Shown here in pieces: positions 1 to 58,259 of a stretch of 58,259 nt of DNA; the first letter of the stretch is position 1; each line of letters begins with the position of its first letter. Under the pieces are notes generated by a model. It was given only the letters and a program-made list of their open reading frames with translations. It made no database searches and was not told where the DNA came from. This DNA comes from Ignavibacteria bacterium (lineage in GTDB: Bacteria; Bacteroidota; Ignavibacteria; Tepidaquicellales; Tepidaquicellaceae), in the NCBI GenBank assembly GCA_016929695.1, contig JAFGII010000057.1, positions 1-58,259 on the forward strand, read 5' to 3'. The translations under genes were made by a program, and so were the position numbers.

Positions 1-140
1 ATCAATAATTGCAAATTAATTTTTTGCACTTCAATAAATGTTTTGAACATTTCACAGAAAAGTTGTAGTTATTTTTATTACATCAATAAATCTCTATTTC
101 CAATTTACAAAAAAAATATTAATGAAATAAATAAGTGGAA

Positions 141-1418
141 ATGAAAAAAAATATTTTTCTGTTTTTGTTAATTAAAATTTTAATATTTAATCCCGTATGG
201 GAAAATGATTGTATATGCCAGTGGATAATTCAGGAGCCAAACACACTTTTATATTCTTTACACGATGTACATTTTATCAACAGATATACCGGCTGGGTAT
301 GCGGCGAAGGGATAATAAAGAAAACGACAGATGGAGGGACTAACTGGATACAACAGTATTCTCCAATTACAGATAAAGATTTTCGTCATATTTTCGCTGT
401 TGATTCAAATTTATTGTATTGTGTCGGCACCTGGGAAGCAATTCTGAAAACCACAAACGGAGGAAGTAACTGGGAAATTATAAGTGACGGAGTAATAGGT
501 CAGGGAAGCAGATATTTCAGTTGCTATTTCATTAACAAGGATACAGGCTGGATAGCCGGTTCAGGGTGGAAGGTATTGAGAACGTATAACGGATGTCAGT
601 CTTTTGATACAATAATAACCTATCCTATAGCAGCATTTAAGAACGATGTTCATTTCTTTAATTCAAATACCGGACTGATTGCGGGGGAAACGGGGGTGCT
701 AATAAAATCTACAAACGGAGGAACAAACTGGTTTCAGGTAAATATACCTCTACAAGGAATTATGTCTAGCTTCCGTGATATAGCAGTGTATAACAATCAA
801 TATTGCTGGGTTGCCGGTGCAGATAGAAGAATATTTTTTTCATCAGATTATGGGAGTAACTGGGATAGTATAGGATATATTTACATTCCTGCACAAAAGT
901 ATTTTTACTGCATACATTTTGCAAGCAGATATACGGGCTGGGTTGGCGGAGAATGGGGAATACTGTTTAAAACAACAAACGGAGGTTATACCTGGATGGA
1001 AGATAATACAAATAATTATCAGGGATATATTTCAAGAATATGTTTTTACGATACACTTGTCGGGTGGCATGTAGGGGGCGGAGGAAAAATACTACATACC
1101 ACTACAGGCGGAGACCCTATAATGAGTATAAAAAATCAAAATGAATTGATTGCAGATGATTTTATATTGAATCAAAACTATCCGAACCCGTTCAATTCTT
1201 CGACAGTAATTGAATTTTATATTATCCGTTTTGGATTTTACAACTTAAAAATTTATGATATAAGCGGGAAATTATTAAAAGTAGAATTATCAGAAAATCT
1301 AAAACCCGGATGGCATCGCAAAATAATATCAGCAGATAATTTTACATCGGGAATTTATTTTTATGTAATGGAATCTGATTATTTAAAAATCTCAAAAAAA
1401 ATTGTAGTATTGAAATAA
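141..1418 (+). CDS. Ycf48/BNR-repeat-like protein with T9SS sorting domain
   Basis: Probably a secreted or surface protein of unknown function. Short repeats of the form TTNGGTNW and GW..G recur along residues 40-330, as in Ycf48/BNR-type beta-propellers. An N-terminal hydrophobic segment serves as signal peptide. Residues about 350-425 carry NQNYPNPFN followed by a beta-rich tail with SGIYFY, the type A T9SS C-terminal signal that is normally removed on export. A GTG two codons upstream (135) could also start the gene, but the ATG at 141 directly precedes the Lys-rich signal peptide and is preferred. The first 140 bases hold only AT-rich DNA. The propeller fold is inferred from repeat spacing; the sorting domain is clear. 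Confidence 0.85.
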   Translation: MKKNIFLFLLIKILIFNPVWENDCICQWIIQEPNTLLYSLHDVHFINRYTGWVCGEGIIKKTTDGGTNWIQQYSPITDKDFRHIFAVDSNLLYCVGTWEAILKTTNGGSNWEIISDGVIGQGSRYFSCYFINKDTGWIAGSGWKVLRTYNGCQSFDTIITYPIAAFKNDVHFFNSNTGLIAGETGVLIKSTNGGTNWFQVNIPLQGIMSSFRDIAVYNNQYCWVAGADRRIFFSSDYGSNWDSIGYIYIPAQKYFYCIHFASRYTGWVGGEWGILFKTTNGGYTWMEDNTNNYQGYISRICFYDTLVGWHVGGGGKILHTTTGGDPIMSIKNQNELIADDFILNQNYPNPFNSSTVIEFYIIRFGFYNLKIYDISGKLLKVELSENLKPGWHRKIISADNFTSGIYFYVMESDYLKISKKIVVLK

Positions 1419-1464
1419 CTTTTGAAAAATATTGATTAGAGCCCCGTAATAAAATATTAAATAT

Positions 1465-1528
1465 AAAGGGCAGTAACTTAAAACCCGGCAAGGTTTTCCT
1501 CCAGTAAAAGAGGTGAGTTACGCCCTTT
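1465..1528 (+). ncRNA. Predicted three-way-junction RNA in 5' leader of the M6 peptidase gene
   Basis: Three stems fit together without conflict. P1 pairs 1465-1471 with 1522-1528 and 1473-1478 with 1516-1521, giving 13 base pairs with one bulged A at 1472. P2 pairs AAAACC (1480-1485) with GGTTTT (1492-1497) around loop CGGCAA. P3 pairs CCTC (1498-1501) with GAGG (1510-1513) around an 8-nt loop. It ends 43 bases before the ATG at 1572. I do not recognise a known riboswitch or ribozyme core. It could be a cis-regulatory leader, or an elaborate terminator of the preceding gene, because P1 ends in CCCTTTT. Confidence 0.5.
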
Positions 1529-1571
1529 TCGATTTACATAAACAATTTTTCGAATTAAAAAATTTAAAACA

Positions 1572-4049
1572 ATGAAAAAAGTAACATTAATAACAGTAAT
1601 ATTTTTATTACTGCAAGTTTACAACATTCACGCCCAATATTATGGTACAGAATGCGGAATGTTAGGAGGCGGTCCTGTAAGCCCCTCTGTTGTTATCAAT
1701 GGAGATTTTAAACCCGTTAGGTCAGATATGAGCAACGGAATTATAGTACCTGAGCCGAATGAATTATATTTCCCAATATTGATACTTTTCGTTCAATTCA
1801 AAAATGAAGGAGATGACAGTCCTTTGATTGACTGGCACCCTAATCAGGATCCCGGTTTTCTTAATTCTATGATAACTTATTCTAAAGTTAGTACCGGCAA
1901 TTTTTACGACCGATACAATAATTATTATGTAAGTGACTGGTGGCATGAAGTATCTCACGGAAAAATGCACGTAACCGGGCAAGCATTAAGTATTAAATTA
2001 GAATTTACAGCAGCACATTATTTGCAATATTATCCAAATCTCGGAGACAGGGAAACGGTTATAAATAATCATATCTGGCAAAAAGTATCGGCAACCCCGG
2101 GATTCGATTGGACATATTATGACAAGTGGAGAAAAAACAACGGATTGTGGGAATTTGGAAATGGCAATTCTTATATTGATATGATATATAAAGTTCACAG
2201 GACTAATCCAAAAATAGGTAATGATTATGTATTCGAACAATATGAGGGTTACGGATGTTTGGCATATGGAAACCCAACATATGAATATCCAATTCCGGGA
2301 ACAAATAAAAAAATCAGATACGACTTCTCCTATTTAGGTTCCGGTTTAACATGCCAAGGACATGACAGGTCATATTATTTTATGGACAAAAGTCCGTTTA
2401 TGCATTTAATGGCACACGAACACGGGCACTTTTTATTAGGAAGTTCAGATCATATTACACATGCGAAGATGAACTATGCAACAAGCAGGGATTTCTTTTT
2501 TTCACCGTGGGAAAAAATAAAATTTGGGTATGTTGAACCGGAAATTATTGATTATGAATCTGATAATCACACATATATATTAAATGATTTTTCCGGAAGG
2601 GATAATTCAAATCCGATTATATACAAGTTACCAATCCGAACTGTAAGTGGATTTGACGAATATTTTTTAATTACAAGCAGAAGGAAGTTGTCACAATGGG
2701 ATGTAATGATGGTAGGTGATACTGCTAAAAGAGACCCGATGCGTAATATAAATCAAAGTTATGGAAAAGGTCTTTATATTTATCATGTTCCGAGAGATTT
2801 AGACTATTCATATTACAATAAAATTGACCTTGAGTGTGCGGATGGTTTATGGAACTGGCAGGAAGGTCAGCCTCAATATCCTGATTGGTCAAATACCTCT
2901 ACCGTTCCTTATATTTATAGAAATACAGTTGATTATACTCATAATGATAACGTTAATGTTTGGCCTAATTCAGGTACTCTTGAATATTCCGATGGAATAA
3001 CCGCAGGTTGGTTTTCACCGCATCCGAGTATTTTTAGTATTGGAAAAAAACATACATCTATAGAACCAACCTCACCTTTAAACGAGGCGACTGACAGGAT
3101 ATTTACAAATTCTGAAGAAAAATGGACCTCCTGGGAATATTTAGGAGACAGATATGATGCCTGGGAAGTGGGATACAATGAAATATTTTCTCCGTGGTCA
3201 AGTCCATCTACAACGAACTGGGATCACGAACAAACAGGAATCTATATCTGGTATAAATCAGTAAATCAAAATACAAACCAGGCTACACTCGATATATATA
3301 AAGTAAGTGATGGAATGCCTGAAGATTTAATTTTAGAATTAACTCCACCCTCTCGACCGATGGGAATTAAGAATACATATGTTGACCCTGAAGATGACGG
3401 GATTTTCCATCCTAAGATTTCATGGAATCACAATATGGAACCGGATATGCAAAGAGATAACGGAAAAAAGATGTATATTGTTTACAGGGCACTTGCAGAT
3501 AATATGAACCAACTGCCCGGACCTTATTATGTCAGAGCGGCTCTTGAGATTGATGCAAGTTCGCCTGCTGAATATACTGATACCCAAATTATCGGTGTAC
3601 CGAGTATTTTACCGGGTGGTGAAGAATATGAACCGTTTCCATTGCGATATTACGTGGTAGCAATTGATAAACATAATGATTATTCCGTCCCATCGGACTT
3701 TGCTACTGCAATCGGATTGAAACCTGAAGGTTCGTCTATTGACCCGGGAAACGGAGATAAATTAATTTCAGAAAACGGCTTGCCTAAAGAATACAATCTG
3801 TTCCAGAACTATCCGAATCCGTTTAATCCCGTTACAAATATCAAGTTTGATTTACCGAAAGAGGGTCTTGTAACTTTGAAAGTGTATGACGTTTTGGGAA
3901 GAGAAGTCAAGAACATCGTTAATGAATTCAAGCAGGCGGGAAGTTATATTGTTTCATTCGACGGCAGTGAACTTTCGAGTGGGATATATTTCTACCGACT
4001 TGAATCCGGTAATTTCGTTCAGGTGAGAAGGATGGTCCTAATCAAATGA
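1572..4049 (+). CDS. M6-like metallopeptidase with T9SS sorting domain
   Basis: Predicted secreted zinc metalloprotease. The HExxH site is at H282-E283-H284-G285-H286, followed by FLLGSSDH with D293 and H294. This resembles the HExGHxLGxxD pattern of the M6 (immune inhibitor A-like) family. An N-terminal signal peptide ends near residue 21. A fibronectin-like segment lies around residues 595-710, and a T9SS type A C-terminal domain (NYPNPFNP, then SSGIYFYRLE) fills the last 80 residues. At 825 residues it is in the usual range for such multidomain peptidases. Its leader contains a possible structured RNA. It is convergent with the hydrogenase operon, with 106 bases between stops. Catalytic activity is inferred from the motif only. 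Confidence 0.85.
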   Translation: MKKVTLITVIFLLLQVYNIHAQYYGTECGMLGGGPVSPSVVINGDFKPVRSDMSNGIIVPEPNELYFPILILFVQFKNEGDDSPLIDWHPNQDPGFLNSMITYSKVSTGNFYDRYNNYYVSDWWHEVSHGKMHVTGQALSIKLEFTAAHYLQYYPNLGDRETVINNHIWQKVSATPGFDWTYYDKWRKNNGLWEFGNGNSYIDMIYKVHRTNPKIGNDYVFEQYEGYGCLAYGNPTYEYPIPGTNKKIRYDFSYLGSGLTCQGHDRSYYFMDKSPFMHLMAHEHGHFLLGSSDHITHAKMNYATSRDFFFSPWEKIKFGYVEPEIIDYESDNHTYILNDFSGRDNSNPIIYKLPIRTVSGFDEYFLITSRRKLSQWDVMMVGDTAKRDPMRNINQSYGKGLYIYHVPRDLDYSYYNKIDLECADGLWNWQEGQPQYPDWSNTSTVPYIYRNTVDYTHNDNVNVWPNSGTLEYSDGITAGWFSPHPSIFSIGKKHTSIEPTSPLNEATDRIFTNSEEKWTSWEYLGDRYDAWEVGYNEIFSPWSSPSTTNWDHEQTGIYIWYKSVNQNTNQATLDIYKVSDGMPEDLILELTPPSRPMGIKNTYVDPEDDGIFHPKISWNHNMEPDMQRDNGKKMYIVYRALADNMNQLPGPYYVRAALEIDASSPAEYTDTQIIGVPSILPGGEEYEPFPLRYYVVAIDKHNDYSVPSDFATAIGLKPEGSSIDPGNGDKLISENGLPKEYNLFQNYPNPFNPVTNIKFDLPKEGLVTLKVYDVLGREVKNIVNEFKQAGSYIVSFDGSELSSGIYFYRLESGNFVQVRRMVLIK

Positions 4050-4091
4050 AAATATTTTCCATTTATAAAAGGTTTGGCGTTCTGAAATATA

Positions 4092-4119
4092 AAAGGTACC
4101 GCATTACTGCAGCACCTTT
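4092..4119. terminator. Possible weak bidirectional terminator between convergent genes
   Basis: AAAGGT at 4092-4097 pairs with ACCTTT at 4114-4119, and short GC pairings inside the 16-base loop could extend it. It lies between the stops of the M6 peptidase (+) and the hydrogenase large subunit (-). The T-tract is poor on both strands (TTTTAT on the minus side), so this is tentative. Confidence 0.3.
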
Positions 4120-4155
4120 CTGTTATGAAAACAATAAAGCAATGAAAAAGAAAAT

Positions 4156-5631
4156 CTATCTGGATATCTTGTCTATTATTTCACCGCTGCTGTTTCTTAT
4201 ATTTACGGTTAAAGGCATTTGTCCGGGAAGTGTGTGCGTGGCACATCCGAAACACGGGTCGTATGCCCTGAATGCCATTTCGATTTTGTTCAAAGTTCCT
4301 TCTGTTACTTCAACGCCTTTCTTGATTAATCCCTGTGCGGCTCGTTTTATTGACATTGATATTGCAGCGTGGTTGTTGGTCGTGCCTACGATTAAATTCG
4401 CTTTTGTTACAATCCCTTTTTCATCTGTAATATAATGATGAGTAAGTGTTCCTCTCGGTGCTTCTACTATAGCAATACCTTCATTCGGAACTTCCGTCGG
4501 CAATACTCTGAATTCCGGTGATGTTATTTCCGGGTCTTTTACAAGTTCCATTACTTTTTCCACTGCATACTGGAGTTCTATTATTCTCGCCCAGTGCGTA
4601 GCAAGAGTATGATGAACAGGTTTCTTGCCTGAACTGTCGCCCGTGAGGGTTTTATAGAATTTCTCGTATTCCGCCTGTGCAAGAGGAGTTGCCATACCGT
4701 CGGAGGCATTCAGTCTTGAAAGCGGAGTCGCTATGTAAACACCGCTATCCTTTCCGCCTGTAAATCCTTTCCAGCCGATTTTCTTCAGATAAGGATATTT
4801 AAGATAATTCCAGCTCTCTATGTGTTCCGATATGTGGTTAAGATAGTCGTGGGCTTCATATTTACAGAATTCATTCCCGTCCGGGTCAACTACTCTGACC
4901 AACCCGTCATAAAAATGAACTTTGTTATTTTCATCAACCAGTCCCATATAATACGTCGGCTGTGTATATGCATCGGATAATATCATATCAACATAAGCAG
5001 AATTTTTCAGAACCACATCTTCAAATATTTTAAACGTCAACTGTCCGAATTCGACCATGTGCTTTGCGTGCTCTTCAACTTTTTTCCTTTCCTCTTCATT
5101 CATTCCTCTTGATACGCCGCCGGGAATTGATGTTACCTGATGGATTTTCTTGCCGCCGAGCATCTGGATGATTTCCTGGCATCTGGCACGATGCCCGATT
5201 ACCTGTCCGCCTATTTCAAGTCCGACTTTCTTAACAACACCGATAATATTCCTGTCTCCGGGAGGGGCATCAGGTCCGAGTATAAAATCAGGGGCACCAA
5301 GAGCATAAAAGTGAACTGTATGGTCAGCGGAGAAAAATGTATTGTACATAAGTTCTCTCAGTTTTCTTGCTGCTGACGGAATTTTTACCTTATACACGTC
5401 ATCCGCCGCCTTCGCTGCTGCCATGTGGTGTGCCTCGGGACATACCCCGCATATCCTCGTTGTGATTCTCGCCATTTCCTCGATAGGCCTTCCGACTACA
5501 AACTGCTCGAATCCTCGCAATTCCGGTATCTGGAAATAACAGTTTGCGACATCTCCTTCGTCATTCAGAAAGATGTCTATTTTCCCGTGTCCTTCAAGTC
5601 TGGTTATTGGGTCAATTTTTATGTGTTTCAT
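4156..5631 (-). CDS. mvhA: NiFe hydrogenase large subunit, MvhA/HydL-like (group 3)
   Basis: Catalytic large subunit that would carry the NiFe(CN)2CO centre for H2 oxidation or evolution in the cytoplasm. The L1 motif RICGVC gives C61 and C64, with H68 nearby. The L2 motif DPCFGCATH gives C460, C463 and H466. A 25-residue tail follows H466; such tails are normally cut off by a maturation endopeptidase, and one is encoded at the start of this operon. There is no membrane segment or Tat signal. It is the last of 17 genes, 41 bases after the small subunit. Group-3c (Mvh) and the NiFe-HydABCSL hydrogenases are the best matches from gene context; a phylogeny would settle which. Confidence 0.95.
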   Translation of the reverse strand: MKHIKIDPITRLEGHGKIDIFLNDEGDVANCYFQIPELRGFEQFVVGRPIEEMARITTRICGVCPEAHHMAAAKAADDVYKVKIPSAARKLRELMYNTFFSADHTVHFYALGAPDFILGPDAPPGDRNIIGVVKKVGLEIGGQVIGHRARCQEIIQMLGGKKIHQVTSIPGGVSRGMNEEERKKVEEHAKHMVEFGQLTFKIFEDVVLKNSAYVDMILSDAYTQPTYYMGLVDENNKVHFYDGLVRVVDPDGNEFCKYEAHDYLNHISEHIESWNYLKYPYLKKIGWKGFTGGKDSGVYIATPLSRLNASDGMATPLAQAEYEKFYKTLTGDSSGKKPVHHTLATHWARIIELQYAVEKVMELVKDPEITSPEFRVLPTEVPNEGIAIVEAPRGTLTHHYITDEKGIVTKANLIVGTTNNHAAISMSIKRAAQGLIKKGVEVTEGTLNKIEMAFRAYDPCFGCATHTLPGQMPLTVNIRNSSGEIIDKISR

Positions 5632-5672
5632 AATATATAAGATTAATTTTTAATTTTCCGAATAAATATATT

Positions 5673-6662
5673 TTACTGCTCGCCGTTCTTTTTAATCTGC
5701 ACTCTTCTAATTATTGAACTCGCCAGCGAGAATCTGTAGAACGTACCGAGCGGGTCGGGTATCGTGGCAATAATTCTCCGCACTTCCTCAGGGTCGGTCG
5801 AATCAATAACCGAACTCAATGCCGATACCATTTTTGCACCCTGGTCAATTACATTAGGAGGCGATCCGTAACATCCTCTGCAGGGACTGCCGGCTCTTAC
5901 GCATAAAGCATCACAGCCGCTGCGCGTTGCGGGTCCAAGACATACGATTCCCTGGTCAAGCAGACAAATATTCGGGTCAGGAATTATTTCCTGAGGACGG
6001 TAAAATCTCTTAATTTTTTTCTCCGTACGTTCTCTCGGACATTCTTCACAGACGGTTTGTTCGCCTGCTCCAAGCACAGTTCCCTTAGGAGGCAGCGGCT
6101 TTCCGTTTTTTAATATATCTACTACTGCATCAATCACCGCTGCTATCTGAAATGACTGCGGCGGACATCCGGGTACGTAATAATCAACGTCAACTACCTG
6201 GTCAAGGGTTTTTACAGTGTTCCAGAATTCGGGCATTTCAATTTCACCTTCGGGCATTTGCGTCTTTTCTACGGGGTATATTCCTTTCGACTGTTCATCA
6301 ACAGACTGGCTGTCTTTATAAACAAATTCAAAAATTGATTTCTTGTCATAAAAATTTGCCAGTCCCGGTATGCAGCCCTCCTGAGCACAGGAACCGAAAG
6401 CGACCATAAGTTTTGATTTAGCCCTAAGCAGTTTCGCAAGATATTCATTTTCCGATGTCCGTATTGCTCCGTTGAAGAGGCATAGTGTAATCTCGCCGTC
6501 TTCCATCACTTCGATATCTTTGTATTTAAAGTCCATTATGCAGGGCCAGAGTACAATATCAAAGAAGTCTGCAACTTCAAGTATTTTCAGTTCGATATCA
6601 ACCACGGCAATTTCACAGCCGCCGCAGGATGATGCCCAGTATAATGCTAATTTTGGTTTCAT
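5673..6662 (-). CDS. mvhG: NiFe hydrogenase small subunit, MvhG/HydS-like
   Basis: Electron-transfer subunit linking the NiFe site to the rest of the complex through [4Fe-4S] clusters. The proximal-cluster motif SSCGGCE (C13, C16) is followed by GSCAQEGC and a PGCPP motif. Further Cys-rich motifs (CEECPR, CLGPATRSGCDALC, CRGCYG) lie at residues 210-265. There is no Tat signal peptide, so it is cytoplasmic as in group 3 enzymes. At 329 residues it is slightly longer than methanogen MvhG. It sits between MvhD and the large subunit. Confidence 0.93.
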   Translation of the reverse strand: MKPKLALYWASSCGGCEIAVVDIELKILEVADFFDIVLWPCIMDFKYKDIEVMEDGEITLCLFNGAIRTSENEYLAKLLRAKSKLMVAFGSCAQEGCIPGLANFYDKKSIFEFVYKDSQSVDEQSKGIYPVEKTQMPEGEIEMPEFWNTVKTLDQVVDVDYYVPGCPPQSFQIAAVIDAVVDILKNGKPLPPKGTVLGAGEQTVCEECPRERTEKKIKRFYRPQEIIPDPNICLLDQGIVCLGPATRSGCDALCVRAGSPCRGCYGSPPNVIDQGAKMVSALSSVIDSTDPEEVRRIIATIPDPLGTFYRFSLASSIIRRVQIKKNGEQ

Positions 6663-6689
6663 TGTATATTCTTTAATATTATAAAATTT

Positions 6690-7121
6690 TTAATTTTCAC
6701 TGAGTTTTAAAGGACCGAGTTCCCTTATTTGTTTTTCAAAATCAAGTGTGGTAGCGGCATACTTGTCTCCTTCCGATGCAGATATCCATTCGAGACGGAG
6801 CCTTTTCGGGTCAATGCCAAACTGCTCGAGAAATATTTTCATAAATTCAACCCGTCGTAAGGTTTTATAATTTCCTTCCGAATAGTGGCAGTCGCCGATA
6901 TGACATCCTCCGATGAATACACCGTCGGCACCCTTCTTGAATGCCTCAAGTACAAATGTCGGGTCAACCCTGCCTGAACACATTACTCTGATTATTCTGA
7001 CGCAGGGAGATGATTTCAGTCTCGAAACACCGGCTAAATCAGCACCGGTATATGTGCACCAGTTACAAAGGAACGCCGCTATTTTGGGGTCCCAGCCGTT
7101 TGTTTTTTTATCTTCTGACAT
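6690..7121 (-). CDS. mvhD: MvhD-like hydrogenase iron-sulfur subunit
   Basis: Small [2Fe-2S] adaptor that in Mvh-Hdr complexes carries electrons from the hydrogenase to HdrA. FLCNWCTYTGAD near residue 19 gives C19 and C22. RIIRVMCSGR and the GGCHIGDCHY motif are diagnostic of the family. Length (143 residues) matches MvhD. It lies 30 bases downstream of the NuoG-HdrA fusion gene, which fits a role as physical link between that protein and the hydrogenase dimer. HdrD/HdrF fusions of this domain exist elsewhere, but here it stands alone. Confidence 0.95.
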   Translation of the reverse strand: MSEDKKTNGWDPKIAAFLCNWCTYTGADLAGVSRLKSSPCVRIIRVMCSGRVDPTFVLEAFKKGADGVFIGGCHIGDCHYSEGNYKTLRRVEFMKIFLEQFGIDPKRLRLEWISASEGDKYAATTLDFEKQIRELGPLKLSEN

Positions 7122-7151
7122 AATAATATTTTAAAATTTATAATTCTTTTT

Positions 7152-8918
7152 CTATACTGATAATAATCCTTCAAGTTCTGCAAGGATTTGCCTGTCAGTA
7201 AATCCTTTTCCTGTAATTGCCGATGACGGACAGGCCGATACGCAGGTTCCACAGCCTTTGCAAAGCATCGCATTAATTTCGGAAACTTTTTTATCCTCAT
7301 TAAATGATATGGCACTGTACGGACAGAGATTATTGCAAATTTTGCAGCCGCTGCAGTATTCACTTGCAATTTCTGCTTTAATCGGGTCAACGGCAACTTC
7401 TCCAACTGATATTAATGATAATATTCTCGCCGCTGCTGCCGAAGCCTGTGCAACCGAATCGGGAATATCTTTCGGTCCCTGTGTGCATCCCGCAATGAAT
7501 ATACCGTCTGTCATTGTTGATACCGGGTCAAGTTTCGGATGTCTTTCAAGGAAAAATTTATCCGGGCTCTGGTTGATTGATAATATTTTCTTAAGAGAAT
7601 CGGCGTCTGCCTGAGGTTCAAATGCGGGACATAAGATTACCATATCTACCGCAATTTCTCTGAATTTTCCTATCAGCGTGTCTTCGCAGTTTACTGAAAG
7701 ATATGGCTTGGAACCGTTTCTTGCCGGTACTTCGCGGATTTCAGCAACCTTTCCGCGTATCATATTTACACCTTCGTCCAGAAGACGATTGTAAAACTCT
7801 TCGTAACCTTTACCGAAAGCACGCATATCAATGTAGAATTGATAAACTTCAGCGGTTGTTCTGTCTTTTACAAGGTGTGCAAATTTCAGTGCATACATAC
7901 AGCATACTCTCGAGCAGTATTTATGGAAATTCTCATCACGCGAACCTATGCAGTGAACTATTGCAACTGCACGCGGCTCGGAACCGTCTTTGCATTGAAT
8001 TGTACCGGCGGTTGGTCCGGTGGAATTCAGCATATGTTCAAACTCAAGTGATGTATATACATTATCAAGTCTGCCATATCCATACTGGGGCATCTGAGCA
8101 ACGTCAATTAACTGAAATCCGGTTGCAACAAGTATTTGTCCGACTTCGATTTCAACCTCTTCGTCTTTCTGAGTATAATCTATTGCACCCGGTTCACAAA
8201 CGGTCTGGCATACTCCACAACCGTCAGTTTTCATTTTTATACAGGATTCTACATCAATTACCGGTACACGGGGTACTGCCTGCAAGGTTGGAATATTAAT
8301 GGCTGTTTTAGGTCCCAAATAGAAATCAACTTTTGCACCTCTTTCTTTTTCAAGAGACTTGATTTTAATATGTCCGGTCGGACACACGAAAGCACAGGCG
8401 CCGCAGACAATGCATTTTTCTGATTGTTCCCCGAAGGGTAATACAACTTTTCTTTCAATTCCTGTCCCCTCGAATGCAAGAATATTTGCCTGGACAACGT
8501 CTCTGCAAACATTAACACATTTACCACATAAAATGCAGGCATCTGCTGCTTCGTCTATTTCAAGACTGACAAACCTTGGTTTATCCACACCAAGAGTTTG
8601 AGCCATTTCTTTCACTACGGGAACATTGGGCCAGCGTGACAGCATCAGTTCCATTATAATATTTCTAATCCATTTAACTTTTTCCGAATTTGTTCGTACG
8701 ATTAGTCCTTCACTGACCGGATAGTTACACGATGTTACAATACGGCTTCGCTTTCCTCTTATTATTTCGACACTGCACAAACGGCAAACCCCGTAAGGTT
8801 CAAGTATTTCCGAATAACACATCGTTGGTATCCATATTCCCGCTAATTCAGCAGCCTTTAATATGGTGGTGTTTTCTAATACTTCAATTTTTTTATCGTC
8901 AATAGTAATGTTTACCAT
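7152..8918 (-). CDS. NuoG/HydA-like [2Fe-2S]/[4Fe-4S] protein fused to the C-terminal half of HdrA
   Basis: Likely electron hub of the complex. In order: an N-terminal NuoG/HoxU-like [2Fe-2S] domain (C34, C45, C48, C64); a dicluster ferredoxin (C128, C131, C134, C138 and C169, C172, C175, C179); then HdrA sequence from about residue 196, beginning inside the inserted ferredoxin (C226, C234, C237, C241) and continuing through the second part of the FAD domain (ATGF; KYCSRVCCMYA; DMRAFGKGYEEFY; TDGIFIAGCTQGPKDIPDS). It ends with two more [4Fe-4S] motifs (C532-C542, C563-C573). The HdrA N-terminal domain and its GxGxxG FAD loop are absent here but encoded at 15372-16229. A strong AAGGAG site precedes the ATG. 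Domain order is read directly from the sequence; function is inferred. Confidence 0.9.
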   Translation of the reverse strand: MVNITIDDKKIEVLENTTILKAAELAGIWIPTMCYSEILEPYGVCRLCSVEIIRGKRSRIVTSCNYPVSEGLIVRTNSEKVKWIRNIIMELMLSRWPNVPVVKEMAQTLGVDKPRFVSLEIDEAADACILCGKCVNVCRDVVQANILAFEGTGIERKVVLPFGEQSEKCIVCGACAFVCPTGHIKIKSLEKERGAKVDFYLGPKTAINIPTLQAVPRVPVIDVESCIKMKTDGCGVCQTVCEPGAIDYTQKDEEVEIEVGQILVATGFQLIDVAQMPQYGYGRLDNVYTSLEFEHMLNSTGPTAGTIQCKDGSEPRAVAIVHCIGSRDENFHKYCSRVCCMYALKFAHLVKDRTTAEVYQFYIDMRAFGKGYEEFYNRLLDEGVNMIRGKVAEIREVPARNGSKPYLSVNCEDTLIGKFREIAVDMVILCPAFEPQADADSLKKILSINQSPDKFFLERHPKLDPVSTMTDGIFIAGCTQGPKDIPDSVAQASAAAARILSLISVGEVAVDPIKAEIASEYCSGCKICNNLCPYSAISFNEDKKVSEINAMLCKGCGTCVSACPSSAITGKGFTDRQILAELEGLLSV

Positions 8919-8935
8919 AATTTTATTCTCCTTTA

Positions 8936-10768
8936 TTATTCAATTTTAATAGCTTCAAAATTACAAACATCATAGCATACGCCGCATTTTCCGCATTTCA
9001 TAGGGTCAATATAATGAACTTTCTTTTTTTCACCGATAATTGCTCCATCGGGACAATGCTTACTGCAAACGCCGCATCCATGACCTATTTCAAGACATAT
9101 TTTCTCATCTATTGTGAATGTCAGCAATTGCCGGCAGATTTTCGCCGGACACTTCTTATCCCGCACGTGGGCTATATATTCATCCCGGAAATATTTCAAT
9201 GAAGTTAATACCGGATTGGGTGCAGAACCTCCGAGTGCACATAATGAAGATTCAACTACCATTTGAGATAAATCTTCAAGTATATCAAGGTCTTCTTCTT
9301 TACCTTCTCCGGAAGTAATTCTATCCAGTATATCGTACATTCTCTTAGTACCTTCCCGACAGGGAATACATTTTCCGCAGGATTCTTCCTGTGTGAATTT
9401 CAAAAAGTACTTAGCCATATCAACCATACAGTTCTCTTCATCCATAATAACCATACCACCTGAACCCATCATAGAGCCGACTTTTGTCAATTCTTCGTAA
9501 TCAACCGGAAGGTCGATTAGACTTTCAGGAATGAAACCGCCTGAAGGACCACCCGTCTGAACTGCTTTAAATTTTTTTCCGTCTTTGATACCGCCGCCAA
9601 TATTATAAACGATATCTCTTAATGTAATACCCATAGGTACTTCTACAAGACCTGTATTGTTTACTTTACCTGCTATCGAAAATACTTTAGTTCCTTTGCT
9701 TCCTCCCCAGGGGTCGTGAGTAACATCTCCTGTCCCTATACTCGAAAACCATTCTGAACCTCTCAATATAATTTGCGGAACATTTACCCAGGTTTCAACA
9801 TTATTAAGGCAGGTCGGACAGTCAAATAAGCCTTTTTCTACCGTGTGTACATATTTCGCTCTCGGTTCACCCGCACGGCCTTCAACAGAAGCCATTAAAG
9901 CGGTGGATTCACCACAGACAAATGCTCCGGCACCTCTTCTAACTTTTATGTCAAAAGAGAATTTTGAATCAAAAATATTATCGCCGAGCAATCCATATTC
10001 CTTTGCCTGCTCAATTGCTATATTAAATCTTTTAATTGCCAGCGGATATTCCATTCTTACATAAATATATCCTTCTCTGACATTTTCTATCGCATATGCA
10101 CCAATTATCATTCCTTCAATAACAGAATGAGGGTCTCCTTCTATTATGCTTCTGTCCATAAATGCACCCGGGTCACCTTCATCCGCATTACAGATAACAT
10201 ATTTGCTATCGCCGCTAATTTTTTTACAGGTCTCCCATTTAATACCTGTAGGAAATCCTCCTCCCCCTCTCCCGCGTAGTCCGGATTTTTTTATTTCCTG
10301 AATAACTTCATCAGGAGTCATCGAGGTTAAAACTTTTGCAAGAGCTCTGTAACCGCCCCGCGCAATATAATCATCTATCTTTTCGGGGTCTATCATTCCT
10401 CTGTTTCGTAACGCTACCAGTGTCTGATCAGAGAAAAAAGGTATACTTGACATTTTTGGTATAGGTACTTCTTTTTCCGGAGGTGTGTACATCAGTTTTT
10501 TTACAGGCCGCCCTTTTAAAAAATGTTCTTCTACAAGTAAGGGGATATCTGATACTTTCAACTGTTGATAAAAAATACCATCAGGTTGAACTACCAAAAT
10601 AGGTCCTGCACCGCAAAAACCGTTGCAACCGGTTGTAATTACCTCTGCTTCTGCCTGAAGATTATGTTTCGCTATCTGCTTTTCAAGCGCATCCTTGATT
10701 TCAAAAGAATGGTTGGAAACACATCCTGTCCCGGCACATACCATTAACTGTAATCTGTATGATTTCAT
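8936..10768 (-). CDS. NuoF/HydB-like NAD(H)- and FMN-binding subunit
   Basis: Predicted NAD(H)-oxidoreducing flavoprotein and, in the HydABC family, the site of flavin-based bifurcation. An N-terminal thioredoxin-like [2Fe-2S] domain covers about residues 1-100. The NADH/FMN site follows, with GLRGRGGGGFPTG and GAGAFVCGESTAL. An SLBB region and the ESCGKCIPCREG [4Fe-4S] motif come next. Two further [4Fe-4S] motifs close the protein (CGVCSKHCP; CGKCGVCYDVC). Classical NuoF lacks the N-terminal and C-terminal additions, whereas HydB/HndC of bifurcating hydrogenases has both. At 610 residues it is full length. Confidence 0.93.
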   Translation of the reverse strand: MKSYRLQLMVCAGTGCVSNHSFEIKDALEKQIAKHNLQAEAEVITTGCNGFCGAGPILVVQPDGIFYQQLKVSDIPLLVEEHFLKGRPVKKLMYTPPEKEVPIPKMSSIPFFSDQTLVALRNRGMIDPEKIDDYIARGGYRALAKVLTSMTPDEVIQEIKKSGLRGRGGGGFPTGIKWETCKKISGDSKYVICNADEGDPGAFMDRSIIEGDPHSVIEGMIIGAYAIENVREGYIYVRMEYPLAIKRFNIAIEQAKEYGLLGDNIFDSKFSFDIKVRRGAGAFVCGESTALMASVEGRAGEPRAKYVHTVEKGLFDCPTCLNNVETWVNVPQIILRGSEWFSSIGTGDVTHDPWGGSKGTKVFSIAGKVNNTGLVEVPMGITLRDIVYNIGGGIKDGKKFKAVQTGGPSGGFIPESLIDLPVDYEELTKVGSMMGSGGMVIMDEENCMVDMAKYFLKFTQEESCGKCIPCREGTKRMYDILDRITSGEGKEEDLDILEDLSQMVVESSLCALGGSAPNPVLTSLKYFRDEYIAHVRDKKCPAKICRQLLTFTIDEKICLEIGHGCGVCSKHCPDGAIIGEKKKVHYIDPMKCGKCGVCYDVCNFEAIKIE

Positions 10769-10793
10769 TATAAGTTACTTTAATTATAAATTA

Positions 10794-11177
10794 TTATTGT
10801 ATTTTTTCACTTCCAATTGAAAGAGCATATTCACTTACGAACATACCTTTCATTACGTGGTCTTCAAAAATCTTTCTCACTTTCTCTTCTGTGAGGTCAA
10901 CATATTTAACAGGAGCCTGACCGAGTACTTCAACTGTAGCCATTGGTTCCCTGCTGCATAATCCTGCACATCCGGAAGTTGTTAAGATTACGTCCTGTAC
11001 TTTTTTTTCTTCAATCTCCTTTACAAATGCATTCATAATATCCCTCGCACCTGCCGCGATACCGCAAGTTCCCATATGCACGGTAACTTTAACTCTTCCA
11101 CCGCCTTCTCTCACGGTCATCGTTCTTTTAAACTCCTCACTGATTTTTTCCAGATCTTCAATTTTTAATTTTCCCAT
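10794..11177 (-). CDS. (2Fe-2S) ferredoxin-domain protein, HndB-like
   Basis: Small thioredoxin-fold [2Fe-2S] protein of the type found between NuoE- and NuoF-like genes in HndABCD and related hydrogenase operons. GTCGIAAGARD and SGCAGLC supply the visible cysteines. An AAGGA ribosome site lies just before the ATG. It probably relays electrons around the NuoE/NuoF pair. At 127 residues it is typical for the family. Confidence 0.88.
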   Translation of the reverse strand: MGKLKIEDLEKISEEFKRTMTVREGGGRVKVTVHMGTCGIAAGARDIMNAFVKEIEEKKVQDVILTTSGCAGLCSREPMATVEVLGQAPVKYVDLTEEKVRKIFEDHVMKGMFVSEYALSIGSEKIQ

Positions 11178-11188
11178 TTTTTTTTCCT

Positions 11189-11656
11189 TTATTTGTCTTT
11201 GTATTTTTTAATTAATTTTTGTACTCCTTGAACACCTACCGGTCCATATAAATCATCTTCTATAATTACGACAGGTGCCAGTCCGCATGTTCCGACGCAA
11301 CCAGAAATATCAAGGCTGAACTGCATATCTTCTGTTGTGCCTCCGCATTTGATTTTAAGTTCACGTTCCAAAGCACTTAATACTTTAGGTGCCCCCAATG
11401 CGTGGCAGGGAGTTCCCATACATACGCATATTTTGTGTTTGCCTTTAGGTGTAAGACTAAACTTTTTATAAAACGTGGCAATGTTGTAAATTTGTGCAAC
11501 GGGAACATTTGACTCTTCAGATATTATTTTTATAAGTTCTTTTGGCAAATAATTGAACTCATTCTGGACATCATGCATCATTTCAATTACGTTCTCGGGC
11601 TTATTTTCCCACCTCGAGACTATTTTTTTCGTTTTTGTAATCGCTTCTGCTGTCAT
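11189..11656 (-). CDS. NuoE/HydC-like [2Fe-2S] subunit
   Basis: Small subunit of the NADH-oxidising module, partner of the NuoF-like protein. The [2Fe-2S] ligands sit in CMGTPC and in SGCVGTCGLAP, the usual NuoE pattern. The N-terminal helical region with LPKELIKIISEES is also typical. Length (155 residues) is normal. Its start lies 56 bases inside the preceding ATPase gene, an unusually long overlap for this operon. The family N-terminus supports this ATG, since a later start would remove conserved helix residues. Confidence 0.92.
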   Translation of the reverse strand: MTAEAITKTKKIVSRWENKPENVIEMMHDVQNEFNYLPKELIKIISEESNVPVAQIYNIATFYKKFSLTPKGKHKICVCMGTPCHALGAPKVLSALERELKIKCGGTTEDMQFSLDISGCVGTCGLAPVVIIEDDLYGPVGVQGVQKLIKKYKDK

Positions 11657-12206
11657 ATTCTTTTTTAGATTTAAAATTATTATAATTATTAATTAAATAT
11701 TTCTTCATAAAAGGTATCAAGATACCATTTGATATTCCCAGGTTTTTCGATATTTCCTTTAATTCGTCACTTTCAAATTCGAATTCCCGGTTGTCTTTCT
11801 TATGAAAGTACTTTAAATTTATCTTTGATTCATTTGCAAATATTGCTAAAACAGTATCAATCATATTTCCAAGCGGTTGTCTGTCAATATGAGATAATTT
11901 AAACTTAATATTTACCTCCGTTCCTTCACCTTCCTTTGAAGTTATCCCCAGTCCGCCACCTGTCATTTCTGCCGCAAGTTTTATAAGTGGAATTCCCAAT
12001 CCGACCTTTCTTGTAGTCCTTGTTGTTACAAACGGGTCTGTTATTTTTTTTATTGTTTCTTCAGTCATACCTTTTCCGTCATCCTTTATTTTAATGTTCA
12101 GCAAGTCATCTTTTGTACTTTCAATTATTTCAATAAAAATATTTTCGGCACCTGCATTAATACCATTTTCTGCAATGTCAAGTATATGCAATGATATATC
12201 ATCCAT
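11601..12206 (-). CDS. GHKL-type ATP-binding protein of hydrogenase operon
   Basis: A stand-alone histidine-kinase-like ATPase domain. The N-box (DIAENGINAGA), G1 (DDGKGM) and G2 (KVGLGIPLIK, TGGGLGI) motifs are present, but no phospho-acceptor His domain. The start at 12206 is chosen because AGGAGA lies about 8 bases upstream and the ATG overlaps the previous stop by 8 bases; an in-frame upstream start at 12248 would bury it in that gene. Similar genes sit next to NuoE-like subunits in clostridial HydABC clusters, where their function is not settled. It may regulate the complex or transcription. Confidence 0.8.
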   Translation of the reverse strand: MDDISLHILDIAENGINAGAENIFIEIIESTKDDLLNIKIKDDGKGMTEETIKKITDPFVTTRTTRKVGLGIPLIKLAAEMTGGGLGITSKEGEGTEVNIKFKLSHIDRQPLGNMIDTVLAIFANESKINLKYFHKKDNREFEFESDELKEISKNLGISNGILIPFMKKYLINNYNNFKSKKEYDSRSDYKNEKNSLEVGK

Positions 12207-12921
12207 ACAAATATCTCCTGAATTCTTCAAACGAGTTGTCTTTTCCACAAATTTCCATATATGTGCTTCCTATCATATTTAATGAATGTGAATCCGAACC
12301 TTTCACAAATTTATATCTGGAAAAATATTCCTTATAATATTCTTTTGCGCTTTCAATATTCATATTAGGTGAAATCTCTAATGCATCGAAACTGCAGTTA
12401 TCCGGAATAAATCCAAACTGACTAATTATTGAAAAACTCGGTCTGTCTATATGTGCGGCAATTGCGAGTCCGTTATTTGAATGTATAAGTTCAAGTATTT
12501 CATCCAGACTTAAATCAACAGCACTTAAAAGGGATTTATCATAAAATCCTTCTACTTCGTCATCTTCATTCGCCAGAATCTGCTCGGCTTTTTCCTTTTC
12601 GTAATATACATCGGGCAGATTATTATTTATAACATCCTGCACACTGTATGCATCTTCCGGATTCTCAAATAAAGCAAGCGTATGAATTTCCTCACTCGTG
12701 GTAATTTCCATACCCGGGTAAACTCTTAAATCATCGAACATTTTTGCCGCTCTCATCGCTGCTTCCGTATTTGCCATTGTGTTATGGTCTGTTATAAAAA
12801 TTAAATTTAGTCCTTTCTCATATGCTTTTTCAACCACCCTTTTAGGTGATTGGGTAATTTCAGCACAGGGGGATAAACATGTATGTAAATGAACATCAAC
12901 TTTTATTAATTTTCCAGTCAT
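12199..12921 (-). CDS. PHP-domain metal-dependent phosphoesterase
   Basis: Predicted phosphoesterase of the PHP (polymerase and histidinol phosphatase) family. HLHTCLSP, TDHNT, an E in the PGMEITT segment, AAHIDRP and GSDSHS give the expected metal-ligand series. The start at 12921 gives a 4-base ATGA overlap with the preceding DRTGG gene; an alternative at 12933 would add four residues. Its substrate is unknown. PHP genes in this exact position recur in HydABC operons, so it may act on a nucleotide or phosphoprotein tied to hydrogenase regulation, but that is inference. Confidence 0.83.
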   Translation of the reverse strand: MTGKLIKVDVHLHTCLSPCAEITQSPKRVVEKAYEKGLNLIFITDHNTMANTEAAMRAAKMFDDLRVYPGMEITTSEEIHTLALFENPEDAYSVQDVINNNLPDVYYEKEKAEQILANEDDEVEGFYDKSLLSAVDLSLDEILELIHSNNGLAIAAHIDRPSFSIISQFGFIPDNCSFDALEISPNMNIESAKEYYKEYFSRYKFVKGSDSHSLNMIGSTYMEICGKDNSFEEFRRYLYG

Positions 12922-13253
12922 CTGATTCCGCAATCGTAAATCTTTCCGCTTATTTGAAATGATGTCAAAGGTGTTGTCAGTATCGTAATTTTTTCTTCAA
13001 TCGCTTTATCCAGTGTTTCTTTGCTTATTTCCCTGTCCATTACCACGATTACGGCGGCAATTTCCTTCAATGAGGCAACTGCCGTTATGTTTAAATGTGT
13101 TTGCAAAGTTATCCATATATTGTCCTTTTTTGTATTTGCCATAACATCACTCAGTAAATCGCTTGTATATCCTCCTGTAATATTCGTTTCAGGATTGAAC
13201 ACCTTCGTTACCACTTTCAAATCTCCGGTATTTATAAGTTCGTTTATATTCAC
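12918..13253 (-). CDS. DRTGG-domain protein (second copy)
   Basis: A 111-residue protein resembling the DRTGG domain seen in regulators and in clostridial hydrogenase operons. The visible pattern is GGYTSDLLSDVM near the N-terminus, then alternating beta and alpha segments with a VASLKEIAAVIVV core. There are no catalytic motifs and no membrane segment. It is paralogous to the 118-residue protein at 15015. It is presumed to bind a nucleotide or a partner domain and probably regulates, rather than catalyses. Confidence 0.72.
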   Translation of the reverse strand: MNINELINTGDLKVVTKVFNPETNITGGYTSDLLSDVMANTKKDNIWITLQTHLNITAVASLKEIAAVIVVMDREISKETLDKAIEEKITILTTPLTSFQISGKIYDCGIR

Positions 13254-13264
13254 TTTTATAGAAT

Positions 13265-14581
13265 TTATTGCACTTTAAAATCTTCAGTGTCAATATTGTT
13301 AAGTTCCTTTTTGAGTTTTTTATTTTCCAGAATTATACAGTCAAATAATTTTTTTTCTCCGGCTGCACAGTCTTCCGCAAATGCTTCGCAATCAGGTGAG
13401 CCGCAGGCGCCGCAGTTTATTTTCGGCAGTTTTGCGTATATTCTTTTTTTCTCCGCAAGCCTGCTCAATGCGTTCTTAATGTCAAAATCTGTTCCGTTTC
13501 CGGTTACATTATCGAACATTCTTTCGTTGTACATCTGATAATCGCTGTAAATGTCTTTTTTTCCTACGGGTATTTTTGTCTCGCTGAATGAATCAATAAG
13601 ATTTTTTAAATTTGTTCCTGCTAAATAAGCATTTTCAACAACCATAGGTCCGCCGAGACAACCTTCGGGACAGGAACGCATTTCTACAAATTCCACATTG
13701 TGAAGTTTTCCTTTATCAATTTCGTCGAGAATATAAAGTACGTTATTAATTCCCGATACGGAAATAAAATTATCATTTCCCATCATAAAACCCAGTCCGC
13801 CTATGCGGTCGAAATTCAATCCGAATCCGCTTATCTCAAAATACTCTGTTTGTGAACTTCTGTCATTTCTGATTTTAAACATAGCACCAAAAAGCGTATT
13901 ATATATTTCGGAAATAGGTATTGCTCCGTCTATATCGGAATAATATTTATCGGTTTTCTGCGTAATTAATATCATTTTGGACGGACAGGGAGTTATGTAT
14001 ATCACACCTACCTCTTCGGGCTTTAAGTTCATTCTCTTTGTAACTTCCTTTCTGGCATCTTTTGCAGCTAACTCGATTGGCGGAATTACAGGAATCAGTC
14101 TGCCCAATAATTCCGGGTATTTAACCTGTATAATTTTTACACAGGTTGGGCAAAATGTTGCTATAAGAGGTTTAATTCCTTTATATTCTTTTATATATTT
14201 TGAAATTGCTTTTGTGACCGATATGCAAGCCTTGGAAACATCATAAGATTCATCAAAACCAATTTTTTCCAAAGAGCTTAATATGTCTTTGGGTTTTATG
14301 TCTCTGTCAAACTGAGAATATAATGCCAGTGCGGGAATTACCACAGTATATTTAAAATCCGAAAAATCTTTAAATGTGTTTGTCAATGGAATTATTGCAT
14401 TTGCTTTACATACCTTGACGCACTCTCCGCAATCAATACATTTGTTTTCTATTATTCTTGCCTTACCGTTTCTTATCCTTATAGCGCCGACAGGGCATAC
14501 TTTCATACATGCCATATCGCCTATGCATCTTTCCGGTTGAATAACTATAGAATGATAATATGTATTCAAATCATTCTGCAT
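13265..14581 (-). CDS. Divergent FeFe-hydrogenase-like protein, probably sensory
   Basis: Two ferredoxin motifs open the protein. The first has Asp at one ligand position (C19, D22, C25, C29) and the second is complete (C48, C51, C54, C58). The Fe_hyd_lg_C-type core follows with four candidate H-cluster cysteines: C144 (TFCPT), C199 (PCPSK) and C314/C318 (SCPEGC). The catalytic proton-relay Cys is replaced by F143, and the Met two before the third Cys ligand by R312. A final CxxCGxxxC motif (C390, C393, C398, C405) matches the small Fe-S domain PF04060. This points to a redox or H2 sensor rather than a fast enzyme. It starts on a TAATG overlap. Confidence 0.82.
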   Translation of the reverse strand: MQNDLNTYYHSIVIQPERCIGDMACMKVCPVGAIRIRNGKARIIENKCIDCGECVKVCKANAIIPLTNTFKDFSDFKYTVVIPALALYSQFDRDIKPKDILSSLEKIGFDESYDVSKACISVTKAISKYIKEYKGIKPLIATFCPTCVKIIQVKYPELLGRLIPVIPPIELAAKDARKEVTKRMNLKPEEVGVIYITPCPSKMILITQKTDKYYSDIDGAIPISEIYNTLFGAMFKIRNDRSSQTEYFEISGFGLNFDRIGGLGFMMGNDNFISVSGINNVLYILDEIDKGKLHNVEFVEMRSCPEGCLGGPMVVENAYLAGTNLKNLIDSFSETKIPVGKKDIYSDYQMYNERMFDNVTGNGTDFDIKNALSRLAEKKRIYAKLPKINCGACGSPDCEAFAEDCAAGEKKLFDCIILENKKLKKELNNIDTEDFKVQ

Positions 14582-15018
14582 TAATTGAGATATATTTTTA
14601 TGATTAATTTTGTACCTTTCGAAACTATGGATTCTAACTTAAATTCATCTGAATTCTTTTTAATGTTTGGTAGTCCCAGTCCTGCTCCAAAGCCCATTTC
14701 TCTTATTTCCGCGGTTGCCGTCGAATATCCTTCCATCATTGCAAGTTCAATATCTTCTATTCCCGGTCCCTCATCATTTATTATTATACATACTGCTTTA
14801 TCCGTTATTTGAAAATCGAGTTCGCCTCTGAATGCATACATAACTACATTCATTTCCGCCTCGTAACAACAAATTGATACTCTGTAAACAACATCGGGTT
14901 TAACACCGATTTCCTTCAGTATTTTTTTTATCTGTACCGAAACATTACCGGCATTAGCAAAATCCCTGCCTGTAATATAAAATTTCTGCCTGTATAATGT
15001 TTCGATTTCCATTCTCAT
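14581..15018 (-). CDS. RsbW-like anti-sigma/serine-kinase-type ATPase
   Basis: A single GHKL ATPase domain of 145 residues. NVVMYAF (N-box region), NDEGPGIED (G1) and GFGAGLGL (G2) are visible. It resembles RsbW-type anti-sigma regulatory kinases. It overlaps the upstream DRTGG gene by 4 bases and the downstream FeFe-like gene by 1 base, so the three are likely translationally coupled. A target sigma or anti-anti-sigma factor is not encoded in the window. Confidence 0.82.
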   Translation of the reverse strand: MRMEIETLYRQKFYITGRDFANAGNVSVQIKKILKEIGVKPDVVYRVSICCYEAEMNVVMYAFRGELDFQITDKAVCIIINDEGPGIEDIELAMMEGYSTATAEIREMGFGAGLGLPNIKKNSDEFKLESIVSKGTKLIIKIYLN

Positions 15019-15371
15019 TTTTCAGACTTTTTTGAACATTTCAAACCTAAATTAAATAATATTCCGCATACTTCGTACATATTCATATCGGTTGATAATA
15101 ACGGCAGTTTGATTGAATACGCTTTATCAATTACATCCTGTGCAGGCTCTTTTCCGTTTATAAAAATTATTCCTTTTAAGTCCATAATTTCGGCAACCTG
15201 TACTACCTGCTGATTTATTAAACCTGTAATAAGTAATGCTCCCGTCTCACAGGATTTTAATACATCACTCATCATATCTGCGGCATAAGCAGACTTCATT
15301 TCTCTGTCAAGTAAATCACCGTTTGTCAGACTTTTACATTTAATTTTACTATAAATATCTTTCAGATTCAT
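15015..15371 (-). CDS. DRTGG-domain protein (first copy)
   Basis: A 118-residue protein of the DRTGG-like type, paralogous to the gene at 12918. The shared pattern is a small N-terminal helix, AADMMSDVL, then a beta-alpha core with VAEIMDLKGIIFING. Its ATG follows immediately on the TAA of the HdrA N-terminal-half gene (TAAATG), which suggests tight translational coupling. It has no enzyme motif. Function is presumed regulatory from its company. Confidence 0.75.
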   Translation of the reverse strand: MNLKDIYSKIKCKSLTNGDLLDREMKSAYAADMMSDVLKSCETGALLITGLINQQVVQVAEIMDLKGIIFINGKEPAQDVIDKAYSIKLPLLSTDMNMYEVCGILFNLGLKCSKKSEK

Positions 15372-16229
15372 TTATTTTTTTTCATTAATTAAAATATCAT
15401 TCTCAAGAATAATTTGCCGTCTTGTAGGAAATCTAGACGCCGGACAATGACTCCAGCATTGACCGCATCCCGTACATTTTTCCGTATCAACGTAACGTGC
15501 TTTTTTCTTGATTTTAACTTTGAAATTTCCTAAGAAACCCGACACGGAAACAACTTCCGCCCACGAAAATAATTTAATGTTTTCACGGTGACCAGCAGAT
15601 ACCATCTTAGGAGTTAAAATACAGGCGGAACAGTCAAGTGTCGGAAATGTCTTGTCGAATAACGCCATTTTTCCTCCGATTGAAGGTTCTTTTTCAACCA
15701 GAAAGACGTTGTTTCCGGAATCTGCAATTTCAAGCGCCGCCTGAATTCCCGCAATACCTGCTCCTATTATAAGTGTGTCTTTATTGATTTTTACTCTATC
15801 TACTTCAAGAGGAGACTGAAGAGCAACTCTTGATACTGCGGCACTGGCGTGAGATTTTGCCTTGAGGGTTGCTTCATCTTTATTATCGTGCACCCAGGAA
15901 CAATGTTCGCGGATGTTTGCCATCTGGAACAAAAACTTGTTTAGACCTGCTTTTTCACAGGCATTCCTGAATGTAAGTTCGTGCATTAAAGGTGAACATG
16001 CCGCCACCACCACCCTGTTCAGTTTGTTCGTCTTGATTGCATTTTTTATTAAATCCTGCCCGGGGTCGGAGCACATAAATTTGTAATCCTGAGAGACTAC
16101 AACATTTGGTAATTTTGATACGTGATCTCTTACATCGGCTACATTAACCGTTGAAGATATATTCACTCCGCAATGACAGATAAAAAATCCAATTCTTACA
16201 TCGTCTTTTTTTGATTCTTCCTTATTCAT
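15372..16229 (-). CDS. hdrA: HdrA N-terminal half (FAD loop plus first inserted cluster)
   Basis: Only the first half of heterodisulfide-reductase subunit A. Present are the N-terminal domain with ICHCG (C18, C20), the thioredoxin-reductase-like FAD loop GAGIAG at 156-161, DCSACILTPKM (C200, C203) and one [4Fe-4S] motif (C242, C245, C248, C252). It stops 33 residues later at 285, whereas whole HdrA is around 650. The missing part is encoded in the NuoG-like fusion at 7152-8918. There is no HdrA-like sequence directly downstream that would suggest a simple frameshift. It follows HdrC and HdrB in the canonical neighbourhood, so it is likely functional as a split subunit. Confidence 0.9.
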   Translation of the reverse strand: MNKEESKKDDVRIGFFICHCGVNISSTVNVADVRDHVSKLPNVVVSQDYKFMCSDPGQDLIKNAIKTNKLNRVVVAACSPLMHELTFRNACEKAGLNKFLFQMANIREHCSWVHDNKDEATLKAKSHASAAVSRVALQSPLEVDRVKINKDTLIIGAGIAGIQAALEIADSGNNVFLVEKEPSIGGKMALFDKTFPTLDCSACILTPKMVSAGHRENIKLFSWAEVVSVSGFLGNFKVKIKKKARYVDTEKCTGCGQCWSHCPASRFPTRRQIILENDILINEKK

Positions 16230-16256
16230 AAGATATAATTAATAATTTATTATTTA

Positions 16257-17135
16257 CTAAATTGTTTGATGTAATAATTTTCCGTTTAGTTTTACCGTGT
16301 CCGTCAAATTTTTATCTATACCCAGTTCTTTATCATTAAAACCGAATGCAAGCCCTAATACCTGCGTGAAAAACAATACCGGTATATTGTAGTTTGTATT
16401 GTAAACCTTGTTTATTTTATCCTGATATGCTTCGACATTCATCTGGCAAAGCGGACAGGTCGTTACCATGCAGTTTGCTTTGTTTTCGATTGCACATTCG
16501 ATTATTTCTTTCGACAATTTCAGTGCAACTTCTTCATAAGTGGTCATCAGCATACCGCCGCAGCATTTCAGTTTTGCGGGAAAATAAACATTTTCCGCAC
16601 CGATAGCTTCGAAAAGCGTATCCATTGTTGTCGGTTCTTCCCTGTCGTCAAAACCCTTCTCAGGCCTTACGATTTGACAGCCGTAGTAGTTGGCAATTTT
16701 CAACCCTTCGAGAGAATATTTGGTTTTTTCTCTTATTTTATCTATTCCTATATCGTTTACAAGTACATCCAGAGGATGACGTACGTTCAGAGAGAGATTG
16801 TATTCCAAACCTGCTTCGTTCAGGCATTGATTAACTTTTTCCCGAAGTTCGGGAACCGCTTTTAAATACCTGTTGGTCTTCGCAAGATTTGTGAAACAGG
16901 CACTGCATGGAGCAACTATGTCCCTTTTATATTTTTCTGCAAGCGCCAGATTCCTTGCGGCTATTGACATACCAAGAATCTCTTTAACCGACATATATGC
17001 GGTTGCACCACAGCAGTTCCAGTCCTCCAGTTCTATAAGATTGGCACCTAAATGTTCAAACACTTTTATAACGGAATCACTATAACTGCTGTGAGCCGAT
17101 TCCAGACTGCATCCGGGATAATATGTATAATCCAT
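16257..17135 (-). CDS. hdrB: Heterodisulfide reductase subunit B-like
   Basis: Predicted catalytic subunit that in methanogens reduces the CoM-S-S-CoB disulfide at two noncubane [4Fe-4S] clusters. Two CCG domains are intact: C9 with WNCCGA and PCSAC, then GCQ with KCCGGM and CPLCQ. Length (292 residues) matches HdrB. This organism is not evidently a methanogen, so the disulfide or other acceptor is unknown. It lies 5 bases after hdrC and 27 bases before the HdrA half. Confidence 0.93.
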   Translation of the reverse strand: MDYTYYPGCSLESAHSSYSDSVIKVFEHLGANLIELEDWNCCGATAYMSVKEILGMSIAARNLALAEKYKRDIVAPCSACFTNLAKTNRYLKAVPELREKVNQCLNEAGLEYNLSLNVRHPLDVLVNDIGIDKIREKTKYSLEGLKIANYYGCQIVRPEKGFDDREEPTTMDTLFEAIGAENVYFPAKLKCCGGMLMTTYEEVALKLSKEIIECAIENKANCMVTTCPLCQMNVEAYQDKINKVYNTNYNIPVLFFTQVLGLAFGFNDKELGIDKNLTDTVKLNGKLLHQTI

Positions 17136-17140
17136 AATTT

Positions 17141-17827
17141 TTATTGTTTTGTAGGTTCTAAAATAACTTGTTTATCAACTGCACCGTATCCGACGGCACC
17201 TTTAATATATTGCTTTTCATCTTTAACCGTTGGCATATCCATTTCTTCCGCTTTTTTAATGATTTTTCTGAAACCTTTCAAATCTTTAATCTTCTTTGGA
17301 AGATATGCAAGTCGTCCTCTTTTTGCCATCCTTAAACCAAGCGGAGTAAAACCAAGAAGTTTAAACGGATTGGTTTTCATAAAATAATAAATCAGCAGTC
17401 TCGCTTCGTGAAGCCTACCGTAAGAATTCATTATGCTTACAAAAGATTTTTGCATCGCATACACGGGAAAGTGTGGCGGATAAAGATTTTTCTCCATCGC
17501 AAGTCTTTTCATCGCATAAATAATATCCGTGATTTTTATTCCTGCAGGACATCTCGTCTGGCAGGCATAGCAGGAAGCGCAAACCCATATCGTTTTACTC
17601 TTCAGGATTGCTTCCATATCTCCCGCTCTGAAAAGTGCAATTAATTCTCTCGGGGAAATATCCATCGCGTACGAGACCGGACACGACCCGGTGCAGGTGC
17701 CGCATTGTATACAGGACTTTATTTTTTCGCTGTTCGGAATCAACTCGATTTGTCTTAAAAATGACTCTCTCAAGTCTTCTTCTGTCTGCGAAAGTCTGCC
17801 GGGAGGCGGAATGTTATCGATTTTCAT
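17141..17827 (-). CDS. hdrC: Heterodisulfide reductase subunit C-like
   Basis: Dicluster ferredoxin subunit that bridges HdrA and HdrB. The motifs are C39-C42-C45-C49 and C83-C86-C89-C93, each ending in CP, with the ELIALFRAGD helix between them. A C-terminal extension of about 100 residues contains YAMQKSFVSIMNSYGR, as in soluble HdrC/QmoC-like N-terminal parts. There are no transmembrane helices, so this is the soluble type and not HdrE/QmoC membrane-linked. Confidence 0.92.
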   Translation of the reverse strand: MKIDNIPPPGRLSQTEEDLRESFLRQIELIPNSEKIKSCIQCGTCTGSCPVSYAMDISPRELIALFRAGDMEAILKSKTIWVCASCYACQTRCPAGIKITDIIYAMKRLAMEKNLYPPHFPVYAMQKSFVSIMNSYGRLHEARLLIYYFMKTNPFKLLGFTPLGLRMAKRGRLAYLPKKIKDLKGFRKIIKKAEEMDMPTVKDEKQYIKGAVGYGAVDKQVILEPTKQ

Positions 17828-17855
17828 TTTTTTGTTTTATGATTTTTCAGTTATT

Positions 17856-18416
17856 TTATTTGTTTTCTGTTTCTGCTTCGGGTAAATAGTAATCTTTTAA
17901 TTCCTCTTCGCTGATGAATTCGTTCTCGAAATTTATTCTTTCATCTGTTATAAAACCTTTTGATTTTAGTAATTCGATTACTTTCTTTGAGACAGTTATT
18001 ACGCTGTTCCTTATTACGGAATTTAAATTTTCGGTTATTGTATAATTATTCTCTATTTCAATCGCAAGAATATCAATGTCGGACGGAATTTTATAATCCA
18101 TCTTTTTTGCCAGATGAAGCGCCGTAATGAAATTAATGTCGTGATAAGAATTTAATCGGAGTGTGGGAAGAAGGTCATCGGTTTTTAAATGATGAATTTC
18201 ACCTTCGGGAACCCTGCCTGTTTTTATCGAATCTATTACAATAGCATAATCAAAACCCCTTAATAAATCAATTACTCTGAATCCTCCCCAATGGGTCTCT
18301 TCAAATTTTATTTTATTAAAGCTATTCATTTTCTGTTCAAGGTATCTCTTTATAATAATACCTATTCCGTCATCCGACAGAAGCGTGTTACCCATTCCCA
18401 TTATTAATGCATTCAT
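17856..18416 (-). CDS. Hydrogenase maturation endopeptidase, HycI/HyaD family
   Basis: Protease expected to trim the C-terminal tail of the NiFe large subunit after nickel insertion. GMGNTLLSDDGIGI at the start carries the conserved acidic residue, and YAIVIDSIKTG provides the second conserved Asp. A His lies in the SYHDIN segment. At 186 residues it is of family length. It is the first gene of the operon, while its presumed substrate (25-residue tail after H466) is the last, which supports the pairing. Confidence 0.92.
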   Translation of the reverse strand: MNALIMGMGNTLLSDDGIGIIIKRYLEQKMNSFNKIKFEETHWGGFRVIDLLRGFDYAIVIDSIKTGRVPEGEIHHLKTDDLLPTLRLNSYHDINFITALHLAKKMDYKIPSDIDILAIEIENNYTITENLNSVIRNSVITVSKKVIELLKSKGFITDERINFENEFISEEELKDYYLPEAETENK

Positions 18417-18928
18417 TGCAATGAATGTAAAAAATTATAATTATATTCGAGTTTTTCAGAGCAAGGAACAAAAAAAAAGAATATCAAAAATATTCCGTAA
18501 TCAGATTCTGGTATATCTATTATCTTTAATTAAAAACCTTCGGTAATTTATTCCGCTGTAAGAGAAATACGTAAACAATAATATCATAATAAGGTTTTTA
18601 AATCTTTTTTATAATATAGAAAAATAATAGAAAATGGAAAATGCATTTAAAAAGTAGTTGCTTTTAAATAATAAAACGTATAAATAAATATGCACCTGGT
18701 TGTATCAGCAGAATTAATCAGAATTTATATCTTTTTGCTGAAAATCAAAGATATTTTATAATTAATTTTCTGTAACTTGTAGTTGCTTGCACATAGATAT
18801 TTATAGATATTTCTTCTTAATTCTTAATCTTTATTTCCGGTGCTTAATTGAGCATCCGTATTTAATATATTCCCCTGTCTTCCAACTGTTTACTACTGTC
18901 TTCTGTCTGCTTACTGCTAATTTCAATA
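18417..18928 (-). promoter_or_regulatory. Leader and promoter region of the hydrogenase operon
   Basis: No gene is seen in this 512-base stretch. On the minus strand, TATCTTTG (18753-18746) and TATTTTTG fit the Bacteroidetes -7 element TAnnTTTG, but neither has a good -33 partner. I found no -24/-12 sigma-54 element. The 18-mer at 18677-18694 reads TGCATATTTATTTATACG on the minus strand and differs from one of the palindromes at 20356 at only two positions. The end near the terminator (18860-18915) is low-complexity CTGTCTTC/TTACTACTG-like sequence. Confidence 0.35.
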
Positions 18929-18957
18929 TAAAAAAAAAGCCGACCTTAAAGGTCAGC
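18929..18957 (-). terminator. Intrinsic terminator after the double-receiver gene
   Basis: On the minus strand, GCTGACC pairs with GGTCGGC around loop TTTAA, directly followed by at least eight T. It lies 28 bases beyond the stop of the response regulator and separates it from the hydrogenase operon. Seven paired positions (one G-T) and the long T-tract make this convincing. Confidence 0.88.
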
Positions 18958-18984
18958 CTTTTAAAATTCAGTTTATCTTATTAT

Positions 18985-20142
18985 TTATGCAACCGCTTCA
19001 AGTGCTACTTTGTTTAATTCTTCCGGTGTGAAAGGTTTTGACAAGAATTCATATGCTCCTAATTTCGTTGCCTCGATTGCTGTTTCGATTGAAGCATATC
19101 CTGTTATCATTATTACAGGAGTGTTGGGATATTTTGCCTTTATAGAAAGTAACATTTCCATTCCGTCTTTACCCGGCATTTTTAAATCTACAAAGATTAA
19201 GTCATATTTTTTGTCCTGTAATTTCTTTTCGGCAGACTCTGAACTGAATGCTTCTTCAACATTGAAACTTTGCTTTGATAAAATTTTCCTTAAACTCTGG
19301 CATACAACCGGTTCATCGTCAATTACAAGTGCTTTATGTGACGCTTTGGTTTTCTTCCCGTACAGTGCAGCTCTCGGCCAGTCTGACCTGTCAAGACAGT
19401 CAAGATATTCGGCTCCTACTGCTGATTCGAGTTCTGATAAATTGAACGGCATATCTACGTCCATTAAATTCTCTGTGTGTTCAACTTTCTTCACTAATTT
19501 TGCTCTTTCTTTTTCTTTCTTCACAATCGGACATTCACCTTCGCATTCTTTCCCTGTTAATACTAATCTTCTACATTCTCTCTGACCTAAATTACAAAAA
19601 GCAGTCTTGGATTTTCTTGCCGGTGTTGTCGTATCAGAACGTGTTAATTTATTTGCATATTCCTTGCTCGTTGCTTCGGTAACTTCTTTCTCGCTGAACG
19701 GCATATCAACGTCTATCTTGTCTTCTTTATTGTTTTTTTCGGTTTTTGTTTCTTTCTTAATCGTTTCTTTTATTTTTCTGAATTCAACTGCTTTCTGTAC
19801 TTTTTCTGCTAGTTCATCAGGTGTGAAGGGCTTCGGAATATAATCAAGTGCTCCAAGTTTTGTCGCTTTTACCGCTGTCTCTATTGAAGCATATCCGGTA
19901 ATTACCATAACGTCTATTTCGGGATAGTGCTTCTTCACCATTTCAATTAACTCGATTCCGCTTGTCTTCGGCATCATTAAATCTGTTATCAATAAATCAT
20001 AATTGTTTGCTTTCATCATTTCAATTGCCTGGTCGGCATTCAGAGAATTTTCTACTAAAAATCCCTTTCTGGATAAAATCTTTTTTACACTGTCGCAGAT
20101 TGTTGATTCGTCATCTACTACTAATATTTTTTCTGTAATCAT
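18985..20142 (-). CDS. Double-receiver response regulator with Cys-rich linker
   Basis: Two CheY-like receiver domains and no output domain. REC1 covers residues 1-120 with phospho-acceptor D54 and K104. REC2 covers about 268-385 with D319. The linker holds two related segments, at 144-170 and 228-254, each beginning DVDMPF and ending in RSD. Between them is a four-cysteine motif (C183, C190, C200, C204) that could bind a metal or Fe-S cluster. Similar FTPEEL ends show the RECs are paralogous. It has its own sigma-54 promoter and a terminator, so it is a single-gene unit. It may be a phosphorelay node or redox-responsive phosphate sink; its output is unknown. Confidence 0.85.
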   Translation of the reverse strand: MITEKILVVDDESTICDSVKKILSRKGFLVENSLNADQAIEMMKANNYDLLITDLMMPKTSGIELIEMVKKHYPEIDVMVITGYASIETAVKATKLGALDYIPKPFTPDELAEKVQKAVEFRKIKETIKKETKTEKNNKEDKIDVDMPFSEKEVTEATSKEYANKLTRSDTTTPARKSKTAFCNLGQRECRRLVLTGKECEGECPIVKKEKERAKLVKKVEHTENLMDVDMPFNLSELESAVGAEYLDCLDRSDWPRAALYGKKTKASHKALVIDDEPVVCQSLRKILSKQSFNVEEAFSSESAEKKLQDKKYDLIFVDLKMPGKDGMEMLLSIKAKYPNTPVIMITGYASIETAIEATKLGAYEFLSKPFTPEELNKVALEAVA

Positions 20143-20199
20143 TTTTAAGTTCCTTTCTATTTTTAATTTTTATTTTTTTTATTCATTTTCCTTTATAGT

Positions 20200-20215
20200 T
20201 GCAAATACCGTGCCA
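20200..20215 (-). promoter_or_regulatory. Sigma-54 promoter of the double-receiver gene
   Basis: The minus strand reads TGGCACGGTATTTGCA, a near-perfect -24/-12 element (TGGCACG-N4-TTGCA) with exactly 10 bases between GG and GC. Transcription would start around 20189, giving a leader of about 45 bases before the ATG at 20142. The activator is plausibly the NtrC-type protein encoded just upstream at 20706-22118. Confidence 0.85.
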
Positions 20216-20264
20216 AACGAAATATTTATTATTTTAGCCCTTAAAGTATAAAAAAATTATAAAA

Positions 20265-20282
20265 TGTATAAAATATTATACA
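20265..20282. promoter_or_regulatory. Palindrome 1, likely upstream activator site
   Basis: TGTATAAAATATTATACA has 7-base arms (TGTATAA/TTATACA) around AATA. It lies about 75-95 bases before the predicted sigma-54 start, a typical enhancer distance. The same spacing and arms recur at 20356, 20376 and 25611. Confidence 0.65.
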
Positions 20283-20355
20283 CTTTTCCCGTCATTAAAC
20301 TGACTTTTTCTTTGTTTAAATTCTCTATTTTCTAAAATAAGTGTATTTAGTTAGA

Positions 20356-20393
20356 TGTATAATTATTTATACGGATGTATATATAATTATACA
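20356..20393. promoter_or_regulatory. Palindromes 2 and 3, tandem sites
   Basis: Two 18-bp sites, TGTATAATTATTTATACG (20356-20373) and TGTATATATAATTATACA (20376-20393), start exactly 20 bases apart, so they fall on nearly the same helix face. Both fit TGTATA-N6-TATACA, the first with one mismatch at the end. They sit about 165-205 bases before the sigma-54 start. The DNA is AT-rich, but the repeated 18-base size argues against chance. Confidence 0.65.
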
Positions 20394-20454
20394 CTCAATC
20401 TTTTATAGAAAATAAACAACTATTTTCTTGATATATCAATAAATTAATTGACTA

Positions 20455-20600
20455 CGATGCCGCCTCTCCCTTTGCTTCCTACTTCTGGTTTTTAAATCTC
20501 TCATTTTCCGGTTACTGCCCATCTTGCTTCAGTGGTAAAGTCACTGCCTCATAACATAATATTTTTCTGATGTTAATGCTCCGGAGGTGGCACCTTAAAT
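20455..20600. other. GC-richer unexplained segment, possible decayed element
   Basis: Within otherwise very AT-rich spacer, about 145 bases are clearly richer in G and C (for example CGATGCCGCCTCTCCC at one end and CTCCGGAGGTGGCACC at the other). No open frame longer than about 20 codons crosses it. Part looks like the 5' half of a tRNA but does not fold as one. A remnant of a mobile element or old gene is possible. The rest of 20394-20705 holds only AT-rich sequence and a perfect AAAAATTTTT palindrome. Confidence 0.3.
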
Positions 20601-20705
20601 TTGAAAAAAAACGTTGGTCTCAATAAAAATTTTTGTGACTTTAGTTTTAAAAATAAATCCCTGAATCCTATATTATGATTTCCCCCTGAATTGTATTTTC
20701 AGTTG

Positions 20706-22118
20706 TCAGTTATCTTCTATTTCTTCCCCATCCGGTTTCTTAATTCCGTATTTCTTCATTAATGTCTGAAAATTCGGTCTTTGCATACTGACGTCTTTTG
20801 CGGCATGGGAAATATTCCAGTCGTTTCTTTTTAATGCTTCAATCAAGAATAATTTCTCAATTTCAAATATTGATGTTTCTCTGATTTGTTTTTTTAGTGC
20901 ATTTAAATCATAAATAGTCTTTGGAATATTTGAAATTGAACTTCTGTCGGATTTATAAAGTGCATTTGTTATATCAATGGGCTTTATTTCATTCGTTTCA
21001 GAAATAATTACAAGCCTTTCAATTGTATGCTGTAACTCTCTTACATTACCGGGCCAGTGATAGTTCTGCAGCATATCCATTGCCTCTAAATCTATTGAGT
21101 TAACACTTTTATTCATTGAATCAGAATATTTATTCAGAAAGAACATCACCAGTTCAGGTATATCTTCTTTTCTCTCTCTTAATGCAGGAAGTTTTATCGG
21201 AAAAACATTTAATCTGTAATACAAATCTTCTCTGAATGAACCTTCATCGGCTAATTTTTTCAGATTCTGATTAGTTGCAAAAATTAACCTTACGTCAACC
21301 TTTTTCGTTACTGTACTTCCAACGGGTATATATTCCTTTTCCTGAATTACTCTCAGGAGACTTGCCTGTACCTCAAGAGAGAGATTCCCGATTTCATCAA
21401 GAAAAATCGTACCGCCGTCCGTTGCTTCAAATATCCCCTTCTTATCTGAATAAGCACCTGTAAATGAACCTTTTGTATGTCCGAAAAGTTCGCTCTCAAG
21501 CAATGTACCCGACAATGTCGATATATCAACTGCAAAATAACCTTTATCTTTGCGGTTGCTTCTATTATGAATTGCCTGAGCCGTTAAGTCTTTTCCTGTT
21601 CCGCTTTCACCCAGAATCAGGACAGTACTGTCAGTCGGAGCAACTTTATCAATTAATGTATATATTTCACACATCTGTGAACTTTTTCCGATTATTCCTT
21701 CGAATCCAAGTGACTGTGTATAATTAAATTTCTCACCTACGGTTTTTATCAATTTTTTTCTTTCTATTGCTTTATTTAATACTGCGAGAAGTTCATTCGG
21801 CGTAAAAGGTTTCGGCAGATAATCATAAGCGCCATATCTCATTGTCTCGACCGCAGATGCAATTGTCGCATACCCCGTTATTACTACAATTATCGTATCG
21901 GGATATTTAAATTTAACTTCCCGTATTACTTCCATTCCCCCTATATCGGGCATTTTCAAATCCGTAAAAACAATATCAAATTGTTCTTCTTCAAGAATTT
22001 TAAATGCCTGTTTCCCCGAAGTTGCCCATTTTACCAGATGACCTGCACGCAAAAATATTTTCTCGCAACTTTGACAAATCACCGGCTCATCGTCAACAAT
22101 TAAAATTTTTACTTGCAT
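20706..22118 (-). CDS. NtrC-family sigma-54-dependent response regulator
   Basis: Transcription activator for sigma-54 promoters. The receiver domain (about 1-120) has phospho-acceptor D53. The AAA+ domain has Walker A GESGTGKD, the sigma-54 contact loop as GSFTGA (the common A-to-S variant), and GGTIFLDEIGNL. A Fis-type helix-turn-helix closes the protein (WNISHAAKDVSMQRPNFQ). It follows the histidine kinase gene by 5 bases, so they form a cognate pair. Its likely sites are the 18-bp palindromes near 20265-20393 and 25611; its target promoter at 20200 lies in the adjacent spacer. Confidence 0.95.
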   Translation of the reverse strand: MQVKILIVDDEPVICQSCEKIFLRAGHLVKWATSGKQAFKILEEEQFDIVFTDLKMPDIGGMEVIREVKFKYPDTIIVVITGYATIASAVETMRYGAYDYLPKPFTPNELLAVLNKAIERKKLIKTVGEKFNYTQSLGFEGIIGKSSQMCEIYTLIDKVAPTDSTVLILGESGTGKDLTAQAIHNRSNRKDKGYFAVDISTLSGTLLESELFGHTKGSFTGAYSDKKGIFEATDGGTIFLDEIGNLSLEVQASLLRVIQEKEYIPVGSTVTKKVDVRLIFATNQNLKKLADEGSFREDLYYRLNVFPIKLPALRERKEDIPELVMFFLNKYSDSMNKSVNSIDLEAMDMLQNYHWPGNVRELQHTIERLVIISETNEIKPIDITNALYKSDRSSISNIPKTIYDLNALKKQIRETSIFEIEKLFLIEALKRNDWNISHAAKDVSMQRPNFQTLMKKYGIKKPDGEEIEDN

Positions 22119-22123
22119 AATTT

Positions 22124-24109
22124 TTATTCGCTTTCGTGTGAAATTACGGGAAGATGAATTATAAACGTTGTACCTTTTCCTATCTGGCTTTCAAGATTAA
22201 TCGTGCCGCCGTGTTGCTCAACTATACCGTAACTAAGAGCCAGACCCAGTCCCGTACCGTGTTCTTTAGTTGTAAAGAACGGGTCGAAAATTCTTGTGCG
22301 CAGTTCCTCAGGTATTCCCAATCCCGTATCGGTTATCTTGATTTCAATAAAATCTTTTGTCGTATTCACTTTTGTTTCGATAACTAATTTCCCGCCTTTC
22401 GGCATTACATCAGCTGCATTCAAAATAAGATTTATAAATACCTGCTGAATCTGGTCAGGGTCTGCCATAATCTGAGGCAATTTCTCATCAAGTATTTTCT
22501 CTATCTCTATATTCCTGAACGAGGTCTGATTTCTTACAAGTAAAATTATATTGTCAATCAGAACATTTACATCAGTTTGTTTTTTTTGCGGTTTAGTCTG
22601 CCGCGAGAAATCCAAAAGTCTCTTAACTATTTCCCTGCATCTTATAGTTTCGTTAACAATAACCTGAACATCCTCTTTTTTCGGGTCGTCTTTTTCGAAA
22701 TCCTCAAGCAGTAAACTTGCATTTGTCAGTACACCTGTTAAAGGATTATTTATTTCGTGTGCAACTCCCGCCGCAAGTTTTCCCAGTGACGCAAGTTTCT
22801 CTGAACGGAATAACTGTCCGTGTATCTTCTTTATTTCCTGAGTCCGCTCTTCGACTTTATGCTCGAGTTTTGTTGCCCATTCTTCAAGTTCTTTTTGTTC
22901 TTTCTCGAGTTCCTTAGCCATATTGTTGAGTGAAGAAGCAAGATTTTCCACTTCACGAGGTGCGTTTTTTATACTGAATTCATAACGGTAATCACCTTCC
23001 GCTATTTTTCTCGCAACTTCTTCTATCTGTTTTAACGGTGCGGAAATTTTTCTTGCTATGAAAAGAGCAATGATATATATGAAATTGATTACTATTATGG
23101 CTACTATGCAGAAAATCAGTATTGTTTTGAACAATAAATCATTGTAAGGTTTTTTCAGTAAACCTACATAAATAATTCCTACAATATTATCGTCGTAATC
23201 TCTTATTGGTTGATAGGCGCTTATGAACCAGGCATTTACCACAAATGCTTCTCCTATATATCTTTCGCCTTTAACAAGAACATTATCATAAACTTCTTCC
23301 GATACTCTTGTTCCTATTGCATAACTTCCGTCTTGATTCTTTACATTAGTTGCAATTCTTAAATCTTTCATAAATATTGTGGCAGTACCCACCTCCTGTC
23401 CTTCGTAAAGTGCACCCTCGTGAACTATTTCATTTATTTTGTTTACGAGTTGATGATTACGGTTTAATAAAACCCCGGCAATCAGCACTCCCACAAATGT
23501 TTTTTCTTTATTAAAAATAGGAACCGCCGATTTGATAACCATAGCGTTCGTCTCTATACTTTCAGTGCTTGGCTTTGATTTCTCGGTTGGGACAATCGGG
23601 ATTATCACTCTGTCCGCAAGTTCTTCGGACTCTTTCAGTAATTCCTCACGTGACATAATATCGGTGCCGGAGACTGCTTTTTTTTCTGTAATTACTTTTT
23701 TAACAAAATTATCGGATGTTAAAAAATCACCTTTAGAATTCTTGTTGCCTGTTCTGCATATAACTTTACCTTTGCTGTCGACAATTGTAAAAATATCAAG
23801 CCCCTCGCTCTTCATTGTCTGCTCGAGTTCTTTTTGCAGTGTATCTGCCTTTCCTTCAATAAGTGAAGAAATAATAAATCCCCTTGCAGCAGTTAACTTG
23901 GTTATACTTTCCAGCTGTGCTATACGATTTCTGTAAATTTCCGCAGCGGAATTTAAATCCGAAAAGGATTTCATTTCCGCCTGCTTGATTGTCTGGTTAT
24001 ATATAAACTTAATACCGATAACGCTTAATATTATGGCAGGACTTAAAATCGCAATCGCAAAGTGGATAATTAACTGAGAATGTATGCTCTTCGCTGTTAT
24101 TTTTTTCAT
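22124..24109 (-). CDS. Membrane histidine kinase with Cache-like sensor and HAMP
   Basis: Sensor kinase, predicted partner of the NtrC-type regulator. TM1 is near residues 13-36. A large extracytoplasmic double-Cache-like domain spans about 40-325, with CRTGNK around 118 and the [12 protein letters not shown] end typical of such sensors. TM2 is near 329-352, then HAMP (353-405), a charged coiled coil (405-440), HisKA with H451 (AHEINNPL), and a GHKL ATPase ([18 protein letters not shown]). The ligand is unknown. It is soluble-end to end intact at 661 residues. Confidence 0.93.
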
Positions 24110-24159
24110 ATTCCGCTCTTGCTGTTAAATCAGTTTATTGAACTATAAATAATTAAAAA

Positions 24160-25569
24160 TTAATTTTTGTCTTCAAGTGGTAAAGTAATTTTAAAACAGG
24201 TTCCCTTGCCTTTTTCATCCGCTAATCTTGACGGACTCTGGAAGATTATTTTTCCGTGATGCTGTTCCACAATTTGCTTCACAACCGTAAGCCCCAAACC
24301 AGTTCCTTCGTAACTTTTTTGCTTTACATTTGTAGCTCTGAAAAATTCGGAAAATATTTTGTTCTGCTCACTTTCAGGTATTCCTATCCCGTTATCACAT
24401 ACCTCTATTAATAATTCCCTGTTGTTTCTATAGTTATCAAGAACAACTTCAATCGTTCCACCCGAATTTGTATATTTTAAAGCATTGCCGATCAAATTTG
24501 ATAAGGCAAGTTCAAGCATGTAAGGGTCTCCCTGTACATGCTTTTTTTCATGCCGCAAATCATACAAATATAAATACTGATTGTTGTACTCTGCCTGCGC
24601 CTTTCTGTATTCAATAATTTTTTCCGTCAAAGCTGAAATATCAATGTCTTCTTTCTTTATTTCTTCAGTAAGTTTCAGTTTGGATACTTTCAAAACATCA
24701 TCAATAATCTGAATTGCTTCATCAGTCCTCACTCTTGCTCTTGATAATTTTTCTTCTACGGGAGGACTTATAGGACCGACGTATTTCTGAAGTACTATAT
24801 CGAGATTGGACTGCACCGCACTTATGGGTGTTTTTATCTCATGAACGACTCCGATTGTATATCTTTGTTTCATTTTTTCGGCTTCATTCAGTTTATTAAG
24901 TGCAATACTCAGTTCCTGCTCGCGCAATGACCAGGAACGTGCAATGGAATTTGCAAGGTATACACTTGCAAACATTACAACAGCAAACGCCGAAAGGGAA
25001 ATAATTATGTAATATATATTATCATATAATGAAAACTCAAATAAACCCGCTATTTTATGATGCGGAATTATATTCATATATTCCAGAAACGAATTAACCG
25101 AAAACCAGAACACAATTATCACTGCGAGAGAATATATTATAAACCACGGAAGCAGCAGACTACCTATAATCATATGCAGAACGAAGAAAATAAAAAACGG
25201 ACTCTCAATTCCTCCCGTGAAATAAGTCAGTATTCCGAGGCACAACAGGTCGAGAACTATCTGCAGCAACGAAAAATGCAAGGGATTAAAACCTTTCGGG
25301 TCAGTTTTTATTAAATCAGATTCATTTATAATATTGAAGACAATATTGTAAAATAGTATGAATATATTAGTTATAAAAAGAGCGAGTAACTGATCGCTCG
25401 AAAAATTAATTTCAAGAATGAAATAAGAAAAAATTATAAACATTCCTATACCTGCAGAAGCATAATATCTTAAGCGTATTAGAAGTTCGTTTCTCTTAAT
25501 TATAAATCTGAAGAGTTGGTTTACATCGTAGGTGTAAGAAGGAATTAAATTAAACATAACTATTCTCAA
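24160..25569 (-). CDS. Multi-pass membrane histidine kinase
   Basis: The N-terminal 220 residues contain about six hydrophobic segments and no obvious extracytoplasmic domain, so it may sense membrane or intramembrane signals. A HisKA domain follows with GVVHEIKTPISAV, then a GHKL ATPase with the N-box (NLIGNALKYT), G1 (CDNGIGIPE) and G2 (GTGLGL). It heads the signalling block, 50 bases before the second kinase. A palindrome overlaps its promoter. There is no Shine-Dalgarno before the ATG. Confidence 0.92.
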   Translation of the reverse strand: MRIVMFNLIPSYTYDVNQLFRFIIKRNELLIRLRYYASAGIGMFIIFSYFILEINFSSDQLLALFITNIFILFYNIVFNIINESDLIKTDPKGFNPLHFSLLQIVLDLLCLGILTYFTGGIESPFFIFFVLHMIIGSLLLPWFIIYSLAVIIVFWFSVNSFLEYMNIIPHHKIAGLFEFSLYDNIYYIIISLSAFAVVMFASVYLANSIARSWSLREQELSIALNKLNEAEKMKQRYTIGVVHEIKTPISAVQSNLDIVLQKYVGPISPPVEEKLSRARVRTDEAIQIIDDVLKVSKLKLTEEIKKEDIDISALTEKIIEYRKAQAEYNNQYLYLYDLRHEKKHVQGDPYMLELALSNLIGNALKYTNSGGTIEVVLDNYRNNRELLIEVCDNGIGIPESEQNKIFSEFFRATNVKQKSYEGTGLGLTVVKQIVEQHHGKIIFQSPSRLADEKGKGTCFKITLPLEDKN

Positions 25570-25594
25570 TAATGTTTAGTTTTTTGATGCTAAA

Positions 25595-25628
25595 CAAATC
25601 TACATACCACTGTATATTAAGTTATACA
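25595..25628 (-). promoter_or_regulatory. Promoter -7 box overlapped by palindrome 4
   Basis: On the minus strand TAGATTTG (25602-25595) fits the Bacteroidetes -7 element. The palindrome TGTATATTAAGTTATACA (25611-25628) lies where the -33 element should be, and no good -33 is seen. This arrangement suggests either an activated promoter or repression by the palindrome's binding protein. The start codon at 25569 would be about 20 bases from the transcription start. Confidence 0.5.
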
Positions 25629-25879
25629 TTTCTACATAAAATTAAAACATAAATAAAAAATCCTAATTTATAAATAATGTTCAATAAATACTTCATTAGG
25701 TCAGAATAGTAGATTTACCGTTACCAGAATTACTTCGGAGAGAGTTGTACTCTTTGTTATGAAAAATTATAAAAAAGATTTCATTTAAATAACTGCATTA
25801 ACCTTTTTTGCACATTTCATACGAAATTTTCTTAAAATATATTAATCAGACAAATTATGAAATTTTTGAACATTAACAT
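25629..25879. other. Intergenic stretch without recognised gene
   Basis: AT-rich spacer between the end of the barrel gene and the kinase promoter. The only structure noticed is a small AGAG-TTGTA-CTCT hairpin near 25745, with no T-tract after it. No open frame or RNA gene was recognised. Confidence 0.4.
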
Positions 25880-27088
25880 TTAAAAATGATATTTGCACTG
25901 TAAATATAAAGAGTGCGGATAATAATAATATTCGCTTTTCTCTTTTCCGTATGCAAATTGAAATCCCAATCCTGTCGTTAAATTTTCAGTTGCCGACAGT
26001 GAAGCTGAAATATTCAGAAATCCGCTTTCGTCATTCAGATTTGAAATTTCTGTCAATGTTACAAAAAGAAGAGGGAAAACCTGATAATTTGCGCTTAAAC
26101 AAATATAGTTTTTTGCGATGTTCTGTATTTCACCCTTATAAAGTCTCGTAAATTCGTACAGATCTTTTTCATTTTTTCCCTCACCGTTATAGTGGTACTC
26201 AATCAATACATATAATTTTGATGTAAACTGATTATCAATTCCTATGATAAATTTTATGAAATTATCTTTTAAATCATCATTTTTTGCCGAAATAATTCCC
26301 TCACCTCTTATTCCTGCATCGAATAAATTTCCTGCAAAATCCAGTCCCGCAATTACTCTTTTATCGAAATATCCTCCCATTAATGATAAATCATAATAAT
26401 GATAATTTGTTCTGAACCTGAAACCGTAATTGCTATTTCTGATTTTTTCCTGCGGATTGAAAACAATATTCAAATCGGTAAAATTTGCGAATGCGTATTT
26501 AAATGATACCGCATCTGCCCCTGTCTTCTCGGTTACATAATAAAAAGCCGGATTAATCGGATTGAATAAATCCGTAGGGTTCCATATTCTCCCGGTTCCC
26601 CAGGAAATTCTCTGCCTTCCTGCAACGATAGTGAAATTTCCGAAATCCTGTTTTAAGTATAACCTGTCAATGTAATTAATCAGAGAAAAATTTTTTTTAT
26701 CTACCAGTTTCCATGTTAATTCTATCAGTTGGCGGTTTGAATTTATTATTGAATTATCTCCCGTTATTTCTGAACCAGAACCCCGGTATAACATATCAAT
26801 TTCATATTCGGCATTAATTCTTGAGTTTTCCCATAAATTCGTTGAAGCACGTAGCCTTGTCTTTGTCAGATTCAGAAATATATTTCTGTCCGAATTATAT
26901 AAATCAGGTAAATTATCTTTATAATACTGATAAATTGGAAGGTCTTCCGAATATCCGGAAAAAGAAAAACCAGACTGAGCAATTAGAATATTTAAAACTG
27001 AATTTAGAATAAAATATCCCGTAATTAAAAGTATTTTCGGTATTCTTACTTTTTCAATATCCGTTTTACCGAGTCCTTTTTTACTCAT
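25880..27088 (-). CDS. Outer-membrane beta-barrel protein (DUF1302/porin-like)
   Basis: Predicted outer-membrane barrel. After an N-terminal hydrophobic signal segment (about 19-38), alternating beta strands run to a terminal Phe, the usual barrel ending. GRQRISWGTGRIWNPTDLFNP is the most distinctive feature and resembles the DUF1302-type barrels that accompany ABC or RND exporters. Its start overlaps the ABC ATPase stop by 8 bases, so it is in that operon. It may be the outer-membrane receiver of whatever the transporter moves. Confidence 0.72.
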   Translation of the reverse strand: MSKKGLGKTDIEKVRIPKILLITGYFILNSVLNILIAQSGFSFSGYSEDLPIYQYYKDNLPDLYNSDRNIFLNLTKTRLRASTNLWENSRINAEYEIDMLYRGSGSEITGDNSIINSNRQLIELTWKLVDKKNFSLINYIDRLYLKQDFGNFTIVAGRQRISWGTGRIWNPTDLFNPINPAFYYVTEKTGADAVSFKYAFANFTDLNIVFNPQEKIRNSNYGFRFRTNYHYYDLSLMGGYFDKRVIAGLDFAGNLFDAGIRGEGIISAKNDDLKDNFIKFIIGIDNQFTSKLYVLIEYHYNGEGKNEKDLYEFTRLYKGEIQNIAKNYICLSANYQVFPLLFVTLTEISNLNDESGFLNISASLSATENLTTGLGFQFAYGKEKSEYYYYPHSLYLQCKYHF

Positions 27089-27755
27089 TTTCCAGCATTC
27101 CGTCCTTTAATAGCAGTAATCTTTCAGCTCTTTCTATGACAAGATTGTCATGAGAAGAAAATATGAATGTAATTCCTTTCTCCTTGTTCAGTCTTTTAAG
27201 CATATCCATCAGATTTGCCCCTGTATTTGAATCAAGGTTTGCTGTTGGTTCATCCGCAAGAACTATCGATGGATTGTTAATTATCGCTCTTGCGGCTGCT
27301 ACCCTTTGTTGCTGTCCGCCGCTCATGTCATTGGGCTTTTTATATGCCATATCTTTTATTCCCAGTTCTTCCATCAAATCAATTGCTCTTTTTCTCCTTT
27401 CATTTCTGTCGATACCCAGCAAAATCATACTGAACTCAATATTTTCAAGTGCCGTAAGCACGGGAATCAGATTATATGCTTGAAATATGAAACCGAATTT
27501 CTTTAACCTGAATTCTGACAATTCTTTTCTCGATTTTTTGCTTATATCTTCATTTTCAAAATATATTTTTCCATTGGTTGGTTTATCCAACGTCCCAAGA
27601 AGATTTAATAAAGTGGTTTTACCTGAACCCGAAGGTCCCGCTATTACTATATATTCGCCTTTATTTATTATAAGGTTTATTCCTTTTAAAGCATTTACGG
27701 GAATACCGTTATTGTCATATATTTTTTCTAAATTCTCTGCTCTTATTATTTCCAT
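27081..27755 (-). CDS. ABC transporter ATPase, LolD/MacB family
   Basis: ATPase of a mechanotransmission-type (LolCDE/MacB/FtsE) ABC system. Walker A GPSGSGKTT is near residue 40, the signature is MSGGQQQRVAAA, and Walker B is IVLADEPTANLD. Length (224) is typical. It lies 20 bases after the second permease. Confidence 0.95.
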   Translation of the reverse strand: MEIIRAENLEKIYDNNGIPVNALKGINLIINKGEYIVIAGPSGSGKTTLLNLLGTLDKPTNGKIYFENEDISKKSRKELSEFRLKKFGFIFQAYNLIPVLTALENIEFSMILLGIDRNERRKRAIDLMEELGIKDMAYKKPNDMSGGQQQRVAAARAIINNPSIVLADEPTANLDSNTGANLMDMLKRLNKEKGITFIFSSHDNLVIERAERLLLLKDGMLENE

Positions 27756-27775
27756 TTGTTTACTTCATTATTATT

Positions 27776-28990
27776 TTATATATGCCTGATTGCATCCACA
27801 GGCTCAAGTTTAATCGATTTATATGCCGGATATACCGCCGCCAATACTGAAATTAACGGTACCATTAATGCTAAACTTATTAGATTCTCAATTGATAAAA
27901 CCGGATATATTATCGCTCCTGTTCCGAATGATTTCAATCCTTCCGCAAACAGACTTAGATTTATTCCGCTTTTAAAAAAAGGAATGTTTATGAGAATCCC
28001 TGTTATCATTCCTGTTATGGTTCCTGTAATTCCTATTATCAGGGCTTCGGTTATTATCATATAGAAAAGTTTTGATGATTTCATTCCGATGGACCTTAAT
28101 ACCCCGAATTCTCTGATTCTTTCTATAACCGCCATTAACATCACATTTGCTATTCCGAATATCAAAGCCGTTCCGAAAATTAAATCAACTATTACCATTG
28201 TTTCTTTATATAAATCTATCATCGATATCAACAGCGGAAGAATATCGGCATAATCAAGTACTTCATATTCATCACCAAGTTGCAGTTTAATTGCTTCTTT
28301 TACATCTTTTGCTCCGTTATAGTCTGTTGTAATAATTGCTATCTCGTGTATATTGTCTCCGATTTCAAGCATTTTTTGTGCAAATTTTACAGGGATATAT
28401 ACATTGATTTTATCGAATTCCGAACTCGCAGTTTCATAAACTCCGGATATTCGGAACACATCCGAACCTATCATCCCGCCCATTGTATTCGACAGGGCTA
28501 CTAACTTGTCTCCCGCACCTACTCCAAGTTTCTCGGCTAAACTTTTTCCTATTAATATTTCCCTGTTATATCCTTCCAAATAATTACCCTGAATTACTGA
28601 ATTTTTTATTATTGTTACTTTTTCCTCGTCTGAGGGTTTTATTCCGTTAATATAAACTCCTGTTGAATTTGTGGCGCTCGAAAGTAAACCGAATACAATC
28701 ACTCTTTCACTGAAATATTTGACCGGTCGATTATTTTTTATTACTTTCTCAACTTCTTTATAGTCCGGAATGAAATCCTTCACTGTTTTATTGTCTTTAA
28801 ATCCTTTTTTGTGTATTTGAATGTGCGAAACGCCCGTGTTTATCTGATTGAATAACATTTGATTAAGCATACCGTTATTCAGCCCGTCATAAAAAATAAC
28901 TCCTGTAATGCTGATAACAATAGAACTTAATACTATTAAAGACCGTTTTTTGTTTCTCCAGATATTTCGCCATGCGATTTTTAAAATCAT
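27776..28990 (-). CDS. ABC transporter permease, FtsX/LolC-E type (2)
   Basis: One N-terminal transmembrane helix after AWRNIWRNKKRS, a periplasmic MacB-PCD-like domain (about 50-255), then three C-terminal helices of the FtsX fold (from about 270) containing MAVIERIREFGVLRSIGM. It is a paralogue of the adjacent 409-residue permease, so the transporter is probably a heterodimer like LolC/LolE. Such systems work on lipoproteins or other periplasmic substrates rather than importing solutes. Confidence 0.92.
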   Translation of the reverse strand: MILKIAWRNIWRNKKRSLIVLSSIVISITGVIFYDGLNNGMLNQMLFNQINTGVSHIQIHKKGFKDNKTVKDFIPDYKEVEKVIKNNRPVKYFSERVIVFGLLSSATNSTGVYINGIKPSDEEKVTIIKNSVIQGNYLEGYNREILIGKSLAEKLGVGAGDKLVALSNTMGGMIGSDVFRISGVYETASSEFDKINVYIPVKFAQKMLEIGDNIHEIAIITTDYNGAKDVKEAIKLQLGDEYEVLDYADILPLLISMIDLYKETMVIVDLIFGTALIFGIANVMLMAVIERIREFGVLRSIGMKSSKLFYMIITEALIIGITGTITGMITGILINIPFFKSGINLSLFAEGLKSFGTGAIIYPVLSIENLISLALMVPLISVLAAVYPAYKSIKLEPVDAIRHI

Positions 28991-29033
28991 TATTCGGTAA
29001 AATAATTATTTATTGTATAAATTACTTTTTACA

Positions 29034-30263
29034 TTATGTGTATCTGATTCCTTTCAGGGGCTCAAGTTTATATACTCTGTAAAACGGATAAAAACATGCT
29101 ATAAATGCCGTAAGTAATATCGCAATATCGGTATTTATAAATATTTCATAATTCACTGATGATTCTATTACCGGAAGAAAACCGTATTCCTCATACATTT
29201 GTCCGAGTTCACTCCCAATTTCAATCGGGTTTAGAATTATATAAAAATTAATAACCCATCCTATCATATTTCCGAGTATGATACCGGGTATCGTAATAAA
29301 AAATGTTTCGATAACAACAAGAACTGCAAGATTAATTTGTGACATGCCTATGGATAGTGCAATCCCGAATTCATTGAATCTCTCCATTACCGACATTAAA
29401 ACGGTATTTAATACTCCGAAAGCAACTATTATTATGAGTATAATAAGGAAAAATATTCCGCCAATGTTATCTAATTCAATCGATTGCTTGAACTCGGGCA
29501 TTAATTCATCCCAGCTGAGAATCTTCAGATTGTTGTTCGTAATTCTTTGTTCTAATTCCCCCTTTACCTCTTCAATATCATTGAGGTCATTCAGTGTAAT
29601 TACAATCGTGTGTATTTTATTTTTCAGTTCAAGCAATTCCTGTGCTTTCTCCAGACCTATGAATATAGCCGATACGTCTATATCCTGCATTCCTGTTTTT
29701 ATTGTTCCCGTGATTTTGAATTTTAAATTTCCAAGTGAACCGTCGCTGCCCTGACTCAATATTACTATTTCATCATTGATTTTTGCTTTTAGGTTTTCAA
29801 GCAGAGTGTAGCCGACTACTGCTTCATTTGTTGTGTCCGTATCGAAGAATTTCCCCTCATGGATTCTTTCCATTATATTTGTTACTCTCCTCTCTTGTTG
29901 AGGATTAATACCAAATATTGCTGCTCCCGCAGAGTTATCCCGGAAACTGATTAAACCGTCACCATATATTCTTTCCGAAAAACCCTTAACATCGGATACG
30001 GATTTGACTTCTTTTAACGTTAATTCATCCGGAGTAAAATTATACTTTAATGAAGGATTTTTTTGAAAATCTTTTTGCTGAATTTGCAGATACCCCGTAA
30101 AAATGTTTACCGCATTTCTAATATTTACGGCATAAGTTCCGAGTTGCACTCCCCGCATTATTATTGATGCAAGAGTTGCAAAAGTAATTGCAGTCAGTGT
30201 GAGAAATAATCTTCTCTTGTTCCGGCTTATATTCCGCCATGCAAGTTTAATCAGTAACTGCAC
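29034..30263 (-). CDS. ABC transporter permease, FtsX/LolC-E type (1)
   Basis: Same architecture as its neighbour: KLAWRNISRNKRR then one helix, periplasmic domain, and three C-terminal helices with MSVMERFNEFGIALSIGM. The gene begins with GTG at 30263, two bases after the TAG of the LolA-like gene. The start is supported because the family N-terminal motif begins five residues later. It is likely translationally coupled to the upstream gene. Confidence 0.92.
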   Translation of the reverse strand: MQLLIKLAWRNISRNKRRLFLTLTAITFATLASIIMRGVQLGTYAVNIRNAVNIFTGYLQIQQKDFQKNPSLKYNFTPDELTLKEVKSVSDVKGFSERIYGDGLISFRDNSAGAAIFGINPQQERRVTNIMERIHEGKFFDTDTTNEAVVGYTLLENLKAKINDEIVILSQGSDGSLGNLKFKITGTIKTGMQDIDVSAIFIGLEKAQELLELKNKIHTIVITLNDLNDIEEVKGELEQRITNNNLKILSWDELMPEFKQSIELDNIGGIFFLIILIIIVAFGVLNTVLMSVMERFNEFGIALSIGMSQINLAVLVVIETFFITIPGIILGNMIGWVINFYIILNPIEIGSELGQMYEEYGFLPVIESSVNYEIFINTDIAILLTAFIACFYPFYRVYKLEPLKGIRYT

Positions 30264-30265
30264 TG

Positions 30266-31009
30266 CTAATCGCCTTTTTCCAGTTCTTCAAATGAAAAAA
30301 TTCTGTCGTCAATTTTTATATCAAACTTTGTGCTTAATATTTTAAAAGAGGTATAATATCCTTCTTCCGTTTTTTTATACATTGTCCAGACTGAGGGAAT
30401 TCTTCTTTTTCCGAATTTCTTTACATTTGAAAAATGCATCTCGCGTATCAGATTGCCTTTTTCATCATAATACTGTATTATAGCGGGCAGGTAATTTTTT
30501 TTCATCACCCAGTAATACAGTTTCCCCCAAACGACCGTAGCATTCGGTTTGGGATCAAGTTTGATTTTCCAGTATTCCTCTCCGTTCATTTGCTCAATTG
30601 CAACTATTTCCGTATAATAATCCTCACTCAGATTGGATTCCCTTACAAGGTCGTCGTTTGTAAAATCGGAACCGTTCCATGACTGTAGCATCATTGAAGG
30701 AGGCACTTTTATGGTAGTCTCAGTATTTCTGAGATAATTCCACATTTCATTTTTAATTTTCAGGGTTTTATTCCCTGCTTCTTTCTTGGGGGATTTAATT
30801 ACTATCAGGGCTTTATCGTTTCCGACCCACCAGCTTTCCATTTTCAGCGTGCGTGTATAATCAGGAGTTACCACATTCATCTGGAACGTACCGTGTGCGG
30901 AGTTGCCTTTTATCAAGTCTTCTGATTTTCTTATTATTTCTTCCGCCGTTTGAGCTAAAGATAAATTACATATTATGAAAAATATAAGAGCAGATATTAT
31001 ATATTTCAT
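30266..31009 (-). CDS. LolA-like outer-membrane lipoprotein-sorting protein
   Basis: Periplasmic protein with a cleavable signal peptide ending near residue 19 (LSLAQ). The body matches the outer membrane lipoprotein-sorting family PF17131, with MESWWVGNDKALIVIKSPKKEAGNKTL and WNYLRNT in the expected order. It would hold a lipid-linked or hydrophobic substrate in a LolA-like half barrel. It opens the operon with two permeases, the ATPase and the barrel. The set is like a dedicated lipoprotein or lipid export line, not necessarily the housekeeping Lol system. Confidence 0.88.
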   Translation of the reverse strand: MKYIISALIFFIICNLSLAQTAEEIIRKSEDLIKGNSAHGTFQMNVVTPDYTRTLKMESWWVGNDKALIVIKSPKKEAGNKTLKIKNEMWNYLRNTETTIKVPPSMMLQSWNGSDFTNDDLVRESNLSEDYYTEIVAIEQMNGEEYWKIKLDPKPNATVVWGKLYYWVMKKNYLPAIIQYYDEKGNLIREMHFSNVKKFGKRRIPSVWTMYKKTEEGYYTSFKILSTKFDIKIDDRIFSFEELEKGD

Positions 31010-31073
31010 ATTATATTCGTTTTAGTTAATAAGTTGAAAACTGCATATTTATAAAAAACATAATACATAGTAT

Positions 31074-31102
31074 CAAAAATATCAAGTTAATTACATAGAC
31101 AA
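31074..31102 (-). promoter_or_regulatory. Candidate promoter of the LolA-like/ABC operon
   Basis: The minus strand has TTG, 18 bases, then TATTTTTG, close to TTG-N19/20-TAnnTTTG. It lies 65 bases before the start codon. Spacing is one base short of consensus. The rest of this 392-base divergent spacer (31010-31401) holds only the VOC promoter on the other strand. Confidence 0.35.
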
Positions 31103-31316
31103 CTCTCCCACGCATTCCAAATCTGTCAAAAATTAATTTTAATTTATTAATAGGATTAACTGTCAGATTACGAATTTCCTCTTCTTTTGAAGCTTCTGCT
31201 TCATAATATAAAAGAATTTAAATTTTTAGATAATGTTTTAAAGTTACAACCGCATTTACCTGTTTTATATATTTTAAAATGCTGATTGTGAATCAGACTA
31301 AACTATTATCAAATGG

Positions 31317-31347
31317 TTTGTGTTTATATAATAAACAAATAATTTTC
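31317..31347 (+). promoter_or_regulatory. Candidate promoter of the VOC gene
   Basis: TTTG (31317-31320), 19 bases, then TAATTTTC (31340-31347), one mismatch from the Bacteroidetes consensus. A small inverted repeat (AACAG/CTGTT) follows in the leader. AAGGAG lies before the ATG. Confidence 0.4.
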
Positions 31348-31401
31348 AGTCATATAACAGGAGAACTGTTTTTTAAAAATTTAATAAAAGGAGTTTCATA
31401 A

Positions 31402-31773
31402 ATGGCAGGAAAAAATCCAATCGGATGGTTTGAAATCAAAGTAACTGATTTCGAGAAAGCAAAGAATTTCTATTCGCAGATTTTTGACTGGGAATTTAAA
31501 CTTTCCCAAGGCTCAAAAACAATTTACTGGAACATTTATACGGGTGAAAATACCGTGGGAGGAGGATTCACAAAACGTGAACTGTCGGAACAAAAAGGAC
31601 AATCAATCATAATTTATATAGAAGTTGATAATATTAACGCTACACTTGAAAAGGTTAAATCAATTGGAGGAAAAATCGTTACAGATAAAACACTAATAAG
31701 CGAAACGGCGGGATATTTCGGTATATTCAAAGACCTCGAAGACAATACAATCGGACTCTGGTCGTTGAAATAA
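31402..31773 (+). CDS. VOC (glyoxalase/bleomycin-resistance) family protein
   Basis: Single vicinal-oxygen-chelate domain of 123 residues. GWFEIKVTDFEKAKNFYSQIFDWEF opens with the typical beta-alpha-beta start, and IYIEVDNINATLEKVKSIGGKIV marks the second half. Members bind a divalent metal and small substrates, but the substrate cannot be read here. It stands alone with a good ribosome site. Confidence 0.9.
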   Translation: MAGKNPIGWFEIKVTDFEKAKNFYSQIFDWEFKLSQGSKTIYWNIYTGENTVGGGFTKRELSEQKGQSIIIYIEVDNINATLEKVKSIGGKIVTDKTLISETAGYFGIFKDLEDNTIGLWSLK

Positions 31774-31894
31774 AAAGATTTTGTTACTCCCTTTTTGCAG
31801 AAATCATTGAATCTACGGTTAATTACCGTCTATAAACTAATACCCGTACCGTTGCATTCTAAACGAAAGCCGGAATAATTTTGATGGAGAAATA

Positions 31895-32092
31895 TTAGTA
31901 ATAAATATTCGTCACTTCAATAAGTTCTGCTTCCTTGTCGAACTTATTTAAATACTCCACAAATTCTTTATTTAAATACACCTGATGTTCCTTTTCATAC
32001 TGCCTCATATACTCCATAACTTTTTCGTATGGCAATGAACTCTTGAAAAAATTCAGTTCATCTTTGTCGTCGAAAATTCTGTAATAGTTCAT
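31895..32092 (-). CDS. Small hypothetical protein downstream of acyl-CoA dehydrogenase
   Basis: A 65-residue acidic, Tyr-rich protein with no motif I recognise (DELNFFKSSLPYEKVMEYM... helices). It starts 10 bases after the acyl-CoA dehydrogenase stop on the same strand, so it is probably co-transcribed. There is no strong ribosome site. Composition looks coding, but its reality rests mainly on position. Confidence 0.55.
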   Translation of the reverse strand: MNYYRIFDDKDELNFFKSSLPYEKVMEYMRQYEKEHQVYLNKEFVEYLNKFDKEAELIEVTNIYY

Positions 32093-32102
32093 AATATTAT
32101 TT

Positions 32103-33824
32103 TTATTGCAGGATTTTATCTACGTGTAAAATATCTGAAAATAATTCGTTTTTAATATTCTCCGCATTTTTCTTTGCATTAGCAAGAGAATTAATAATGT
32201 ACCTGTTTGCAATGAATTTCTTTCTTTCGTTAATTACGGCTTCATCCAGTAACAAATACCCAATATAAAGATACCCGTATATTTCCACGAGGTCTTTTGC
32301 CGCTACCTCCTGAAATTTTACATCTTTCCTATCGAGAATATACTTCAAAGACTTATAATATATTTTTCTGATTTCAACCAGATACCCAGCAAGATTCTCA
32401 AGACTACCCGGATACCGAGTTTTTTCTTTTCCGTCAAAATAATCTTTCAGTATATCGCCGATAACTCCGCCCGCTGCCGCAACAATCTGCATCTGTGAAG
32501 TACCTTCGTAAATATTCGTAATTCTCGCATCCCTTGCAAATCTTTCTACTCTGAATTCTTTCATATATCCGGTACCTCCGTGAATCTGAATAGCATCGTA
32601 GGTGATTTTATTGGCACCTTCCGTTACAATATATTTTGTTAATGGCGTAAGAAGATTTGCTGTTTTTGTCAGATATTTAACTTTCACAGTTTGTTCCGCT
32701 ACGGATTTACCCTCTGCTTTCATCTTTTCGATTAACTCGTCAAGTTTTTCTTTTCTGTCAACAGAAACGCATGCAGCATATAATAGTGTTCTGCTGCTTT
32801 CGAGTATTACTCTCATTTCTATAAGCATGTTTGCAACCGCCGGAATATTATATATTGACCTTCCGAACTGCTCTCTGGATTTAGCATAAGACAACGCTTC
32901 TTCATAAGCCGCCTGCGAAATGCCGAGTGCCTGTGCCGAAACTCCCAGCCTGGCACGAAACATTAAATCAAATACATATTTAATCAATCCGTATTTTCTT
33001 GAACCTACAAGTTGCGCCGGTGTATCGTTAAACTGCAGTTCACAGGTAGGTGAGCCGTGAATCCCGAGTTTATTTTCAATTCTCCTGACTATCAGAGTAT
33101 CATCTTTATGACAGGCAAACATACTCAGTCCTCTTCCGTCTTTTGTTCCTGCTTCTGACCTTGCAAGTACGAGATGAACATTCGCATTCCCGTTTGTTAT
33201 AAATCTTTTAACGCCTCTCAGGAACCACTTTCCCTCATCATTCTGATATGCCGTAAGTTTTACCGCCTGTAAATCCGAACCTGCATCCGGCTCGGTTAAT
33301 GCCATAGCACCTAAATATTCACCCGTTGTAAATTTAGGAATGAATTCCTGTCTCTGCTCTTCCGTTCCGTACTTGCAAATCATTTCCGCTATATCCTGAA
33401 GTCCGAAAAGGTTCATTAAAGAAGCATCTGCTCTCGCTATTATTTCGGTTGCTAACATATATACAGTCGTTGGGAAATTCAAACCGCCGTATTTCCTCGG
33501 AAGTATCATTCCCATTAGGTCGGCTTTCGATAACTGTGCAAGATTTTCCCTCGTGCCTTTTGCGTAAATCACATTGCCGTCTTCGTAGTGTGCACCTTCC
33601 AAATCGACATCAGTTGCCCTCGGGTCGATAAAGTTACCCGCTATATCACCGACTACTTCCAGAACTTTCCTGTAATTCTCCATTGCATCCTCGTAATTAA
33701 CAGGAGCATAATCATAGAACTTTGACTGTTCATAATCGTCTTCCGCAATCCTGACTATATCTTTTAAGTCAACTTTTTCAAAATGAAATAATATATCGCT
33801 GTTGTCTGTAAAAAAATTTGGCAT
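32103..33824 (-). CDS. Acyl-CoA dehydrogenase family protein
   Basis: FAD-dependent oxidation of an acyl-CoA thioester, passing electrons to ETF. Residues about 130-275 carry the N-terminal and middle domains (ALTEPDAGSDLQAVKL; FITNGNANVHLVLA). QIHGGTGYMKEFRVERFARDARITNIYEGTSQMQ holds the flavin contact and the usual catalytic Glu in IYEGT. At 573 residues it is longer than the 380-residue classical enzymes, with an extra C-terminal helical domain, as in VLCAD-like or ACAD9-like members. It is encoded with both ETF subunits. Confidence 0.92.
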   Translation of the reverse strand: MPNFFTDNSDILFHFEKVDLKDIVRIAEDDYEQSKFYDYAPVNYEDAMENYRKVLEVVGDIAGNFIDPRATDVDLEGAHYEDGNVIYAKGTRENLAQLSKADLMGMILPRKYGGLNFPTTVYMLATEIIARADASLMNLFGLQDIAEMICKYGTEEQRQEFIPKFTTGEYLGAMALTEPDAGSDLQAVKLTAYQNDEGKWFLRGVKRFITNGNANVHLVLARSEAGTKDGRGLSMFACHKDDTLIVRRIENKLGIHGSPTCELQFNDTPAQLVGSRKYGLIKYVFDLMFRARLGVSAQALGISQAAYEEALSYAKSREQFGRSIYNIPAVANMLIEMRVILESSRTLLYAACVSVDRKEKLDELIEKMKAEGKSVAEQTVKVKYLTKTANLLTPLTKYIVTEGANKITYDAIQIHGGTGYMKEFRVERFARDARITNIYEGTSQMQIVAAAGGVIGDILKDYFDGKEKTRYPGSLENLAGYLVEIRKIYYKSLKYILDRKDVKFQEVAAKDLVEIYGYLYIGYLLLDEAVINERKKFIANRYIINSLANAKKNAENIKNELFSDILHVDKILQ

Positions 33825-33833
33825 ATTATTAAT

Positions 33834-34847
33834 TTATTTCAGTTTACTTTTATATGTTTCTATAAACAAAGGGATAATTTGCGTTGCATCGCCGACAATT
33901 CCGTAATGGGCAACATCAAATATTGGTGCTTCGGGGTCACTGTTGATTGCAATAATTTTTTTCGATTCCTGCATTCCCGCCCTGTGCTGAATTGCACCGG
34001 ATATTCCGACTGCAATATATAATTTTGGTCTTACCGTAACACCTGTCTGACCTACCTGCCTGTCGGGGGTAATGAATCCCGCATCCACTGCCGCACGGCT
34101 GCCCGCTACTTCACCGCCTATTACGTGTGCAAGGTCGAAAAGAAGTTTAAAATTCGCCGTTGAACCAAGTCCATATCCGCCCGAAACTATTATCGGTGCG
34201 CCCTTTAAATTCACCTTGCTTTCTTTTCTGTGCTGCTCTATGAATGTTACAAGATAATCCAAATCAACCGGATTGTACGGTATTTCGGTTATTTTTACGT
34301 CTTTTGGTTTATCCGCCTTGTGCATTTCCATAACACCTTCTCTTACGGTTGCCATCTGAACGTGAACATCAGGTGTTATTATTGTTGCAATAATGTTTCC
34401 GCCGAACGCGGGACGAATCTGCAGTAATAATTCTTTATAATCTTTACCGAGATATTTAATATCGGAGATTTGCAAATCCGTACAATCAGCCGTTAAACCG
34501 CTCTTTGTATTGGATGCGACTCTTGGGGCTAAATCTCTGCCAGTAACGGATGCACCGAACAATACTATTCTCGGCTGTTCCTTGTGAATTAACTCATTCA
34601 GGATTCTGCTATAAGGAAGAGTTTTATAGTGATGTAAATCGGGGTGCTGTATTAAATAACTTTCATTCGCGCCGTACTGGAATGTTTCTACTGCAATGTG
34701 CCGCACGTTTTCTCCGATTACTACTGATTTCAGAATTCCGTTCATGTTGTCCGCAAGTTTCCTGCCCTTGCTGAGCAGTTCCAAACTTACATCTGCCGGC
34801 TTGCCGTCTCTTTGCTCTATAAAAACCCAGACTTGATTATTTGACAT
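33834..34847 (-). CDS. etfA: Electron transfer flavoprotein alpha subunit
   Basis: Binds the FAD that carries electrons from acyl-CoA dehydrogenase. SGGYGLGSTANF, SRAAVDAGFITPDRQVGQTG, and the sequence around KLYIAVGISGAIQHRAGM are the family FAD motifs in the C-terminal domain. Length (337) is standard. It is separated from etfB by 20 bases and from the dehydrogenase by 9. Confidence 0.95.
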   Translation of the reverse strand: MSNNQVWVFIEQRDGKPADVSLELLSKGRKLADNMNGILKSVVIGENVRHIAVETFQYGANESYLIQHPDLHHYKTLPYSRILNELIHKEQPRIVLFGASVTGRDLAPRVASNTKSGLTADCTDLQISDIKYLGKDYKELLLQIRPAFGGNIIATIITPDVHVQMATVREGVMEMHKADKPKDVKITEIPYNPVDLDYLVTFIEQHRKESKVNLKGAPIIVSGGYGLGSTANFKLLFDLAHVIGGEVAGSRAAVDAGFITPDRQVGQTGVTVRPKLYIAVGISGAIQHRAGMQESKKIIAINSDPEAPIFDVAHYGIVGDATQIIPLFIETYKSKLK

Positions 34848-34867
34848 ATAAAAAAATTATAAACTTT

Positions 34868-35752
34868 TTAAAATATACGGTCTTCGATTAATTTATCAAC
34901 AAGATTGCTAATTCCGCCTTTTGTAGGCGTTATTTTTTCGTGGCTCCCACCCGCCAGTACAACTGATTCAACTTTGTGTACCTTAGTCGGTGAGCCTTTT
35001 ATTCCGATTCTTTCCAAATCCACATCAATATCATCTGTAGTAAGCGTCGGAATAAATAAATTTCTTTCCTTATATTCGTGCAGAAGATTATCAATATAAA
35101 GCAGTGAATTACCTTCCGTCAGTTTTTCCAGTTCAGTAAGCGACTTGGCACCTTTATACTTCATAACCTTTTTCGCACTGAAAGGACGGGGTTCTGCCGC
35201 TTCCTTTATCACTGTTATTAAAACCGGCATTGAACTTTCGAGTATTTCATATCCGCCCTCGATTTTTTTTCTGATTTTTATTTTTCTGTCTTTGATTTCA
35301 AGGATTTTCTCACAATATGTAATTTGCGGAATATTTAGTTTTTCTGCAGTTTGCGGTCCAACCTGCGCCGTATCTCCGTCAATTGCCTGCCTTCCGCCGA
35401 AAATTAAATCGAAATTGCCGATTTTCTTTATAGCTTCGCTCAATACATAAGAAGTTGCCAGTGTATCAGCACCGGCAAATTTCCTGTCGCTTACGGCATA
35501 CACTTTATCCGCACCCATATAAAGGCATTCTCTTAAAATGTCAGCCGCTCTCGGAGGTCCCATAGTAACAGCTGTAACCATGCCACCGAACCGGTCTCTA
35601 ATCTGTAATGCAAGTTCCAGCGCCACAATATCTTCATAATTGAAAATTGCGGGCAGTTTTGCCCGATTAACAGTACCGTCTTCTTTCATAACCTGTCCGG
35701 TAATATTTGCTGTGTCGGGGACCTGTTTTACTAAAACAATAGAATTATACAT
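34868..35752 (-). CDS. etfB: Electron transfer flavoprotein beta subunit
   Basis: Partner of the alpha subunit. MYNSIVLVKQVPDTANITG, LELALQIRD and GPPRAADILRECLYMGADKVY are typical, as is GGRQAIDGDTAQVGPQ. At 294 residues it is slightly longer than usual because of the C-terminal tail. It is first in the ETF/acyl-CoA dehydrogenase operon, which together would feed electrons from beta-oxidation-like steps to a quinone or NAD(H) acceptor outside this window. Confidence 0.95.
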   Translation of the reverse strand: MYNSIVLVKQVPDTANITGQVMKEDGTVNRAKLPAIFNYEDIVALELALQIRDRFGGMVTAVTMGPPRAADILRECLYMGADKVYAVSDRKFAGADTLATSYVLSEAIKKIGNFDLIFGGRQAIDGDTAQVGPQTAEKLNIPQITYCEKILEIKDRKIKIRKKIEGGYEILESSMPVLITVIKEAAEPRPFSAKKVMKYKGAKSLTELEKLTEGNSLLYIDNLLHEYKERNLFIPTLTTDDIDVDLERIGIKGSPTKVHKVESVVLAGGSHEKITPTKGGISNLVDKLIEDRIF

Positions 35753-35777
35753 ATTTTATGCATTTTTTGAACTTGTC

Positions 35778-35790
35778 CCGATTAAATCGG
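35778..35790. promoter_or_regulatory. Palindrome upstream of etfB
   Basis: CCGATTAAATCGG is a perfect 13-base palindrome centred on one A, 26 bases before the etfB ATG. It could be an operator or a small hairpin in the leader. The remaining spacer to 36025 has a TTCCG/CGGAA hairpin near 35980 and no gene. Confidence 0.35.
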
Positions 35791-36025
35791 AAAATGTTGC
35801 TTAATTTAAAGTTTATATATCAAATCTGAAAGTCAAAAGAAACCCGGTTGAACAATTAGTTGTCCGAACGATTTGTTTTCCCATTTTCAGTTAAAAGCAA
35901 CCCCTATATTACATCTCTTTAATATTTTCTACATAAATTCATTCCATACTTTAAAAACCATATAAATCGAACATTCCGGTTTATCGGAACTTCAAAAAGT
36001 TTCTACTTGATATATTTTACAAACT

Positions 36026-36679
36026 CTATTCAAATTTAAAATGCGGAAACTCTTCCGTTTTACATAAAATCAGCATTACGCTGTCAGGCATAAATATAGT
36101 ATCGGGAGAAGGATTGATGTCAATTTTATCAAGCAAAACATCTTTTATTCCTATAACAGAAAAACCGAATTTCTTTCTCAAATCAAGTTCTCTTAAAGTT
36201 TTCCCTACAAATGTTTCGGGTGTTATTATTTCCACGATACTGTATTCCGGTGCCAGCGGAATATGAGCTATCAGATTGCTGATTGTCAGGTTTTCCGCCA
36301 GTCTTGCCGCAATATCACTCTCGGGATAAATTACCTCATTCACTCCTAAAGCAGTTAGTATTTTTGCGTGGTCTTCATTTCTTACTTTACCGACAATATG
36401 CTTGACACCAAGGTCTTTCAGATATAATACAACCAAAGTACTTGTTCCCACATCAGATGCAATTGCCACTATCACCGTATCAACTTTATTGTCAATGAAT
36501 TCTTTAAGCGTTCTCATATCAAGTGCATCGGCTATTACTGCTTCTGTTATGTAATCTTTTACTGCTTCGACTTTTTTCCTGTCTATATCAATAGCAAGAA
36601 CCTGATTACCGAGTTTTGAAAGAGCAACAGCAAGATTTGAACCGAACCTTCCAAGACCAATTACTACAAATTGTTTCAT
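36026..36679 (-). CDS. ktrA: KtrA/TrkA-type potassium channel regulator
   Basis: Cytoplasmic regulatory ring subunit of a Ktr potassium uptake system. The RCK-N domain opens with GLGRFGSNLAVAL and keeps the NAD/ATP-binding acidic strand end (LAIDIDRKKVEAVKD). RCK-C follows from about residue 137 (YSIVEIITPETFVGKTLREL). Length (217) is standard for KtrA. It follows ktrB by 12 bases. Confidence 0.95.
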   Translation of the reverse strand: MKQFVVIGLGRFGSNLAVALSKLGNQVLAIDIDRKKVEAVKDYITEAVIADALDMRTLKEFIDNKVDTVIVAIASDVGTSTLVVLYLKDLGVKHIVGKVRNEDHAKILTALGVNEVIYPESDIAARLAENLTISNLIAHIPLAPEYSIVEIITPETFVGKTLRELDLRKKFGFSVIGIKDVLLDKIDINPSPDTIFMPDSVMLILCKTEEFPHFKFE

Positions 36680-36691
36680 AATACTTATTGA

Positions 36692-38050
36692 TTAAACTAT
36701 TAAAATATTTGCTTCAGGATATTGATAAAACTCACTTTTTATTCTTCTTGCAAAAGTATATCCGATAATCAGCGGACCTACTCTGCCCAAAAGCATAAGA
36801 TAAGAAAGCACCAATTGTCCCGCTGTGCTAATTTCCGAAGTAAAACCTACCGATATACCGTTATTACCAAACGCAGACACAGCTTCGAACAAAAGATGCA
36901 GAAAAGTCTGTCTCTCGGTAAAGGTAAGAATCATTACACAAATAAAAATAGATGTTGCACTCATCATCATAATCGCAAATGCTCGTGTTACATAAACCGG
37001 ATTGATTGTTCTTTTATAAACATTAATATTTTTCCTATCAAATGCAAAAGCGAACAACCCGAGAACAATAATCGCAAACACAGTGGTTTTAATTCCGCCC
37101 CCTGTTCCGCTTGGCGACCCACCGATAAACATCTGCATTATAATTAGAAATAAAGAAGAATCGCTCAATGCATCAACGCTAACTGTATTGAATCCGACAG
37201 AATTAGCCGCTGATGACGACATAAAAACAGATGTTAATACTTTGTTCGACTCCTCGTTTTTTGGATTTATGCTCTCAGATAACATAAGAAACAATGCACC
37301 CGTTATTATTATTGTCATTGAAACCGTAAGAACAAGTTTTGTATGGGTTGAAACCTTATATTCATTACTTTTTTTAAAAATCCCCTTTGAATATCTTGAT
37401 AAATCATACAATACAAAGAATCCGCAACTGCCGAGATAAGATGTTGCCATTATCACCGCATTCACATAGTAATCATCGTGAAAGTCCATCAAATTATTGC
37501 CGAACGTTGAAAAGCCCGCCGAACAAAATGCCGATACCGCATGAAAGACTCCCTGTTTCAATGCAACCGGAAAGCCGAAGTCATTTATCCAGTAAGATGT
37601 TAATAACACTGCTGAAACTACTTCAACAACAAAAGTATATTTAAATACCTTTCTTGTAAAAAGCAGAAGGTCAAGTTTTGAAGTGCTTATTGATTCCCGT
37701 AACATAACTTTATTAAAGAAAGAAAGCCGCCCCCCTATTATGAAAACTGCAAGAGCAAAGAACAGCATATACCCCACATTGCCTATTTGTATTAATGAAA
37801 TAATCACTCCCTGACCGATTAAAGTAAAATGCGTAGCAGTATTAACAACAATCAGACCCGTACCGGAAATTGCGGAGGTAGTCGTGAAGATTGCATTGAT
37901 TAAAGATAAATTATTATCTCCGCTCAAAGAAAACGGCATCATTAAAATCGCACTGCCCGTGATGATAAAAATCAAATAACCCAGCATCAGTGTCTGTGCC
38001 GTGGTTAACCTTTCGAATATATTTGTTTTTACATTCTTCTGATGAAACAT
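36692..38050 (-). CDS. ktrB: KtrB/TrkH-type potassium transporter
   Basis: Membrane subunit with four repeated M1-P-M2 units. Selectivity-filter-like segments are visible at TTSAISGTGLIVVNT, HAVSAFCSAGFSTFGNN, SSAANSVGFNTVS and EAVSAFGNNGISVGFT, each with the conserved Gly. GGSPSGTGGGIKTTVF is a TrkH/KtrB hallmark. At 452 residues it is full length. It pairs with the adjacent RCK protein. Confidence 0.95.
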   Translation of the reverse strand: MFHQKNVKTNIFERLTTAQTLMLGYLIFIITGSAILMMPFSLSGDNNLSLINAIFTTTSAISGTGLIVVNTATHFTLIGQGVIISLIQIGNVGYMLFFALAVFIIGGRLSFFNKVMLRESISTSKLDLLLFTRKVFKYTFVVEVVSAVLLTSYWINDFGFPVALKQGVFHAVSAFCSAGFSTFGNNLMDFHDDYYVNAVIMATSYLGSCGFFVLYDLSRYSKGIFKKSNEYKVSTHTKLVLTVSMTIIITGALFLMLSESINPKNEESNKVLTSVFMSSSAANSVGFNTVSVDALSDSSLFLIIMQMFIGGSPSGTGGGIKTTVFAIIVLGLFAFAFDRKNINVYKRTINPVYVTRAFAIMMMSATSIFICVMILTFTERQTFLHLLFEAVSAFGNNGISVGFTSEISTAGQLVLSYLMLLGRVGPLIIGYTFARRIKSEFYQYPEANILIV

Positions 38051-38187
38051 CTTATATACAGAAGTTTAAAATAAGTATATTTTTAAATATTTGAAATTCA
38101 TTATATTACAGGAAGGTATTCTGTATGATTGGATATTTTTTAGAAAACAGGTATCCGGTACTGTATATTTCACAATGTTTATTTTCT

Positions 38188-40434
38188 TTATTTATTATTT
38201 TTTACTCGTGTGATAACTGAATAAAAGAAACCTAATGTCATTATAAACGCTCCTGCCCATAGTACTCCTATAAAAGGTTTTATACTTATGGTTGTTATTA
38301 ATGTGTCATCAGCAAGGTCTTTTTGAACTTTATTATCAACAGCCGCAAACGATGCTGTTCCTTCCTCTGCGCTTATTCTTGTAAAAAATAATGTGTAATT
38401 TTCCTGTTTCAGTTCATAAGGCTCGGGCACGGGATTCCCGTTATAGTAATTTAACTTCAGTTTCACGGAGTCAACTTCCTTTCCCGTTGTAACCTCAGCC
38501 AGTGTATAAATTGCAAATTCATCACCCTGCATTTTTCTGCTCATATTCATTCCCTTTGTTTCAAGAGTTTTGAATTTGAATTTAAAATTCCCAATTTGTT
38601 TCTCTTCGCCTTTTTTTAACGTAAATTCATCTTCTTTATCATACATCTGCGCGGCTATTATTTCCATCGGCGATAAATATATATCTTTCATAACGAAACT
38701 GACTATTTCAGGATTTTTCATAACACTGTTCATATATGAACTGAAATACATTACCGGCTTTAATTTCAGTTCTTTATTATCTTTTTCCATTCTCACGTTC
38801 AGATAATATTTCCTGTCGCGTGTGTTCTGCGGGTCAGTGAATTCCTCATCCCCGAGGTATGTAAAGGTATATCCGAGTGATTCAACAGGGACATTTTTTT
38901 CAAGTTCAAGACTTTCTTCGGATGAATATCTGCCGGAACCTATTATTCCGAGAAAAAAGAGTGCAAGCCCGAGATGCCCGAGTGCCGCACCGAAAGTTGA
39001 TTTTTTCAGCCGTATTAATTTAATAATTCTTTCTATGCACACAAAAAATACCAGAAGCGAAACAAAAATAAAAACCGCGAAATATAAATTATCCGCTCCG
39101 CTCAAAAATAAAATCACAGTCCCGAATAAAGATAATAAAACGGGAAGCCATATTCTTTTAAGAAATTTTTCAGTACCGCTTTTTTTCCAGTCAAGATAAG
39201 ATGCAAGTCCGGCAAGAAGCATAATAAGTATTGCAATCGGCATATTCATCTGATTATAAAAAGAAATTTCAACTGTGCTTTTTGTAATAATCGGCATGCT
39301 CGTCCCGGTAATAATGATTGCAGCCGAAGCAATCAGCAGCATCGCCCCGATGTACATTATGTTTTCCCGCGAAAAGAAAGGTGTTTCATCTTTTCTCGTT
39401 ATGGTTTTCAATTTTTTAAATTTAACCGCAAAGAGCACTGCCGAAAGAATTAAAAAAGTCAGTATAAATAAAATCAGTGCGATATAAACTTCCATTCCCG
39501 GCTGAACAAATGAATGCACGGATGCATCTGAAAGTACTCCGCTTCTTGTTAAAAAGGTCGAATAAAGCACAAATATGAAACCAATTATCGAAAGTATAAT
39601 GTTTGTTTTTTTATAACTGCCCGTGTTTTTTTGAGAAATGAATGTGTGTACTGCCGCAATACCGATAATCCAGGGAATCAGAGATGAATTTTCCACAGGG
39701 TCCCAAGACCAGTATCCGCCCCATCCGAGTACTCCGTAAGCCCAGTATCCGCCTAAAATTATTCCGAGTCCGAGTATCCCTGTCCCATATAAAAGCCAAG
39801 GCATTGCAATACCAATCCACTCGTTGAATTTATCATTCAGCAAAGCACCGATTGCAAATGCGAACGGGACAGCCATTCCGACAAATCCAAGGAACAAAAC
39901 CGGCGGATGAATTACCATCCAGAAATTCTGAAGTATCGGATTTAATCCTCTTCCGTCTTCGGGAGTAAAGCCTACTGACGCTTCTTCCGGAAATGTTTCC
40001 CAGACATAATTGAAAGGCGATTTAAGAATTAACATTAATGTTAAGAATGAAATAATCAGGGAATACATCATCATTACAGGCGGCTCAAATCCTTTGTACT
40101 TTGTAATATAAGTCAGCAGAAACACTCCGGTAATCACACCAAAAAGAGTCCACAGCAAAAAACTTCCTTCCTGCCCCGCATAAAAAGTTGACACCAGAAG
40201 AGGCGTACCTAAATCCCTGCTGCTGTATTCCCATACATAAGTAAACTGAAACTGATGCGACAATATTAAATTAAGCAGATACGCCGATGCAAGAAGTACG
40301 GCAATAAACGTTATGTGAAAAAACAACCTTGGTGTTTTTGCGGTTTTAATCTTCCCTCTTAAGTTGAAAAAATATGTTATCACGGTTATTACCGATGTAA
40401 TAAATGCAATATAAATTAATACTTTTCCGAGCAT
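38188..40434 (-). CDS. ccmF: Cytochrome c haem lyase, CcmF/NrfE family
   Basis: Multi-pass membrane protein that attaches haem to apocytochromes c. The tryptophan-rich WGGYWSWDPVENSSLIPW (WWD) motif is near residue 240, with flanking His-bearing segments such as WMVIHPPVLFLGF. At about 748 residues it is full length. The start at 40434 (ATG) is preferred to a TTG three codons upstream. It ends the Ccm cluster. Ccm systems need CcmE as haem chaperone, and one is encoded just before. Confidence 0.93.
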   Translation of the reverse strand: MLGKVLIYIAFITSVITVITYFFNLRGKIKTAKTPRLFFHITFIAVLLASAYLLNLILSHQFQFTYVWEYSSRDLGTPLLVSTFYAGQEGSFLLWTLFGVITGVFLLTYITKYKGFEPPVMMMYSLIISFLTLMLILKSPFNYVWETFPEEASVGFTPEDGRGLNPILQNFWMVIHPPVLFLGFVGMAVPFAFAIGALLNDKFNEWIGIAMPWLLYGTGILGLGIILGGYWAYGVLGWGGYWSWDPVENSSLIPWIIGIAAVHTFISQKNTGSYKKTNIILSIIGFIFVLYSTFLTRSGVLSDASVHSFVQPGMEVYIALILFILTFLILSAVLFAVKFKKLKTITRKDETPFFSRENIMYIGAMLLIASAAIIITGTSMPIITKSTVEISFYNQMNMPIAILIMLLAGLASYLDWKKSGTEKFLKRIWLPVLLSLFGTVILFLSGADNLYFAVFIFVSLLVFFVCIERIIKLIRLKKSTFGAALGHLGLALFFLGIIGSGRYSSEESLELEKNVPVESLGYTFTYLGDEEFTDPQNTRDRKYYLNVRMEKDNKELKLKPVMYFSSYMNSVMKNPEIVSFVMKDIYLSPMEIIAAQMYDKEDEFTLKKGEEKQIGNFKFKFKTLETKGMNMSRKMQGDEFAIYTLAEVTTGKEVDSVKLKLNYYNGNPVPEPYELKQENYTLFFTRISAEEGTASFAAVDNKVQKDLADDTLITTISIKPFIGVLWAGAFIMTLGFFYSVITRVKNNK

Positions 40435-40441
40435 ACAATTC

Positions 40442-40540
40442 AATTAAAAATTAAGAATTAAAAATAAATTATAAAACATCCACTCACTCATTCATCCAAT
40501 CGACTAATAATCAACAACCAACAACTAATAACTAATATTG
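40442..40540. repeat. Low-complexity spacer, copy 1
   Basis: Spacer with an AATTAAAA/ATTAAGAA tract followed by CATTCATCCAATCG and AACAACCAACAACTAATAAC words. Its first 29 bases recur at 42198. It is a member of a dispersed intergenic repeat family in the window. Confidence 0.55.
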
Positions 40541-40911
40541 CTGTCATCTTGTCCCGTGTACTTCGAAGGGCACTTGGTTAATATATGTGATGCAAAAAAA
40601 ATATCATTTCTGACCTTGCCGCGGACTACTACGGATTCCGCGTGTTCAATGTTATCAGGCTTTGGTTTGTTATAAATCACTTTCATCACAATATTATTTA
40701 CATCTTTCATATAAAATTCAAATTCCGTTCCGCTTTTAGATTCCATATCTTTCAGCCACTCTCCTTTTATCTGAAACTCTTTACCGGGTTTTGATTTTGC
40801 AGTATTAAAATCGGCATAATCTATTTTACTCCCCATTAGAGAAATAAATCCAATAACGGTAAATACTGCTATAATGCCTATTCCGATTATTAATTTCATT
40901 TTTTTACTCAT
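40525..40911 (-). CDS. ccmE: Haem chaperone CcmE, Cys-type variant
   Basis: Carries haem to CcmF in the periplasm. One N-terminal helix is followed by an OB-fold (YADFNTAK, FQIKGEWLKD, VVVRGK). The haem-binding residue is C114 in KCPSKY, giving CxxxY with Y118, instead of the classical HxxxY. This Cys form is known from archaea and some Desulfovibrio. The ATG at 40911 overlaps the CcmD-like stop by 8 bases; a GTG one codon earlier (40914) is possible. Confidence 0.9.
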   Translation of the reverse strand: MSKKMKLIIGIGIIAVFTVIGFISLMGSKIDYADFNTAKSKPGKEFQIKGEWLKDMESKSGTEFEFYMKDVNNIVMKVIYNKPKPDNIEHAESVVVRGKVRNDIFFASHILTKCPSKYTGQDDSNISY

Positions 40912-41044
40912 CACGGTTTTCGAGTTTTGTTAATTTTTTATCAATTCTAAACAAGTATATAAATATTCCCACCCATATCACAATTGCGATAAAGAGGACG
41001 ATATATAACTGATTATTTGAGAAAAAATCGTAAAGTGAGTTCAT
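40904..41044 (-). CDS. ccmD: CcmD-like small membrane protein
   Basis: A 46-residue protein with one hydrophobic helix (IVLFIAIVIWVGIFIYLF) then a Lys-rich tail, typical for CcmD. Its ATG overlaps the CcmC TGA as ATGA, and its own stop overlaps the CcmE start, so all three are coupled. CcmD helps release holo-CcmE from CcmABC in other bacteria. It is short enough to be missed by a size filter. Confidence 0.8.
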   Translation of the reverse strand: MNSLYDFFSNNQLYIVLFIAIVIWVGIFIYLFRIDKKLTKLENRDE

Positions 41045-41706
41045 ATTTCGCTTCGTTGATTTCTTTTAAAATTAATTTTTTCCAGCCGGATTTTAATATT
41101 TAATATCCAGAAAAATAACATCGTAAATCCAAGCAGGGATGAAAAAAATACTGATGTCATTTTCCCGTCCATATTGATTTTTCCTTCCACATTAATAATC
41201 GGGTCAGGATGAAGTGATTCAATTATTCTCGGCATAATGAAAACAAAAAAAGGTACTGTTACAAATGCGATTATGGAATAAACAGAACTAAGTTTCGCTT
41301 TCTGCTCGGGAACATCAACTGCGGAACGAAGTGAAAAATATGCCCCGTAAATCAGAAGCAGAATAAATATTGAAGTTTCTCTCGGGTCCCAGTTCCAGAA
41401 CGAACCCCAGCTGAATTTAGCCCAGACTGAACCGGTAACTGTCGCCAGTATGCTGAATAAAAATCCGATTTCCGCAGCCGATACCGCTTTAATATCAAAA
41501 ATAATATCTCTTTTTCTTAAATATTGAACTGAATAAATCATTGACAGCAAAAATGCAAGTACCGAGAGCCATGCGGTCGGGACGTGAAGAAATATTATTC
41601 TTGCCTTATCGCCGAGTATTCCGATTTTAGGTATATCAATATAAAAGGCAAAGAAGATTACAAGTGAAATAATTACCAGTACCGATATTTTATAAATTTT
41701 ATTCAT
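41041..41706 (-). CDS. ccmC: Haem transfer protein CcmC
   Basis: Six-helix membrane protein that loads haem onto CcmE. WGSFWNWDPRETSIF is the WWD haem-handling motif, and LHVPTAWLS carries one axial-type His. Length (221) is normal. CcmA and CcmB, the ATPase and permease that usually go with it, are absent from the window. Confidence 0.93.
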   Translation of the reverse strand: MNKIYKISVLVIISLVIFFAFYIDIPKIGILGDKARIIFLHVPTAWLSVLAFLLSMIYSVQYLRKRDIIFDIKAVSAAEIGFLFSILATVTGSVWAKFSWGSFWNWDPRETSIFILLLIYGAYFSLRSAVDVPEQKAKLSSVYSIIAFVTVPFFVFIMPRIIESLHPDPIINVEGKINMDGKMTSVFFSSLLGFTMLFFWILNIKIRLEKINFKRNQRSEI

Positions 41707-41712
41707 TATTTT

Positions 41713-42153
41713 TTATTCCGGAACAGGAAGACCTATTTGCTTATACATCCCTTCGATTAATTCTTTCCCTTCTTTTGCTGCGTTATTTAACGGGTCTAAT
41801 TCGAGTACTCTTCTGTAATGTTTCAGTGATGTTCTGAAGGATTCCCTGTTCATATGATGTACATTACCGTCAGGAGAAAATGCATTTCCTGCAGAAAGAT
41901 GTTTTCTTATTAATTCCTGCTTGTCGGCTGCAGTTTTATTTTTTTCATAAACTTTTTCAAATTCATAAGCATCCTGCGATAGTTTTAGCGCAACTGAATC
42001 TGTACCGGCAGTACTGTTCATATTACCTTTAGTATCTGAAGGAATTTGTTTAGTATTCTGATTTTCCTGATTACCTGTCGTTTTCTTTTCCTCCATTCTG
42101 TCACATCCTGCAATAACAGTCGCAGAAAATAATAGCACTAATATTCTTTTCAT
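41713..42153 (-). CDS. Lipoprotein with short TPR-like tail
   Basis: The signal peptide ends at VIAGC, so Cys16 would be lipidated. After a linker rich in Asn, Thr and Glu, the C-terminal part (HYRRVLELDPLNNAAKEGKELIEGMY) resembles one TPR repeat. It lies 6 bases upstream of ccmC. Small TPR proteins (CcmI/CcmH-like) serve in cytochrome c assembly by holding apocytochrome, so that role is possible but unproven. Confidence 0.65.
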   Translation of the reverse strand: MKRILVLLFSATVIAGCDRMEEKKTTGNQENQNTKQIPSDTKGNMNSTAGTDSVALKLSQDAYEFEKVYEKNKTAADKQELIRKHLSAGNAFSPDGNVHHMNRESFRTSLKHYRRVLELDPLNNAAKEGKELIEGMYKQIGLPVPE

Positions 42154-42197
42154 CTAATCAGTTTAAAATTGCTGTAAATATAACTATTCAATTTAGA

Positions 42198-42340
42198 ATT
42201 AAAAATTAAGAATTAAAAATAAATTTTCAATCATTCAATCACCTAATCATCGAATTTGAGTTCTGATTTATCGGGACGAAATACCGACTCTACACTCATT
42301 CAACCAATATTCAATCACCCAATTATCCAATCATACAGTA
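42198..42340. repeat. Low-complexity spacer, copy 2
   Basis: The 42154-42435 spacer starts with the same 29-base AATTAAAA-type tract as at 40442. It continues with period-8-like CAATCATT/CAATCACC words and CAACAATCACTAATAAC. A TTTATCGGGACGAAAT word also appears. No gene or terminator is seen. Confidence 0.55.
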
Positions 42341-42435
42341 AATCATTTATTCAACAATCACTAATAACAAACAACTTATAACCTTCGAACATAAAAACCG
42401 AAGTTTTCATAATTAAATTCAATATTCTTTTTGGT

Positions 42436-43290
42436 TTACTCCTGATAATTTACTATTCCGTTTATATGCTTGGCACGGTTAATAAACTGTAACTGTGTAT
42501 TGATTACTGAACTGTGGCAAAAGCAGGTAGAAAAATTTTGAGGGTGCGTTCCGCCCGGCATCGGATTTCCCGATTGAGGATTGCCGTGACACGAGCCGCA
42601 GGCTGAACTCATAGGATTGTTCCATACCGGATCTTGATAATTCGGTGTCTGCAGTCTGAAATTTCCGTTCTTAAAATTTCCGTGGCAATATGTACCTGAG
42701 CAGGTTAAAGTGTTTCTATTCCATATAGGATTAGGAGTAGTATCATTTGTGGTTGTTACCGACAGTGAATCAAACACTACCTCCGCAATGTTATCGGGAT
42801 TTGCACCAATATGTACATTATCTTCAAATGATGATAATTTCACGTGGCAGGCAACACATCTAACCGGAAGCGAAATCCTCTTACCGGTATCTCTTGTCAT
42901 ATGTGCCGGATGAGTTCCAACACCGATATAACTGCCGGAAGTCTCGCCGTTCAATGCTTTTGGCGGATATATTGTAGTAGAACCGTCTCCATGACATAAC
43001 CGGCAATCTTCGGGAGATGACAGATGGCAGGTAAAGCAAGTTTTTCCTGATACTCCTCCGTTATAATCGTTTCCGTGACATTGTTTGCAGACAATCAGAT
43101 TATACTGCCTGTAATTATACAGATATTTCCCGTGGAAATTCATATCTCCCTGATAAATCCAGCCGTAAGGATGTGTCCCAATTTCCTGTGCAGTTATTAA
43201 ATCCTCCTGCACCTCACTGCATCCGTTAAACGAAATTATTATCGAAGTTGCCGCAAATATCAAAAGATAAAATAATAATAATTTTTTCAT
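42436..43290 (-). CDS. Multihaem c-type cytochrome lipoprotein (CxxxxCH/CxxCH type)
   Basis: Lipoprotein signal ending ISFNGC, so probably anchored in a membrane. Haem motifs are CKQCH, CFTCH, CRLCH, CVACH and CGSCH plus one CSGTYCH (CX4CH). A final CFCH has only one spacer residue and may not bind haem. Repeated CxxCH/CX4CH patterns with TYCHG occur in Geobacter outer-surface cytochromes. It sits in the same cluster as the 14-haem protein and a barrel. Confidence 0.85.
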   Translation of the reverse strand: MKKLLLFYLLIFAATSIIISFNGCSEVQEDLITAQEIGTHPYGWIYQGDMNFHGKYLYNYRQYNLIVCKQCHGNDYNGGVSGKTCFTCHLSSPEDCRLCHGDGSTTIYPPKALNGETSGSYIGVGTHPAHMTRDTGKRISLPVRCVACHVKLSSFEDNVHIGANPDNIAEVVFDSLSVTTTNDTTPNPIWNRNTLTCSGTYCHGNFKNGNFRLQTPNYQDPVWNNPMSSACGSCHGNPQSGNPMPGGTHPQNFSTCFCHSSVINTQLQFINRAKHINGIVNYQE

Positions 43291-43440
43291 ATAAGTTAAA
43301 ATCTAAAATTTTTTAAAGCTCGCAACATCATCCTCTCACTCGTATTTTCATTCATCCACTCATTTTCCCATCAACCCGGTTCCCAATCAACCCATTTTCC
43401 CTTTCTAATATCTATAATTAAATTCTATAATCATATTCTA

Positions 43441-44685
43441 TTACCTATGGCAGTATCCGCAGAATCCCACCCCGAAAATACCGTTTGGTTTTGCATTTGG
43501 GTCTGTATGGCAAGTGTAGCATACCGCACCCTGAGTATTATGCCATATACCTTTTTCGTCATTTAGAAATCCTCTTTCGTGTGTTCTCGGGTTTGTACCA
43601 AGTACTCCGTCATTATCAAAGTGACATCTGATACAGACAGGGTCGGCACCGTTGACATCGTGGCACGACTGGCAGGATTCGATGTCTTTCCTTGCAAGTT
43701 CTGCGTGCATTCCTCCGCCCGTATTTACACCAATGGTTTTGAAATTCGGATTAATATGATTCTTCGGCATAATCCCCGTTATAACGTTCCCGCCACTGCT
43801 GTGGCAGGCGGCACAGAAATTATTTATATCGTGACAGGTCTTGCACTCAAAGTATTTTTGCTGTGCATCAAGTCCGTGCGTGTAAAGATAATTTAAATTA
43901 TGTACTGTATTTAGTTTCTGAAGTTCTGCCCGTGTTTTTATTGTTCCCGTTCCCTTAGTATAATACGGAGCAAAGAAATTATTTGCGGCATTCTTTCCTC
44001 TGTATCCAGAAGCAGAGTGGCACACCTGACAGAAATTATCTGAATGACACATCATGCAATTGTTGCTTCCCTCGGAAAACTCTATTACCGCTTTATGTTC
44101 ATTTAAGAAATTTGAACTCAAGTGATTTACCGGTATTAAATTTGTTGTGTTTCTATGACAGGATTCACAGGCATTTGTAACTTTCCTGTCGTTGTGACAG
44201 GTGTAACAGTTATCCATTGGAGGATATTTATCAGGATTGTCGTCAGAATATTTATAATTCTGCATATTGATATGACAATCTCCGCATTTTTTCCCTGTGC
44301 TCAGATGAAGTTTATGTGAAAAATTCAATTCTTTTAATGTAGGTATAAGTTTCTTGAGTATACCTTCGTAATGACACAAATTGCATTCTTGAGTGTCTTT
44401 AACGTCATGACAATTGGCACAGGATTTTTTTAACGGTATTAAAGCATCTGACGATGTTCCGGATGATGCGGCTTTATTGTGACAGTCTCTGCATTCCATT
44501 CCTGCATATTTCAGATGTTTTTCGTGGCTGAATTTAATTATTTTACTGTTGTCCTGCTTTGCTTCTTTTTTTAAGGACTTAAACAGGTGAAGCCCGGTTT
44601 TTGAAGTCGAAACATTATAAGCAATGAATGTTATGAACAATATTAATAAAACTGATAATATAAAATATATTTTGAAAACTTTCAT
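43441..44685 (-). CDS. Fourteen-haem c-type cytochrome
   Basis: One N-terminal helix (signal or anchor) and then 14 CxxCH motifs in 414 residues, spaced to give a near-continuous wire. Repeated FSHxxHL segments provide distal His ligands as in cytochrome c3/c7-like modules. It is periplasmic or surface exposed. Its gene follows the barrel by 11 bases, so the two are probably made together. Electron delivery to or from extracellular or membrane partners is inferred. Confidence 0.9.
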   Translation of the reverse strand: MKVFKIYFILSVLLILFITFIAYNVSTSKTGLHLFKSLKKEAKQDNSKIIKFSHEKHLKYAGMECRDCHNKAASSGTSSDALIPLKKSCANCHDVKDTQECNLCHYEGILKKLIPTLKELNFSHKLHLSTGKKCGDCHINMQNYKYSDDNPDKYPPMDNCYTCHNDRKVTNACESCHRNTTNLIPVNHLSSNFLNEHKAVIEFSEGSNNCMMCHSDNFCQVCHSASGYRGKNAANNFFAPYYTKGTGTIKTRAELQKLNTVHNLNYLYTHGLDAQQKYFECKTCHDINNFCAACHSSGGNVITGIMPKNHINPNFKTIGVNTGGGMHAELARKDIESCQSCHDVNGADPVCIRCHFDNDGVLGTNPRTHERGFLNDEKGIWHNTQGAVCYTCHTDPNAKPNGIFGVGFCGYCHR

Positions 44686-44696
44686 TTTTGCTGTTT

Positions 44697-46001
44697 TTAA
44701 AGTTTGCTGAATAACCAGTAATTTATTCCTAATAATAACCTTGTGTCTGTTTTATATATTCTGTTCGATATTAACTGACCCTGGATATCTATTGTAATTC
44801 TATTGAACGGTCTGTATGTTAATCCGAGCATGCCGCCAAATGTATTTTCTTTCTCATCAGAGTAATTTTTAATCCTGTATTTCGAGTAATTTAAACCTGA
44901 TGTTAGTGCAAGTTCTGATTTAAGAAGTTCGTGATTAAAATATGCATATATACCGTCTGACTCTCCTGAATAGCCCGTATACTTTATTAAACTTAAACCG
45001 AAATTCGGATGTGAAATTCCAAGTTGAACCCGAAGGGAATTTTCGTCAGTGTAGAATACATTTGCTGCCTTTGCATAAAAATTAAAACTTTTATTAAGAA
45101 GATAATCCACACCTGCTTCTACTTCGTTAAAATTTCTGTAGTTAAATACCCAGAAAATCGAATTGTAACTTATTTGAGGCTGCCTGTATGTATATCCCAG
45201 AGAAAATCTGAGTTTATCAGTCGCACTTATGCTGCCGTTGATTTCCCCTCTGTAAAGTTTTTTCAGATTGAAATCGTAATACAGTTTCCCGAAGAAATCA
45301 TACTTTGGTTTACGGTATGAAAAATCCAGTCCTCCCAACTGGTCGGCAAATTCATCAATGTCAACTACATATTCAGTTTTGTTGAAGGATGAATCTGCTC
45401 TTACTGTTGTGTAAGACTGCGGCTTTCTGTGCTTGTTAAAATAACTTGCAGACAGTTTCAGGTTTTTTACTCCGAAGTAAGATAATTGCCCGCCAAAAGC
45501 AAAATTCTTGAAGAATACACCGTAATCATTGAAATCATAAGTGTATGGAGTCAGACCTCCTGCATAACCGCTCAGATGATACTCTTTCTCTTTTCCAAGT
45601 TTCAGTTTCAGATTAATTCCGTCAAGCGTGCCTCTTCCGGTTCCTGCCGATATATATTGCCTCCCAAGTTTTAAATCAAGAATGTTAAACAAATTGCTTC
45701 CTTTTATGAATGCATTATAAAACCTGTAAGCAAATCCTCTACCGGATTTTTCAATTATATCTTCTTCAGTCTGTACTGATGTACTGAAAGACCATTTCCC
45801 TTCCGAAATATCAAGTAAAAAATTCTGATATCCCCGTAAATGAGTTGTAGAAGAATATTTTCCGTTCATCAGAATTGAATCATATCTCTCAAATGTGTAA
45901 AAATATGTACTTACTCTTGTACTGACAGTCTGAGAATTCAGGGGCGGAATTATAAAGAGGAGCAGAATAAAAATAACATAGTATAAAATCCTTTTTCCCA
46001 T
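44697..46001 (-). CDS. Outer-membrane beta-barrel beside cytochromes
   Basis: Signal peptide to about residue 23 (PPLNSQ), then roughly 400 residues of alternating beta strands with GRQYISAGTGRG and a terminal region ending LLGINYWLFSKL. There is no haem motif. I do not recognise the family with certainty. Its position between cytochrome genes suggests a porin for a porin-cytochrome complex, like MtrB or OmbB by analogy only. Confidence 0.72.
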   Translation of the reverse strand: MGKRILYYVIFILLLFIIPPLNSQTVSTRVSTYFYTFERYDSILMNGKYSSTTHLRGYQNFLLDISEGKWSFSTSVQTEEDIIEKSGRGFAYRFYNAFIKGSNLFNILDLKLGRQYISAGTGRGTLDGINLKLKLGKEKEYHLSGYAGGLTPYTYDFNDYGVFFKNFAFGGQLSYFGVKNLKLSASYFNKHRKPQSYTTVRADSSFNKTEYVVDIDEFADQLGGLDFSYRKPKYDFFGKLYYDFNLKKLYRGEINGSISATDKLRFSLGYTYRQPQISYNSIFWVFNYRNFNEVEAGVDYLLNKSFNFYAKAANVFYTDENSLRVQLGISHPNFGLSLIKYTGYSGESDGIYAYFNHELLKSELALTSGLNYSKYRIKNYSDEKENTFGGMLGLTYRPFNRITIDIQGQLISNRIYKTDTRLLLGINYWLFSKL

Positions 46002-46080
46002 ATTTCAAATTAAAAATTAATCGAATTCGGCTTAATTTCCGGTTGCCGAAATATAGTCATAAATTAAAATTCTTACCTGT

Positions 46081-46647
46081 TTAAGGTTTCTGATGTGATA
46101 TCTTTGACCAGTATGAATCAAATTCAAATCCCTTGAATGTCGGACTTTCCTCATTATGGCATTTAATACAAAGTTCTTCATAATGTTCATATACTAACAA
46201 ACCGTTTTCTATTGATTTTGGACTGTCTTTCATAATGGACATTTTCATATAGTCAGAGCCGGGTCCGTGACAACTTTCACACTGAACACCTTCGGTTTTA
46301 TCAAAAGTATTTCTCAGTTCTTCCGGATTAATTATCTTTCCGAGTACATGACATCTAACGCATTCGGGCACATCTGTGGCAGGTGGATTAAATCCTTTTT
46401 CCCGTGCAATTTTATCAGCTTCTTCCGTTCCAAGAGTTTCCCAGGCATTTGCATGTTCGGAATTTTTCCATATTTCAAACTGCCTGCCCTGCGATTCCGT
46501 TTTATGACATGCTCCGACACACTTCGTTACTCCTACATATTTATATCCGGTAAATTCATTTGCGGTGAAATCAAACGCCGATAATAAAAGGAAAACAGCA
46601 ATTATTAATGTTGAAATTATGTATGTCCTGACTTTTAAAAATTTCAT
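46081..46647 (-). CDS. Four-haem cytochrome, c554-like
   Basis: An N-terminal signal segment ends near the TANEFTG region. Haem motifs are CVGACH (CX3CH), CVRCH, CESCHG and CIKCHN. YVGVTKC and WKNSEHANAWE are typical of the cytochrome c554/NrfB-like family. The ATG at 46647 is chosen over a GTG at 46662 because it places the signal peptide right at the start. It leads the minus-strand cytochrome cluster from a divergent spacer. Confidence 0.88.
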   Translation of the reverse strand: MKFLKVRTYIISTLIIAVFLLLSAFDFTANEFTGYKYVGVTKCVGACHKTESQGRQFEIWKNSEHANAWETLGTEEADKIAREKGFNPPATDVPECVRCHVLGKIINPEELRNTFDKTEGVQCESCHGPGSDYMKMSIMKDSPKSIENGLLVYEHYEELCIKCHNEESPTFKGFEFDSYWSKISHQKP

Positions 46648-46896
46648 AACTTTTACATTCACAAAATTTTACCTGTTTATTGAATATAAAATAATTTTGA
46701 ATTTATAAAAACATATTTATTCAAACACTTTACGGACTTTATCAAAGCGAATTGAGTTTCAGCATAGGAGCATAAATAAGATTTGTTTTAATTAACTTAG
46801 GGTACAAGATTTTTGTTGCCTGCATATTAAAACAACCGGATTTACTGTTTTTCTATGAAAATTGAAGAATTTTATAATTAATTGATTTATTATTGT

Positions 46897-46928
46897 ATTG
46901 AATATAAAATGTAACAAAAGTAAATTTG
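46897..46928 (+). promoter_or_regulatory. Bacteroidetes-type promoter of glgA
   Basis: ATTG (46897-46900), 20 bases, then TAAATTTG (46921-46928). This matches the Bacteroidetes TTTG-N19/20-TAnnTTTG promoter except for the first T, and lies 18 bases before the ATG. It would leave only a very short leader. Confidence 0.65.
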
Positions 46929-46946
46929 TAGAAAATATATTCGCAG

Positions 46947-48428
46947 ATGAAAAAGGGTTATAATGTTCTTTTTGTCACAAGTGAAGTTTTCCCATACTCA
47001 AAAACGGGTGGTTTAGCCGATGTTTCCAACTCACTTCCGAGGGCTTTAAATGCATTAGACAATGAAGTTCGTATAATTACTCCAAAATATGGACCTCTCG
47101 ATGAAAGGAAACTTCAAATTCACGAAATCAAGAGATTAAAGGATTTAAGAGTAACAGTACTCGGTAAACCTACAAAATTCAGCATCAAATCATCTTTTAT
47201 TCACGGAAAAAACACAAAAGCCCAGATATATCTTCTGGAAAACAACGAGTATTTCAAGAATAAGGGCATCTACTACAATCCGAGAACCAAAAAAGATTTT
47301 TCCAATAATGACGAACGGTTTTTATTTTTCTCAAAAGCGGTTCTTGAAATTCTCGAGATACTCCAGTGGAAACCCGACGTTATTCACTGCAACGATTGGC
47401 AGACCGCTTTAATACCGGCACTTTTAAAAACTGTATATAAAGACAATGCACACATAAATGATATCAAGACAGTAATAACCATACACAATCTTGCCGCACA
47501 GGGAATATTTCCAAAATCTACTTTCAAAAAGACAGGTCTGCCGGAGCAGGTATTCGAAGAACAATCGGAAGGACAAAACAATAAATTCAATTTTCTCAAG
47601 ACGGGATTGCTTTACAGCGATAAAATCACGACAGTAAGTCCAAGGTATGCTCAGGAAATAATCTGCGACAAGGAACTTAATAAAGGTCTGGAAGACGTAC
47701 TGAAAAAAAGAAAAAAAGATTTCGTCGGTATAATAAGCGGTATTGATTATCTGACCTGGAATCCAAGTGTTGATAAAATAATTCCTTACAGATATACTTA
47801 CCAGGAAATACCGTTAAAATATGAGAACAAAAGAGAACTTCTTAACAGATTCAAATTTGAATATAACGAGGATGTTCCTTTACTTGGTATGATAACAAGG
47901 CTTGTAGAACAAAAAGGTATAAATTTACTTGAAAAAATACTTCCGGGTTTAATGAAAGAAAATTTAAATCTTATAATACTGGGAATAGGCGAAGAAAAAT
48001 ACCAGAAATCACTTCTCGCAGCAAGGAAAAAATACGCCGATAAATTAATAGTACATATTGGATTTGACGAAGAACTGGCGCATCATATAGAAGCGGGAGC
48101 CGATATGCTGCTAATGCCCTCTAAATACGAACCCTGCGGATATAATCAGTTATACAGTCTAAGTTACGGTACTATTCCGATTGTGAGAAATATAGGCGGT
48201 TTATCTGATACAATAATAAACTACAATAAACCGGACGGTACAGGATTTAAATTTGACAAATACGACGCTAAAGAATTTTTAAAAATCATAAAAACTGCTT
48301 TAAACATTTACAGAACCGATAAACAGAAATGGCATAATATGATAAGAACCTGCATGGCACAGGATTTTTCCTGGAAAGCATCGGCAAAAAAATATATGGA
48401 GTTATATAGTTCCGTTTCAGGTAAGTAA
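46947..48428 (+). CDS. glgA: Glycogen synthase (ADP-glucose type)
   Basis: Adds glucose from ADP-glucose to glycogen. Full length at 493 residues. Motifs include KTGGLADVSNSLPRAL (substrate Lys region), HCNDWQT, the GIDYLTWNP segment, and the retaining-glycosyltransferase PSKYEPCGYNQLYSLSYGTIPIVRNIGGLSDT. It starts a seven- to eight-gene plus-strand run. Confidence 0.95.
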   Translation: MKKGYNVLFVTSEVFPYSKTGGLADVSNSLPRALNALDNEVRIITPKYGPLDERKLQIHEIKRLKDLRVTVLGKPTKFSIKSSFIHGKNTKAQIYLLENNEYFKNKGIYYNPRTKKDFSNNDERFLFFSKAVLEILEILQWKPDVIHCNDWQTALIPALLKTVYKDNAHINDIKTVITIHNLAAQGIFPKSTFKKTGLPEQVFEEQSEGQNNKFNFLKTGLLYSDKITTVSPRYAQEIICDKELNKGLEDVLKKRKKDFVGIISGIDYLTWNPSVDKIIPYRYTYQEIPLKYENKRELLNRFKFEYNEDVPLLGMITRLVEQKGINLLEKILPGLMKENLNLIILGIGEEKYQKSLLAARKKYADKLIVHIGFDEELAHHIEAGADMLLMPSKYEPCGYNQLYSLSYGTIPIVRNIGGLSDTIINYNKPDGTGFKFDKYDAKEFLKIIKTALNIYRTDKQKWHNMIRTCMAQDFSWKASAKKYMELYSSVSGK

Positions 48429-48441
48429 TCAAATAATTTTT

Positions 48442-49017
48442 TTGAAAGCTATTTTTCTTGACAGAGACGGTACGATAAACGAAGAAGTTGATTACTTGCT
48501 TCGCAAAGAAGATATAAAATTAATTGACGGAACAATTGATGCACTCGATATCTTCAAAAAACTCGGATTTCTAAACATAATAATTACTAACCAGTCTGCG
48601 GTTGCAAGAGGTTTTCTTACTATCCATAAACTTGATTCCATTCATAAAGAAATGGTTCATTTACTTCAAAAAGACGGGATTAATTTAATTGACGACATTT
48701 TTTACTCACCCTATCACATTGACGGTATAATTCCCGAATTCAAAAAAAACAGCGGAGACAGGAAGCCCGGAACAGGTCTTATTGAAAAAGCACAAAAAAA
48801 GTATAATATTGATTTGAAAAACAGTTTTCTAATAGGCGATTCTCTCTCTGATATGAAATGCGCATTAAATGCGGGACTGAAAAGTGTTCTTGTCCTGACA
48901 GGATACGGTCAGAAAACTTTAAAAGAATGTGAAAAAGAAAATCTGGAATTATATCATGCGGCAGTTAATTTGCTTGATGCGGCAAATTTTATTGAAAACA
49001 AATTAAGGAAAAGATAA
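48442..49017 (+). CDS. HAD-IIIA phosphatase, GmhB-like
   Basis: LDRDGT (nucleophile DxD), ITNQS, a Lys in RKPGTGL and GDSLSDM give the HAD set. Length (191) matches D-glycero-D-manno-heptose 1,7-bisphosphate phosphatase. The zinc-binding Cys residues seen in many GmhB proteins are missing in the 95-110 region, so another sugar or histidinol phosphate is possible. The start must be TTG at 48442, since no ATG or GTG is available upstream of the LDRDGT motif. Confidence 0.8.
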   Translation: MKAIFLDRDGTINEEVDYLLRKEDIKLIDGTIDALDIFKKLGFLNIIITNQSAVARGFLTIHKLDSIHKEMVHLLQKDGINLIDDIFYSPYHIDGIIPEFKKNSGDRKPGTGLIEKAQKKYNIDLKNSFLIGDSLSDMKCALNAGLKSVLVLTGYGQKTLKECEKENLELYHAAVNLLDAANFIENKLRKR

Positions 49018-49138
49018 CCATATAAGAATTTTCAAGAGAATTCTTCTAATAATTAAAGGGGAATTTAAATATTTAGAAAATTTAATATTATTATGTTATT
49101 TTAAAAGTTTAAGAAAGAATTTTAAAATTCAGTTAATA

Positions 49139-50329
49139 ATGCACAAAAAAATCAGAACCGTCTTCTTATCATTAATCCTGCCGATAATTTTTATTGTTCT
49201 CCAATCCTGCGAGAAAGAACCGAATGACCTTGGTTTTAATTATATACCGACTGATGATACTCTCGGAACAATTGTCCTCGATTCCCAAACTGACAGTATG
49301 CAGATTACGTCCGATAATTACAGGAAATATATTAATACATATCTTTCCGAGTTCAATTTAATCGGGAAATATCAGAATTATGAATCAAAGTTTTTTATGA
49401 AATTTACGGGTGATTTCGGAAGTTATGACAGTTGCAGCGTTTTATCTGCAGATTTATATTTATCTTATAATAATTATTATTTTCAGGACTCACTCGGACA
49501 TTTATCGTTTAATGTGTATCCGTTAAACGATACGATTACTTTTTCTACCGCAACAGCAGATAATCTTCCTTCAACCATTATAGGTACGGAAATACTCGGC
49601 ACTTATTCAGGGGTCCCCGTTGATTCGGCAAGAATCGGTATTCCGTTTGATACTTCAATCGTAAGAAAATGGATTTGGTTAGCATCAAACTCAGGTTATT
49701 CATTTAAAAATTATGGAATTGCTTTAGTGCCGAATTCTTCATCAACGTCCATTAAGGGATTTCTTCCTGGAATTTATGTGGCAGACAATCTGAAACCGAC
49801 AATAAGAGCAATTGTAGAGAAAAATTCGGACATAGATACAATATACATCAGAAACAGCGAAAATGTTTCTTTTAATACGGTACCCGAAAGCATTATGATG
49901 AACGAACGGTTTATTATACATTCGGGAATTAGTTTCCGTAACGTACTGAAATTCGATTTATCTAAACTCCCGTTTCAGGTTACAATAAATGAGGCATATC
50001 TCGAACTGACTCTCGACAGTTCCTCATCGTACATAAAAAACTCAAATGAAACTCGTATAGCATTCAGTATGATAACCGATTCTGCAGAAAAGAAATCCGA
50101 CGGCTCTTATTATTATACGGCAAGAACAGATACAAATAAGAACATTTTTTATATAAGATTTCAGCCGATATTTCAGAAATGGAATCTCGGTATTAATCCC
50201 AATTACGGAATACTTGTTAATTACATCTACGAATACAACGGACTGGATAAATATGTTTTTTATTCACCGGATGCTTTAGATGCATCAAAAAGACCGAGAT
50301 TAAGAATAAGATATACACCGAGAAATTAA
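49139..50329 (+). CDS. DUF4270-like lipoprotein
   Basis: Signal peptide ends in LQSC, followed by EKEPNDLGFNYIPTDD, resembling the start of DUF4270 proteins of Bacteroidetes. The rest is beta-rich with FDLSKLP and YTPRN near the end. In Bacteroidetes DUF4270 genes often lie beside glgA, and glgA is two genes upstream here. Function is unknown; it is probably on the periplasmic or outer surface. Confidence 0.6.
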   Translation: MHKKIRTVFLSLILPIIFIVLQSCEKEPNDLGFNYIPTDDTLGTIVLDSQTDSMQITSDNYRKYINTYLSEFNLIGKYQNYESKFFMKFTGDFGSYDSCSVLSADLYLSYNNYYFQDSLGHLSFNVYPLNDTITFSTATADNLPSTIIGTEILGTYSGVPVDSARIGIPFDTSIVRKWIWLASNSGYSFKNYGIALVPNSSSTSIKGFLPGIYVADNLKPTIRAIVEKNSDIDTIYIRNSENVSFNTVPESIMMNERFIIHSGISFRNVLKFDLSKLPFQVTINEAYLELTLDSSSSYIKNSNETRIAFSMITDSAEKKSDGSYYYTARTDTNKNIFYIRFQPIFQKWNLGINPNYGILVNYIYEYNGLDKYVFYSPDALDASKRPRLRIRYTPRN

Positions 50330-50379
50330 AAACCAAGAACATGACTAACAATTTAGAATTCAGAAAAAGTTAATCAAAA

Positions 50380-51645
50380 ATGAAAAAAATAAACATATAT
50401 TTCATAATTTTTATAATAACTGCTGTTTCAGTTAATTTATTTGCACAGCAAGAGTTCAGCATAGGTTCACCGTACACAATAAACGGACTCGGTGACCCGC
50501 AGTATTATATAAGCAACAGAACAGACGGGATGAGTATAACAGGAATTTCATTTACGGGTGATTTTATCAACAGTATGAACCCCGCCGCAAATTATAAATT
50601 ATCATATACTTTATTCTCACTCGGTTTTAAATATTCATTCCTGAAATCATCAGACGGCAATAAAAATGCCGAAACTTCGGACGGAAATATTACAGGTTTT
50701 AATTTCGGTTTCCCGATTCAAAAAAATTTAGGATGGGTTCTGAATGCAGGATTTAATCCCGTGTATCAAATTAATTATAAAATTATCAATAACGGTATTA
50801 CAAACGGTATACCTGTAAAACAAACTTATGCAGGAAGCGGAGGATTATCACGCCTGAACGCAGGAATGAGTTTTGAAGGACTAAAAAATTTCAGTATTGG
50901 TGTTGAATATAATTATGAGTTTGGTAATGTAAAAAAACTTGCGACACTTGATTTCAACAATTCCCAGTACTCGAATTCATACAGAAAAACAGAAGAAAAT
51001 TTATATGGCTCTTTTGTTAAATTCGGACTCCTTGTAAATTTAGGCAGAATATTTAAAGAATTAAAAGCGGAAGAACTGACTCTGGGATTTTTATATCAAA
51101 CTAAACTGAATTTATCCTCCGACCTTGACAATATTTACGGAACAAGTCTCGGATATGATACAACAAGTTATTCAGGAGCGCAAATTGAAATACCGCAGTT
51201 ATTGGGAGCAGGTATTATGAACAGGTTCGGGAAAAGATTTATAGTTTCGGCAGATGCATTGTTTCAGGACTGGAGTAAATATAAAGTCGGCAATAATATA
51301 CAACCGAATCTCCAGAACTCATTCAGAGCAGGGATAGGTCTGGAGATTACCCCCTCATCATCAAAATACGAAGAACTCGGATTCTGGGATAATAAATATT
51401 ACAGACTGGGATTCTTTTATGAAAAGACTAAATACTTTATTAACGGCGAGAGTATTAACGGACTGGGTGCAAGTCTGGGTATCGGAATTCCTATTACAAG
51501 ATTTACTTCCATTGATATTGCACTGTCATACATTACACGGGGTAAAACCGGAAATGGTCTGTTAAAAGAGGACATGCTGAGAATAACAGCGGGTATTAAT
51601 TTCGGTGAACTCTGGTTTTTAAGACCTAAAGATGAAGATAAATAA
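50380..51645 (+). CDS. Outer-membrane beta-barrel protein
   Basis: Signal peptide to about residue 22 (FAQQ). The following 400 residues alternate as in barrels, with SIGSPYTINGLGDPQYY and a SMNPAANYKL segment similar to FadL/PorV-like proteins. It ends in GELWFLRPKDEDK without a terminal Phe. No specific substrate can be read. It lies 50 bases after the DUF4270-like gene. Confidence 0.68.
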   Translation: MKKINIYFIIFIITAVSVNLFAQQEFSIGSPYTINGLGDPQYYISNRTDGMSITGISFTGDFINSMNPAANYKLSYTLFSLGFKYSFLKSSDGNKNAETSDGNITGFNFGFPIQKNLGWVLNAGFNPVYQINYKIINNGITNGIPVKQTYAGSGGLSRLNAGMSFEGLKNFSIGVEYNYEFGNVKKLATLDFNNSQYSNSYRKTEENLYGSFVKFGLLVNLGRIFKELKAEELTLGFLYQTKLNLSSDLDNIYGTSLGYDTTSYSGAQIEIPQLLGAGIMNRFGKRFIVSADALFQDWSKYKVGNNIQPNLQNSFRAGIGLEITPSSSKYEELGFWDNKYYRLGFFYEKTKYFINGESINGLGASLGIGIPITRFTSIDIALSYITRGKTGNGLLKEDMLRITAGINFGELWFLRPKDEDK

Positions 51646-51660
51646 ATAAAAAATACTGTT

Positions 51661-52101
51661 ATGAAAAAAACAATTGCGATTGGTTCCGACCACAGAGGAT
51701 ATAACCTGAAAGAAATGCTGATTAATTATCTCGATTCGGAGAAATTTCAGGTTATAGATTTCGGAACTCATTCAGAGGAAAGCGTTGATTATCCCGATTA
51801 CTCGGTTAAAGTTGCCAAATGTGTCACTGACAGCGATGCACATTACGGTATATCCATTTGCGGAAGTGGAATCGGAGTGAGCATAGCGGCAAATAAAATA
51901 AAAGGTGCCAGAGCCGTTAACGCAACATCGGAAAAAATAACCGAAATGTCACGAAGGCATAATAATGCAAATATTATTTGTTTTGGAGCCGATTTCATAG
52001 ATATAACAACTGCAATTAAATATTTTAATATATTCATCAGTACGGAATTTGAACAGGGAGAAAGGCACGTTCGAAGAGTAAATAAACTAAATAATCTATA
52101 A
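51661..52101 (+). CDS. rpiB: Ribose-5-phosphate isomerase B
   Basis: Converts ribose 5-phosphate and ribulose 5-phosphate in the pentose pathway. GSDHRGYNLKE, DYSVKVAKCV and ICGSGIGVSIAANK carry the family sites, including the catalytic Cys in CGSG. NNANIICFGAD follows. At 146 residues it is normal. Confidence 0.96.
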   Translation: MKKTIAIGSDHRGYNLKEMLINYLDSEKFQVIDFGTHSEESVDYPDYSVKVAKCVTDSDAHYGISICGSGIGVSIAANKIKGARAVNATSEKITEMSRRHNNANIICFGADFIDITTAIKYFNIFISTEFEQGERHVRRVNKLNNL

Positions 52102-52119
52102 ATTTTAAATTAAATAACT

Positions 52120-53409
52120 ATGAGTAACATAAGAAACTTTGACCCGGAAATTTTTAATGCTCTTCAGAAAGAGAAAGAGCGGCAGGCAAACAAACTTGAA
52201 CTAATAGCGTCCGAAAATTTTGTATCTGAAGAAGTTATGGAAGCAACGGGTTCCGTAATGACCAATAAATACGCGGAAGGATATCCCGGGAAGAGATATT
52301 ACGGCGGATGCGAATATGTTGATATAGCAGAAAATGTTGCAAGAGACCGGGCAAAAAAATTATTCGGCGCTGAATATGCAAATGTGCAGCCGCATTCAGG
52401 CAGTCAGGCAAATATGGCGGTATATTTTGTTTTTGTGAAACCCGGCGATAAAGTAATGGGTATGGATTTATCACATGGAGGTCACCTTACGCACGGTTCA
52501 CCAGTAAACTTTTCCGGTCAACTTTATAACTTTGTAAGTTACGGTGTTAATCCGGAAACGGGATATATTGATTATAATATTGTAGAAGACGTCGCCAAAC
52601 GGGAAAAACCTAAAATGATTACAGTCGGAGCAAGTGCATATTCACGGAATATTGATTATAAAAAGTTCAGAGAAATCGCCGATAAAACCGGTGCTTTTCT
52701 TTTTGCCGATATAGCACATCCTGCGGGATTAATCGCAAAAAAACTGCTCGACGACCCGATTCCTTACTGCCACGTGGTCGCAACAACCACGCATAAAACT
52801 CTGCGCGGTCCACGCGGCGGAATGATTTTAATCGGAAAAGATTACGAAAATCCGTTCGGAAAAAAAGCACCCAAATCAGGCAGAATTAAAATGATGAGTG
52901 AATTAATAGATTCAATGGTAATTCCGGGAGTCCAGGGCGGTCCGCTTATGCATATAATCGCTGCTAAAGCAGTCGCATTCAAGGAAGACCTTGAAGACAG
53001 TTTCACCGAATACGCAAAGCAAATCATCAAAAATGCAAAAGCACTTGCGGATAAACTGGTTTCTTTCGGGTTTAAGATTATTTCCGGCGGTACTGATAAT
53101 CATTTAATGCTGATAGATTTAAGAAATAAAAATATAACGGGAAAAGCCGCACAGGAAGCGCTTGACCTTGTCGGAATAACCTGCAATAAAAATGCCGTAC
53201 CTTTCGATGATAAAAGCCCGCTGGTCACAAGCGGCATCAGACTCGGTACTCCTGCACTGACAACAAGAGGTATGAAAGAAAAAGAAATGGAAACTATAGC
53301 GGAATTTATCAACAGAATTATTTCAAATCCGTCCGATGAAAAAATAAATCAGGATATTAAACAGGAAGTTCTAAATCTTACTTCGAGATTTCCGATGTAT
53401 GTCAAATAA
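52120..53409 (+). CDS. glyA: Serine hydroxymethyltransferase
   Basis: PLP enzyme interconverting serine and glycine with tetrahydrofolate. [36 protein letters not shown] and [13 protein letters not shown] (PLP Lys) are diagnostic, and [13 protein letters not shown] follows. Length (429) is full. Its end overlaps the tatC start by 11 bases. Confidence 0.97.
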
Positions 53410-54163
53410 TGACCTGAACAACGGTAACGATAAGGATATGGGTTTTCTCGACCATCTGGAAGAATTCAGATGGCGGATAATCAAAGCCGTAATCGGTGTT
53501 GTCGTTTGTGCAATTGTTATAGCAGTTTTTTCCGACTGGATTGTAAATAATATTTTATTGTTGCCGGCAAGGAATACCAGCCCCCAACTTATGATACAAA
53601 ATTTAAAACCTTACGGACAGTTTACGCTTTATCTCGAAGTAATACTTATAGGAGGATTGATTTTAAGCGTTCCGAATATTTTCTATCAGTTCTGGAAATT
53701 TATTGAACCTGCATTAATGCCGAATGAAAAAAAATATATTTCACTGATTATTTTTTTTACAACTTTTTGTTTTATGCTCGGAGTGTTATTTGTTTATTAC
53801 ATTTTACTGCCGACTACTCTCGGATTTTTTGCAACTTTCGGAACCGAAACAATAGAAAATAAAATTGCCGCCGACGAATATTTAAGTTTTGTTCTTTCTT
53901 TGTTACTCGTCGGCGGTATAGTCTTTGAACTGCCGATGATATCCTACGTTTTATCCCGAGTAGGTATTCTCAAACCAGGGTTTATGAGGAAATACAGGAG
54001 ACATGCGATAGTCATCATTCTGATTATAGCAGGTGTCCTGACACCGAGCCCTGATGCGGCAAGCCAGCTGCTGCTCGGAATCCCGCTTCTTTTGTTATAT
54101 GAATTAAGTATTTTAATATGCAAGTTTGCTCAGAAGAAAGAACTTGTTGAAAGTACAAATTAA
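53399..54163 (+). CDS. tatC: Twin-arginine translocase subunit TatC
   Basis: Six-helix receptor for Tat substrates. [48 protein letters not shown] and the [15 protein letters not shown] region match the family, including the Glu needed for signal recognition. Length (254) is standard. TatA/B are not in the window. Confidence 0.95.
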
Positions 54164-54169
54164 ATTTTT

Positions 54170-55135
54170 ATGAATAAAAGAATTATTAGTCCGGTTGAAA
54201 AAGAATTGAAGGAATTTCAGAAACAATTTGCATCCGTTTTAAAATCCAATGTTGCTTTGCTCGATATTATTCTGAAATACGTGCTGAAACAAAAGGGAAA
54301 GAAAATCAGACCTGTTCTTGTTTTTCTGAGTGCAAAATTATGCGGCAGCATCAATCAGAGAACATACATAGCGGCAAATCTGGTTGAACTTCTTCATACC
54401 GCAACTCTGATTCACGATGATGTTGTTGATGACGCAAAGACGAGGAGAGGAATTGCTTCTATCAATGCCGTATGGAAAAATAAAGCTTCCGTATTGATTG
54501 GCGATTACCTTCTTTCCAAGGGGTTATTAATTTCTCTCGATAATAATGAATGCGGTTTTTTGCAGATTACTTCCGAAGCGGTTAAAAGAATGAGTGAAGG
54601 CGAACTTATGCAGATACAGAAAGCAAGAAATTTTGATGCTACTGAAGAAACATATTTTAAAATAATTTCGGATAAGACAGCTTCGCTCATTAAAACCTGC
54701 TGTAAACTCGGTGCGAAAAGCGTTTCCGACAATACGGCGGATATTGATAATTTATCCTCTTTCGGAGAAAATCTCGGTATCGCATTTCAATTAAGAGATG
54801 ATATGCTCGACTATATCGGCAGAAAAAGTCTGCTCGGAAAGTCAACAGGAAATGATTTAAAAGAAAAGAAATTTACTCTGCCGTTAATATATTCTCTTGT
54901 CCATTCTCCGAAGAGCAAGGCGAATCAGATTATGAAACTCATAAAAAATGACTCTAAAGCAAAGTTTACGGATGTATATAATTTCGTCAGTGATTTCGGG
55001 GGATTGGAATACACGAATTCAAAAACAAATCATTATTGTACATTAGCAGGTAAATCCATAGAGAATTATCCTGACTCCGATGCAAAAAACTCGCTATTTG
55101 AATTACTGGACTTCATCGGGAAGCGTGAATACTGA
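54170..55135 (+). CDS. Polyprenyl diphosphate synthase
   Basis: Trans-isoprenyl synthase that builds the tail of a quinone, probably menaquinone. The two Asp-rich motifs are LIHDDVVDDAKTRRG and FQLRDDMLDYIG. GKKIRPVLVFLSAKL is the conserved N-terminal site. At 321 residues it is of octaprenyl/heptaprenyl synthase length; the chain length cannot be set by eye. Confidence 0.94.
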   Translation: MNKRIISPVEKELKEFQKQFASVLKSNVALLDIILKYVLKQKGKKIRPVLVFLSAKLCGSINQRTYIAANLVELLHTATLIHDDVVDDAKTRRGIASINAVWKNKASVLIGDYLLSKGLLISLDNNECGFLQITSEAVKRMSEGELMQIQKARNFDATEETYFKIISDKTASLIKTCCKLGAKSVSDNTADIDNLSSFGENLGIAFQLRDDMLDYIGRKSLLGKSTGNDLKEKKFTLPLIYSLVHSPKSKANQIMKLIKNDSKAKFTDVYNFVSDFGGLEYTNSKTNHYCTLAGKSIENYPDSDAKNSLFELLDFIGKREY

Positions 55136-55138
55136 AAA

Positions 55139-55187
55139 ATAGAAGTTAGTAATAGAAGTTAGTAATAGAAGTCAGTCATAGAAGTTT
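55139..55187. repeat. Tandem 13-bp repeat
   Basis: Unit ATAGAAGTTAGTA: exact copies at 55139-55151 and 55152-55164, a variant at 55165-55177 (ATAGAAGTCAGTC) and a partial copy to about 55187. It begins one base after the polyprenyl synthase stop. The remaining spacer up to 55320 is AT-rich with CATCCAATCATCC words. Confidence 0.85.
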
Positions 55188-55323
55188 AATAAAACACACA
55201 TTTACTTAATATATAAAAGGTTATAACTTGATGAACTAAATAAAGTGTATAAATTTTATAAGTTTTTTCACTTTCATCCAATCATCCAAATTATTCTACT
55301 ACTAAATTCTATGAGCATATTCT

Positions 55324-55356
55324 AAAAAAACGCCCGGAACTTCTACGGTCCCGGGC
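55324..55356 (-). terminator. Intrinsic terminator of the Kelch-like T9SS gene
   Basis: On the minus strand a 9-base stem (GCCCGGGAC with GTTCCGGGC, including one G-T) around a CGTAGAA loop is followed by TTTTTTT. It is 28 bases after the stop. It closely resembles the terminator at 57564. Confidence 0.92.
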
Positions 55357-55383
55357 TATATAACATTTGTTGTTTTCTCTTCG

Positions 55384-57318
55384 TTATTTAAGCAACGTCA
55401 TTTTCTTAATATCGGTAAATTCGTTAACACTGATTCTGTAGAAGTAAATTCCGCTTGACAGATTGGATGCATCGAAATCAACGATGTATGTGCCCGCCTG
55501 TCTTTCGGTATTGACTAAGTTTGCTACCTCTCTTCCGAGCATATCATATATCTTCAATGTTACAAATCCTGCCTTCGGTATTGCATAACTGATTTTTGTT
55601 GTCGGATTGAACGGATTTGGATAATTTTGTGACAACTGATAGTCAGCAGGTATTTCAGCATTGTTCTCTATTCCTGTAATAGTGCAGGCAGGAACCTGTA
55701 AGCAGCATAATTGTCCTATACCTCCTGTAATTGAGCCGCCCGGAATAAAGATTTTAATATTACCGCTTGACATAATTTTATATGAAACCGATGACCAGTA
55801 GTTTGATGATGCCTGTCCGCCTCTTCCTCCTTTAATATTCGACCAGGTGTTTGTATTTGCGTCGAATACATAAATTGTATCGTGCGGGTACGGAGCAGGT
55901 GTTGTTTCACCTGTAATCATATAGAATTTACCGTTCACTGCTGTTCCACCCGGTCTTGAAGTACCTGTCTTACCGCCGAGGAATGGAACAATAGGACCCG
56001 TTGCCCACGTAATTGTAGATGCATTTGCTCCGATTGTGCCGATTACTAAGTCATTCCTAAATGCTCCGGAATATCCACAGGATAAAAAGATTTTTCCGTT
56101 ATCTAATCCGCACGCTGCACTCCTTCTTGCTGTACCTGCCGGTAATGCGGTTGAAGTAATCCAGGTGTTTGTTGCCGGTCTGTAGGCATATACAATTGTT
56201 GAATAACTTGACCATGCACCTCCGACAACAAATATAACACTGTCACCCCAGTTCACGGCGTTATGACCTGACCTTCCAACCGGCATTGGAGATATTGATG
56301 TCCACGTTCCCGTTGAAGGTGTATATTTATAACAGGTTGTTCCGCCCGTTGATACAGAAGCTCCTCCTCCTATCAGATATAAAGCATCTCCACATTTTGT
56401 AAATGAGTGACCTGCTTTTGATTCAGGAATGGGGACACCGTCAGGAGCCATAGTATTAGAATGAATATTATATCTCCTGACTGTTGTTGAGCCGGAACCT
56501 GCGGTGCTGCCTCCGACAACATACAAAGTATCACCAAAAACATCTGAACCAATTGCCCATAGTGATGTAAACGGAGCATTAGTGTACGCACACATATTTG
56601 TCGGATTAGTGAGCGATGGTCCGCCGCCTGTTCTTTCTATTGTAAGTGCATCAATTCCTATGTAATCACTGTTTGTCCCGGAAGGTCCACCGTTTACTAC
56701 ACAATAGCGGATTGCAAAACGACCGTTCACACTTGTTGTTGGTGCTTTGAATCCTCTTTTCTCCCAGCCGGTGGTAGTGTTGGCTTTGAATCTGCCTAAT
56801 TCTGTCCAGGTACCTTCCGGAACTGAATCGGCTACCGAATACATTACTCTGAATGAATCGGGATATGTGCTTCCCGTCGGACCTCTTGAATAGAAATACA
56901 ATGAATCGCCTGCAAGAATACCGCCTGCAATTCTGGGTAATACAAGCCAGCTGTCAATGTTATTTGCACCTGTTACAACATTATAATTTGCTGCAACATA
57001 TCCTGATGTTGGTCCGTTGAATGCCGGAAATACCGATGCATTGCCCTGAAACCAGGTTGCAGTTGAACCCTGAGGACCATTCCCTCTGTAATAAGGTTTA
57101 TATCCTCTTGACTTTAGTGCTGTTGTATCATTGGCACCGTCAAAGTTGTCTGTGTAAACAGGAGTGCCGTCCGTGTAAATTGTATTACTGTTCTGAACAG
57201 CATTTGTTTCGTTTGTTACTTTTGTTTTTGAGCCATATGGGTCTTCAAGAACAAATCCAAGCAATAAACCAAATACTAAAACAAAAACAAATAGTACAAT
57301 TGTTAGTTTTGTTTTCAT
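55384..57318 (-). CDS. Kelch-like repeat protein with T9SS sorting domain
   Basis: Secreted protein. Signal peptide (VFVLVFGLLLGFVLE), then an N-terminal beta-sandwich domain (about 45-235) of the choice-of-anchor type ending in SDYIGIDALTIER. Kelch-like repeats follow (about 250-560; for example YVVGGSTAG, YLIGGGASV, FVVGGAWSS). A C-terminal T9SS domain (QNYPNPFNPTTKI, SSGIYFYRI) completes it. A strong AAGGAG lies about 10 bases before the ATG. The beta-propeller suggests binding to other surface molecules, but no substrate is visible. Confidence 0.9.
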   Translation of the reverse strand: MKTKLTIVLFVFVLVFGLLLGFVLEDPYGSKTKVTNETNAVQNSNTIYTDGTPVYTDNFDGANDTTALKSRGYKPYYRGNGPQGSTATWFQGNASVFPAFNGPTSGYVAANYNVVTGANNIDSWLVLPRIAGGILAGDSLYFYSRGPTGSTYPDSFRVMYSVADSVPEGTWTELGRFKANTTTGWEKRGFKAPTTSVNGRFAIRYCVVNGGPSGTNSDYIGIDALTIERTGGGPSLTNPTNMCAYTNAPFTSLWAIGSDVFGDTLYVVGGSTAGSGSTTVRRYNIHSNTMAPDGVPIPESKAGHSFTKCGDALYLIGGGASVSTGGTTCYKYTPSTGTWTSISPMPVGRSGHNAVNWGDSVIFVVGGAWSSYSTIVYAYRPATNTWITSTALPAGTARRSAACGLDNGKIFLSCGYSGAFRNDLVIGTIGANASTITWATGPIVPFLGGKTGTSRPGGTAVNGKFYMITGETTPAPYPHDTIYVFDANTNTWSNIKGGRGGQASSNYWSSVSYKIMSSGNIKIFIPGGSITGGIGQLCCLQVPACTITGIENNAEIPADYQLSQNYPNPFNPTTKISYAIPKAGFVTLKIYDMLGREVANLVNTERQAGTYIVDFDASNLSSGIYFYRISVNEFTDIKKMTLLK

Positions 57319-57451
57319 TTCTTTGTTTCTCCTTTTTTAATTTAAAAGAATTTATTTATTATAATAATAATTTTGAATTTAAACAATATATATATTAGTT
57401 CGTAAAGTTGAAAGTTACATGAATCAAACTATGCTAATCATCCGGTCATCA

Positions 57452-57483
57452 AATCATCCAATCATTCAATCATTCAATCACTC
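57452..57483. repeat. Octamer tandem repeat AATCATTC
   Basis: Four consecutive 8-base units: AATCATCC, AATCATTC, AATCATTC, AATCACTC. It is followed by TATTTGTTATTTA-type tandem words at 57511-57545. The spacer 57319-57563 contains no gene. Confidence 0.8.
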
Positions 57484-57563
57484 AAAATCTTCTATGACTA
57501 TATTCTTCTCTATTTGTTATTTACTATTTGTTATTTGTTATTTTCTACCTCCGCCTGTCTCCT

Positions 57564-57596
57564 AAAAAAAAGCCCGGAACTTTTCAGCCCCGGGCT
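57564..57596 (-). terminator. Intrinsic terminator of the last T9SS gene
   Basis: On the minus strand AGCCCGGGGC pairs with GTTCCGGGCT over 10 positions (two G-T) around TGAAAA, then TTTTTTT. It lies 26 bases after the stop at 57623. It is near-identical in layout and sequence to the one at 55324. Confidence 0.92.
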
Positions 57597-57622
57597 ATGT
57601 AACATTTGTTATTTACTGTTTG

Positions 57623-58259
57623 TTATTTGAGAAGTGTCATTCTCTTTACTTCGCTGAAGCCGTTAACTTCCAATCTGTAGAAATAAACACCGCTTGAAAG
57701 GTTTGCTCCGTCAAAGTCAGTAACATAAGTTCCCGCGTTCATATTTTGATTAATTAAAGTACTGACTTCTTTTCCAAGAATATCATATATCTTTAATGTA
57801 ACCAATCCCGATTTCGCAATTGAGAAATTAATCTTTGTTACGGGATTGAACGGATTCGGATAGTTTTGTGATAATGAATAATTTTCAGGAACTGTTACGA
57901 TAACCGGTGTAATACCCGTAATGGGGGTTCCGTATCTGGAAATCTTTCCGTTATTTCTTACACCCCATACAGTGTTACCGGTTCTCGCATAGTTAATATG
58001 GTAGAATACTCCGTCAGGTGCAGTATAACTTGTTGACCAGTTAGCACCATTGTTCGCTGAATAATAAATATTAGTGCTTTGCTGTGCAACAAACCATTCA
58101 TTGCCGGCACCGCAGATACCAGCTGCACTTCCCGCCAATGGTGAGGTTAATGCAGCCCAGTTCTGACCACTGTTTGTCGTAACATTCAGTGCATTGTAGG
58201 CGCACAGACCAACCGCGGCACTGTTAAACCATACCGCATACTGATTAGTGAATGTGGTG
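57623..58259 (-). CDS. Partial Ycf48/BNR-like protein with T9SS sorting domain (5' end outside window)
   Basis: The frame stays open to the window edge, so the gene is incomplete at its start; internal TTG at 58138 is not the true start. Sequence just inside the edge reads WFNSAAVGLCAYNALN and then NSGQNW, SANNGANW repeats, as in Ycf48/BNR propellers. A T9SS C-terminal domain (QNYPNPFNPVTKI, SSGVYFYRLE) ends it. It resembles the protein at 141-1418. Confidence 0.85.
   Translation of the reverse strand, partial: TTFTNQYAVWFNSAAVGLCAYNALNVTTNSGQNWAALTSPLAGSAAGICGAGNEWFVAQQSTNIYYSANNGANWSTSYTAPDGVFYHINYARTGNTVWGVRNNGKISRYGTPITGITPVIVTVPENYSLSQNYPNPFNPVTKINFSIAKSGLVTLKIYDILGKEVSTLINQNMNAGTYVTDFDGANLSSGVYFYRLEVNGFSEVKRMTLLK

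Follow-up and report, generated by a model that had tools for sequence, protein, structure and literature searches.

A predicted sigma-54 enhancer and promoter for a double-receiver protein, with an adjacent NtrC-type activator, in an Ignavibacteria bacterium

Our analysis indicates, with high confidence, that positions 20200 to 20393 of a 58,259-nucleotide stretch of DNA from an Ignavibacteria bacterium (the whole stretch analyzed is called the window below) serve as enhancer and promoter for a sigma-54 transcription unit of one gene, worked by the adjacent NtrC-type activator through palindromic sites. The activator encoded next door almost certainly works the promoter switch, to judge from the sequence comparisons described here, and a local NtrC/sigma-54 loop that drives a double-receiver protein is the best reading of the locus. 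The features on which the argument depends are the following, with palindrome centers given relative to the predicted transcript start at 20189.

4156 to 18416, minus strand: gene cluster for NiFe hydrogenase, Hdr-like, NuoEF-like and maturation proteins (domain matches)
18677 to 18694, no strand: single palindrome, TGCATA-N6-TATACG, before the hydrogenase operon (full match to the relaxed pattern)
18934 to 18962, minus strand: strong intrinsic terminator behind the double-receiver gene (folding)
18985 to 20142, minus strand: double-receiver protein of 385 amino acids, two receiver domains and no output domain (domain matches and alignment)
20200 to 20215, minus strand: sigma-54 (-24/-12) promoter, TGGCACGGTATTTGCA (consensus match, weight matrix and orthologs)
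20265 to 20282, no strand: proximal 18-bp palindrome, presumed activator site, no mismatches, center about -84.5 (pattern search)
20356 to 20373, no strand: inner distal palindrome, one mismatch (TATACG), center about -175.5 (pattern search)
20376 to 20393, no strand: outer distal palindrome, no mismatches, center about -195.5 (pattern search)
20706 to 22118, minus strand: NtrC-type activator with receiver, sigma-54 AAA+ and Fis-type HTH domains (domain matches)
22124 to 24109, minus strand: histidine kinase 1 (Cache, HAMP, HisKA, HATPase), adjoining the activator class-wide
24160 to 25569, minus strand: histidine kinase 2, membrane type, found in most members of the host family only
25611 to 25628, no strand: perfect palindrome upstream of kinase 2, a possible autoregulatory site (pattern search)

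The promoter matches TGGCACG-N4-TTGCA without a mismatch, has its GG and GC dinucleotides 10 bp apart within TGGCAY-N5-TTGCW, and lies 57 bases from the double-receiver ATG at 20142, which places the predicted transcript start near 20189. With an approximate weight matrix it scores 20.9 bits, a 7-bit lead over the next-best site on either strand of the window (13.9 bits), so that the near-perfect -24/-12 element that a sequence-only reading had proposed here, with the same start position, stands as the top-scoring site. The element is present before all 24 double-receiver orthologs that we found among 391 genomes of the class; it is strict in 22 of them, 48 to 85 bases upstream of the ATG, and degenerate at the equivalent position in G176 and G150. 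A gene for the cognate sigma factor, rpoN, was matched once per genome in all eight genomes searched, including that of the host. Elsewhere in the host genome, a strict sigma-54 promoter on another contig (C47:36843-36858; loci L007 and L186) has a strong terminator hairpin no more than about 85 bases downstream of it and two TTGTCTCATTTTGAGACAA palindromes 21 bp apart upstream, and this locus is a candidate for a sigma-54-driven small RNA with an activator motif of its own.

Upstream of the double-receiver promoter, three sites of the form TGTATA-N6-TATACA had been described, two of them exactly 20 bases apart; their positions and spacing (distal starts at 20356 and 20376) are as claimed, and two of the sites are perfect, but the one at 20356 to 20373 carries a mismatch. 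As looked for with an NtrC-type activator, the dyads lie well upstream of the promoter, at about -84, -175 and -195. The region has a GC content of 28%, and a loose version of the pattern that tolerates three mismatches is not rare in the window (75 found, 51 expected), which is what would be anticipated if the palindromes were chance features of AT-rich intergenic DNA. The genome-wide pattern searches that had been suggested as a check speak against such an origin: perfect TGTATA-N6-TATACA occurs only three times in the 2.78-Mb genome, at 20265, 20376 and 25611, and is thus confined to the regulator cluster. The relaxed pattern YGYATA-N6-TATRCR gives 12 sites genome-wide, five of them at the regulator locus, against three for the reversed control, and in a complete, single-contig genome of the same genus (G002) all four relaxed sites fall at the orthologous locus. 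Moreover, class members of about 50% GC carry related tandems with half-sites of the form TGCAYA, so that base composition does not explain the tandem, and the spacing is conserved. On these genome-wide counts and the tandems in GC-balanced relatives we rejected chance, which we consider scarcely credible.

The same elements recur in relatives at defined distances. In six genomes from three genera of the host family, the proximal, inner and outer sites start 67 to 70, 155 to 158 and 175 to 178 bp from the promoter, and the half-sites and promoter core are 70 to 93% identical, versus 39 to 48% for the DNA between them. G010 and G022 lack the outer distal site and keep a single distal one, G017 retains the tandem alone at 236 and 256 bp from the promoter, and outside the host family the proximal site is not clear. 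Class-wide, most orthologs have an inverted-repeat tandem, with starts 20 bp apart, in the interval from the activator gene to the double-receiver gene, and in 18 of 24 regions its score was unmatched by any of 300 shuffles. Weak tandem scores among the 24 regions belong to G022, G166, G185 and G010, in two of which (G022 and G010) the retention of a single distal site accounts for the weakness; degenerate tandems were seen in G166, G185 and G097. A further 16 loci from the class contain 13 full sites, of which 12 fall between the activator and double-receiver genes. This pattern of sites and spacings, read from sequence comparison, is as expected for an enhancer with its promoter, and conservation backs the promoter, the spacing, the tandem sites and the neighboring NtrC-type activator of the sequence-only reading, all of which recur across the class.

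The 38-bp tandem itself, with up to two mismatches, was found in 7 of 59 relatives, namely five that bear the locus (5 of the 7 closest locus-bearing genomes) and two others in which the sequence differs. The latter, from another genus without the locus, contain a near-perfect 38-bp inverted repeat (G028, C668:4374-4411; G009, C66:11284-11321; for example TGTATACAATAGTATTCATATGAATACTATTGTATACA) that is apparently a different element.

In many class members the tandem lies directly behind the activator gene, and that of the host genome folds into a single long hairpin (z = -5.7), both of which would suit a role as RNA, either as a terminator or as a processing hairpin behind that gene. However, the tandem is not followed by a T-run, and its half-site spacers, in DNA that is AT-rich, are complementary at just 3 to 6 of their 6 bases. 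Many class members of about 50% GC have palindromes of unequal spacer length within the tandem, 6 bases in one copy and 7 in the second. Palindromes of this form also occur singly, at fixed promoter distances and before other genes. We therefore regard an RNA function as highly improbable and favor DNA sites for the activator. Between these distal sites and the activator gene, about 200 bases (20440 to 20640) are GC-richer than their surroundings; they lack an obvious equivalent in sister genomes and match nothing in Rfam, and scanning the whole window against Rfam and for tRNAs likewise gave no hits.

The protein proposed to act at these sites carries all three domains expected of an NtrC-type activator, as had been supposed for the product of the neighboring gene. 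Its loop for contact with sigma-54 reads GSFTGA, a one-residue variant that we counted as GAFTGA. Its recognition helix, MQR(S/P)N(F/L)Q(A/T)L, hardly varies among 21 orthologs and is unlike those of four other readable activators of the host genome, and the order of kinase 1, activator and double-receiver genes is syntenic class-wide. From this conservation and synteny we infer that the NtrC-type protein is the probable ligand of the palindromes.

Two further sites and a terminator were overlooked when the region was described as a complete control region. One of these sites, at 18677 to 18694, sits between the double-receiver terminator and the hydrogenase operon, and full palindromes occupy the equivalent interval in G001, G002, G006, G010 and G022; the other, upstream of kinase 2, persists as an 11-of-12 version in G001 and G002. 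A weight-matrix scan of the window found no recognizable sigma-54 promoter adjoining either site, which implies that not every palindrome is a sigma-54 enhancer. Their placement suggests that in the host family the activator may act before the hydrogenase operon and kinase 2 too, whether by activation, repression or looping.

The single palindromes also bear on whether another regulator, for example an Rrf2-type repressor, might own the operators, with the -24/-12 element alone belonging to the sigma-54 system. In G006, G010 and G022 the interval palindrome lies 137 to 139 bp upstream of the start of an Rrf2-type gene, and in G017 kinase 1 is preceded by an Rrf2-type gene, as would be fitting for such a binder. 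Yet no Rrf2-type protein was detected in the host genome or in its sister G001, both of which carry perfect sites, and this disfavors Rrf2 as the binder; in addition, the sites keep fixed, enhancer-like distances to the promoter and follow the activator gene class-wide. We hold binding by another regulator to be very improbable and retain the NtrC-type protein as the presumed binder.

Genes related to hydrogenases lie near the locus in many, though not all, class members. Within the locus, an Rrf2-type gene is situated between the double-receiver and hydrogenase genes in L045, L047 and L048 and before kinase 1 in L046. Inside the Hdr/hydrogenase cluster of the window, a run of small genes (12199 to 15371, minus strand) that recurs in relatives encodes two DRTGG-like proteins, an anti-sigma-type HATPase, a PHP-type protein and an Fe-hydrogenase-like protein, and this run may be a second regulatory unit.

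The promoter is predicted to drive mainly the double-receiver gene, and not the hydrogenase operon, since a strong terminator (18962 to 18934) follows that gene; similar hairpins are found 3' of most double-receiver orthologs. Both receiver domains of the product conserve the acidic pocket and the Asp and Lys residues. The linker that joins them (19339 to 19770, minus strand) has four cysteines that are invariant, together with two copies of a DVDMPF...SD motif, and it matched no Pfam family or solved structure. We infer that the double-receiver protein may feed back on the same kinases or act on the neighboring hydrogenase system.

Our findings lead us to propose that a cognate kinase, probably histidine kinase 1, would phosphorylate the adjacent NtrC-type activator, dimers of which would then bind the 18-bp palindromes, cooperatively at the two distal sites, which are 20 bp apart, and also at the proximal one. 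DNA looping would bring the activator to sigma-54 RNA polymerase at the -24/-12 element, ATP hydrolysis by the activator would open the promoter, and transcription would begin near 20189 and end at the terminator behind the gene, yielding a double-receiver protein without a DNA-binding domain. More tentatively, and as a possibility that we would not call probable, the locus could represent a class-wide module built on a sigma-54 activator with a single dedicated enhancer and a single main target. That target would be a double-receiver adaptor whose cysteine-containing linker is undescribed, and it would tune either the same kinases or a complex of the hydrogenase/Hdr type post-translationally.

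Together these elements make up a ready-to-use set of operator, activator and target for a signaling system that many class members keep near hydrogenase genes. The palindrome motif is specific enough to narrow the regulon to a few sites per genome. The findings also single out a double-receiver protein, itself undescribed, as the main output of the system. No paper on this double-receiver/NtrC system was found in the literature searched.

Response regulators of the HoxA/HupR type are members of the NtrC family linked to hydrogenase genes. The locus resembles them, judged by genomic neighborhood, in having an NtrC-family regulator beside hydrogenase genes, and differs in that its sigma-54 promoter is predicted to drive the double-receiver gene and not hydrogenase structural genes. 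With enteric NtrC it shares the receiver-AAA+-Fis architecture of the activator and paired dyads situated over 100 bp before a -24/-12 promoter, and the TGCAYA half-site of some class members is close to the enteric box, which is the 17-bp TGCACCAnnnTGGTGCA (PMC8743547). The sites described here do not match that box, being 18 bp long with TGTATA halves (a TGTATA/TGCAYA-N6 palindrome class-wide); the distal pair is 20 bp apart, the target is a double-receiver protein, and a few sites at one locus stand in place of a nitrogen regulon. Reconstructed sigma-54 regulons of Clostridiales likewise contain local activator-target pairs, with the activator encoded beside its few targets, although they belong to another bacterial group and use another motif, and the target at the present locus is itself a signaling protein (PMC6615313). 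The kind of switch is therefore ordinary; what is new is the DNA motif and the double-receiver target.
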